A DNA stretch of 40,086 nucleotides, taken from positions 1 to 40,086 of the IMG/VR virus record IMGVR_UViG_3300027793_000143, one strand, 5' to 3'. The translations under genes and the position numbers were made by a program. Positions 1 through 40,086 of the stretch are shown piece after piece (the first letter of the stretch is position 1; every line of letters begins with the position of its first letter). This DNA comes from a virus. The notes under the pieces are model-generated. The model was not told where the DNA came from. It saw only the letters and a list, made by a program, of their open reading frames with translations, and ran no database searches.

Positions 1-63
1 AACCTATTGTATGCATGCCACGCTGATCACGTGAAGAGTTTGCAACTCTTATTAGGTTCTTAA
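1..63 (+). CDS. C-terminal end of an upstream gene (partial)
   Basis: Frame 1 is open from the first base and reads 20 codons to a TAA at 61-63, eleven bases before the next start. The other two + frames do not give a better tail. The visible peptide ends in LQLLLGS and is too short to assign. It is taken as coding because the genome is packed and the next gene begins immediately after it. Confidence 0.45.
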   Translation, partial: NLLYACHADHVKSLQLLLGS

Positions 64-73
64 TCCTAAGAAA

Positions 74-526
74 ATGATATCACTTAAAAAACTTATTCAG
101 GTTCCTGGTTCTCCTGATATTGCTTTAAAGCAACAATGGAAGGAATCTGAAGCTGCGCATGCGCGTCTCGCGCACGTGAATAGACTCTCTAGGGATGTCT
201 ATGACATTGTAACTTATAGTGTAGATATGGCTAATAGTAGTACTATTACTGTACCTATTGATTCTAAAAAAGGAATCTTAGATATTGAAAACGCAGATGC
301 TACAGCTACAAGTCTTGACATTTATTTACAAAATGATGAGATTACATTAGACCGTACCAAATTTTATGTTCAATTTTCAGTGTACGTATCTAATACAGCT
401 GTAACTCCAATTGTAATTGGTAGAGGTATAGCTCTAGATCTTTTTCATGTTGAAATTAAAAATTTAAATGCTGCTGATACTTGGGATAATTTGTATCTTT
501 ATTATGAACTAGTTAAAATAGATTAA
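74..526 (+). CDS. Unassigned probable virion protein, 150 aa
   Basis: Not recognised. The first 45 residues are helical and charged; the rest is predicted-looking beta structure with alternating hydrophobic residues and no Cys, as in small capsid or head-completion proteins. The ATG at 74 follows an A-rich stretch and lies 11 bases after the previous stop. The next gene starts two bases after its stop, so the two are probably translated together. A short GC-rich patch at 154-175 (GCGCATGCGC palindrome, three GCG Ala codons) stands out from the AT-rich codon use around it. A structural role is inferred only from position. Confidence 0.6.
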   Translation: MISLKKLIQVPGSPDIALKQQWKESEAAHARLAHVNRLSRDVYDIVTYSVDMANSSTITVPIDSKKGILDIENADATATSLDIYLQNDEITLDRTKFYVQFSVYVSNTAVTPIVIGRGIALDLFHVEIKNLNAADTWDNLYLYYELVKID

Positions 527-527
527 C

Positions 528-758
528 ATGGTATTTGAAACATTTACACGTCTTGGTAGACTTATTAGAATTAAAAATAGAAAAGCTACCAACTTTACAA
601 ATGAAAATGACACATATCTTACTGTTTTAGTTAAACATGATGGAAAAGTAAAAGCATTGATGTTTACTGATGCTGAACTTGCAAAAGGTGAAGCTCGTGC
701 TGAAAAAAATAAAGAAGATCAAGTTAAACAAAGCTTGATTTCTAAGTTATTAGATTGA
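528..758 (+). CDS. Small unassigned protein, 76 aa
   Basis: Not recognised. The N-terminal half looks like a small beta-rich domain (residues about 1-50, including TYLTVLVKHDGKVKALMFTD) and the last 25 residues are a charged Lys/Glu-rich helix. It starts two bases after the previous stop and ends with TGA. It is followed by a 49-base gap holding a perfect palindrome at 761-779. Position suggests a partner of the 150-aa protein upstream. Confidence 0.6.
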   Translation: MVFETFTRLGRLIRIKNRKATNFTNENDTYLTVLVKHDGKVKALMFTDAELAKGEARAEKNKEDQVKQSLISKLLD

Positions 759-760
759 GA

Positions 761-779
761 TGGTTACAATTTGTAACCA
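761..779. promoter_or_regulatory. Perfect 19-bp palindrome in an intergenic gap
   Basis: TGGTTACAATTTGTAACCA has 9-base arms around a single central base. It begins three bases after the TGA at 756-758 and ends 28 bases before the ATG at 808. It has no following T-run, so it is not a typical terminator. It looks like an operator for a dimeric regulator or a short mRNA hairpin at a transcript junction. Function is inferred. Confidence 0.4.
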
Positions 780-807
780 ATTAATATAAACCAATAAAAA
801 ACCAAAA

Positions 808-1824
808 ATGAGTAGTGTAACTATCGTGGAGAAGTATCCACAAAACAAAAAATCAAGTATTGCTGTAAGACCTTTTTTTGATGCCAATGTTGATAACATG
901 GGATTGCAAAAATATGGTTTAACTCTCTTTGATGGCGCTGTACATGAAGAACAATTAGCTTGTTTAGAGATTAACGGAATCAAACGTTATCTTACAGGTC
1001 TTAATGAGTTTGCACCTGAGATTAAAGATCTTCCTCTTGATGAACAAGAAGCAAAGGTTAAAGAAATTAGAAAGGTGGTTTGTCATTTAGAGAAAGTGCT
1101 AGCAGCAAATGTTCTTGATCCAGAAGATGTTGACTTTTGGAATAAGGTTAAAATTGCTGGACCTAATAATAGCAATCTTTGGGATAAGATTGTTATTCGT
1201 GTAGGGAATGAACCTCTTCATTTAGAGCCAGAAAAAGATCCTTATGATCTTATTAAGCTTTATGCAATTGAAGCTGGAGGTTTTTCAATGGTTGCTAAAT
1301 CACTAGATGATGCACGCAAGATGGCAGTTCCTCCTAAGTTCTTTTTAGATAAATTAGAAGAAACAGTATCTACAAATACAGAAGTGAAGAAGCTTAGAAA
1401 CAAAGCTCTTTCTGAACTTCAAAAGCTCTTTGACAAGAATACAAATAAGTTGTTTTATGTTGCTAAGTTGTTAGATCCTAATAGCGCGCAATATAAAAAA
1501 TCTACACCTAATGATGTTATTTATGACAATATGGATAAATACATTAATGGTGATCTTTTAGAAAAGAATAAGCGTAAAACAGCTGAAAAGTTTCTTGAAG
1601 TGGTAGGTCTTGATATGGAGTCTCTTAAGATTCGTGCTCTTGTAAAAGATGCGCATTATTATAAGATGATTGCTACAAAAGCTGATGGGTTTATTTATCA
1701 CATGGCTTCTACAACTATGTTAGGACGCACACAATCTGATGTAGTGGAATATCTTAGGAATCCTCTTAATGAAGAGATTCTTGTAGATCTTACAAAGAAA
1801 GTGGAACAATATTGGAATAAATAA
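808..1824 (+). CDS. Unassigned helical virion-associated protein, 338 aa
   Basis: No family recognised. Residues 1-60 look mixed; the region from about residue 75 to the end is mostly alpha-helical and rich in Lys, Glu and Leu, with only a few Cys and no signal or membrane segment. It has its own upstream gap (759-807) and an A-rich leader before the ATG. Lying upstream of the capsid candidate, it could be a scaffold, auxiliary capsid or assembly factor; nothing in the sequence decides between these. Confidence 0.6.
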   Translation: MSSVTIVEKYPQNKKSSIAVRPFFDANVDNMGLQKYGLTLFDGAVHEEQLACLEINGIKRYLTGLNEFAPEIKDLPLDEQEAKVKEIRKVVCHLEKVLAANVLDPEDVDFWNKVKIAGPNNSNLWDKIVIRVGNEPLHLEPEKDPYDLIKLYAIEAGGFSMVAKSLDDARKMAVPPKFFLDKLEETVSTNTEVKKLRNKALSELQKLFDKNTNKLFYVAKLLDPNSAQYKKSTPNDVIYDNMDKYINGDLLEKNKRKTAEKFLEVVGLDMESLKIRALVKDAHYYKMIATKADGFIYHMASTTMLGRTQSDVVEYLRNPLNEEILVDLTKKVEQYWNK

Positions 1825-1841
1825 CTATTAAAATAAAAACA

Positions 1842-2195
1842 ATGAAAAAGAAACTTAAAAAGTATCAAGATGGTAATGAAGTAACTCCTACTCCTGGAGT
1901 AAAAAAAACTATTACAAGAAATGGTGGTTATAGAACAGTAGAAAAAGCTAAAACTTCTGCAGATGGTACTACAACATATAGTACTAAAACTAATCGTACA
2001 GTTGGTGGAATGCTTTCAGGAAAACCTCGTGTTTCTAAAACATCAAGTAGTACACCAAGTCCAAAATTAGATCAAAAAGAATTTTTTAATCAACTGAAAA
2101 AAGAAAAGGTTGATTATGATCCAAATAAAAAATATACGTCATCTTCTCCACAAATGAAAAAAGGAGGATCTGTTAGTAAATCTAAAAAGAAATAA
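1842..2195 (+). CDS. Small basic protein with C-terminal GGSVSK motif, 117 aa
   Basis: Very rich in Lys, Ser and Thr, low in hydrophobic residues and probably disordered. It ends MKKGGSVSKSKKK. Almost the same end (LKKGGSVSKKKK) closes the gene at 2382, and RHGGSVLSK occurs inside the giant protein at 32214. The shared tail suggests a common docking, packaging or processing signal. High positive charge fits DNA binding inside the capsid. First of seven tightly packed tiny basic genes. Family not recognised beyond 'small phage Lys-rich protein'. Confidence 0.65.
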   Translation: MKKKLKKYQDGNEVTPTPGVKKTITRNGGYRTVEKAKTSADGTTTYSTKTNRTVGGMLSGKPRVSKTSSSTPSPKLDQKEFFNQLKKEKVDYDPNKKYTSSSPQMKKGGSVSKSKKK

Positions 2196-2196
2196 C

Positions 2197-2358
2197 ATGG
2201 CAGAGAAAAACTGGATTCAAAAAGCTACAGCTTCTATTAAGCGTAGAGGTACAGAGGGTGTATGTACAGGATCTAAGTTTGGTGGTCCTACATGTCGCCC
2301 TGGTACTAAGCGTTATAATCTAGCTAAGACTTTTAGAGCAATGGCTAAAAAGAAATAA
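2197..2358 (+). CDS. Conserved small basic phage protein, 53 aa
   Basis: ATG at 2197 is one base after the preceding stop; the frame is open to TAA at 2356-2358. The peptide starts MAEKNWIQKATASIKRRGTE, has two Cys (residues 23 and 33) in VCTGSKFGGPTCRPG, and ends RAMAKKK. A WIQKA...KRRGTEGVCTG...PTC pattern is one I recall from small uncharacterised proteins of many large phages, which supports it being a real gene despite its size. Function unknown; a virion or DNA-binding role is inferred from charge and place. Confidence 0.7.
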   Translation: MAEKNWIQKATASIKRRGTEGVCTGSKFGGPTCRPGTKRYNLAKTFRAMAKKK

Positions 2359-2381
2359 TTACATAAAAAACAAAAAACAAA

Positions 2382-2666
2382 ATGGCAAAAAGTAAAATTA
2401 AAAAGTATGGAAAAGGTGGTGGTTATAATGATGAGTATAGTTCTAAAGAAGCTAAAAGACGTGATGAGGCTTTGACAAGATCTTTACAAGGATATGCTGG
2501 TACAGAGTATATCAAAAAGCAAATGGGATCTTCTCCAACTAAACCATCTTCTTCTAAAAAATCTCTTCCAGGATTTACAAGTTCTGCTGCAGCAAGCACT
2601 TATGTTAAAAAACCTATTGTACCTCCATTAAAAAAAGGAGGATCAGTTAGTAAAAAGAAGAAGTAA
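2382..2666 (+). CDS. Small basic protein with C-terminal GGSVSK motif, 94 aa
   Basis: Lys/Ser/Pro-rich, likely disordered, starting MAKSKIKKYGKGGGYNDEY and ending LKKGGSVSKKKK, nearly the same tail as the 117-aa protein at 1842. The DNA coding for the two tails is also close to identical, which suggests a duplicated 3' end or gene conversion. The TAA overlaps the next ATG (TAATG), implying coupled translation. Confidence 0.65.
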   Translation: MAKSKIKKYGKGGGYNDEYSSKEAKRRDEALTRSLQGYAGTEYIKKQMGSSPTKPSSSKKSLPGFTSSAAASTYVKKPIVPPLKKGGSVSKKKK

Positions 2667-2818
2667 TGGCTAAGAAAGAAATGATTAAACGCAAAGATGG
2701 ATCTTATTCTCAAAGAGGACTTTGGGATAATATTCGCGATGCTAAAGGATCAGGTAAAAAGCCCACATCTGCAATGCTTAAACAAGAACGTAAAATAAAA
2801 GCTAAAACTAAAAAATAA
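2666..2818 (+). CDS. Tiny basic protein, 50 aa
   Basis: The ATG overlaps the previous stop by one base and the TAA overlaps the next ATG. The peptide reads MAKKEMIKRKDGSYSQRGLW at the start and ends in KAKTKK. Highly basic, no Cys. Not assigned to a family; reality is supported by perfect TAATG junctions on both sides and the same composition as its neighbours. Confidence 0.6.
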   Translation: MAKKEMIKRKDGSYSQRGLWDNIRDAKGSGKKPTSAMLKQERKIKAKTKK

Positions 2819-2973
2819 TGGCAAACAAAAGTTCAAAAAAATTTGCAGCATTAGCACCTCCTTATAACAAAGCTACATTTGCAGATAAAATTGCAGGTGC
2901 TAAAGGAAGCAAACCCAAAATGAAAATGGGTGGAAGTTGTGGAACACCAAAACGCCTTGGACGAGGTAAATAA
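2818..2973 (+). CDS. Tiny basic protein with KMGGSC motif, 51 aa
   Basis: Begins at a TAATG overlap and ends one base before the next start region. Basic, with the sequence KMKMGGSCGTPKRLGRGK at the C-terminus, another version of the Lys-x-Gly-Gly-Ser tail seen in the genes at 1842 and 2382. Function unknown; probably the same class of virion-associated basic peptides. Confidence 0.6.
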   Translation: MANKSSKKFAALAPPYNKATFADKIAGAKGSKPKMKMGGSCGTPKRLGRGK

Positions 2974-2974
2974 T

Positions 2975-3253
2975 ATGCCTAAGAAAGTTAAAGTTTCAGC
3001 AGGTGGTGAAAAACATATAGTTTATAAAAAGACTAGTCCCACTGGAGTTGGTGAAGGTAAGAAAGGAAATATTATGGTGAACCACCCCACTAAAGATAAA
3101 GGAGAATGGGACACTATAGATCTTACTAAAAAAGCTGGAGCTAAAACAGTAGCACAAGGTGTAGCAGCTACCAAGAAATGGCATAAAGAAAATCCTTATC
3201 CTAAAAATAAAAGCAATGGCAAAGTCTCCAGCATGGCAAAGAAAAGAAGGTAA
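2975..3253 (+). CDS. Small basic protein, 92 aa
   Basis: The best start is the ATG at 2975 (MPKKVKVSAGGEKHIVYKK), just after the previous TAA at 2971-2973. An in-frame ATG at 2930 would extend into the preceding gene by 44 bases and is less likely. A compact mid-region (HPTKDKGEWDTIDLTKKAGA) suggests a small folded domain, followed by a basic helix and a KKRR end. It overlaps the next gene by 38 bases in another frame. The AGGEKHIVYKK...PTKDKGEWDTIDL arrangement is familiar from other large phages but has no known function. Confidence 0.65.
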   Translation: MPKKVKVSAGGEKHIVYKKTSPTGVGEGKKGNIMVNHPTKDKGEWDTIDLTKKAGAKTVAQGVAATKKWHKENPYPKNKSNGKVSSMAKKRR

Positions 3254-3458
3254 GAATCCTGAAGGTGGTTTGAACGCTAAAGGAAGAGCTTCTTACAATA
3301 AAGCAACTGGTGGTAATCTTAAACCACCACAACCACAAGGTGGTTCTCGTAAAAAGTCTTTTTGTGCTAGATCAGAAGGTCAAATGAAAATGTGGCCTAA
3401 AGCTGCAAAAGATCCAAATAGTAGATTAAGATTAGCAAGAAAAAAATGGAAATGCTAA
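3216..3458 (+). CDS. DUF6321-like small phage protein, 80 aa
   Basis: The sequence KSPAWQRKEGKNPEGGLNAK followed by GRASYNKATGG, then KSFCARSEGQM and a final LRLARKKWKC matches the conserved pattern of a short phage protein family I know as DUF6321, found in many marine and Bacteroidota phages. About the usual length for that family. The two end-region Cys (in SFCAR and the terminal KC) are typical. Function of the family is unknown; it is basic and may be carried in the particle. It starts inside the previous gene and its end overlaps the next. Confidence 0.75.
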   Translation: MAKSPAWQRKEGKNPEGGLNAKGRASYNKATGGNLKPPQPQGGSRKKSFCARSEGQMKMWPKAAKDPNSRLRLARKKWKC

Positions 3459-3883
3459 TAGTTAAAGCTTGTACTAAATGCAAAGTTGTTAAACCTGAAG
3501 ATGCTCAACACTTTAGAGTTAATAAAAATATGAACTCAGGTTTAGATAGTTGGTGTAGAGATTGCGCAAAAGAGTATAGAAATAATAGAAGAAAAAAGGT
3601 TCCTCCAAAAAGTTGGAATATACCTGATAGTGAAATAGAAAGATTTATTGATGCTAATGAAGAATTTGAATGTATAATATGTGGAGAACCTGGTCAAGCT
3701 ATTGATCATGATCATAAAACAGGCAGAATAAGAGGTAAACTTTGTCAAAATTGTAATCTTGGTTTAGGACATTTTAAAGATAATCCTGAATTACTTGAAC
3801 TTGCTGCTTTATATTTAAGAGGTGAATGTAGTTGTGGAGAATGTGAAGTAAAATGGGGTGGCTTAATTTTAGAAAATGAATAA
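3446..3883 (+). CDS. Recombination endonuclease VII-type HNH nuclease, 145 aa
   Basis: Matches the T4 endonuclease VII family, which resolves branched DNA before packaging. The zinc Cys pairs are C76/C79 and C100/C103; the catalytic segment is AIDHDHKTGRIRGKLC with D87, H88, D89, H90, followed by N104 in CQNCN. An N-terminal CxxC...CxxC zinc ribbon (C9, C12, C37, C40) precedes it, as in many phage HNH proteins. After residue 125 there are extra Cys (GECSCGEC) not needed for the fold. It overlaps both neighbours by a few bases. It may clear branches during DNA packaging; a free-standing homing nuclease is the alternative. Confidence 0.85.
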   Translation: MEMLIVKACTKCKVVKPEDAQHFRVNKNMNSGLDSWCRDCAKEYRNNRRKKVPPKSWNIPDSEIERFIDANEEFECIICGEPGQAIDHDHKTGRIRGKLCQNCNLGLGHFKDNPELLELAALYLRGECSCGECEVKWGGLILENE

Positions 3884-4577
3884 TAATCTTTTACAAATAA
3901 AAATCAAACAGAGGCTAAATAAATTAGCTTCATTTGATTATGATAATATAGAATGTTGGCAGATTCAAGAAGCTTTCAATAAAGCTCAATTAGAATGGGT
4001 GCGTAGACAGATTTATGGTATAAATACCAGAAAAGAAGGATCTGAAGAATCTACAGGATTAGTGGATGATTTACAAGTTCTTTTAAAAGGGCAAAAAATT
4101 TTTCCAGTAGATAAAAAGTATTTTTACGAAGGGGAACTTCCAGAAGATTATCTATATTACGTGCGTGTAGATGCATTTGCTATAAGTGAATGTTGCAAAG
4201 AAAAACGCAGGATGGTAATATATCAAACAGAAGAAGCTAATATGGGGATTCTTCTTACTAGTGATACAAAAGGTCCTAGTTTTGATTGGGGAGAAACATT
4301 ATCTACACTTGTAGGAAACACTGTAAGAGTGTATACTAATGATGAGTTTGATATAACAGATCTTACGCTCACCTATTTTAGAAAACCTGTTGAAGTTCTT
4401 TTTAAAGATTGTATAAATCCAAGTACTGGATTAATAACTCTTACTGATCAAGAATGTGAGTTAAAAGATGATGTTGTAGAAGTAATTGTAGATCAAGCTG
4501 TTACAATTCTTGCTGGTGATATAGAATCTATTACTCAGTTTCAAAGAGAACAACAAGCAGTACAAACAAATAGTTAA
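3876..4577 (+). CDS. Conserved phage structural protein, connector-like, 233 aa
   Basis: The N-terminal part (IKQRLNKLASFDYDNIECWQ then EAFNKAQLEWVRRQ) is a pattern I recall from uncharacterised head-tail proteins of large phages. Residues 1-75 are helical; the middle (about 80-190) is beta-rich and the C-terminus is again helical, an arrangement common in adaptor or ring proteins. No enzyme motif. Starts 8 bases inside the nuclease gene and is followed by ferritin after two bases. A role at the head-tail junction is inferred. Confidence 0.6.
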   Translation: MNNNLLQIKIKQRLNKLASFDYDNIECWQIQEAFNKAQLEWVRRQIYGINTRKEGSEESTGLVDDLQVLLKGQKIFPVDKKYFYEGELPEDYLYYVRVDAFAISECCKEKRRMVIYQTEEANMGILLTSDTKGPSFDWGETLSTLVGNTVRVYTNDEFDITDLTLTYFRKPVEVLFKDCINPSTGLITLTDQECELKDDVVEVIVDQAVTILAGDIESITQFQREQQAVQTNS

Positions 4578-4579
4578 CA

Positions 4580-5173
4580 ATGCAAAAAATAGCTCGCCCT
4601 ACAATTTTTAGTACAAAAGGATCTGCAACAGCAGAACCTATTAAAACAGGTATTAAAACTGCACCTATTAAAGGAAAAAATCCTTTAATTGATGATTCTT
4701 GTATTAGTTTTCTTAATTATCGCGTACAACAAGAAGATCAATCTTCTCGTATTTATTTAGCAATGTCTCTTTGGTTAGATAATGCTGGCTATGTAAATGC
4801 AGCCAAACTTTGGAAAAAGTATTCAGATGAAGAAAGAGGACATGCTGACATTGCTCGTGAGTATCTTTTAAACATGGGAGTTCAACCTGCAACAGCTTCT
4901 CTTGAACAACCTTCTGAAACATTTGGTGGTCTTCCTGATATTATTAGACAATCTTTTGATCATGAGATAGAAATCACTAATCAATGTAGTGAGTTAGCCA
5001 ATCATGCTCTTAAAGATGGTTCCCATATGTTATATGAGCTTGCTCTTCACTATCTTAGAGAACAAAATGAGGAGCATGGTAAAATGCAAAACTGGATAGA
5101 TCAGCTTAATGCATTTGGAGAAGATAAGATAGCAATGCGTCTTCTTGACCATGAAATAAAAGATTATTTGTAG
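4580..5173 (+). CDS. Ferritin (non-haem, FtnA-like) with extra N-terminus, 197 aa
   Basis: A four-helix ferritin that would oxidise Fe(II) and store iron as a 24-subunit cage. Aligned by eye with E. coli FtnA, all ferroxidase ligands are present: E52, E85 and H88 (DEERGH), E129 (DHE), and Q162 and E165 (EQNEE); the helper Tyr is Y59. The ferritin fold starts near residue 42. The first 40 residues are an added Lys/Pro/Thr-rich, probably flexible segment that bacterial ferritins lack. It sits between a structural gene and the major structural gene, with A-rich spacing and no metabolic neighbours. The protein may act on host iron or be packed in the particle; the sequence does not tell which. 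Confidence 0.9.
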   Translation: MQKIARPTIFSTKGSATAEPIKTGIKTAPIKGKNPLIDDSCISFLNYRVQQEDQSSRIYLAMSLWLDNAGYVNAAKLWKKYSDEERGHADIAREYLLNMGVQPATASLEQPSETFGGLPDIIRQSFDHEIEITNQCSELANHALKDGSHMLYELALHYLREQNEEHGKMQNWIDQLNAFGEDKIAMRLLDHEIKDYL

Positions 5174-5186
5174 AATTGTAAAATAA

Positions 5187-5207
5187 TTTGTATATTATAT
5201 TATAAAC
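5187..5207 (+). promoter_or_regulatory. Putative late promoter upstream of the major structural gene
   Basis: The 69-base gap 5174-5242 holds TATATTATATTATAAAC at 5191-5207, differing at one base of 17 from 16968-16984 upstream of another structural gene. A TTTG lies at 5187-5190 and another at 5218-5221. Two long gaps sharing this block, both before structural genes, suggest a phage late promoter; no experimental support is visible. Confidence 0.4.
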
Positions 5208-5242
5208 TTATTTTTTATTTGTAAACCTTAAATTTTAAAACT

Positions 5243-6676
5243 ATGTATTTTAATCACGCGTTTCGAAAATCCTTTCTAGCGAAAGTTATTGAAGCAGGTC
5301 CTGTTCCTGCTACTTCTGGACAATTAGGAATTGTTCCTCCAGGTAGTTATGTTGATCAACTTACTTCTGGATCAACTGCTGATCTTTTACCTGGTCAAAT
5401 TGGTTTGTTTGATGCTCAAAAGTACACAGCATTTAGTGACACTAACAATGGTAAACCTTTTATCCTTGCTCAAGGATCTTATTTTACTAAAGATAAGATT
5501 GGCCCTTACCATGGTGGTTATCAAGAGTCTGTAAAATCTAAAGTGATCAACCCTAAGTATATCAATAAGGTGTTTGTCACTTGTTCTACTCCTCCTGTAA
5601 ACCAAGTTAAAGATATTGAGATTGGTAAAATTGAGTGTGGTAAAACCTATCGTCTTCGTATTGATCTGAAAGGTTCTCCTGCACTTCGTTTCTTGTCTCA
5701 CAACATCTATCGTACACTTGATGCGTTTAGTGGATGTTGCACAGATGATTGTACAGCTGTATGTACTGGTGCTATTGTAGATCCTACAATTGTTGCTATT
5801 CAGTGGGCTAAGCAAGCACTTGAAAATCCTATCATCACTAACTTCTTGAAAGTTACAGTTTATGATTGGGATGGTGGTGAAGTAGCTGCTAGTGAAGATT
5901 TTAACACTGTAGGTGAATTTGTTGAAGCTCTTAACGCTTATGTTCCTAACACAGAAGAAGATTTTAACGATTGCGACATCAAAGCTAAAGTGCGTTTTGA
6001 AGTGGCATATCTTGAAACTAAATTCGGATATTGTACCTTCACTCCTACTGATTTCTATGAACTTCAACCTTTGCAGCTTTATGCTTCTGTAGTTGATGAG
6101 TCTGGAGATCCTTGTAATGTACAATGCGTTAGCATCACTGGTACTTGGAACAATGGTGTATACACTCCTGATGTTCAAGAACCTGTTCAAGCTCAAGGTG
6201 TTGGTGAAACAGTTCTTCGTAACTTGATTCTTGATGGTCGCTATCGTCAAGAGGCTTATCCTGATAGTTCTCGTGTAGATCATTTGAGGATGAGAGAGAT
6301 TGAAGCAAACCCTGTTCTTGAATCTGTTGATCGTAATAGCTTTTACAATAGTATTAACATTCTTCATAGTGTTCCTCGCTTTAACAATCCTACAGGAACA
6401 TTTGACAATGATCAATATTTGTTGACTATTTATGTTGAAGAAGCTGCAACAGCTACTACACTAATTAATCAACTTGAAGATATCATTGATACTTGTTGTA
6501 CAAATCTTGAAATTGAATACTATTGTGCTGGTAGTGAAAGTGCACCTGCAGTTCCTGCTGGTCCTCTTGGAGATGGTGCATATCCTAATTATGGCAATTG
6601 TGCTTGTGCTTTAGCAGTAGCTCCTGCTGTTCCAGCATCTCCTGCTGTAGAAACAACAACTCAAGCTCAAGGATAA
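5243..6676 (+). CDS. Major virion structural protein (capsid candidate), 477 aa
   Basis: Best candidate for the major capsid protein. It has its own promoter-like leader and a terminator right after, typical of a very highly expressed gene, and its length fits crAss-like capsid proteins. Codon use is more uniform than in neighbours, with many Phe TTC and Asn AAC codons, as in strongly expressed genes. The N-terminus MYFNHAFRKSFLAKVIEAGP and the segments TKDKIGPYHGGYQESVKSK and CGKTYRLRIDLKGSPALRF are conserved features I recall from large Bacteroidota phage proteins of unstated role. The last 50 residues are Ala/Pro-rich with paired Cys and probably flexible. A major tail or tube protein is the alternative. 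Confidence 0.6.
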   Translation: MYFNHAFRKSFLAKVIEAGPVPATSGQLGIVPPGSYVDQLTSGSTADLLPGQIGLFDAQKYTAFSDTNNGKPFILAQGSYFTKDKIGPYHGGYQESVKSKVINPKYINKVFVTCSTPPVNQVKDIEIGKIECGKTYRLRIDLKGSPALRFLSHNIYRTLDAFSGCCTDDCTAVCTGAIVDPTIVAIQWAKQALENPIITNFLKVTVYDWDGGEVAASEDFNTVGEFVEALNAYVPNTEEDFNDCDIKAKVRFEVAYLETKFGYCTFTPTDFYELQPLQLYASVVDESGDPCNVQCVSITGTWNNGVYTPDVQEPVQAQGVGETVLRNLILDGRYRQEAYPDSSRVDHLRMREIEANPVLESVDRNSFYNSINILHSVPRFNNPTGTFDNDQYLLTIYVEEAATATTLINQLEDIIDTCCTNLEIEYYCAGSESAPAVPAGPLGDGAYPNYGNCACALAVAPAVPASPAVETTTQAQG

Positions 6677-6701
6677 TAACAAAACTATCCTAAATAAGAA
6701 A

Positions 6702-6733
6702 AAGGGAGAGGACAAATCGTCCCTCCCTTTTTT
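6702..6733 (+). terminator. Rho-independent terminator after the major structural gene
   Basis: GGGAGAGGAC at 6704-6713 pairs with GTCCCTCCC at 6719-6727 (one bulged base, AAATC loop), followed by six T at 6728-6733. It isolates the 477-aa gene as its own transcription unit. Confidence 0.85.
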
Positions 6734-6784
6734 CTTTTGGAATACTCCACAAAAATTAGTATATTTTTATTGGAGAGATCTATA

Positions 6785-6792
6785 TAATTTTG
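6785..6792 (+). promoter_or_regulatory. Possible Bacteroidota-type -7 box (TAATTTTG)
   Basis: TAATTTTG matches the Bacteroidota -7 consensus TAnnTTTG and lies 21 bases before the ATG at 6814, just after a terminator, where a new promoter is expected. No TTTG -33 box is seen at the usual spacing, so the call is weak. Confidence 0.3.
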
Positions 6793-6813
6793 TAATAAAG
6801 TAAAACATTTACG

Positions 6814-7371
6814 ATGGCTTCAAAACACCAATTAAGTTTAGAAGTGCTTGATGTAAAAAATCTAGGTATTCTTAAAATAACTGATACAAGCGTATATACA
6901 GATAAGATTGATGTAGACTGCGAAACAGTACATATCACTGTTCCAGGTTTTAATAAACCTGTTGCAATTGAGGTGATAAAAGGATTTGATCTAGTTTTAG
7001 ATGGTTGTGATTTGTATATACAAACTAGTGGTTGTGGAGAAGTGGTACAAGATATTCCAGATGGTGTTTATACTATAAGATATTCAGTGAGCCCTAATGA
7101 TAAAGTGTATGTAGAATACACACATTTACGTGTAACAGCTTTATTAGATCAGTGGAATAAACAACTTTGTCAATTAGAACTTGCTGCTTGCGAACCTAAC
7201 GCAGATGTTAAAGAATCTTTAAAAGAACTTAGACTTATTAAATCATTTATAGACGCAGCAAAAGCTAAAGTGGAATATTGTCATGATAGCGCAGCTGGTA
7301 TGGATTTATATAACTATGCTAAGCGTAGACTTGACAAATTTCCAGATACTTGCTGCAATAATTGCAAGTAA
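6814..7371 (+). CDS. Conserved phage structural accessory protein, 185 aa
   Basis: Residues 1-100 look like a beta-sandwich domain (LDVKNLGILKITDTSVYTD, then TVHITVPGF and DGVYTIRYSVSPND), and 105-185 are helical with C-terminal Cys (DTCCNNC). I recall a similar protein just after the 477-aa homologue in related phages, so the pair is likely co-functional. Starts 80 bases after the terminator. Possibly a decoration, adaptor or tail-tube partner of the major protein; no enzyme motif. Confidence 0.6.
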   Translation: MASKHQLSLEVLDVKNLGILKITDTSVYTDKIDVDCETVHITVPGFNKPVAIEVIKGFDLVLDGCDLYIQTSGCGEVVQDIPDGVYTIRYSVSPNDKVYVEYTHLRVTALLDQWNKQLCQLELAACEPNADVKESLKELRLIKSFIDAAKAKVEYCHDSAAGMDLYNYAKRRLDKFPDTCCNNCK

Positions 7372-7388
7372 TTAAAAACCAACCATAT

Positions 7389-7556
7389 ATGCAAAAGTGT
7401 TTAAACTGCGATGCTCAAATAACATGCAGTTGCAAAAGACGTCACGCTACTGATGGAAAACTAGTTTGTGTAAACTGCATAGCTGATTACGAAAAAAAAC
7501 TAGTTGAGCTAAAAGAAGCAACATCTAAAACTCAAGAAGATAAAAAAGATACCTAA
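7389..7556 (+). CDS. Small Cys-rich protein, probable zinc ribbon, 55 aa
   Basis: The ATG at 7389 gives MQKCLNCDAQITCSCKRRHA; a TTG at 7362 in the same frame would overlap the previous gene and is less likely. Cys pairs CLNC, CSC and CVNC in a 30-residue span suggest one bound zinc, followed by a charged helix. It ends in a TAATG overlap with the next gene. Found in the same place in related large phages, by memory; role unknown. Confidence 0.65.
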   Translation: MQKCLNCDAQITCSCKRRHATDGKLVCVNCIADYEKKLVELKEATSKTQEDKKDT

Positions 7557-8434
7557 TGTATTGTAATACAGATACTAAACCTTGTAGAGATCTATCTGCT
7601 AAAAAGGTAGAGATATACAAAGAATTTGCTGATACTACCTATCAATTGATGGTAGAAATGAAGTATGGTTTAGAATCATGTAAAAAGACAAGAGATTGGG
7701 ATCTTCTTGATATACGTAAAACTCTTGTAGATTGGCAAACATTAGAAGATGATTTTAGTCATTCTCAAGTGGATTTAGGATTGGGTCGCGTGTACGCGCG
7801 CGATGATAGAGATAATAATTATCTTATAGAGAATAGTGGTCTTTTAAGTAATACTAAACCACTAACATCTCGTTATTGGGATGATGAACAGTGGTGGGGA
7901 GATCAAGGACAAACATCAGAATGTGTAGCATATGCTTGGGTGCATTGGTTAGAAGATGGTCCTTTTTATCAAGCATCTACACCTCATCCAATTATACAAC
8001 CTAATCCTGTTTATAGAGAAGCTCAAAAAATAGATGAATGGCCAGGTGAAAACTACAATGGTACATCTGTTAGAGCAGGTGCTAAAATACTTCAAAACTT
8101 AGGTTTTATACAAAACTATCTTTGGACTACTAATATTAATACATTGATTTCCACTGTATTAAATATAGGTCCTGTTGTTGTTGGTACATTGTGGTATAGA
8201 AATATGTTTTTTCCTAATAGAACTACAGGTATTATTTCAGTTTCTGGTCCTTTATCAGGGGGTCATGCTTATGTTATAAATGGTGTTGATACAAAAAGAA
8301 GACTATTTAGAATTAAGAATAGTTGGGGTAGAAAATGGGGACAAAATGGTAGAGCTTTTATATCTTTTAATGATATGGCTAGACTTATCAGAATGCAAGG
8401 TGAAGTGTGTTTAGCTACAGAGAAACGACCTTAA
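7556..8434 (+). CDS. Papain-like (C1A) cysteine peptidase, 292 aa
   Basis: All four papain landmarks are present with right order and spacing: oxyanion Q117 and nucleophile C123 in DQGQTSECVAYAW, H237 in SGGHAYVIN, and N255 in RIKNSWGRKWGQNG. The catalytic domain covers about residues 100-290. Residues 1-95 are a separate, mostly helical region that could be a propeptide, a virion anchor or both. There is no signal peptide. It lies in the middle of structural genes, so it may process virion proteins or act during infection. Start at the TAATG overlap; a GTGTACGCGCGCG patch at 7790-7802 is unusually GC-rich. Confidence 0.85.
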   Translation: MYCNTDTKPCRDLSAKKVEIYKEFADTTYQLMVEMKYGLESCKKTRDWDLLDIRKTLVDWQTLEDDFSHSQVDLGLGRVYARDDRDNNYLIENSGLLSNTKPLTSRYWDDEQWWGDQGQTSECVAYAWVHWLEDGPFYQASTPHPIIQPNPVYREAQKIDEWPGENYNGTSVRAGAKILQNLGFIQNYLWTTNINTLISTVLNIGPVVVGTLWYRNMFFPNRTTGIISVSGPLSGGHAYVINGVDTKRRLFRIKNSWGRKWGQNGRAFISFNDMARLIRMQGEVCLATEKRP

Positions 8435-8445
8435 ATCTATAACCT

Positions 8446-9849
8446 ATGTTAAAAAAGATCTTTTTTGTTTTACTGTTTTCAATGTTTATTGTAACATGTA
8501 GAAAAACAAATGATGTTTTAGAAGATAAAAAACTTCCTGAAACGTGTGATTTTCTTGATGGAAAATATAACACTGTAGCAAGGATGTCTAGAGAAGAACA
8601 AGAAGAAGCTTTTAGAAAAGGAGGAGGAAACTCTCCTGGTAGAAGAGATACAGATGGTGATGGTGTAAGAGATGTTAATGACAATTGTCCTGGGACATTT
8701 AATCCTGATCAAGCTGATATAGATGGTGATGGTAAAGGAGATGCATGTGATGTTGTTAATGATGATCCTGATAAGGATGGGGTGTTAACAGCAGTGGACA
8801 ATTGTCCAAATGTATTCAATCCTACACAAACAGATACAGATGCAGATGGTATAGGTGATGTTTGTGATGTTGTTCCTCCTTCAGATGTGGATGGTGATGG
8901 TGTTCCTGATACAAACGATAATTGTTTAAATACACCTAATCCTGACCAAAAGGATGTTGATGGAGATGGCATAGGGGATGTTTGTGATAGTTTTAATAAT
9001 ACAGACACTGATAAAGATAGTATACCTGATGTAAATGATAACTGTCCCACTACACCAAACACTGATCAAAAAGACAGCGATAGTGATGGTATTGGTGATG
9101 TTTGTGATCCAACACCCATACTTGATGCTGATGGCGATGGTGTAGCAGACAATATTGACAATTGTCCTCTTAATCCTAATTCAAATCAAATGGATAGTGA
9201 TGGGGATGGAAAAGGGGATGCTTGTGATCCTGTAGATCCTCCTGCTGTAATATATTCTTGGGTGATATATTTAGATTTTGATGGGCACAGTGTAAATACA
9301 GTGTATTGGAATAATGGAATACCATTTTATGCCACACCATCAGGATTGAGTGCTGTAGAAATAAACAATATAGTGGCTGAGGTGAAGAAAGACTATGCTT
9401 CGTTTCCTATCACTATAACAACAGATTCTACAATATATCTAAAAGCCAATCCATTTAAAAGACAAAGAATGGTGATAACAGAATACAATGAGTGGTATGG
9501 AGGAACAGGTGGGGTGGCTTATATTGGTGGAATTGATTGGGGAGGAGGAAGTTATTCTTTTGGAGAAGTGCCTGGTTTTGTTTTTCCTAAGGCTCTTTCT
9601 TACAATCAGAAATACACTTGGGAAGCAACTTCTCATGAAATAGGTCATACATTAGGACTATATCACCAAATTCAATGTTCTTCAACAGGAACATTTCTTA
9701 CAGAATATAATGGAGGAAGTGGATCATTTGCTCCACTTATGGGTAATTCATATTTTAGAGAAGGGATATGGTGGATAGGTCCTAATTCACTTGGATGTAC
9801 CACAATACAAAATGATAGTTTAAGAATTAGACAAAAAGTAGGTTTTTAA
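8446..9849 (+). CDS. Lipoprotein with five TSP3 repeats and metzincin protease domain, 467 aa
   Basis: Residues 1-18 form a signal peptide with a lipobox-like FIVTC, so C18 would be lipidated; Thr before Cys is less common than Gly/Ala/Ser. Residues 68-262 hold five thrombospondin type 3 calcium-binding repeats (D.DGDG..D..DNC..NP.Q.D). The C-terminal part has the metzincin zinc site HEIGHTLGLYH at 397-407 and a Met-turn-like PLMG with M432, and the LDFDGH entry motif near residue 276. It is therefore predicted to be exported and to bind calcium and zinc. Such architecture is typical of secreted Bacteroidota proteins and rare in phages, suggesting capture from a host. It may act on the cell surface during or after infection. 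Confidence 0.85.
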   Translation: MLKKIFFVLLFSMFIVTCRKTNDVLEDKKLPETCDFLDGKYNTVARMSREEQEEAFRKGGGNSPGRRDTDGDGVRDVNDNCPGTFNPDQADIDGDGKGDACDVVNDDPDKDGVLTAVDNCPNVFNPTQTDTDADGIGDVCDVVPPSDVDGDGVPDTNDNCLNTPNPDQKDVDGDGIGDVCDSFNNTDTDKDSIPDVNDNCPTTPNTDQKDSDSDGIGDVCDPTPILDADGDGVADNIDNCPLNPNSNQMDSDGDGKGDACDPVDPPAVIYSWVIYLDFDGHSVNTVYWNNGIPFYATPSGLSAVEINNIVAEVKKDYASFPITITTDSTIYLKANPFKRQRMVITEYNEWYGGTGGVAYIGGIDWGGGSYSFGEVPGFVFPKALSYNQKYTWEATSHEIGHTLGLYHQIQCSSTGTFLTEYNGGSGSFAPLMGNSYFREGIWWIGPNSLGCTTIQNDSLRIRQKVGF

Positions 9850-9851
9850 AC

Positions 9852-9890
9852 TTTGAAAAGTAAATAAAATTGTGTAAATTATATTGTGTA
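9852..9890 (+). promoter_or_regulatory. Putative promoter before the Cys/Thr-rich gene cluster
   Basis: The gap 9850-9896 holds TTTGAAAA at 9852-9859 and ATTATATTGT at 9878-9887; the second string is identical to 16971-16980 and the first also precedes that site at 16944-16950 (TTTGAAA). The gene starts seven bases further on. The pairing resembles a -33/-7 arrangement but the 24-base spacing is longer than the usual 19-21. Confidence 0.35.
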
Positions 9891-9896
9891 TTCTAA

Positions 9897-10229
9897 ATGA
9901 AAAATAGCTGTAATAATACTTGTGAAAAATGTTCATCTTATGTAATTCCTGGAGCACCTTGTGTTTCATGTGTAGGTACAGGATGTCAAGAGGTTTATTA
10001 CAGCAGTTGTGTAATATATACAGGTGATTGCTTAGAGTGTTATGGTGTTGAATCTGGTGATAATTTAACTGTTGTTATTAATAAACTATTAGATGTTATT
10101 TATGGTGGTTGTACAACAACAACATCTACAAGCACAACAACAAGTACAACAACAATAGCTCCAACTACTACAATAGCACCTACAACCACTACAACAACAT
10201 TATTTAAAATATGTGACGATTGTCCTTAA
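9897..10229 (+). CDS. Cys-rich protein with Thr-rich tail, 110 aa
   Basis: Residues 1-72 contain eleven Cys and the module SSCVIYTGDCLECYGVESGD followed by a hydrophobic helix (VVINKLLDVIYGGC). Residues about 73-101 are nearly all Thr and Ser (TTTTSTSTTTSTTT, TTTIAP twice). The same C-I-Y...C-GD module occurs in the genes at 13063, 14054 and 17037, so it is likely an assembly or anchoring unit. No enzyme motif. First gene of the Cys/Thr-rich cluster; a surface fibre or decoration function is inferred. Confidence 0.65.
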   Translation: MKNSCNNTCEKCSSYVIPGAPCVSCVGTGCQEVYYSSCVIYTGDCLECYGVESGDNLTVVINKLLDVIYGGCTTTTSTSTTTSTTTIAPTTTIAPTTTTTTLFKICDDCP

Positions 10230-10260
10230 AAACTTTTTATAAAACTTAAAACTTAAAATT

Positions 10261-11022
10261 ATGCTTTGCGCTACCCCTCCCCCTACAACTGCATGTGTTC
10301 CATGTATTCATCCTTTTGAATATCTATTTGAATTAGCTTATGTTACAACAACTGGTACCAATAATAGAACAGGTTTTGATGAAGCAATTGATAGACTATT
10401 AGATAAAGGAATAAGTATTCCATCATGTAAATTATGCTGTCCAGATTGCGATGGTGTTTATTCTTTCTCTAGTGTTGAAACATTTTTGAAATTAATAGAA
10501 GCTATAGTAAATTGGCCAGATTTTTATGATCAACCTGGTGCTTGTTGCACTAATACGTTTACTTCAACAGAAACATTTTTAAAATTAGCTGAATTTGCAG
10601 AAGCTGGTAACCAATCTGGATATTCTATTATAGAGTGTTGTAATGGATTTAATGAATGTAAAGATGAATTAATATGTTGGTTTACAGAAACAGCAAGAAA
10701 TTCACAAGACTCAATTGATAGAATCATAGACAAAGGAATTGTTGAATACGGTGCAATACAAAATAATTGCACAGGTGCTGTATCTAGTAGTATTTGTAAA
10801 TTAGTTGATCTTTTAGAGAGATATGAGAATATTTCTTTAGCAGGTTCAAGAGCTCAACTTATTGATATTCTTTTAGATAAAGGAATAACAATATCTTGTT
10901 TTGAAGGAGAAACACATATTGCATCCACTGAAACTTGGTTAAAATACGGAGAAGCTATTAATGCATTTAATCCAGTTCCAGCAATTTCAAATACTACAAC
11001 TACCACTACTACTACTGTATAA
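10261..11022 (+). CDS. Tandem CC-motif paralogue 1, 253 aa
   Basis: First of four adjacent related proteins. Motifs in order: CVPCIHPFEYLFE (near residue 16), RLLDKGISIPSCKLCCPDC (about 44-65), CCTN near 96, CCNGFNEC near 130, IIDKGIVEYGAI near 155, ILLDKGITISC near 205, and a closing STETWLKYGEA. The LLDKGI unit appears three times, suggesting internal duplication. It ends in a Thr run (TTTTTTTTV). No known domain; conserved CC pairs could bind metal or form disulphides outside the cell. Confidence 0.65.
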   Translation: MLCATPPPTTACVPCIHPFEYLFELAYVTTTGTNNRTGFDEAIDRLLDKGISIPSCKLCCPDCDGVYSFSSVETFLKLIEAIVNWPDFYDQPGACCTNTFTSTETFLKLAEFAEAGNQSGYSIIECCNGFNECKDELICWFTETARNSQDSIDRIIDKGIVEYGAIQNNCTGAVSSSICKLVDLLERYENISLAGSRAQLIDILLDKGITISCFEGETHIASTETWLKYGEAINAFNPVPAISNTTTTTTTTV

Positions 11023-11047
11023 TAAATACATTAAAGAATAAAACACA

Positions 11048-11722
11048 ATGCAGTGTTCAACACCAGTTATAGAACCATGTGTACCTTGTAAACATCCTCT
11101 AGAATATCTTTTTGAGAATGCTTACAAGGCTACACTTGGTTTAGAAAATAAAGTTTCATTTTCAGAAGCATTAATTACAATTTTAGATCAAGGATTATTT
11201 ATTCAAAATTGTAATATTTGTTGCTCAGATTGTGGAATTTATGTTTTAACAGAGGTAGAAAGTTTTTTACAATATCTTGAATTTTTTGGTTTTGATGCAG
11301 AGTGTTGTTTAAATTTGTTTGGATCTAATGAAGCTTGGTTAAAATATCGTGAAGTTGTATCTTCTGTACCACCAAATAATATTCCAAATAATTGTTGTGA
11401 TACACAATTTCAAGATTGTTTTAATAAATTATATTGTTGGTTAAATAAACCAGAAGGTTCTACTAATGTTTTAGATAGACTTTTAGATAAGGGTATAATT
11501 GAATATGGAGCATTTTATGATAAATGCACTAATGAAAGTACATCAGGGTTATGTTACATATCTGAATTTTTTAAAAAATATTGTAATTTAAATATTGGAG
11601 AAAGCAAAACAGAATTTTTAGATCGTTTACTAACTACTGGTATTATTGTAGAATGTGGAGAAAATGGTATAATTATTAGTTCTATAGCAACCTATATTCA
11701 ATACGCAGAAGCAGTTGGATAA
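11048..11722 (+). CDS. Tandem CC-motif paralogue 2, 224 aa
   Basis: Aligns along its full length with the previous gene: CVPCKHPLEYLFE, ILDQGLFIQNCNICCSDC, ECCLNLFGS, NCCDTQFQDCFNKLYCW, RLLDKGIIEYGAF, LLTTGIIVEC. The Thr tail is absent. It is the closest relative of paralogue 1, but about half of the residues differ, so the duplication is old or fast-diverging. Function unknown. Confidence 0.65.
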   Translation: MQCSTPVIEPCVPCKHPLEYLFENAYKATLGLENKVSFSEALITILDQGLFIQNCNICCSDCGIYVLTEVESFLQYLEFFGFDAECCLNLFGSNEAWLKYREVVSSVPPNNIPNNCCDTQFQDCFNKLYCWLNKPEGSTNVLDRLLDKGIIEYGAFYDKCTNESTSGLCYISEFFKKYCNLNIGESKTEFLDRLLTTGIIVECGENGIIISSIATYIQYAEAVG

Positions 11723-11733
11723 TATTATATAAA

Positions 11734-12465
11734 ATGTTAGAAAATAATATAAATACAAATTCTTGTACAAGTACAACGACAGATTGTTGTTTTGTAGAAT
11801 GTACTACAACAACAACAATTCCGTGTATTAATCCAATTGATCAGTTATTTGAAATAGCTACACAAGTTTCTGAGGTTAATGGTTTAACAAAATTAGAAGG
11901 GTTAGTAGAAGTTCTAGACAATGGTTTTGTATTAAATAGCTGTGGAACATGCTGCCCTGATTGTAGATATATATTTGCATCTAAAGAAACCTATGAAATC
12001 TTTATTGAAGCAATTTTTGGAATATCTCCACCACTTGAAGCTAATTTATCAAGTGATTCAGATACTGTATGTTGTATTAATCTTTATGGTAGTTACTTTG
12101 CAACATTATCATCACCTGCATCTGACTTTTATAAAACAAATTGCTGTAATAATTTTACAGAGTGTGCCGATTCTATTTTTGATTATTTTGTTCAAAATAA
12201 TTGCGAAGTAGAATCTGATTTGGGCATATTTAGTTTATTAAATCTTTATACAGCACTATTGGATATAGGTATTGTAGAACAAGGATCAATAAATAGTGAA
12301 ACTCAAGTATGTAGAATATTTGAAAACATGAAAGATTATTTTGGGCTACAATGTTTTGTAGAAGAGTTTATTACTATACTTGGCAAAGGTATTGTTATAG
12401 ATTGTACAGGTGGTAGAATGTTTATTTCTTCAGTTGAAACATTTTTAAAATATATTGAATCATGA
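11734..12465 (+). CDS. Tandem CC-motif paralogue 3, 243 aa
   Basis: Same order of motifs in a more divergent form: CINPIDQLFE, EVLDNGFVLNSCGTCCPDC, VCCINLYGS, NCCNNFTEC, ALLDIGIVEQGSI, ILGKGIVIDC and SSVETFLKYIE. It carries an N-terminal Cys/Thr-rich lead (STTTDCCFVECTTTTTIPC) where paralogue 1 has a Thr tail. Its last bases overlap the next ATG (ATGA). Function unknown. Confidence 0.65.
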   Translation: MLENNINTNSCTSTTTDCCFVECTTTTTIPCINPIDQLFEIATQVSEVNGLTKLEGLVEVLDNGFVLNSCGTCCPDCRYIFASKETYEIFIEAIFGISPPLEANLSSDSDTVCCINLYGSYFATLSSPASDFYKTNCCNNFTECADSIFDYFVQNNCEVESDLGIFSLLNLYTALLDIGIVEQGSINSETQVCRIFENMKDYFGLQCFVEEFITILGKGIVIDCTGGRMFISSVETFLKYIES

Positions 12466-13052
12466 GTTGCTGCTCAAGTCCTATAGAATATTTTATTGAA
12501 TATGTAGATTATCAATTATCTACAGATCCTGGTTTAACACCATATAATGTATTTAAAGCTGGACATATTTTTCCTAATACAATAAACATGTGTTGTCCTG
12601 ATTATTGTTCTCAAGAGTATTTATTGTTTGGTGATGTGTCACTTATTACTGATTATGATGCAAATATAGGATTTAATTTTGATCAATGTTGTGTAAATCT
12701 TTATTCTAAGGCAGATGTTTTAATTAATGATACTATTTTATATAGAGTATGTTGTAATACAAATACAACAGCAAAGTGTATCAATGAATTACTTGAACAT
12801 ACAAACTCAACAGCATTAAAAGAATGGTTTTATATTTCAGGTTCTGCTACAGGTCTTTTTGAATATAATACAATTAATCAAAATTTTGGATTTTGTGAAC
12901 TTGTAGAAATATTAAAAACAAAAACTCCTCTTGTTGCTGAAGAATACATGCTAGAAATATTAGAACAAGGACTTGTTGTATCATGTAGACCAAATGGAAC
13001 ATTTGTAGGTAGTTTAGAAACTTATGTGGATACCTATTATCCAGTTGCATAA
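12462..13052 (+). CDS. Tandem CC-motif paralogue 4, 196 aa
   Basis: The most divergent and shortest of the four. It keeps CSSPIEYFIEY, MCCPDYC, QCCVNLYS, VCCNTNTTAKC, an EILEQGLVVSC in place of LLDKGI, and a closing SLETYVDTY. The middle LLDKGIVEYG unit is degraded to TGLFEYNTI. Starts in a 4-base overlap with paralogue 3. No Thr tract. Confidence 0.6.
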   Translation: MSCCSSPIEYFIEYVDYQLSTDPGLTPYNVFKAGHIFPNTINMCCPDYCSQEYLLFGDVSLITDYDANIGFNFDQCCVNLYSKADVLINDTILYRVCCNTNTTAKCINELLEHTNSTALKEWFYISGSATGLFEYNTINQNFGFCELVEILKTKTPLVAEEYMLEILEQGLVVSCRPNGTFVGSLETYVDTYYPVA

Positions 13053-13062
13053 ATATTTTTCA

Positions 13063-14046
13063 ATGTCTTGTAATAAATGTAATAATTGTTTAGATGTTTG
13101 CGATTGCAACTGCACAACTACTACTACATGTAGTCCTGTAGCAGAGCAACCATGTATTACTATATGTAGTGACATTTATGCTTCTGAATGTATTATATAT
13201 GATGGAGAAGATAATGAGTGTTATGGAGTGAAAAAAGGAGATACAATAAAAGATATTATTGATAAGATAATAGCTAAAATAACTCCTGATAATTGTAGTT
13301 GTCAGTACGGAAGTGCTATTATAGATTTTATTACAACAACAACTTCTACATCTACAACAACATCTACAACTACTATACCTCAAAACAATCTATGTTTTAC
13401 ATTATATCAAGAAAATAATTGTAATTTTACTGTACAAGAAATAATATCGGGTGCTTTTGTAAATGGTAAAGAAAGCTATTCATTTACTTATAACTCAATT
13501 GATTATACTATTAGATGGTCTATTGTAGATGAAAGATGGGAATTATATTTAGCAACTTATCTTGCGTTTCCTTTAGCATATTTAGAATCAGATAGTGAAC
13601 ATCCTATTGCTCCATTAAAAGGAGACATATTAACACAACCTGAACTTTCTTGGACAATGTATGGTGTTGATTCTATACTTGTTACAACAAGAGAGTGTTG
13701 TCCTGAAGAATTATGTGTATTATATACTACTAAAGATGATTCTTCTCAAGTTACAATCAAGTCACAATATGATACTATTGCAAGTCTTCCATCTCAACCT
13801 TTAGTACTAAAACATTCATATATAGGATGTATTGTTACGCCACGTGAAGTTTTTAAAATAGAATGGAATATATTTACAGGTAAATATGAGCTTACTGCTA
13901 GCAATGGTGATCCAGTTGGGTATACACTAGAAGAAAATTTAGAAACGACAGATTATATAAATTGGATAATAACTGCTCCTTTAGATCCATTTGTTACTTT
14001 TAAAACAAAAGCTGTACTTGTCCAACAACTACTACCACTACAATAG
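13063..14046 (+). CDS. Cys/Thr-rich fibre-like protein, likely frameshifted at its end, 327 aa
   Basis: The ATG at 13063 (MSCNKCNNC) is preferred over an in-frame ATG at 13024 inside the previous gene. It has an N-terminal Cys cluster with TTTTTC, the module SECIIYDGEDNECYGVKKGD (about residues 45-65), a Thr tract near 90-105 (TTTTSTSTTTSTTT), and two copies of a 100-residue beta domain (LCFTLY... and LCVLYT...) also present once in the gene at 14320. The reading frame ends at TAG 14044-14046 with an odd tail (VLVQQLLPLQ). The -1 frame from the AAAA at 14007-14010 reads SCTCPTTTTTIVN and ends at TAA 14052-14054 in a TAATG overlap with the next gene, as expected for this family. Confidence 0.65.
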   Translation: MSCNKCNNCLDVCDCNCTTTTTCSPVAEQPCITICSDIYASECIIYDGEDNECYGVKKGDTIKDIIDKIIAKITPDNCSCQYGSAIIDFITTTTSTSTTTSTTTIPQNNLCFTLYQENNCNFTVQEIISGAFVNGKESYSFTYNSIDYTIRWSIVDERWELYLATYLAFPLAYLESDSEHPIAPLKGDILTQPELSWTMYGVDSILVTTRECCPEELCVLYTTKDDSSQVTIKSQYDTIASLPSQPLVLKHSYIGCIVTPREVFKIEWNIFTGKYELTASNGDPVGYTLEENLETTDYINWIITAPLDPFVTFKTKAVLVQQLLPLQ

Positions 14047-14053
14047 TTAATTA

Positions 14054-14305
14054 ATGAATTGTCCTACAAATACATATAGTTGTTGTAACTCTTGCTGTAG
14101 CACACCATGTGGTTGTAAAAAAACAACCACCACTACTAGCACAACAACAATTTCAGTTTCTTGTGATGTTAATAATTGTGAACAAATTATTGATTTACAA
14201 TGTGTTGTACATAATATACAATCAGAGTGTTTACTGATATATAATAATAATTTATTAGATACTCTATCATCTTTATTTCACAAAGTGACAGGTGACTGTT
14301 GTTAA
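14054..14305 (+). CDS. Small Cys/Thr-rich protein, 83 aa
   Basis: Starts MNCPTNTYSCCNSCCSTPCG, then a Thr tract (KKTTTTTSTTT), then LQCVVHNIQSECLLIYNNN and a short helix ending in GDCC. The last part is a degraded version of the C-I-Y...C-GD module of the genes at 9897, 13063 and 17037. It looks like a short linker or adaptor protein of the cluster. Confidence 0.55.
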   Translation: MNCPTNTYSCCNSCCSTPCGCKKTTTTTSTTTISVSCDVNNCEQIIDLQCVVHNIQSECLLIYNNNLLDTLSSLFHKVTGDCC

Positions 14306-14319
14306 TAATATAATGTATA

Positions 14320-15369
14320 ATGCAAATATTTTTTCAAATAAATTCTTTAGGTAGTGGTTTAGGACCAACATTTTTAGTTAAAGATGATTTTGGTTTAGTA
14401 TCTCCTTCTGAGGTAACAAAACAACAATTATTAGATGGTGTAGTATTAACTATAAATCCTAATTCACAAAATATTTTTATTGAATCTACAGGTCTATTAT
14501 GCAATGATTGTTGCGAACTAGATAATATAGCAACATATATATTACCTACTACTACTACTACTACTAGTACCACTACAACAACAACCACCACTACTACTAC
14601 TACTACTAGTACATCTACTACTAGTACTAGTACATCTACTACTAGTACTACTACTATTTCTCCTAATATTTGTTTTTCTATATCATACGAGTGTATTGGA
14701 AATTCACTTTGTTTTGATAATTTACAACTTCCTACAGCTGGAAATGCTCCACAAATAAATGGCAGACCTCAATATATTTTATCTAATTCTCCATTACGTA
14801 GAGTTTATTATAATGGAACACAATGGGTTAATGAATGTATTTCTCAGGGAGGTATACTGCAAACATTAAATTCAACAGCTCAATATCCTATTTCAGATGG
14901 TATAAATTTTCCTATTTGGACACCTGTACCAACAATTGGTCAAGATGGGTATTTAAGTAGTGTTGTTTTAGAAAATTGTTCTACTACAACAACTACATCA
15001 AATCAACCTATTCAAGCTGTAATTGAAATTAAATTTGAATTTGGTGATCCATTTATTTATCTTCAAGTTGATGTTTTAAGTGGAACAACGCTTTCTAATA
15101 TATCATTTACAGGAGTTGTTTCTCAACATGCAAATATGTCTTGTAATTTACCAACAAATGGTCCTGATTTTAATGTATCTTCGTTTACGTTAACAGCAGG
15201 TTCTCCATCTACAACATTTGATTTAATAAATTCTTGGGTGAGTGGATCATTATCATTAAATTTGAAAAGTCTTGTAGTAGGGGGAGTTACTATTACATCA
15301 AGTCCTCAAGTAGTTACTATTGGTGGAAATAACTATGAAATTATAGGATATGATGCATGTATATCATAA
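14320..15369 (+). CDS. Fibre-like protein with a long Thr/Ser tract, 349 aa
   Basis: Residues 1-75 form an N-terminal domain ending in CNDCCEL. Residues 77-112 are 36 consecutive Thr/Ser residues, an exposed mucin-like linker. Residues about 117-220 are the beta domain shared with the gene at 13063 (ICFSISYE..., NGRPQYIL, W...). A second short Thr run (CSTTTTTS) leads to a C-terminal beta domain (about 232-349). No enzyme motif. The arrangement of globular domains joined by Thr stalks suits a surface-exposed fibre. Confidence 0.65.
   Translation: MQIFFQINSLGSGLGPTFLVKDDFGLVSPSEVTKQQLLDGVVLTINPNSQNIFIESTGLLCNDCCELDNIATYILPTTTTTTSTTTTTTTTTTTTTSTSTTSTSTSTTSTTTISPNICFSISYECIGNSLCFDNLQLPTAGNAPQINGRPQYILSNSPLRRVYYNGTQWVNECISQGGILQTLNSTAQYPISDGINFPIWTPVPTIGQDGYLSSVVLENCSTTTTTSNQPIQAVIEIKFEFGDPFIYLQVDVLSGTTLSNISFTGVVSQHANMSCNLPTNGPDFNVSSFTLTAGSPSTTFDLINSWVSGSLSLNLKSLVVGGVTITSSPQVVTIGGNNYEIIGYDACIS
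14548..14655 (+). repeat. ACT/ACA microsatellite coding for a Thr/Ser tract
   Basis: 36 codons built almost only from ACT, ACA, ACC, AGT and TCT, including runs of six and seven ACT. Such triplet repeats can gain or lose units without changing frame. Shorter ones lie at 10111-10197, 10991-11014, 11803-11820 and 13333-13377 in neighbouring genes. Confidence 0.8.
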
Positions 15370-15403
15370 TTATTAACTTTATATATTATAAAAACCAACA
15401 TTT

Positions 15404-16324
15404 ATGAAATTTGTATGTGCGCAACCTGCTATTCCATACTATACGTGGCAGGTTGAAGTGATGATTAACAACTTTATTAAAAATGGTGTTAATCCTAATG
15501 ACATACATATTCTATGTGCATATTATGATGTAGTTCCAAAAACATGGAAAAAACTACAAATGCATTATAGTGATGTATGTTTTTTCTTTTATAAGGATAC
15601 AAGAAGTACGCAGTTTTATATTCCTTCTATTTATTTTAATATGATGAAGCAACATATTCAAGCACATCCTGAACTTGAAAAAGAAGCTTTATTTCTTCAT
15701 GATTGTGATATTATACTTACACGTCCTATTGATTTTAGCGATATGGAAAAAGGGGACACTTGGTATTTAAGTGACACAGTGGGGTATATAGGTACGCAGT
15801 ATATTTTAACGAAAGGTGAAGATGTATACTTAGATATGTGTCGTGTAATGGAAATAGATCCTGCTATTCCTAAAGAAAGAAATGCAGATTCTGGTGGCGC
15901 TCAACATATTGTAAAAAACACCACTTATGAATATTGGGATAAGGTGGAGAAAGACTCTATAAAGCTATATAAACATTTTTGCGAACAAGAACCTAATTAT
16001 AAAGGAGAAGGACACCCTATACAAAAATGGACAGCTGGAATGTGGTCTTTATTGTGGAACGCATGGAAATTTGGACATACAACAAAAGTAGATAAAAGAT
16101 TAGATTTTTGTTGGGCTACATGTTTTGTACATAGATGGGAACAATGTTCAATATTTCACAATGCAGGTGTAACAGAAGATAGGAAAGATTTATTCTTTAA
16201 AGCAGCGTATATTAATAAACTTCCATATGATGAGGTGAAATTAGAGAATGTAAGCAATAAATTTTGTTCTTATAAATATACAGAGCAATTACTAGAAACA
16301 GGTAAAAAATCATGTATAAAGTAA
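15404..16324 (+). CDS. Putative glycosyltransferase, 306 aa
   Basis: A GT-A-like protein: an N-terminal alpha/beta start (MKFVCAQPAIPYYTWQVEVM), the metal/sugar-nucleotide site LHDCDIIL with D100-x-D102, then a gap region and conserved acidic and aromatic residues (NADSGGAQHI, WTAGMWSLLW, HNAG). No signal or membrane segment. Its stop overlaps the next glycosyltransferase by 13 bases, so the two are co-translated. It lies directly after the Thr-rich proteins, suggesting these or host surface glycans as acceptors. Sugar and acceptor cannot be read from the sequence. It is set off upstream by TATATATTATAAAAACC at 15379-15395, promoter-like. Confidence 0.65.
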   Translation: MKFVCAQPAIPYYTWQVEVMINNFIKNGVNPNDIHILCAYYDVVPKTWKKLQMHYSDVCFFFYKDTRSTQFYIPSIYFNMMKQHIQAHPELEKEALFLHDCDIILTRPIDFSDMEKGDTWYLSDTVGYIGTQYILTKGEDVYLDMCRVMEIDPAIPKERNADSGGAQHIVKNTTYEYWDKVEKDSIKLYKHFCEQEPNYKGEGHPIQKWTAGMWSLLWNAWKFGHTTKVDKRLDFCWATCFVHRWEQCSIFHNAGVTEDRKDLFFKAAYINKLPYDEVKLENVSNKFCSYKYTEQLLETGKKSCIK

Positions 16325-16938
16325 ATATTTGTTTTTTACAGGTTACAAGTCCTGAAATACATGATTATTCTCAATATTCTTGTCCTATTAATAAAGAATA
16401 TTGTAAAAAACATAATTATGATTATTTAAATTTAGATGCTATAAATACTAAAACACACGCGCCTGCTTGGAGTAAGATATTTTATACCAAAGATCTTTTG
16501 GAAAAAGAAAATTATACACATATTTTCTTTTTAGATGCTGATGCTGTTGTAATAAATCAAAATAAAAAAATTGAAGATGTAATTGATAAAATGAAAACAT
16601 CTATTGCTTTTTCAGAAAATGGGTGGAATGGTGGAGATTTGATAAATACTGGTTGTTTTATTGCTAGTAAAGATGCTGTTTCTATATTAGAAAAATGTAT
16701 TGAAAAATCAAATACAGACATGCAGCATCAAAAATTTGGTTTTCCATGGGAACAAACTGTTATAACAAAGATGTATGAAAGTGGTGTTCCTATGGATGTT
16801 TTTCCAATGAATGAAATAAATTCATATTGGTTATACGATATTAATTCAAATGATGGTCAGTTCATATACCATTTTATGGCTAGACCCCTTAAAGAAAAAG
16901 TAGTTATTGCAAAAACACTTTATGAGAAATATATGTAA
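16312..16938 (+). CDS. Putative glycosyltransferase, GT34 (GMA12/MNN10)-like, 208 aa
   Basis: Features of the GT34 galactosyl/mannosyl/xylosyl transferase fold: HAPAWSKI near residue 49, the metal site FFLDADAVV with D75-x-D77, LINTGCFIAS near 111, WEQTVIT near 144, and a closing FIYHFM. About 200 residues, at the short end for this family, with no membrane anchor. Partner of the previous gene by overlap. Could add hexoses to phage or host molecules; which is not known. Confidence 0.75.
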   Translation: MYKVNICFLQVTSPEIHDYSQYSCPINKEYCKKHNYDYLNLDAINTKTHAPAWSKIFYTKDLLEKENYTHIFFLDADAVVINQNKKIEDVIDKMKTSIAFSENGWNGGDLINTGCFIASKDAVSILEKCIEKSNTDMQHQKFGFPWEQTVITKMYESGVPMDVFPMNEINSYWLYDINSNDGQFIYHFMARPLKEKVVIAKTLYEKYM

Positions 16939-16967
16939 ATATATTTGAAAAATTGCTAATTTTTTCA

Positions 16968-16984
16968 TATATTATATTGTAAAC
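16968..16984 (+). promoter_or_regulatory. Putative late promoter before the 426-aa fibre gene
   Basis: TATATTATATTGTAAAC in the 98-base gap 16939-17036 differs by one base from 5191-5207 before the major structural gene and shares ATTATATTGT with 9878-9887. TTTGAAA lies 24 bases upstream at 16944-16950. The remaining part of the gap shows nothing else. Confidence 0.45.
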
Positions 16985-17036
16985 AACTTGTCTACATTTT
17001 ATATTATTATCGTACATCATTGATATTCAATAAGTT

Positions 17037-18317
17037 ATGATACCTTCTAAATCCAATCTTTCAAAAGAAAACTGTTCTCCAATATCATCTAATTGCGTGA
17101 TTTGGCAGGGTCCTGATATTGAGTGTATTAATCTATGTACAGGAGACACTGTTTCAGATGTTACTTATAAGTTAGCTTTAGAAATATGTGAGTTAAAAGA
17201 AAACATTGGTGTTACTGATGTTGATTTAACTTGTATTGTAAAGGTTTGTCAAACTACACCAGAACCAAGCAAAACACTTGCTAATATTTTTGAACTTTTA
17301 ATTAGCAAAGTTTGTTGTCTTTCTGAAATAGTAGAGGGTATTCCTACTCCTCCAGATCCTTACATAGAACCTACTCTTATATATCCAAGTTGTTTTTCTT
17401 TATCTAATGATGTTCTTAGTGTTTATACTAAAAATTTAGCAGATAAAATATGTGACATAAGTTTTCAAACCAATCAAAATACATTAGATATTGATAGTCT
17501 TGATGAAAGAGTTACAGATTTAGAAGCACAAGTACCAACACCACTTCCTGAGTTAAATAGTTGTTTAACAGGAACTGATAAAGTTTTAGATGATTTAGTA
17601 GAATATTTAGAGAATGAATTTTGTGATATAAAAGATGCTCTTGGGGAAGCAGGAGATATAGCAATTGCCTCTGGTCAAATATGTGAAAATTTAGGTATTC
17701 AAAAACAATTAACGGATTCATCTCAAAATATGAATTCACTTGTAGGACCAGCAGGTACATGGATTGTAAGTCCTCAAAACTTAGCTCAATCTATTAATAA
17801 TCTTTGGCTTACTGTTTGTGACATTAGAGCTGCTGTAAGATCTATTCTTGATAATTGTTGTGCACCTACATGTGATGCAATTAAAATTGATTTTTATCAA
17901 CGTTGGTCTTCTGATAATTCTGAAATTCTTCAACTTAATTTCCGTTCTAAAAGTTCACTTCCAGTTGGATTTTATGATTGTGGTCAACCTGGAAATCCAG
18001 ATGGAATTAATGAATTAACGTTTATAGACGCTACAGGATTTGAATATTCATATCCTATAACTTTTAGATATATTGACTATCCTACAAATACAAATGGTGT
18101 ATTAGATAGTACTTCTAATTTTGGTTGGGTTGATATTGATTTAGGAGGTCCAGGTTTGTTATTAACTTCACCAATTACAGTAAAAGCAGAGTTGTGTTTT
18201 ACAAATGGTACTAATGAATGTATTCAGTGTGTTCAATGGACAATCAATCCTAGTAAAAATACTTGTTGTGAAATTAAGGCTACTGATACTGTAACTATTA
18301 CATATAAAACTTGTTAA
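17037..18317 (+). CDS. Virion fibre-like protein with Cys module, 426 aa
   Basis: Begins with the shared module SNCVIWQGPDIECINLCTGD (about residues 20-40) and a helix. Residues 40-270 are mainly helical with repeated CDI/CEL segments (heptad-like, e.g. IDSLDERVTDLEAQV), suggesting a trimeric coiled stalk. A PxPPDP linker lies near 105. Residues 285-426 form a Cys-rich beta domain (IDFYQRWSSDNSEI, ELCFTNGTNECIQC) that may be the exposed head. The N-terminal module is familiar from capsid or tail fibre proteins of Bacteroidota phages. Has its own promoter-like gap. Attachment or head-fibre role is inferred. Confidence 0.65.
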   Translation: MIPSKSNLSKENCSPISSNCVIWQGPDIECINLCTGDTVSDVTYKLALEICELKENIGVTDVDLTCIVKVCQTTPEPSKTLANIFELLISKVCCLSEIVEGIPTPPDPYIEPTLIYPSCFSLSNDVLSVYTKNLADKICDISFQTNQNTLDIDSLDERVTDLEAQVPTPLPELNSCLTGTDKVLDDLVEYLENEFCDIKDALGEAGDIAIASGQICENLGIQKQLTDSSQNMNSLVGPAGTWIVSPQNLAQSINNLWLTVCDIRAAVRSILDNCCAPTCDAIKIDFYQRWSSDNSEILQLNFRSKSSLPVGFYDCGQPGNPDGINELTFIDATGFEYSYPITFRYIDYPTNTNGVLDSTSNFGWVDIDLGGPGLLLTSPITVKAELCFTNGTNECIQCVQWTINPSKNTCCEIKATDTVTITYKTC

Positions 18318-18320
18318 TAT

Positions 18321-19019
18321 ATGTCTATTCCTAATCCATATGCTTCTGTAGGTGTTCCTACACCAACAACAAGCACTACAACATGTGTTCCTACATATGT
18401 ATCTATTACATTAAATGCAGGTAATTCTTTTGTATTACCTCCTGGTGCTACATTAGTAGCTGCTACTGATAAAGATCTACTACAAACAGATTGTGTCGAT
18501 CTAGATGGATTAGAAGAACTTACTTGTTATTTATTTTATTATAATGTTCAAAGTAATGATAATACTTTAGAAGATCCAAATGAAACAGTACAAATTTTAG
18601 GTATAGTAATTGATGGAGTTTTTTATGAATTTACTACTTCTGTTACTGATGAAGGATTAGATGGTGCAACTACAAATTTTACTCTTTTTTCTCAGTACAC
18701 TGCTGGATTAGAAAGTGTTTCTTTAAATGGGCTAATATCAAATATTACAGTGTTTACACAAAATAATCAAAATGTTTCTACAAGAGTTTTTTGTTTTAAA
18801 ACAGTACCTTCTATTGCAAAAAAAATGCAAGTAAAAATATATGATGCAACTATTCAAGTTGTTAATCCTTATTATTTACTTCCATTATTTACGTGGGATG
18901 AAATTGTTGATAATGGTGATATACCTCTTGATACTGGATTAGAATCAGCATGTTCTTGTGGACCTGATTATAATCCTACAACACCAACTACTACCGCTCC
19001 TGTAGTAGTAGTAAATTAA
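18321..19019 (+). CDS. Beta-rich protein with short Thr ends, 232 aa
   Basis: Starts three bases after the fibre gene, with PTPTTSTTTCVPT near the N-terminus and PTTPTTTAPVVVVN at the C-terminus; the middle is beta-rich (YVSITLNAGNSFVLPPGATL). No family recognised. Likely a partner or chaperone of the 426-aa fibre protein, as both precede a shared terminator. Confidence 0.6.
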   Translation: MSIPNPYASVGVPTPTTSTTTCVPTYVSITLNAGNSFVLPPGATLVAATDKDLLQTDCVDLDGLEELTCYLFYYNVQSNDNTLEDPNETVQILGIVIDGVFYEFTTSVTDEGLDGATTNFTLFSQYTAGLESVSLNGLISNITVFTQNNQNVSTRVFCFKTVPSIAKKMQVKIYDATIQVVNPYYLLPLFTWDEIVDNGDIPLDTGLESACSCGPDYNPTTPTTTAPVVVVN

Positions 19020-19046
19020 TTTTAAAATAATTAAAAATGTCGGAGT

Positions 19047-19068
19047 TTAGTTGGTTTTCTTCGACTAA
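19047..19068 (+). other. Upstream hairpin of a two-hairpin 3' end
   Basis: TTAGTTG at 19047-19053 pairs with CGACTAA at 19062-19068 (one G-T pair, 8-base loop), five bases before the terminator stem. Two stacked hairpins may stabilise the mRNA end. Function is inferred. Confidence 0.4.
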
Positions 19069-19073
19069 TCTAC

Positions 19074-19103
19074 GCCCTCCTTTTCTAGGGAGGGCTTTTT
19101 TTT
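19074..19103 (+). terminator. Strong rho-independent terminator
   Basis: GCCCTCC at 19074-19080 pairs perfectly with GGAGGGC at 19089-19095 around an 8-base loop, followed by eight T at 19096-19103. It ends the fibre operon. Confidence 0.9.
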
Positions 19104-19104
19104 A

Positions 19105-19170
19105 GAAAATTATTTTGTTTATTAAAATATAAACCATAACTTTATCCTCCATATACCAACATCTAATAAT
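19105..19170 (+). promoter_or_regulatory. Likely promoter region for the tail operon
   Basis: Directly after a strong terminator, so a new transcript must start here. TTTTG at 19113-19117 and the AT-rich ATTAAAATATAAACC at 19121-19135 are a partial match to the block before other late genes. The exact boxes are uncertain. Confidence 0.35.
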
Positions 19171-20484
19171 ATGAATTTAATTAAACTGGTTTATGGCTCA
19201 TTAAGATGGAAGAAATCTGATGAGTTTTGTGCTTCAAAATTAGGTATTTCTCTTGAAAAATACCAAGACATCAAAAGACAAATTCTTGACATTAAATCCA
19301 CACTACAAGACGAGCTAGAAGATAGCATGGTTGATATTGTAGGAAAACGAATGTTAGACTTGATTGATGACGAAGCACTTAAAACAGAGTATATTGCTAA
19401 TTTAGAAGATCATTTAATAGAAGCAATTAACCAGAAAAAAGAAAAGGTAATTGAATTTAAAGAAGATCTTGATCAAGGATCAGCAGAAATAAAAGGAGTG
19501 GCTTTCTCAGAGCCTAAGTCTCCAGAAGAAATAATCAGAATATTAAAGATTGATACTAACAAATGGAAGCTTAGTTCTTATTGGAATAAGCAACATAAAG
19601 ATTATTGGTTAGTGTCAGCAATGGTAACGCAAAAACAAATTAATGAAATCGACCTACTTGCAAAAACGCTTGAAACATTTAAGCCTAGTTACCAACCAAT
19701 CACAGAGGTTATTATCAACGATAAATACGAAAATTCCTCTTGCGGAGTATTATCTATACAAGATTTACATTTTGGCAAAGAGGACAATTTTACAATAACA
19801 GAAGACTTTAAAAATGCTGTAAGAGATCTAGTCATGCGCGCGTACGCGAGTCATAGATTAGAAAAAATTATATATGTTGTAGGAGGTGATCTTTTAAATA
19901 TGGATAGTTTTGATGGTAAAACTACAAAGGGCACACCTGTAGATAATGAGCTTAAAGCACAAGAGGCTTATAATCAAGCGTTTGATGCTTTACATTGGTC
20001 TATTAGTTTTATTAAAAACTTTTGTGAAACACTAGAAGTTGTGTATGTTCCTGGTAATCATGATAGATTAAGCTCATATCATATAGCACATTCTCTATCT
20101 AAATGTTTTAACCAATCTGATATTAAGTTTAACGTAGATTATTCTGAAAGAAAAGTTGTAACCTTTGGTAACAACTTTTTTGCTTTTGAACATGGTGATG
20201 TAACAAAGAAAAACACACCTCTTGTATATGCTACAGAATTCCCTAAGCAATGGGGTGATACAAGTTATAGAACTTGTTATACAGGACATTTTCATAGTAA
20301 GAAGGTAACTGAGTTTGTTACTGACAATGAGGTGCATGGGTTTGCTATTAAACACCTTCCTTCTCTTTCAAGATCTGATTATTGGCACTATCATAATAAA
20401 TTCACTGGCTCTAAACGCCAAGCTATTATGGAAATCCACGATAGGAAACATGGTAAAATTTCGGAGTTTACCTATAATGCCTAA
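19171..20484 (+). CDS. Calcineurin-like metallophosphoesterase, 437 aa
   Basis: The catalytic domain (about residues 190-400) shows every metal-binding motif: D198-x-H200 (SIQDLHFG), GGD with D240, GNHD at 295-298, H341 (EHGD) and GHFH at 372-375. Residues 1-100 are helical and charged, with a possible helix-turn-helix (CASKLGISLEKYQDI), and residues 115-190 form a small separate domain. It resembles SbcD/Mre11-type or other phosphoesterases that act on nucleic acid, but the substrate is not known. First gene after the terminator and before the connector genes. Confidence 0.8.
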   Translation: MNLIKLVYGSLRWKKSDEFCASKLGISLEKYQDIKRQILDIKSTLQDELEDSMVDIVGKRMLDLIDDEALKTEYIANLEDHLIEAINQKKEKVIEFKEDLDQGSAEIKGVAFSEPKSPEEIIRILKIDTNKWKLSSYWNKQHKDYWLVSAMVTQKQINEIDLLAKTLETFKPSYQPITEVIINDKYENSSCGVLSIQDLHFGKEDNFTITEDFKNAVRDLVMRAYASHRLEKIIYVVGGDLLNMDSFDGKTTKGTPVDNELKAQEAYNQAFDALHWSISFIKNFCETLEVVYVPGNHDRLSSYHIAHSLSKCFNQSDIKFNVDYSERKVVTFGNNFFAFEHGDVTKKNTPLVYATEFPKQWGDTSYRTCYTGHFHSKKVTEFVTDNEVHGFAIKHLPSLSRSDYWHYHNKFTGSKRQAIMEIHDRKHGKISEFTYNA

Positions 20485-20545
20485 ACCTTCTAAGTTTAAT
20501 TTTAAAATGTTCCAAGTTTTTAGTAAATTATTAATGTAGATCATT

Positions 20546-21130
20546 GTGTCAAAACCTTATAAAAAACCAGATTTAAATGCTCCTAGGTATAGACCTAAGA
20601 AATTAAATCTTACCAACATAGATATTTACAATAAGTTCCTTGAAGAAAATCCTCATCTTGAAAGAATTTGTTTAAATAAATTTAAAGAAGTTATTAAAAC
20701 ATTTAATGGTAAGATTTGGCAATCTGTAATAGAGAGTAGAGATGGAGTGGAACTACCAGAACAATTAGGGTATATTTTTATAGGAACTTGTCCAAGAAAG
20801 AAAAGCAATGTTGATTTTAAAAAATCAGAACACTATGGTGTAAAGATTCAAAATCAAAATTGGGAATCAGATCAATATGTTGCTAAAATCTTTTATACAA
20901 ACTATGAAGGTAAATATAAATTTAGAAATCATGAATTATGGGGGTTTACAGCAGTAAGAGATTTTAAAAGAAGCGTAGGCCAAACCTATCCTAAAGAATG
21001 GAAGAAATATGTCATGGTTGATAATATGGTGAGAGTGAGTAGAATATTTAGAAATCAAAGTTTTGTACAATTTAAGAAAAAAGAAACAAAAGATTTGCTT
21101 CAAGAATATGATGAATTTAATCTAGATTAA
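20546..21130 (+). CDS. Conserved phage protein next to ring proteins, 194 aa
   Basis: No ATG fits: GTG at 20546 is the first plausible start, giving a protein that begins SKPYKKPDLNAPRYRPK. Mixed alpha/beta, basic, no Cys-rich motif except FIGTCPRKKS. The 61-base gap before it holds nothing clear. It precedes two ring-type proteins by one base, and a gene of this size lies near ring genes in crAss-like phages by memory. Probable tail-assembly protein. Confidence 0.6.
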   Translation: MSKPYKKPDLNAPRYRPKKLNLTNIDIYNKFLEENPHLERICLNKFKEVIKTFNGKIWQSVIESRDGVELPEQLGYIFIGTCPRKKSNVDFKKSEHYGVKIQNQNWESDQYVAKIFYTNYEGKYKFRNHELWGFTAVRDFKRSVGQTYPKEWKKYVMVDNMVRVSRIFRNQSFVQFKKKETKDLLQEYDEFNLD

Positions 21131-21131
21131 A

Positions 21132-21806
21132 ATGGCTAAAGTAACAATAGGAGATGTATGCTCCAGAATTCGTACTCAAGTAAAAGCAGTTAGACAAGAT
21201 GCCTTGCTAACTGATCGTGTTATTTATAGTTTTGTTCTTAAGCATGCTAAATGGTTAATGAAGCGTGAAGATTCTAAAAGTAAACTTCTTTCTTTTTCTG
21301 CTGTTATTCAAACACTTGATTTTGTTGAGCTTATAGAAGTTGATAAAGTGGAAGCTCAATGTACAGGTATTACTTCTAATTGCACAATTAAAAGAACAAA
21401 AGAAAAACTTCCTGTTTTTCTTCAGGGATATTGGGGGCCACTTATTAGAAGTGTTAGTTCAATAGATGGATCAGAACGTCTTCAACCTATTCTTCCTTCT
21501 ACATACGTTTATAGTTCTAAATCTAAGAATGCTAAGTATAATAAGACTAAGTATTTTTGGTACATGAATGATTATTTATATTTTCCTAATCTTGATTGGG
21601 ATGCTGTTATGATAGAAGGAATATTTGAAGATGATATTAGTCAATTTACATGTAAAGATGATTTTTGCATGCAAAAACAAGATATGAGTTTTAATGTACC
21701 TGATTATTTATGGGGTGAGATTGAATCTCAAGTATTTAAAGATTTAGGAACAATGCTTCAAATTCCTGCTGATACTGATAACGATAAACAAAGCTTAACT
21801 CGCTAA
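21132..21806 (+). CDS. Probable tail ring/adaptor protein, 224 aa
   Basis: Starts MAKVTIGDVCSRIRTQVKAV. The first 60 residues are helices (a typical adaptor helical bundle), then a beta-rich insert with GPLIRSVSSIDGSERLQP, and a final helix pair after residue 180. Cys residues occur in pairs (CTGITSNC, CKDDFC). Position just before another ring-like gene and the muzzle-type gene, as in crAss-like tail modules, supports a connector role. Confidence 0.6.
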   Translation: MAKVTIGDVCSRIRTQVKAVRQDALLTDRVIYSFVLKHAKWLMKREDSKSKLLSFSAVIQTLDFVELIEVDKVEAQCTGITSNCTIKRTKEKLPVFLQGYWGPLIRSVSSIDGSERLQPILPSTYVYSSKSKNAKYNKTKYFWYMNDYLYFPNLDWDAVMIEGIFEDDISQFTCKDDFCMQKQDMSFNVPDYLWGEIESQVFKDLGTMLQIPADTDNDKQSLTR

Positions 21807-21811
21807 TATCT

Positions 21812-22669
21812 ATGAAGACAGAATTAAAATATCGCACGTTTGATCAGCTTCTTGCAGAGGTGATTACAGATTTTACAATGTTTAATACAGAAGGTATGAT
21901 TGAGCCAGGACAATTAATTAAGGTGGCTCAAAGGGTAAGTTATGATTTAGGACTTAGAATTCATGGTACAAAAGAGAAGGTGTTAGAGATTGAAAGTAAG
22001 AAGATGAAACTTCCTGATGATTTTTATGTTCTCAATTATGCTAAACTTTGTGGAGAGTATACGCTTAGAGATCCAGTATTACATGGTAGACATACTGAAA
22101 ATGTAATAATGGATAGTTGTCCTAAATGTGGATGTAATACAGGATGTGAATGTGAAGCAACATATGTACAAGAATGTCAGAATGGTGAGAAGATTTATGT
22201 ACAAGTGATAGAAAAACGTAAGCAAGAAGTTAGAACATACAAGCAATTTGTAGATATTAAGATTGTTGCAACTACTGGTAGAACAGATGCTTTAGATAAT
22301 AGCTTTCCTACAGGATATATTAAAAATGGATTTATTTACACAAATCTTGATAAAGGAAATGTTTTTATATCATATCAAGGAGCATTAGAAGATGATCATG
22401 GAAACTTATTAGTTTTGGATCATCCTGTTATAAATGAATACTATGAGTATGCTCTAAAACAACGTATTCTTGAAAATTTATATATTAATGGTGAAGATGT
22501 TGTTCAGAGAATGCAGTTAATTGAGCAACGTATGAGACCAGCTAGAAATAATGCTCTTACTATTGTTAACACGCCTAATTTTGAAGAGATGCAACAGTTG
22601 TGGGAAACTAATAGAAAAGCACAATATTATAAGTACTACGATATGTTTAAATCATACGGAGGATTATAG
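21812..22669 (+). CDS. Probable tail ring/adaptor protein with zinc knuckle, 285 aa
   Basis: Helical N-terminus (FDQLLAEVITDFTMFNTEGM, with KVAQRVSYDLGLRI), a beta central part, and a long C-terminal helical bundle (YYEYALKQRILENLYINGED). This helix-sandwich-helix plan is that of gp4-like connector proteins, which form a 12-fold ring under the portal. An inserted CPKCGCNTGCEC near residue 105 likely binds zinc. Best supported of the connector genes. Confidence 0.65.
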   Translation: MKTELKYRTFDQLLAEVITDFTMFNTEGMIEPGQLIKVAQRVSYDLGLRIHGTKEKVLEIESKKMKLPDDFYVLNYAKLCGEYTLRDPVLHGRHTENVIMDSCPKCGCNTGCECEATYVQECQNGEKIYVQVIEKRKQEVRTYKQFVDIKIVATTGRTDALDNSFPTGYIKNGFIYTNLDKGNVFISYQGALEDDHGNLLVLDHPVINEYYEYALKQRILENLYINGEDVVQRMQLIEQRMRPARNNALTIVNTPNFEEMQQLWETNRKAQYYKYYDMFKSYGGL

Positions 22670-22671
22670 TT

Positions 22672-23031
22672 ATGAAATATACACTAAAAATTAAGCTACC
22701 AACATATAATTGCGAGCTTCAATTTTATGTTTTAGATCAGTTAAACGCTGAAATAAATAAAGTGTATAAAAAATATAAAATGGATGAAGTATTTGAAGAT
22801 AGTGCTGAGGGAGTTTTATTTACACCAGACATTGACAAATACTTTCTTTTTATAGATGTAAAATATCTTTCTCATAATACAATTGCTCATGAAGTGTTTC
22901 ATGCTGTAATGAAAATTACCGAGGATAGAGATATAAAAGATGAAGAAGCTCAAGCATGGTTAGTTGGGCATATTACAGGAGATGTTTATAAATTTTTGAA
23001 GAAAAAAGCAATAGAAGTAAATAATGGCTAA
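22672..23031 (+). CDS. Small zincin-type metallopeptidase, 119 aa
   Basis: Contains AHEVFHAV with H73, E74 and H77 as an HExxH zinc site, and an acidic stretch DEEAQAWLVGH at 90-100 that could give the third ligand. Small for a peptidase, with a beta-rich N-terminal part (residues 1-70) and the active helix near the centre. Overlaps the muzzle-type gene by 8 bases, so the two are probably made together; it may mature a tail protein. Confidence 0.7.
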   Translation: MKYTLKIKLPTYNCELQFYVLDQLNAEINKVYKKYKMDEVFEDSAEGVLFTPDIDKYFLFIDVKYLSHNTIAHEVFHAVMKITEDRDIKDEEAQAWLVGHITGDVYKFLKKKAIEVNNG

Positions 23032-26000
23032 ACAAGAACAAGGTGGTAGCAATCCTTTAACTAGTACAAATTCCTTTACAAAAGGAATGGTTAAAGATTA
23101 CAATGAATCTTTTGTAGGAGAAGGATTGTACACACATGCGCGTAATGCTGTTAATAATTCTTATGAAGGTAATGTAGGAGTTATTGGTAACGAACCTTCT
23201 AATTTATTTTGTGTTCAACTTCCATATACTTATATTGGGTCTATTCATATAGAAGGAGATAGATGGGTTGTATTTACAACTAATAATATAAAATCTGAAA
23301 TAGGAATATTTGATGAATCAGAATGTTCTTATAGAAAAATAATAAATAGTGATTGTCTTAATTTTAAAACAACAAATCTTATAACAGGTGTTTTTAGAGA
23401 TAGATTTGATTGTGATAAAATGATTTATTGGGATGATGGGTTGAATCCCACTCGTAGTTTAAATATTGATGATATTCCTTTTAAATATACAGAAAAGGTA
23501 GTAAATGATTGTATAGTTAAAGAATTTACAACTGAGTTAGATTGTGAAGCTATAAGAATTGTTTCTTTAATTAAATATCCTTGTATTGATATTAAAGCTG
23601 GTAATATAGCAGGTACACTACCAAATGGATCTTACCAAGCTTGTATAGCGTATACAATAAATCAAGTGAAGGTAACTGACTACATTGGTTTATCTGAGGT
23701 GCAGGGATTATTTACTCATGAAAATGTAAGTTCATCTCTTATTCTTGAAATAAAAGAAATAGATCAATCATTTGACGAATTTGAACTTGTTATTGTAGCT
23801 AATATAAATCAACAATCCGTTGCTAAAAGAATAGGGTATTATTCTACATCTCAAGGTAGAATATATGTAGATAGATGGGACCCTGAATACATTACAGTTC
23901 CAATTTCAGATGTTGTATTTAGATCTGAACCTGTTGAGAAAACAGATGCAATGTTTTCTGTTAATAACTATTTATTGCGTGTAGGTACATATAGTAAGTT
24001 TAAGTTTAATTATCAACCTTTAGCAAATGAAATTAAAACTAGTTGGGTGGCTGTTGAATATCCAGCTTCTTATTATATAAAAGGTGGCAACAATACTGGT
24101 TATTTAAGAGATGAACAATATTCTTTTTTTATAAGATGGATTTATAATACAGGAGAACGCTCTGAGTCATATCATATTCCAGGTAGAGAATCAGTATCAT
24201 CTGATTTATCATTTGTTATAAACACTGATGTTTTTGAAACAGCAAGTGGTGTTAAAATGAAAAAATGGCAAGTATATAATACAGGAAGTATTGATTCAAC
24301 AACAGCTTATAAGCTAAGTGATGGAGGTAAAGTGGTTGCATCAGGTAGAATGGGATATTGGGAATCTACAGAAAGATACCCTGCTGATAGACCAGATATA
24401 TGGGGTGAGTTATGTGGTAAACCAATTAGACATCATAAATTTCCTGATATAACAGTAAACCCATTATTAAATCATTTTGGTAATTCTGGTAATACAATAA
24501 CAATTTTAGGTGTTCAATTTAATAATATACAGCATCCTTTAGACGAAAACGGTAATCCAATTGAATCAATTGTTGGTTATGAAATTCTTAGAGGTTCAAG
24601 AGAAGGAAATAAATCAATTATTTCTAAAGGTATTTTAAATAATATGAGGGAATATAAAGTTGTTGAAAGTCCTACTATTAAAGGTCTTTATCAAAACTAT
24701 CCCTATAACGATCTTCGTCCAGATAGTTATATAACATCTGTTGAGCAAGATGGAAAAAATGGTCCTAAAAATGACAAACCAAATTCTCCTAAATCAACAG
24801 CTTATAGAAAAGATGTATTTTCATTTCATGGTCCAGAAGTTGCATTTTCAAATCCTTTTTTAAATCCTAATGAAATTAAAATATATCAAGAATTATATGG
24901 TGAAGCAAAAGGTAGATTTGAAGTTCCATATCTTCACCCTAAGTTTAAACAAATAACAAATGATCTTGATACTGCTTTAGATATATTTGCATCTGCTGTT
25001 GCAACAATTCAAGCAGTTGCTGCTATTGCAGGTGGATTAACATATCAAATAGGTGGAGATTCACCATTACCTGTGCAAAATATTGGAATTCCATACGTTA
25101 TTGCTGAAGGTGTTTCTGGTGGTATTGCTACAATAGCAACAGCAGGAGCTATAATTGCAAACTCTATATTTGCAGGTGCTTACACTTTATTGTTTGGTGT
25201 AAAAACTTATAAAGAACAATCTTTAGCAATGGCATTAGCGTTAATGCCATTTAGACAATTTGCAGCTCAATATAATTCTCACGGTTTTTATTCTGAATCG
25301 CAAACGAATATTCAAGGAAATATGCGTAGAGAAATTATTGATGCAAGATATATTGATTCTTCTATTCAACAATTTACAGCACAATATCAAGTTAATAATA
25401 TAAATAGAAGTAGATTTGTTGTATTAGAAGTTGGAAATACAATAGATAATCCTTCTTCAGTTGTAGACAATAGTAGATTTACAATTGGCGACATAAACAC
25501 AGATTACAATAAATCTGTTACATCTAATATTTGCTCTTATTACGGTGCTCTTAAACTTTCAATTCCAAGTCAATATGGACAATTAGAATCAGTTGAGCAA
25601 TTACCTATTTCTACATGTATTGAACCCACAATTGCTTCTACAACATCTCGATTAACAAGTAATGTATTATTTGGAGGTGATACCTATATAAATAGATTTA
25701 CCGAAAAAAATACAATGTTTTTCTTTTCAACATGGATGCAAGGTGAACCAGATGGTTCTGAATTTAACTACACATTGTATCCAGCAATTCCTTATCCTCG
25801 TTATTGGATTAATAATCAAAAATATATTGGATTATTTGCTGAAAAAGCAAGTGAGCTTAGAAGTCTTGATAAAGTTGAAAATGCAAATTTCTTTTATTTA
25901 AATAAAGGTTATTTTTATCTTTTTAATTCAGGAGTTAGAGATTTTTTTGTAGAATCAGAAATTAATCTTGCATATAGAGATTGGGAAGATGATATTAATG

Positions 26001-27571
26001 CTAGACATTATGATATTAATTCATTTACTGATTTATCAGGAATGTTTAGGAGTGATATAATTGTAGCTGGTAACTATTATAAATATGATTATTCATTAAG
26101 TGTATCTAAACTATTTAATAATAATGTTAGTTGGGCTTCTTTATTACCAAGAGATTATGATCCAATTGTATCTTCTACATGTTTTTCATATCAGCCTAAC
26201 AAAGTGATATACTCACTTCCTCAACAACAAGAATCTAAAAAAGATAATTGGCGTGTTTTTCTAACAAATAATTATAAAGAATTTCCAACACCTGTAACAT
26301 CAATTAAATCTGTAAATAAAACAGGTGCTTTGTTTATGATGAAACAAAGTAGTCCTTTGCAGTTTTTAGGTGTAGAAGAACTAAAATTAGATGCTACAAA
26401 TACAAAGGTGACTATTGGTGATGGAGGATTATTTACAGGAACTCAGCAATTACAAGCGATTGTAAATGCAGATGATTCTTATGAATATGGTTCTTGTCAA
26501 AACAGAAACTCTGCTATAAGTACAAGAAAAGGTGTATTTTGGGTGAGTCAAAATCAAGGTAAAATATTTCAATATATTGGACAGTTAAATGAAATATCTA
26601 ATTCAGGATTGAAGTGGTGGTTTGCAAAATATCTTCCATCAAGACTTGTAGAAAAATTTTCAAATTATAAACTTTTTGATAACCCTATAGAAGGTGTGGG
26701 TGTTCAATGCACATATGATAATGTAAATGAAGTATTTTACATTACAAAAAAAGATTATATACCTATTAGAGATAATATAGTATTAGCTGATGATGGAATA
26801 ACTTTTTTATCTGGTAGAGCTAAAATTAGTTTAAAAGATACTAATTATTTTGAAGATATAAGTTGGACAGCTAGTTATGATACAAAATCACAAACTTGGA
26901 TAAGTTTTCATGATTGGAAACCAACAGCGTTACTTCCAAGTAAGACTCATTTTATGAGTGTTAATACAAATAGTATATGGAAGCATAATGTTCGTTGTGA
27001 TAATTATTGTAATTTTTATAATAAAGATTATCCTTTTGAAATAGAGTTTATTTCATCAACAGGTCAAACAGTGACATCTGTAAGAAATGTTGAATATATG
27101 CTTGAGGTGTATAATTACTACAATGACTGTAGAGATAGATTTCATGTACTTGATGAAAACTTTGATCAAGCTATAATATATAACTCAGAGCAAATTTCTG
27201 GATTGCTTAATTTGACAATTAAACCAAAGAACAATCCATTAGCTCTTATATCTCAACCAACGATTAATTTTGACTCTATAGATATTTATTTTTCTAAAGA
27301 GGAACAAAAATATAGATTTAATCAGTTTTGGGACATTACTAAAAATAGAGGTGAGTTTAGTTCAACAGGAGTTGTTCCGATGTTTACTACAAAAGGAAAT
27401 GGATATGAGTATCCTATTAATCAAGATTATGTAAACTATGGTAAAAATCCTCTTGAGCGTAAAAAGTTTAGACATAATATAAATCGTGTATTTTTAAGAA
27501 AAACAGCTAGTGGTAAAAATAAAATGCTATTTAAGCTTTCTAATGAAAAACTTCTAATTAGCAATCGATGA
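23024..27571 (+). CDS. Large tail muzzle/stabilisation-type protein, 1515 aa
   Basis: The N-terminal segments NSFTKGMVKDYNESFVGEG, NAVNNSYEGNVGVIGNEPSN and, near residue 140, YWDDGLNPTRSLNIDDIPFK match the pattern I recall for the large beta-propeller-type tail protein of crAss-like phages (muzzle) that plugs the tail end. Most of the chain is beta-rich with many Tyr, Asn and Ser. Two strongly hydrophobic, Ala/Gly-rich segments (about residues 650-672 and 690-722) could insert in a membrane and are a less usual feature. Overlaps the zincin and the next gene by a few bases. Confidence 0.75.
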   Translation: MAKQEQGGSNPLTSTNSFTKGMVKDYNESFVGEGLYTHARNAVNNSYEGNVGVIGNEPSNLFCVQLPYTYIGSIHIEGDRWVVFTTNNIKSEIGIFDESECSYRKIINSDCLNFKTTNLITGVFRDRFDCDKMIYWDDGLNPTRSLNIDDIPFKYTEKVVNDCIVKEFTTELDCEAIRIVSLIKYPCIDIKAGNIAGTLPNGSYQACIAYTINQVKVTDYIGLSEVQGLFTHENVSSSLILEIKEIDQSFDEFELVIVANINQQSVAKRIGYYSTSQGRIYVDRWDPEYITVPISDVVFRSEPVEKTDAMFSVNNYLLRVGTYSKFKFNYQPLANEIKTSWVAVEYPASYYIKGGNNTGYLRDEQYSFFIRWIYNTGERSESYHIPGRESVSSDLSFVINTDVFETASGVKMKKWQVYNTGSIDSTTAYKLSDGGKVVASGRMGYWESTERYPADRPDIWGELCGKPIRHHKFPDITVNPLLNHFGNSGNTITILGVQFNNIQHPLDENGNPIESIVGYEILRGSREGNKSIISKGILNNMREYKVVESPTIKGLYQNYPYNDLRPDSYITSVEQDGKNGPKNDKPNSPKSTAYRKDVFSFHGPEVAFSNPFLNPNEIKIYQELYGEAKGRFEVPYLHPKFKQITNDLDTALDIFASAVATIQAVAAIAGGLTYQIGGDSPLPVQNIGIPYVIAEGVSGGIATIATAGAIIANSIFAGAYTLLFGVKTYKEQSLAMALALMPFRQFAAQYNSHGFYSESQTNIQGNMRREIIDARYIDSSIQQFTAQYQVNNINRSRFVVLEVGNTIDNPSSVVDNSRFTIGDINTDYNKSVTSNICSYYGALKLSIPSQYGQLESVEQLPISTCIEPTIASTTSRLTSNVLFGGDTYINRFTEKNTMFFFSTWMQGEPDGSEFNYTLYPAIPYPRYWINNQKYIGLFAEKASELRSLDKVENANFFYLNKGYFYLFNSGVRDFFVESEINLAYRDWEDDINARHYDINSFTDLSGMFRSDIIVAGNYYKYDYSLSVSKLFNNNVSWASLLPRDYDPIVSSTCFSYQPNKVIYSLPQQQESKKDNWRVFLTNNYKEFPTPVTSIKSVNKTGALFMMKQSSPLQFLGVEELKLDATNTKVTIGDGGLFTGTQQLQAIVNADDSYEYGSCQNRNSAISTRKGVFWVSQNQGKIFQYIGQLNEISNSGLKWWFAKYLPSRLVEKFSNYKLFDNPIEGVGVQCTYDNVNEVFYITKKDYIPIRDNIVLADDGITFLSGRAKISLKDTNYFEDISWTASYDTKSQTWISFHDWKPTALLPSKTHFMSVNTNSIWKHNVRCDNYCNFYNKDYPFEIEFISSTGQTVTSVRNVEYMLEVYNYYNDCRDRFHVLDENFDQAIIYNSEQISGLLNLTIKPKNNPLALISQPTINFDSIDIYFSKEEQKYRFNQFWDITKNRGEFSSTGVVPMFTTKGNGYEYPINQDYVNYGKNPLERKKFRHNINRVFLRKTASGKNKMLFKLSNEKLLISNR

Positions 27572-30500
27572 GTTTTAATAGAAAATTATTAAGTCAAATG
27601 ATAGCTGAGTCAAAACAAAAAAAGACTCAACCAAAACCTAAAGATAGGATAGTTGATCCTATGGGTCAATGGGCTCATCCTGGACAAGTTACACGTATTC
27701 CTTCTAATAGAATAACAATGCAAGGAGTACCCTATCCTGTGTTAGGTAGAGGTAGTGATGGTAGTGAACGAATGATGTATCCAGAAGAAGAACATACTTT
27801 TCCTGATGCAGAGTATGTAGATGAATATCCTTTAACAAAAGCTCAAAATGGTATTCAAATGCTAGATCTTCCTGATGTTCATCTAAATCTTCCAAAATAT
27901 AGTAGACAAGAAGATAAAAAAGTTGGTGTTAATCCATACATGTTTGGTTTTAATCCTCAACGTGGTGTAAACATTCACGGTATTGGAGCACAAGGTTATG
28001 TAAATCTTTTTAATAGTAAAAAAAATAAATTAGGACTAACAGGAAATGTTAATAGTGTATCTGTTGGTTATCCAGGTGGTGTAGAATTATTTGGTAAACC
28101 GCAATTTTTTCCAGAATTAAGATTTACACATAGATTTGAAAATGGTGGACCAATAGTAGTTCCTTATAGTAAAGAATATACAGATAAAGAATACCAAGAT
28201 TATAACAAATTTTATGAAGATTTTAATAAACCTCCTTATTTAAGAAAAGATGATGGGTTTGATAAATATTATCATAAAAAAATAAAAAATCTTCCAGGAA
28301 TGCCTATTTATTCTTCTGGTTGGGAAAGAAAAAATATAGCTGATGGTTACGTGCAACATTATGATAGACAACCTAAACCAAAAGTTGGTTTTGTAGACAG
28401 AAAAATGGATAATGAGTTAATAGGTTATGATCCAAATGATAAATATCCTAGTCAAACTGCAGGACCATATAAAATGATAAAGGCATTTGCTAATTATAAA
28501 CCATCTAATTCTTCTAATATTTTAGGACTTAAGAATGGTGGGTTTGCAACTACCGTTCAAACAACAACACCTCTTGGTTCCACTGAGCCTATCGTTGATG
28601 TTGATCCAATACGATATGAAAATAGAGAAGGAATAGGTGAGGTGGGGATTCTTCCAAATATAGTTATAGCTCCACATTTAGATGATCAAGGAAAAAGATT
28701 TTATGAAAAGATATTAGACAGACCTTCTAAACCTGTAGAAAGATATGAACCATCTAATGCTGTAAAGTATAATAAAGGAGCACTTTCTGCAGCTGCGCTT
28801 TCTACAATGGCAGCTCCTGAAATTCAATATCTTATTCAATTAGCAGGTGCAACAGGAGATTTTTACACTGGAACTAGATATGCTCTTGATAAAAATTGGA
28901 GTAAGGCTGGTGAAGATTATACACAAGGTCTTTTAGGACTTATCCCTTATTCTAAAGCATTGAAAGGAATGAAAGGAGATGAGTATTACACACTTTTACA
29001 AAAATTATATAATGCTACTATTGGTGGTTTAAAATTTGGAAGTGATGTAAAAACTATGGATGAAGGTGTTGATAAAAAACAATATGGTGGAGAAAGTTAT
29101 TTACAAAAAGCTCAAAATGGTGGAGATATATCTATACCAAATCTAGAAGAAGGTAATTGGTTAGATAGATATGATGAAGGTGGATTAACTACAGATGAAA
29201 CTACATTTCCTATACTTACACGAGAAGAACATGAAGCTTTATACAATTCACAAATTGCACTTAACAATTTTTATGAAAATGAAGTAAGACAAGGAAGATT
29301 AAAACGCACTAGTACTAAAACTTTTAATCAACCATCTATTTCAAATCGTGAGTATAATAAACTAAAAGAAGGAAATTTAAGTTTTTATAAACATCCCCCA
29401 GGTGCATTTTACGATGCTCTTTATAAAAAAATATATAATTTATCACCTTCACAAATTAGAGATTTAGAGCGTAAATCTCTTGAACAAATACAAAAATCAA
29501 ATAGTAATAATCAACTTTATTATAGAGATATTGTTACGCCAGCTCAAAATTTAGTTTCACCATTTGCACTTGTTGATAAAAGAGTAAAGCCACAAAGAGT
29601 AATTCGATATGAACCTGTATCAGGAAATTTATCAGGTTATCCAGGTGGAAATGTTGAAGTTTTTGATTATGATCCTTTATATATAAAACCACCTCATTTA
29701 AGAAGTAAAAAAGAAAATCTTGAATGGGAAAAATTATATGGCGATAAACCAGAAAACAAAGTTATTCCTCCTAGCGTTTCTTCTTTACCACCACAATTAA
29801 AAATGGTTCGTAATACAATTGGTATAGAACCTTTGAGTGTTGGAACTCCATCAATAAATAGACAACCTAGTATACAACCTAATCAATCAGGAGATTATGT
29901 TTTAAGATTTAGTGAATTAAATTCTGAAGGACAAAATCAACCAAGAGAAGTTTTTTTTAAGACTAGAAAAGAGGCAGATGATATGATGGATTTTCTACAA
30001 AAAGAAAATCAAAGACGTTATGAAACAGGAACATATTATGGTAATTTAACAACACAAGGTAATTACAAACGTGGTGGTCAGTTTAAACAATTTCAACCTG
30101 GTGGATTTGTAACAACAGACACTACAACTTTACCAAAAGAAACTAGATATGTACATAATCCATCTGTTGGTGGTAAAACAGATTATGCTATACGTAGAAC
30201 AGTAACTCCATATAAAACAGAGGATGAAATAAGAAAGTTTACAGAAATGCCAACGTCAGGTGAAGATGTAGATTTTCTTTATTGGTATAGAAATGCATCT
30301 AACAAAAAAGATGCTATGTCTGTTCCATTTAAAGGTGATAAACATTGGAATATTGATAGAGGGATTATAGATGTTGAATTTGGAAAGAATTATCCAAATT
30401 TAAATCAAAGTGGAACAACAGTTGAACAAAATAGAAATAATGTTTTAGCTGATATGTACAAATATTACATGTTACAATATCCTGATAATAAAGATAAAGC

Positions 30501-32208
30501 ATGGAGAGAAGCTAAAAGATTTGTTAGAAAAGAAATTGATCCAAGAATAAATAATGAATATTTTAGAGATGTAATAATAAATAAAACAGCTCCTAATACA
30601 GGTACCCTTACTGGTTTTGGAAATGAAAATCCTTTTAAAAGATTGCAAGATTTTAATCAAATGTTTGTTGATAATCCTGAACTAGCATTTGCATATCATC
30701 GTAATTATAATCCTAGTGAATGGACAATGGATAGAATGAAAGGTATAGCAAAAGATTATTTAAGAGATTATAAAGGTTTATCTAGAAGAGATACTAGAAG
30801 ACAACTTAGAGATTGGGAAAATGAACTAAAAGGTAGTGTTACAGTAAAAGTAGGACCTAGCAAACCTCTTGGAAAATCGGTAGATGATGTAGTTCTTACT
30901 GATGATATTATTAGAGCATCTAGAGAATCTGAGGATCTTAATTATGGACCAAATTTTGAACAATTATATAAAACACCAAGAGCAAATCAAAGGATATTGT
31001 CTAAAGCTGATAGAATGGTAGAGTGGCGTGGTTTAGATAATCTTCCCCATAGAAGATTATTAAGAGGAAATGAGGCAGATGATTTTATGAAATATCTATC
31101 TGAAAATAAATTATACACAGGAACGAGTATTTCAAATACAGGTATATTAAATGAAGAAGATAGAAAAGAATTTAAAGCAGGTGGACAATTACAACAATTT
31201 GCACCAGGTGGATTTTTAACTACAGATGAAACAACAAAATATCCTCCTCTTCAATCTGATGTAGATATTTTAAATAAAGCAAGAAAAGAACTTTTAGATT
31301 GGTATACAGCACGTGTAAACCATTCTGATCCAAGAATTAGCAATGAAGCTAAACAAGTATTAGAAAATTTTAGTAAACTTCCATCTGATGTTTCTAAAGG
31401 TATTGAGTATAAAGGAGTTCATTATTTAATTCCACAAGGTCTTTTAGGACAATACATGCCTTATGATGAAACAATAGAAATAGCTAACCCATATCTTTCA
31501 ATAGAAGAACAATTAAAAAAACCAGGATTTGGCTATATAAATAAAAATCCAGAATTAAGAGATCGTTATATAAAAGCTCATCAGCTTTCAAGAACAGAAG
31601 AACCTATAAAACATGAGGGCAAACATAGAGATCTTCATAAAACTGTTGAACCAATTCTAGATCAATATAGTGATCAAATATATTCTGGATTTGCTGGACC
31701 TGAAGTTTATGCACAACATCTTTATGAAAGAATTGGTAAACCAGATTTATCAAAAGAAGCTGCTGGTAAATGGGCTCAAGCTAATTTTGATAGAGATGCT
31801 GGTTATGCTTATGATTGGATGACTGGAACAGGATTTCCTAATTTTAGAGTGAATAAAAAAGGAAATGTAAAAAATATGAAAAATTCAGAACTTTACAGAG
31901 CCTTGATGGAACTTAGAACAGAATACGGAATTGATCCTGCAGCAAACACTACATCCGAAGATTTTAAAAATATTTACGAAAAAGCTAAAAAATCTTATGA
32001 GGAAGCTATTCAAAATAAAGATTCAGAGAAGAGATTAAGATATGAACATTTTCTTGATTTATTTAATATTCATGGAAATGATTTTGAGAAATTAAACAAT
32101 TTAAATAATTTATTAGTAGGAGTGGAGGGTTCTTCTTTACCTATTGCAAATAAAGGGTTTAATGTTAAAAATACTGGACAAACTAATTGGCTAGAAAACT
32201 ACAACTAA
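27568..32208 (+). CDS. Giant multidomain virion protein 1 (cargo/ejection candidate), 1546 aa
   Basis: A chain of Lys/Gln/Tyr-rich segments divided by recurring GG linkers: GGFATT (residue 324), GGLTTDETT (538), GGQFKQFQPGGFVTTD (836) and GGQLQQFAPGGFLTTD (1205). Residues about 404-465 are hydrophobic (SAAALSTMAAPEIQYLIQLA), a feature of ejected phage proteins that enter membranes. A HEGKH at 1349-1353 in KHEGKHRDLH, with E1379 after it, could be a zinc protease site. Position after the muzzle gene matches the cargo proteins of crAss-like phages. Overlaps its upstream neighbour by 4 bases. Exact functions unknown. Confidence 0.65.
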   Translation: MSFNRKLLSQMIAESKQKKTQPKPKDRIVDPMGQWAHPGQVTRIPSNRITMQGVPYPVLGRGSDGSERMMYPEEEHTFPDAEYVDEYPLTKAQNGIQMLDLPDVHLNLPKYSRQEDKKVGVNPYMFGFNPQRGVNIHGIGAQGYVNLFNSKKNKLGLTGNVNSVSVGYPGGVELFGKPQFFPELRFTHRFENGGPIVVPYSKEYTDKEYQDYNKFYEDFNKPPYLRKDDGFDKYYHKKIKNLPGMPIYSSGWERKNIADGYVQHYDRQPKPKVGFVDRKMDNELIGYDPNDKYPSQTAGPYKMIKAFANYKPSNSSNILGLKNGGFATTVQTTTPLGSTEPIVDVDPIRYENREGIGEVGILPNIVIAPHLDDQGKRFYEKILDRPSKPVERYEPSNAVKYNKGALSAAALSTMAAPEIQYLIQLAGATGDFYTGTRYALDKNWSKAGEDYTQGLLGLIPYSKALKGMKGDEYYTLLQKLYNATIGGLKFGSDVKTMDEGVDKKQYGGESYLQKAQNGGDISIPNLEEGNWLDRYDEGGLTTDETTFPILTREEHEALYNSQIALNNFYENEVRQGRLKRTSTKTFNQPSISNREYNKLKEGNLSFYKHPPGAFYDALYKKIYNLSPSQIRDLERKSLEQIQKSNSNNQLYYRDIVTPAQNLVSPFALVDKRVKPQRVIRYEPVSGNLSGYPGGNVEVFDYDPLYIKPPHLRSKKENLEWEKLYGDKPENKVIPPSVSSLPPQLKMVRNTIGIEPLSVGTPSINRQPSIQPNQSGDYVLRFSELNSEGQNQPREVFFKTRKEADDMMDFLQKENQRRYETGTYYGNLTTQGNYKRGGQFKQFQPGGFVTTDTTTLPKETRYVHNPSVGGKTDYAIRRTVTPYKTEDEIRKFTEMPTSGEDVDFLYWYRNASNKKDAMSVPFKGDKHWNIDRGIIDVEFGKNYPNLNQSGTTVEQNRNNVLADMYKYYMLQYPDNKDKAWREAKRFVRKEIDPRINNEYFRDVIINKTAPNTGTLTGFGNENPFKRLQDFNQMFVDNPELAFAYHRNYNPSEWTMDRMKGIAKDYLRDYKGLSRRDTRRQLRDWENELKGSVTVKVGPSKPLGKSVDDVVLTDDIIRASRESEDLNYGPNFEQLYKTPRANQRILSKADRMVEWRGLDNLPHRRLLRGNEADDFMKYLSENKLYTGTSISNTGILNEEDRKEFKAGGQLQQFAPGGFLTTDETTKYPPLQSDVDILNKARKELLDWYTARVNHSDPRISNEAKQVLENFSKLPSDVSKGIEYKGVHYLIPQGLLGQYMPYDETIEIANPYLSIEEQLKKPGFGYINKNPELRDRYIKAHQLSRTEEPIKHEGKHRDLHKTVEPILDQYSDQIYSGFAGPEVYAQHLYERIGKPDLSKEAAGKWAQANFDRDAGYAYDWMTGTGFPNFRVNKKGNVKNMKNSELYRALMELRTEYGIDPAANTTSEDFKNIYEKAKKSYEEAIQNKDSEKRLRYEHFLDLFNIHGNDFEKLNNLNNLLVGVEGSSLPIANKGFNVKNTGQTNWLENYN
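30073..30129 (+). repeat. GG linker module, copy A
   Basis: Codes for GGQFKQFQPGGFVTTDTTT. Closely related copies lie at 31180-31236 (GGQLQQFAPGGFLTTDETT) and 32892-32924 (GGALTQFQPGG, next gene); short forms at 28537 and 29179. The module separates domains of giant proteins. Confidence 0.7.
31180..31236 (+). repeat. GG linker module, copy B
   Basis: Codes for GGQLQQFAPGGFLTTDETT, 13 of 19 residues identical to copy A at 30073-30129, in the same frame and protein. The copies bracket a 350-residue domain block, suggesting that blocks were joined by recombination at the linker. Confidence 0.7.
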
Positions 32209-32213
32209 CTAAT

Positions 32214-35200
32214 ATGAAGAAAGAATTTTTAAAAATGGCTGGTGTAGAAAATGAAAAAGATTTCTACAAATTGTTTCCAACAGAACAAGCATTCTTTGGC
32301 ATGTTTCCTGAAGCTAAAAAACTAGTACAAAAAAGGTATGGTGGTTTAGTAAAAGCAGTTGGTGGGTTTAATGTTACAAGTGAAAGTACAAGACCAGCTG
32401 CAACATGTGGCAAAGGAGGTTGTAACAATCCAGATAATTTTGTTGATAATAGGATGATGAATATTATTAACAAACAAAAAGAAGCAAAACCTACAACTCC
32501 TTGGCAAAATATAACATCAAAAGTAGGACTTGAGAATGAGAATGAGATGTTAAAAAAAGAATGGGAGCAAACAAGTAAAAATTATCCTGGTTTAACATAT
32601 GATGAATTTTTTGCTGCTAATCAACTAGAAAGAAATAATAGATTAAATCAATCTCAATACAATAACTATTTTGATGAACAAGGTAATCCAATAGAAGGGA
32701 AAGATCCTCGTGCATATTCTTCACAACCTTATATTCCTTGGGTGAGATCTACGTTTAATAATCCCACTCCAAGTCGTGAAACTATAATGAGATATTTTCA
32801 AGACTACAAACTAAATAAAAATGATATAGAAAATTTAGTTAATGAAAGATATACTCCTAAAAATCAAATTGCACCTTCATATTTTAGAGCAGGTGGTGCA
32901 TTAACTCAATTTCAACCAGGTGGTAGTAACGCTTCGCTTCCTGGTTATCTTCAAGTTAGAGATAAACAATATGGTAGTCAAGGGGATATAGTAAACAGAG
33001 GAATGAGTGTTGGAACAAAAGCTGCAATTCAACCACAAATTAAAGAGGAACAAGTTGTTAAACAAATAATGAAAAAAACAGGAGCAAGTAGGCCTGTTGC
33101 TCAACAAATACGTCAACAACAAACACAGAAAAAATCAAATGTAACAGTTGGTCAAGATAATAGAACAGATTATGAAAGAAAGGTTGCGCAGCAAAAAGTA
33201 GATGATGTTAATAAATATAGAACAGAAGTACTAGGTATTCCTGAAGGAACTACACAAAGAGATTTAGATGAAGCAAATAAGTATAAAGAAAGATTAGGTA
33301 GAATATTAAATGTTGGTTTAACAGCAGCACCTTTGTTAGAAGGTGCACTTTCTTTAGGAGCTAGAGCAATACCAATGGCAGGTAGAACTGCTAGTAGACT
33401 TGTAGCACCAACTTCTACATCAACAAGACAAGCTACAATACAATCATTTAATCCTAAAACTAAAATGTATGAAACTAGACTTGTTGATATACCAGAACAG
33501 ATTATACCAGGAAGATCGTTTGAAGATGTGCAACATAAAATACCAAGTTTATTAAAGGATTTAAAAATTGGTCCTGTAGAACATTGGTTTAGAAAAAATT
33601 TTAAAGGAATTGGTAAATCAATTCCTACGAATAATGACCAAGGATTAGTTATAGATCCAACAGGTAAGATATGGGATAAAAATACAAGATATTGGTTAAA
33701 TAGACTATATGGACATACTCCAGATCCTTTAGAGCTTATTAAACCTTATCAAGGTCAATATAGTAGAAATTTTGGAACTTTAATTTCTGAAAGTCCTAAA
33801 CCTAATCTGACATCGGGTAGTTTTAATTTTGTAGGTAAAAGTGGGATTCAAGGTCAACCTTTACAATCTGGATTATTAAATACAAGGGATCTTGGACAAA
33901 TGATTCGTAACCCAAAACAATATTTTACTAAACCTGGAGGACCTCAAAAATTTGAAGTAAACTTTGATGAAATTTCTAGAATGAATAGAGGTGAAATAGA
34001 TCCTTTTGGTGAAACAGGAAGATTTTTTACTTTTGGTGAAACACCATCTAGAGTTATTGATTGGGGTAAAGTTGGAGAAACAGCACTTCAATTAGGACTT
34101 GGTACAGGATCAGTAGCTTCAGGAGCATATTTAGGAAGTCAAAGAAATAAAAAACAAGATGGTGGTTTAGTAAAAGCACAAGATGGTGCAGAATATACAG
34201 GTTCAAGTATTGTAGACTATTTAGCAACAAAAGGGTATCAAGGATCTAAACCATTTAGAGGACAACTTGCTAAAGAATATGGTGTTGAAGGGTATGATTA
34301 TTCGGCAGCAAAAAACTTAGAGCTTCTTGAAAAACTTAGACAAAATCAAGATATTCTTTTAGCTCATCAACAATCATTTACTCCAGTTAGTGTTGAAACA
34401 ATTGAGCAATTGCATGCAAAAAATAAAGCAGGATTAGATAGACATTCATCTCTTCCTGGAAAAGAAGAAGCTAGAAGTAATTATAATGCTGATAAACTAA
34501 ATGCTCTTTTAGATATTGCTACTATGGACATTAATAAAGGAATGGGGACAATGCCTCAGTTTGGTTTTAATAATGCTTCTCAATATGCAGCAATGAATAA
34601 AAAACCAAGTGTCTCTACTGAAGAATACTCATCTGATCCTACTACTGAAGATTACACTGCAGATCCTGGTGGTTATTATAAAACCATACAAGAAGGTGAA
34701 GAAGCTTTTGTTCTTCCTGAAGTGGTAGTTACATCACCTGTAACTAAAAAACAAATTCAAGAAATTAAAGCTAAAAAAGGAGCAATGGATCAGTTTAATA
34801 AATATTTAGATTATTCTAGAAGTTTGCTTCAAATTCCATTTAGACCTGGTCAACAACCTATTTCACAAAGAAAAGAAGAATATACTGAGTTTGATGTATT
34901 ACCTGAAGAAGGTTTACCTAATAAACAAAATCAAAAAAACAACTTAGGTTTTTTTGATTATTTAAATCTTGGTACTAAAGCTGCTGGACTTTTTTTGGGT
35001 GAATTTTTAGATCCTACTAAAAACATAGAAAGAATAAGCAGCGGTGTTAATGATATATTTCAACTCGGTCAAAATTATTTTGCAAGAAAAAATGCACTTA
35101 AAGAAGGTGATGATCTTAATAAATCAAAGTCAACAATTTCAATTCCAAAAGTAGAAAAACCAGTTGTTAGTCAATCACCATTAGTACTTGAAAGTACACC

Positions 35201-37724
35201 ATATGCAGAAGGTAGTGCAATAGAAATGTATGATAAAAATGAAGCGTATGATAAAAAGAATAAAAGATATATTACAAAACCATTATGGCTTGATCTAAGC
35301 AGTTCTAGTTTAAGATTAGGAGCAAGAAATAGAGGTAGTAGATTAGGTGATATTAAAACGGAAGGTTTTGTTATAACACCATTTGCAAAAGAATATGGAA
35401 TGGGTGAGGGGTATACTGATAATAATGGTACAAATACAATTAGAAGATACAGCGATAATGAAATAGCAGATGATAAAATATACGGGGGAATTGATGCTGA
35501 AGGTAAATTCTATTTAGATTATGGTAAAAATTTGAAAGGAAAGAATTTAGAAATGGCTGATTTTAGATCTGCGGAAATTACTGGAATTGCAAAAGAAAAG
35601 AATGGAAAATACATGTATAGTGATGCTACATCTAATTATGAGGTAGCAAGAACAGCAATGGCTTTTGATGAAAACGGTAATCCAACAGTTAATTTAAATA
35701 TTTTAATTCCTAAAAAACAAATTGATAAAGGTCATGAATCATTTGGAGCTGTTGGAGGTGGTAGGTATATTTTAGCTACACCTGATTTAAAGAAAAAAGT
35801 ACTAGTTGCAGGTTCTTTAAAAAATATTGATGACTATGTTGAACAGTTTAAAAAAGCAACAGGTCTATCAGTAATTAAATTAATTCCACTTGATAATGGT
35901 ACATTTGCTAGAGGTTTGTTTACAAAAGATGGCGTTATAACAAATAAAGATCAAAATAGATATGATAATTTTAATCATACAGGTGGAGCTGCTTTTTATT
36001 TAAAACAAAAAAGACATGGAGGATCTGTTCTTTCTAAAATGCAAGGAGGAGGAACACCACCTAATTGTGATCCTGGTTATATGCCTGATCCAAATGATCC
36101 TACAAAGTGTATTCAAGATCCTAATATTTTTGCTATGTTTAAACCACCATCTATGGATGATGAGACATTTGGTGATCCATTTTCTACAACTTCAACTACA
36201 ACTACATGGGTTCAGTGGTATAATCAAAATTTAGCAAACTCTGTTATTGATCCTCCAAGTGGAAAAAGTATTATGGATATGAAATGGGAGGGTGATCCTA
36301 CATACGATCCTTCTAAGGAAACAGATATGTATGGTAATGTAATAACTAGTACCACTACAAAAGCTCCTAGATATCTTTTTGGTAAGTTTGGAGAATGGAT
36401 GGATAAAAAAGGCGCAGCTGCTTTTACTCAAGTAGCTAAAGGTTTAAATACAGGATTTGCTCTTGGTAATAGACTTGCTGCTGAAAAACAACATAGAGAT
36501 TTTCAAAAAAGTTATGAAAAGAATTTAAGAAATAAAATATTTACACAACCTGTAATGCCTTCTGTATCAGGATCTAGAGGAGACTATACACAAACTGGAG
36601 CATTTAGACCTAATGAGTATACAGTAAATAAAGGAATGTACACATCTAATATGCCAGGTGCAATAGTAGGTACACAACAGTTTGCTCAATTTGGTGGAGG
36701 TATTATTGGTGAGCAACTAGTAGTTCCAGAAACTGAATTTTCTCCTATAGTTACTCCTGAAGTTGTTGTTGAAACACCTGCTTCTTCTGTTCAACCACAA
36801 ACTACAAATACAACAACAACTCCACCATCATCATCTTCGTCTAAACCAAAAAAATATAATTTTGCTGGTGTAAATCCTGTGATAGAACAAACATGGGATG
36901 AAATTCTTAAACAATATGCAGGTGTAAGAATGTCTGGTATATGGGGTGATAAAAAACATAGACAAAGAGAAAGTGATCATAATACAGGTAATGCTCTTGA
37001 TATTGGTATAGTTAACATTGATCAAGGTAATAAGATTGCTGAACAGATTATTAGTCAAGCAAAAGAAAAAAGAGTAAAATATGTTATATTTAATAGAAGA
37101 GTATGGAATCCACAAGAAGGTTGGCATAAATATATACCCACTAAAGCTAATGGCAATAATCCACATACCACTCATGTTCATATAAGTTTCTTTCCCTATG
37201 AAGGAAAAAAGAATGATAAAAAAACTGGAGAAAGTATAGCTTTAACACATAACAATCCTGGTAACATTCACTTTGGTAAGTTTACAAGTCAATGGGGAGC
37301 TGAAAAAGGAGCGTATGATAACAAAGGACATGTAGCTAAATTTAAATCTTTAGATGAAGGATGGGATGCACACAAAAAACTTTTGTCGGGACCAGATTAT
37401 AGTGATTTTACTATAGAACAGGCTAGGAATAAATGGGTTACTGGTGATCCTAATAAAATTACTGATTCTTCTAAATTTATTTTAAAAGAATTAGGAGTTG
37501 GTGCTAATTTAAAGATTAGAGATTTAACTCAAGATCAATTTAATAAACTTGCTTCTTTATTTGTAAAATATGAAGATAATATCTTATATAAAAAAATGAA
37601 AGATCTTAAAAAATATTTTGAATTAGGAGGAGAAGTGAGTTATAATGAAGGTGAAGAATATGATTTAACAGAAGATCAAATAAGACAAATTCTTGAAAAC
37701 GGTGGTGACATAGAGTATATTTAA
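32214..37724 (+). CDS. Giant virion protein 2 with C-terminal cell-wall hydrolase domains, 1836 aa
   Basis: The ATG at 32214 is chosen over a TTG at 32187 inside the previous gene. Order: N-terminal region with CGKGGCNNP; GG linker GGALTQFQPGG (residue 227); hydrophobic Ala/Leu-rich segment near 364-399; another GG linker near 648; a beta-rich domain near 1023-1262; RHGGSVLSKMQGGG near 1266; a Cys/Pro segment CDPGYMPDPNDPTKC; a TTSTTTT tract near 1325. Residues about 1545-1665 form a D-Ala-D-Ala carboxypeptidase-like domain (SDHNTGNALD with H1589 and D1596; THVH with H1654/H1656). Residues about 1680-1795 match a P5-type lysozyme-like domain (NNPGNIHFGKF). The acidic end ENGGDIEYI is also seen in other phage proteins by memory. 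Probably opens peptidoglycan at infection. Confidence 0.7.
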   Translation: MKKEFLKMAGVENEKDFYKLFPTEQAFFGMFPEAKKLVQKRYGGLVKAVGGFNVTSESTRPAATCGKGGCNNPDNFVDNRMMNIINKQKEAKPTTPWQNITSKVGLENENEMLKKEWEQTSKNYPGLTYDEFFAANQLERNNRLNQSQYNNYFDEQGNPIEGKDPRAYSSQPYIPWVRSTFNNPTPSRETIMRYFQDYKLNKNDIENLVNERYTPKNQIAPSYFRAGGALTQFQPGGSNASLPGYLQVRDKQYGSQGDIVNRGMSVGTKAAIQPQIKEEQVVKQIMKKTGASRPVAQQIRQQQTQKKSNVTVGQDNRTDYERKVAQQKVDDVNKYRTEVLGIPEGTTQRDLDEANKYKERLGRILNVGLTAAPLLEGALSLGARAIPMAGRTASRLVAPTSTSTRQATIQSFNPKTKMYETRLVDIPEQIIPGRSFEDVQHKIPSLLKDLKIGPVEHWFRKNFKGIGKSIPTNNDQGLVIDPTGKIWDKNTRYWLNRLYGHTPDPLELIKPYQGQYSRNFGTLISESPKPNLTSGSFNFVGKSGIQGQPLQSGLLNTRDLGQMIRNPKQYFTKPGGPQKFEVNFDEISRMNRGEIDPFGETGRFFTFGETPSRVIDWGKVGETALQLGLGTGSVASGAYLGSQRNKKQDGGLVKAQDGAEYTGSSIVDYLATKGYQGSKPFRGQLAKEYGVEGYDYSAAKNLELLEKLRQNQDILLAHQQSFTPVSVETIEQLHAKNKAGLDRHSSLPGKEEARSNYNADKLNALLDIATMDINKGMGTMPQFGFNNASQYAAMNKKPSVSTEEYSSDPTTEDYTADPGGYYKTIQEGEEAFVLPEVVVTSPVTKKQIQEIKAKKGAMDQFNKYLDYSRSLLQIPFRPGQQPISQRKEEYTEFDVLPEEGLPNKQNQKNNLGFFDYLNLGTKAAGLFLGEFLDPTKNIERISSGVNDIFQLGQNYFARKNALKEGDDLNKSKSTISIPKVEKPVVSQSPLVLESTPYAEGSAIEMYDKNEAYDKKNKRYITKPLWLDLSSSSLRLGARNRGSRLGDIKTEGFVITPFAKEYGMGEGYTDNNGTNTIRRYSDNEIADDKIYGGIDAEGKFYLDYGKNLKGKNLEMADFRSAEITGIAKEKNGKYMYSDATSNYEVARTAMAFDENGNPTVNLNILIPKKQIDKGHESFGAVGGGRYILATPDLKKKVLVAGSLKNIDDYVEQFKKATGLSVIKLIPLDNGTFARGLFTKDGVITNKDQNRYDNFNHTGGAAFYLKQKRHGGSVLSKMQGGGTPPNCDPGYMPDPNDPTKCIQDPNIFAMFKPPSMDDETFGDPFSTTSTTTTWVQWYNQNLANSVIDPPSGKSIMDMKWEGDPTYDPSKETDMYGNVITSTTTKAPRYLFGKFGEWMDKKGAAAFTQVAKGLNTGFALGNRLAAEKQHRDFQKSYEKNLRNKIFTQPVMPSVSGSRGDYTQTGAFRPNEYTVNKGMYTSNMPGAIVGTQQFAQFGGGIIGEQLVVPETEFSPIVTPEVVVETPASSVQPQTTNTTTTPPSSSSSKPKKYNFAGVNPVIEQTWDEILKQYAGVRMSGIWGDKKHRQRESDHNTGNALDIGIVNIDQGNKIAEQIISQAKEKRVKYVIFNRRVWNPQEGWHKYIPTKANGNNPHTTHVHISFFPYEGKKNDKKTGESIALTHNNPGNIHFGKFTSQWGAEKGAYDNKGHVAKFKSLDEGWDAHKKLLSGPDYSDFTIEQARNKWVTGDPNKITDSSKFILKELGVGANLKIRDLTQDQFNKLASLFVKYEDNILYKKMKDLKKYFELGGEVSYNEGEEYDLTEDQIRQILENGGDIEYI
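32892..32924 (+). repeat. GG linker module, copy C (short form)
   Basis: Codes for GGALTQFQPGG in the second giant protein, matching the first part of the copies in the upstream gene. It shows the linker is shared between proteins. Confidence 0.6.
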
Positions 37725-37744
37725 AATATATTAAAACAAACAAT

Positions 37745-40086
37745 ATGAAAGTTAGAATTACAAGAGCTCCTCAAAAGATGGTTTATGGTGGACAAAAGAA
37801 ACACTCACTTGATATAGTGAGAACAACGATTGATGATTATGATCCTGATTACAATGATGTTGAAAGAAAAAACACTCGTAGTGCTGATCCTAGAGAGGAT
37901 TCAAATGTAGAAGTTGAAGGAGGTGAAGAAATTAAATATACAACTGGTCCATTACAAAAAGCAGTGGGTCCTAATCATAATCCCGATCCTAATAAAGAAG
38001 GTGGTGTTCCTATGAATCTACCTGATAACTCATTTGTTTATTCTAAAAGAAAAGGAAAAATGGGAGTGAAAGGTAGTGTTCTATCTCAATTTGGTAAATC
38101 AGAAAAAGATAAAAAAACTTATTCTTTTGCAGAATTAGCTGGTCAATATAGACCAAATAAATATTATGATATTCTTCAAAATGATAAAGCAGATCCTTTA
38201 CAAAAAGCAACAGCAGCAGCAATGATACAAAAATATGATGATAAGCTTGCTAGTCTAGCTATATTACAAGAATCTAAAAAAGGTTTTCCACAGGGGATTC
38301 CAGAAATTGCTAAAGAAAAATTTGCTAAAATGCAACAATATATGCAACAATCTCAACAACAACAAATGGAGCAGCAACCTCAAGATCAAATGATGCAACA
38401 ACCACCTATGATGGGTCAACAACCTATGGCTATGTATGGATATAACACTATGAACTATGGAGGATTTGTTCCTGACTATAGTAGTATAGGTGATATGTAT
38501 AGATATCAAGCTGGTGGATCATCTCGTAGTCAAGATAAGAAGATAGCTCAATACATTTCTGTTTATGCTCAACTAACAAAAAAGTCTGAGGAAGAAATAT
38601 ATCAAGCACTTCAATCGCTTGGTCGTGCACAACAACAAGAAGCATTGCAAAACATTATGCAAACTGTTGAAGACGTTATTTCTCAACAACAAGGTGGTGG
38701 TGGTGGAGATCAGCAAATGATGCAGCAACAAGATACATCGGGATACTATAGTGCTCCAGGTGGAGAACCAGATTATGCTATGCAACAAGCTCAAGAAGAA
38801 CAACCTACAGAAGAAGAAGAAACTCAACAAATGAGAAGAGGAGGTTCTTATAGTGGTACATATTATCAAGGAACATATTTTGCTAATGGAGGATCATTTG
38901 TTCCTACATATGGAGATAGTTCTTATAATGATCAGTTTGGTGGTGAGATATATGACTATGATAACTACATGCTACCAAAAGCTCAAGGTGGATTACAATC
39001 TCCAAATAAAGTGTCAAAAAAAGATTTTGAAGCTAAAGTTGCTAGTGGAGAATATCAACGTATACAAGGAACTAATAAAGCAAGAAAAGGAAATACAGTT
39101 ATTGAGGTAGCTGGTACATACAAACCAGGTACACCAGGATATACTAAAAAAGGATCACCTGGTAAATCAGTTGAAGTTAGAGGAGCTGTTTCTGGTGGTA
39201 AACCTGGTAAAGCTTGGGAAGATTGGATTAAAGCACAATTAGCAAAAGGTGTTACAATAGAAGAACTTGCTAAAAAGGGTCATGGTACTGTTAGTGGTTT
39301 ACAAAAATATAAATCATATTATAAACCTATACAACAAGCAACACCAGATGAAGTAGTTCCTGAAACAAAAGGTACGTGTCTTGATGAAAAAGGTAATCCT
39401 GATCCTACATTAGAGTATAATGAAAAAACAGGAAAGTGTGAAAGAAAAAAAGAAATTCAAGAATATATAACATATGAAGAAGGTGAAGAAGGACCTAAAG
39501 CAGGTGATGTAACTGGTGGTAATTTTGGTGGTGGTTATTATGGAATTCCTTTTCAAAACACATTAGGAATAATGGCAGCTGCTGCTTATCCTCCTCTCTA
39601 TCTTCGTCCTTTTTACGATGAGCCTCAAGGAGTTATACCTAGACCTACATTTTATGATCCTGAAAGAGAACTTGCTTCAGCACAAGAAACTGCTAGAGGA
39701 TTAGAACAAATGGCTGGTATGATCAATCCTCAAGCTGCTGGAGCTATGGCTAACTATATACAAGCAAATGCTGCTAAAACATCAGCTGACACTATAGGAA
39801 GATATCAAAATCTTAATGTTGGTGTGGCTAATCAGTATTCTCCATTGCAAGCTCAAGTATATAATTCTCTTGCTGCTCAAAAACGTGAAACAAGAAATAA
39901 AAGATATACGGGTGAAACTGTTGCTGCACAACAATATCAAAATGCTATGCGTAAATATGGTACTGATTTTGCAGAAACGCTTGGTGAAGGTATTGAAGCA
40001 GGTATTAAAAAAGGACAACTTTATGATACATCTAAATATTATACATCAGATCCTTTTGGTAGACTTAGACTTAAACCAGGTGTTAA
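37745..40086 (+). CDS. Giant virion protein 3 (cargo/ejection candidate), partial at window end
   Basis: ATG at 37745 starts a frame open to the end of the window (780 codons and two bases). The segments NVEVEGGEEI, GGVPMNLPDNSFVYSKRKGK, SFAELAGQY and ILQESKKGFPQGIPEIAKEK match a conserved cargo-protein pattern I recall from crAss-like and related Bacteroidota phages. Residues about 196-235 and 315-365 are Gln/Met-rich, prion-like, and are flanked by GG motifs (YGGF, AGGSS, RRGGSYSG, NGGSF, AQGGLQ). A Cys pair lies in GTCLDEKGNPDP...GKCERKK near residue 545, similar to giant protein 2. The rest of the gene is outside the window. Confidence 0.7.
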   Translation, partial: MKVRITRAPQKMVYGGQKKHSLDIVRTTIDDYDPDYNDVERKNTRSADPREDSNVEVEGGEEIKYTTGPLQKAVGPNHNPDPNKEGGVPMNLPDNSFVYSKRKGKMGVKGSVLSQFGKSEKDKKTYSFAELAGQYRPNKYYDILQNDKADPLQKATAAAMIQKYDDKLASLAILQESKKGFPQGIPEIAKEKFAKMQQYMQQSQQQQMEQQPQDQMMQQPPMMGQQPMAMYGYNTMNYGGFVPDYSSIGDMYRYQAGGSSRSQDKKIAQYISVYAQLTKKSEEEIYQALQSLGRAQQQEALQNIMQTVEDVISQQQGGGGGDQQMMQQQDTSGYYSAPGGEPDYAMQQAQEEQPTEEEETQQMRRGGSYSGTYYQGTYFANGGSFVPTYGDSSYNDQFGGEIYDYDNYMLPKAQGGLQSPNKVSKKDFEAKVASGEYQRIQGTNKARKGNTVIEVAGTYKPGTPGYTKKGSPGKSVEVRGAVSGGKPGKAWEDWIKAQLAKGVTIEELAKKGHGTVSGLQKYKSYYKPIQQATPDEVVPETKGTCLDEKGNPDPTLEYNEKTGKCERKKEIQEYITYEEGEEGPKAGDVTGGNFGGGYYGIPFQNTLGIMAAAAYPPLYLRPFYDEPQGVIPRPTFYDPERELASAQETARGLEQMAGMINPQAAGAMANYIQANAAKTSADTIGRYQNLNVGVANQYSPLQAQVYNSLAAQKRETRNKRYTGETVAAQQYQNAMRKYGTDFAETLGEGIEAGIKKGQLYDTSKYYTSDPFGRLRLKPGV

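Follow-up and report, generated by a model that had tools for sequence, protein, structure and literature searches.

A ferritin with a lineage-specific N-terminal tag in the virion gene module of environmental crAss-like phages

The ferritin gene and its neighbours

The stretch of DNA analysed here (hereafter the window; 40,086 nucleotides of IMG/VR record IMGVR_UViG_3300027793_000143) belongs to a crAss-like phage, the large genes having matches among the proteins of csAssE-Sib, Cellulophaga phage phi17:2, Flavobacterium phages and Leptolyngbya phage Lbo-JY46. The genes and gene parts on which the analysis bears are the following:

808..1824, + strand: conserved gene between the MCP and ring genes, 338 aa, in the same module in relatives
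3876..4577, + strand: crAss-type tail-barrel ring protein ("R1"), upstream neighbour of the ferritin (family profile)
4580..5173, + strand: ferritin (FtnA-like) with N-terminal head, 197 aa (Pfam, PDB, AlphaFold2, Foldseek, ligands)
4580..4618, + strand: tag, first 13 codons (MQKIARPTIFSTK), common to the Dps-like proteins of the same slot in related phages
4619..4696, + strand: variable disordered linker, residues 14-39
4697..5170, + strand: ferritin core, helices A-E, with the six ferroxidase ligands
5243..6676, + strand: auxiliary-capsid-like protein (g477/AUX), 477 aa, downstream neighbour (fold match)
21132..22669, + strand: two more virion structural genes (phrog_9863, phrog_34036), csAssE-Sib homologues of which are annotated as ring proteins
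23024..27571, + strand: muzzle-like protein (homologue of the csAssE-Sib "muzzle"; phrog_37948, virion structural)
27568..40084, + strand: three giant genes where crAss phages have their cargo / RNA-polymerase genes (judged by position alone)

The product of 4580-5173 is a real ferritin with an intact ferroxidase fold. The open reading frame matches Pfam Ferritin (PF00210, E=6e-22), the bacterial ferritins of the PDB (E=5e-19, the best being V. cholerae ferritin) and the NCBIfam non-heme ferritin model (E=2e-16, under that model's equivalog cut-off). Its AlphaFold2 monomer (mean pLDDT 83) has five helices (residues 39-68, 72-98, 118-146, 149-179 and 183-196) and was matched by Foldseek to V. 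cholerae and E. coli FtnA with a TM of 0.94 and an rmsd of 1.2 Å, the four-helix bundle and the short fifth helix of FtnA both being present. Residues E52, E85, H88, E129, Q162 and E165, together with Y59, are invariant in 75/75 distinct phage ferritins. An earlier sequence-only reading of the window, which had named the same six ligands and called the protein a working-type ferritin, was thus right, and the modelled protein would be expected to form a 24-subunit cage. Compared with bacterial FtnA (PF00210; E. coli, V. cholerae), with which it has the fold, five helices, six ligands and tyrosine in common, the phage protein adds a head of up to ~50 residues that includes a lineage-specific tag, and its gene is located in a virion module.

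The ferritin ATG lies 2 nt after the stop codon of the upstream gene, whose family profile matches the phicrAss001 ring proteins gp34 (3e-10) and gp35. On the other side, a low-confidence model of the 477-aa protein (pLDDT 63) gave a clear fold match to a 333-residue icosahedral capsid chain of phicrAss001 (3.7e-10). Since this chain has the length of the phicrAss001 auxiliary capsid protein gp36, which spans residues 1-333 (PMC10172136), we assigned the 477-aa protein to AUX; it resembles gp36 and is placed by fold alone, from that low-confidence model. PDB searches returned no match for the MCP or 477-aa families (profile search) or for the muzzle (single-sequence search). As judged from relatives, the MCP (phrog_11589, "major head protein") and portal (phrog_6547) genes lie upstream, past the left end of the window. 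Thus the sequence-only reading had correctly put the ferritin within a virion gene block, flanked as it is by a ring protein upstream and an auxiliary-capsid-like protein downstream, but its statement that the gene stands just before the major structural gene does not hold, as the 477-aa protein is auxiliary-capsid-like by fold and the MCP gene lies upstream, outside the window.

Several other genes of the window may be mentioned in passing. Two small Lys-rich proteins (1842-2666) have KKYxxGG-like starts and LKKGGSVSK(S)KKK ends, and a small protein of contig L002 starts similarly. Immediately before the ring gene, and in some relatives only, is an Endonuclease VII-like gene (3446-3883, PF02945), possibly a homing endonuclease beside the swapped slot. 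Downstream of AUX come a papain-like C1 peptidase (7556-8434; PF00112, phrog_16701), related genes being found here in many relatives, and a predicted lipoprotein (8446-9849) in which five thrombospondin type-3 repeats precede a reprolysin-like zinc metalloprotease domain, an unusual gene for a phage structural block. Four successive genes (10261-13052; 253, 224, 243 and 196 aa), amid genes with long Thr tracts, resemble diverged Cys-rich paralogues and are possible appendage proteins, and two glycosyltransferase-like genes, judged by eye, lie within the appendage gene region (15404-16938).

Occupancy of the ring-AUX slot in related phages

A close relative of the ferritin was found in 30 viral contigs, and a profile search with an alignment as query returned 80 (all relatives considered here are uncultivated contigs), which excludes a lone acquisition in one contig. 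The gene order in most of them is portal, g415, MCP, g338, ring, ferritin, AUX. Distant phages have the ferritin between portal and g415 (L020, L148, L169, L191, L192), upstream of terminase/portal (L141, L178), or beside the muzzle and giant cargo-like genes (L025, L029, L030). Homologues without the N-terminal extension and in a metabolic gene block, which the sequence-only reading had regarded as evidence against its own proposal, come down to a single distant case, L028, in which a nearly headless ferritin lies amid genes of non-structural look.

Many near relatives, when sought through the MCP instead of the ferritin, lack the ferritin and encode a protein of 136-172 residues exactly in its place. 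These proteins match Pfam DUF5856 (PF19174, 26/26 aligned), all five of those tried match phrog_858 ("starvation-inducible transcriptional regulator"), and their profile finds Dps-family structures, e.g., H. pylori NapA. Residues H54, H66, D81 and E85, which correspond to Dps H51, H63, D78 and E82, are invariant (77/77), and the position of Dps D67 is not kept, being mostly N or G. The alternative occupant of the slot is thus a phage Dps-like protein of the DUF5856/phrog_858 family. Members of this clade differ from those of phages phiR1-37, DSL-LC05, P19250A and ctfjg026 by an added N-terminal tag. One of these distant relatives, g280 of Yersinia phage phiR1-37, bears the note "phage structural protein"; two later papers make no mention of g280.

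The ring-X-AUX slot was found to be filled in 115/115 distinct MCP lineages (ferritin 47, Dps-like 66, both 2, empty 0); the sample of 68 reached through the MCP alone had 66 Dps-like genes, two ferritins and no empty slot. A search of related genomes at this place, as the sequence-only reading had proposed, therefore does bring the ferritin back (47/115 alone, 2 with a Dps-like gene), but most relatives carry the Dps-like gene. Searches of whole records showed the two genes to be mostly mutually exclusive. Such a full slot is not the pattern of an auxiliary metabolic gene, i.e., patchy and outside the structural core, L028 being the exception. Profile searches, one of them without a positive control, found neither gene in the characterised phages Fpv1, phi17:2, csAssE-Sib and Lbo-JY46, all outside the clade, and in Fpv1 the ring gene directly abuts the AUX-like gene. 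A 5.5-kb contig binned as a Tissierellales MAG (L201) encodes a ferritin with 61% identity to those of the phages, and is probably a mis-binned phage contig.

A short tag common to ferritin and Dps-like heads

The head of the window ferritin comprises residues 1-39, with a net charge of +4, and is a low-confidence part of the AlphaFold2 model (pLDDT <50 for residues 11-22). A wrong start codon is excluded, as no ATG, GTG or TTG occurs between codon 1 and the core. The nearest cellular ferritins, those of Flavobacteriia (44-49% identity to the window ferritin), begin ~8 residues ahead of the core (MKTKSEFLSEAMVKLLNYR) and have no phage head. Hence the added N-terminus described from the sequence is real, and because the nearest cellular ferritins start so close to the core, it was acquired in the phages.

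Only about the first 12 residues of the head are common to ferritins and Dps-like proteins. Matching starts are those of the window ferritin (MQKIARPTIFSTKG) and the L087 Dps-like protein (MQKISRTNIFSSSP), of the L180 ferritin (MESKPRTLKRPEIV) and the L109 Dps-like protein (MESKPRMLKRPEAV) and, within the single genome L006, of ferritin (MQKIVRPTVFNTKS) and Dps-like protein (MQKIPRPSVLSAKA); in this last tandem pair the second gene, away from the ring gene, is tagged too. Beyond these residues the head is of variable length and almost missing in L028 and L030, and the ferritins of distant phages have different heads or, as in these two, almost none. A targeting role for the extra N-terminus, suggested by the sequence-only reading, is therefore strengthened, with the first ~12 residues making up a shared lineage-specific tag and the rest of the head being variable.

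Training one motif model on the heads of ferritins gave a significant yet weak result (AUC 0.78-0.85), since the tag has two main types, KIxR and LKR, and the model was replaced by a comparison within matched phage clades. On the MCP tree, parsimony counts 14 switches between ferritin and Dps, versus about 36 with shuffled labels, and the type of tag tracks the phage lineage rather than the enzyme. For phages with 90-95% MCP identity, ferritin pairs scored 31.7 on average over residues 2-13, Dps pairs 33.9 and mixed pairs 30.6 (13-14 in a shuffled-head control), and over residues 14-25 the scores were 21.6, 20.2 and 9.6, respectively, so that the similarity between ferritin and Dps heads ends sharply near residue (codon) 13. 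Head similarity of mixed pairs followed MCP identity (r=0.61, reached in 0/2000 permutations, which correct for relatedness only in part), versus r=-0.07 for the next 12 residues.

At the nucleotide level, all mixed pairs of the 90-95% MCP bin were pooled, none being chosen by score. Their heads have a pS of 0.49 and a pN of 0.29, and their residues 14-25 a pS of 0.58 and a pN of 0.64. As synonymous sites in the heads are strongly diverged and pN is lower, the amino acids of the tag are being kept. The common 5' end could partly stem from inheritance through recombination. The tag is moderately constrained and, relative to the core, weakly conserved, with a dN/dS of 0.44 for ferritin heads and 0.21 for Dps heads versus 0.08-0.10 for the cores.

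The tag is restricted to the occupants of the slot as far as compared: no other tagged open reading frame was found when ORF starts were checked in three contigs of 100-121 kb, no likeness to it in the N-termini of the other appendage-region proteins of the window, and none in cellular ferritins or in the Dps-like proteins of four outside phages (phiR1-37, DSL-LC05, P19250A and ctfjg026). Two apparent resemblances were set aside. A KPxIFS motif in g415, the gene between portal and MCP, resembles IFS-type tags, but is kept also beside LKR-type tags and is not claimed; in L025, cargo genes nearby start with "MKKLKR", which was put down to the composition of AT-rich genes.

A second lineage has both genes between portal and MCP, and most of its ferritins and Dps-like proteins share a different N-terminus, MALDIN. 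In L148, L169-L170 and L191, a ferritin and a Dps-like gene stand in tandem in this portal-MCP interval, mostly with MALDIN-like starts.

A candidate virion-borne iron-oxidising cage

Taken together, these observations suggest that an environmental crAss-like clade has a core virion-module gene of which the window gene is the ferritin variant, and that this variant probably encodes a tagged iron-oxidising cage carried with the virion. The best reading of the sequences is that the tag is a phage-specific N-terminal address by which the cage would most likely be localised to the assembling virion: it is lineage-specific, is kept through swaps, occurs on both cages and on no other ORF checked, and belongs to a gene of the virion block, whose obligatory neighbours make the virion its likely destination. 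Marks of a virion cargo are found in this location and in a common N-terminal signal on more than one cargo (mostly in different genomes). We consider packaging or virion attachment, taken together, to be likely, and internal packaging with a protective role to be probable, though less so. It is tempting to go one step further and to speculate that every virion of the clade packages an iron-oxidising cage through its lineage-specific tag, the enzyme, whether 24-mer ferritin or Dps-type cage, being replaceable and the address kept, as an on-board iron and peroxide defence for the DNA and a phage counterpart of ferritin-loaded encapsulins; to this fuller statement we would give somewhat less than an even chance.

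The mechanism that we propose would run as follows. The cage gene would be made late, together with the ring and capsid proteins, and the core would assemble as a 24-subunit cage. Ferritin N-termini sit on the outer face of the 24-mer, so the disordered heads would be exposed and project outward from the cage surface, where the first ~12 residues may bind a virion or procapsid protein. In this way the particle would take the cage along, inside or on its surface and most likely in the cargo space of the capsid, where the cage could oxidise and sequester Fe(II), consuming O2 or H2O2, beside the packaged DNA. Iron oxidation and peroxide consumption are activities of both enzymes, which points to protection of the DNA from Fenton chemistry, and Fenton damage might thus be limited during packaging and in the free virion. 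A 12-nm ferritin cage fits the cargo space but is too large for the portal when assembled, which makes protection within the particle likelier than the transfer of an intact cage to the next host. The cargo space of phicrAss001, near the portal vertex, is about 1.1x10^7 cubic Angstrom, and its head and tail fibres dock through short N-terminal segments (PMC10172136).

These docking segments also lend some plausibility to a cage anchored on the outside of the particle, at the capsid or collar, in the manner of crAss fibre N-termini (gp21, gp29 and gp22 of phicrAss001 dock by N-terminal segments of 26-58 residues; PMC10172136), where it could serve surface chemistry, display iron to host iron receptors or give protection. 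The auxiliary-capsid-like nature of the downstream gene would fit such an anchor. We nevertheless find it improbable, as the tag is unlike the N-termini of the appendage-region proteins or of other ORFs, and as the classical site of action of Dps-like proteins is next to DNA.

A less remote alternative, still unlikely in our view, is a late function in the host cell, i.e., a cytoplasmic cage that lowers free iron and peroxide during virion production, with the structural block reflecting common late expression and the tag targeting a host or replication component or stabilising the protein. Interchangeable enzymes would suit a soluble activity, and the Dps and Mn-catalase genes of Gratiaviridae and Lactobacillus phages, likewise phage ferritin-superfamily enzymes tied to iron and oxidative stress, are interpreted as host-side stress genes (PMC8008677; PMC6669764). 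However, a single structural slot that is always occupied is unlike a patchy auxiliary gene, the ferritin of other lineages lies again beside portal, terminase or muzzle genes, and a soluble activity needs no lineage-specific tag that survives enzyme swaps. Least probable, by a little, is that the tag is a by-product of recombination without a role at the protein level, either because swaps replace the gene body behind a retained 5' end or because the start is maintained for translational coupling with the ring gene. The 2-nt spacing after the ring gene stop and the sharp head boundary near codon 13 agree with this; yet the heads of mixed pairs keep their amino acids while synonymous sites have strongly diverged, the second gene of the L006 tandem is tagged though it does not adjoin the ring gene, and the second lineage has the same sharing at another locus.

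Encapsulins have an HK97-type shell and a ferritin-superfamily iron enzyme as cargo, which carries a short targeting peptide. The sequence-only reading had drawn this parallel, which fails in detail: the shared peptide is N-terminal here rather than a C-terminal cargo-loading peptide (the C-termini of the ferritin and Dps-like proteins differ), and no encapsulin shell gene was found beside the cargo, whose neighbours are ring and AUX, the MCP matching phrog_11589; the shell would instead be a DNA-filled phage capsid. T4 internal proteins carry a capsid targeting sequence, a short N-terminal signal. Like the docking segments of crAss001 (PMC10172136), it is an N-terminal element by which a protein is brought into or onto a phage particle. 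The cargo here would be a ferroxidase cage, and the likeness proposed is one of role. As for the Gratiaviridae and Lactobacillus phage enzymes, the genes of the latter adjoin DNA-metabolism genes (PMC6669764) whereas the slot seen here is a fixed one among virion genes, in which two enzymes are interchangeable, and the accessible portions of PMC8008677 and PMC6669764 report no tag on their Dps or Mn-catalase. An exact-phrase literature search for phage-encoded ferritin returned no paper, and in literature that excluded most subscription papers no report was found of a phage virion module with a tagged ferritin, or of an exchange between ferritin and Dps in which both bear the same tag. The parts are thus of known families, and the arrangement appears to be new.

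Phage ferritins and Dps have so far been read as optional host-side stress genes, whereas one or the other is present here in every clade member examined. A mutual replacement of ferritin and Dps that conserves the tag predicts metal chemistry inside or on the phage particle, which bears on the Ferrojan horse idea of iron in phage particles and on the survival of the DNA of free virions in the face of oxidants, and the tag, short and natural, may be of use for loading crAss-type capsids with protein cages.

The 37.6-kb phage DSL-LC05 has a Dps-like gene immediately after that of the portal (L198:5007-5369), which suggests that Dps in virion blocks extends past this clade.
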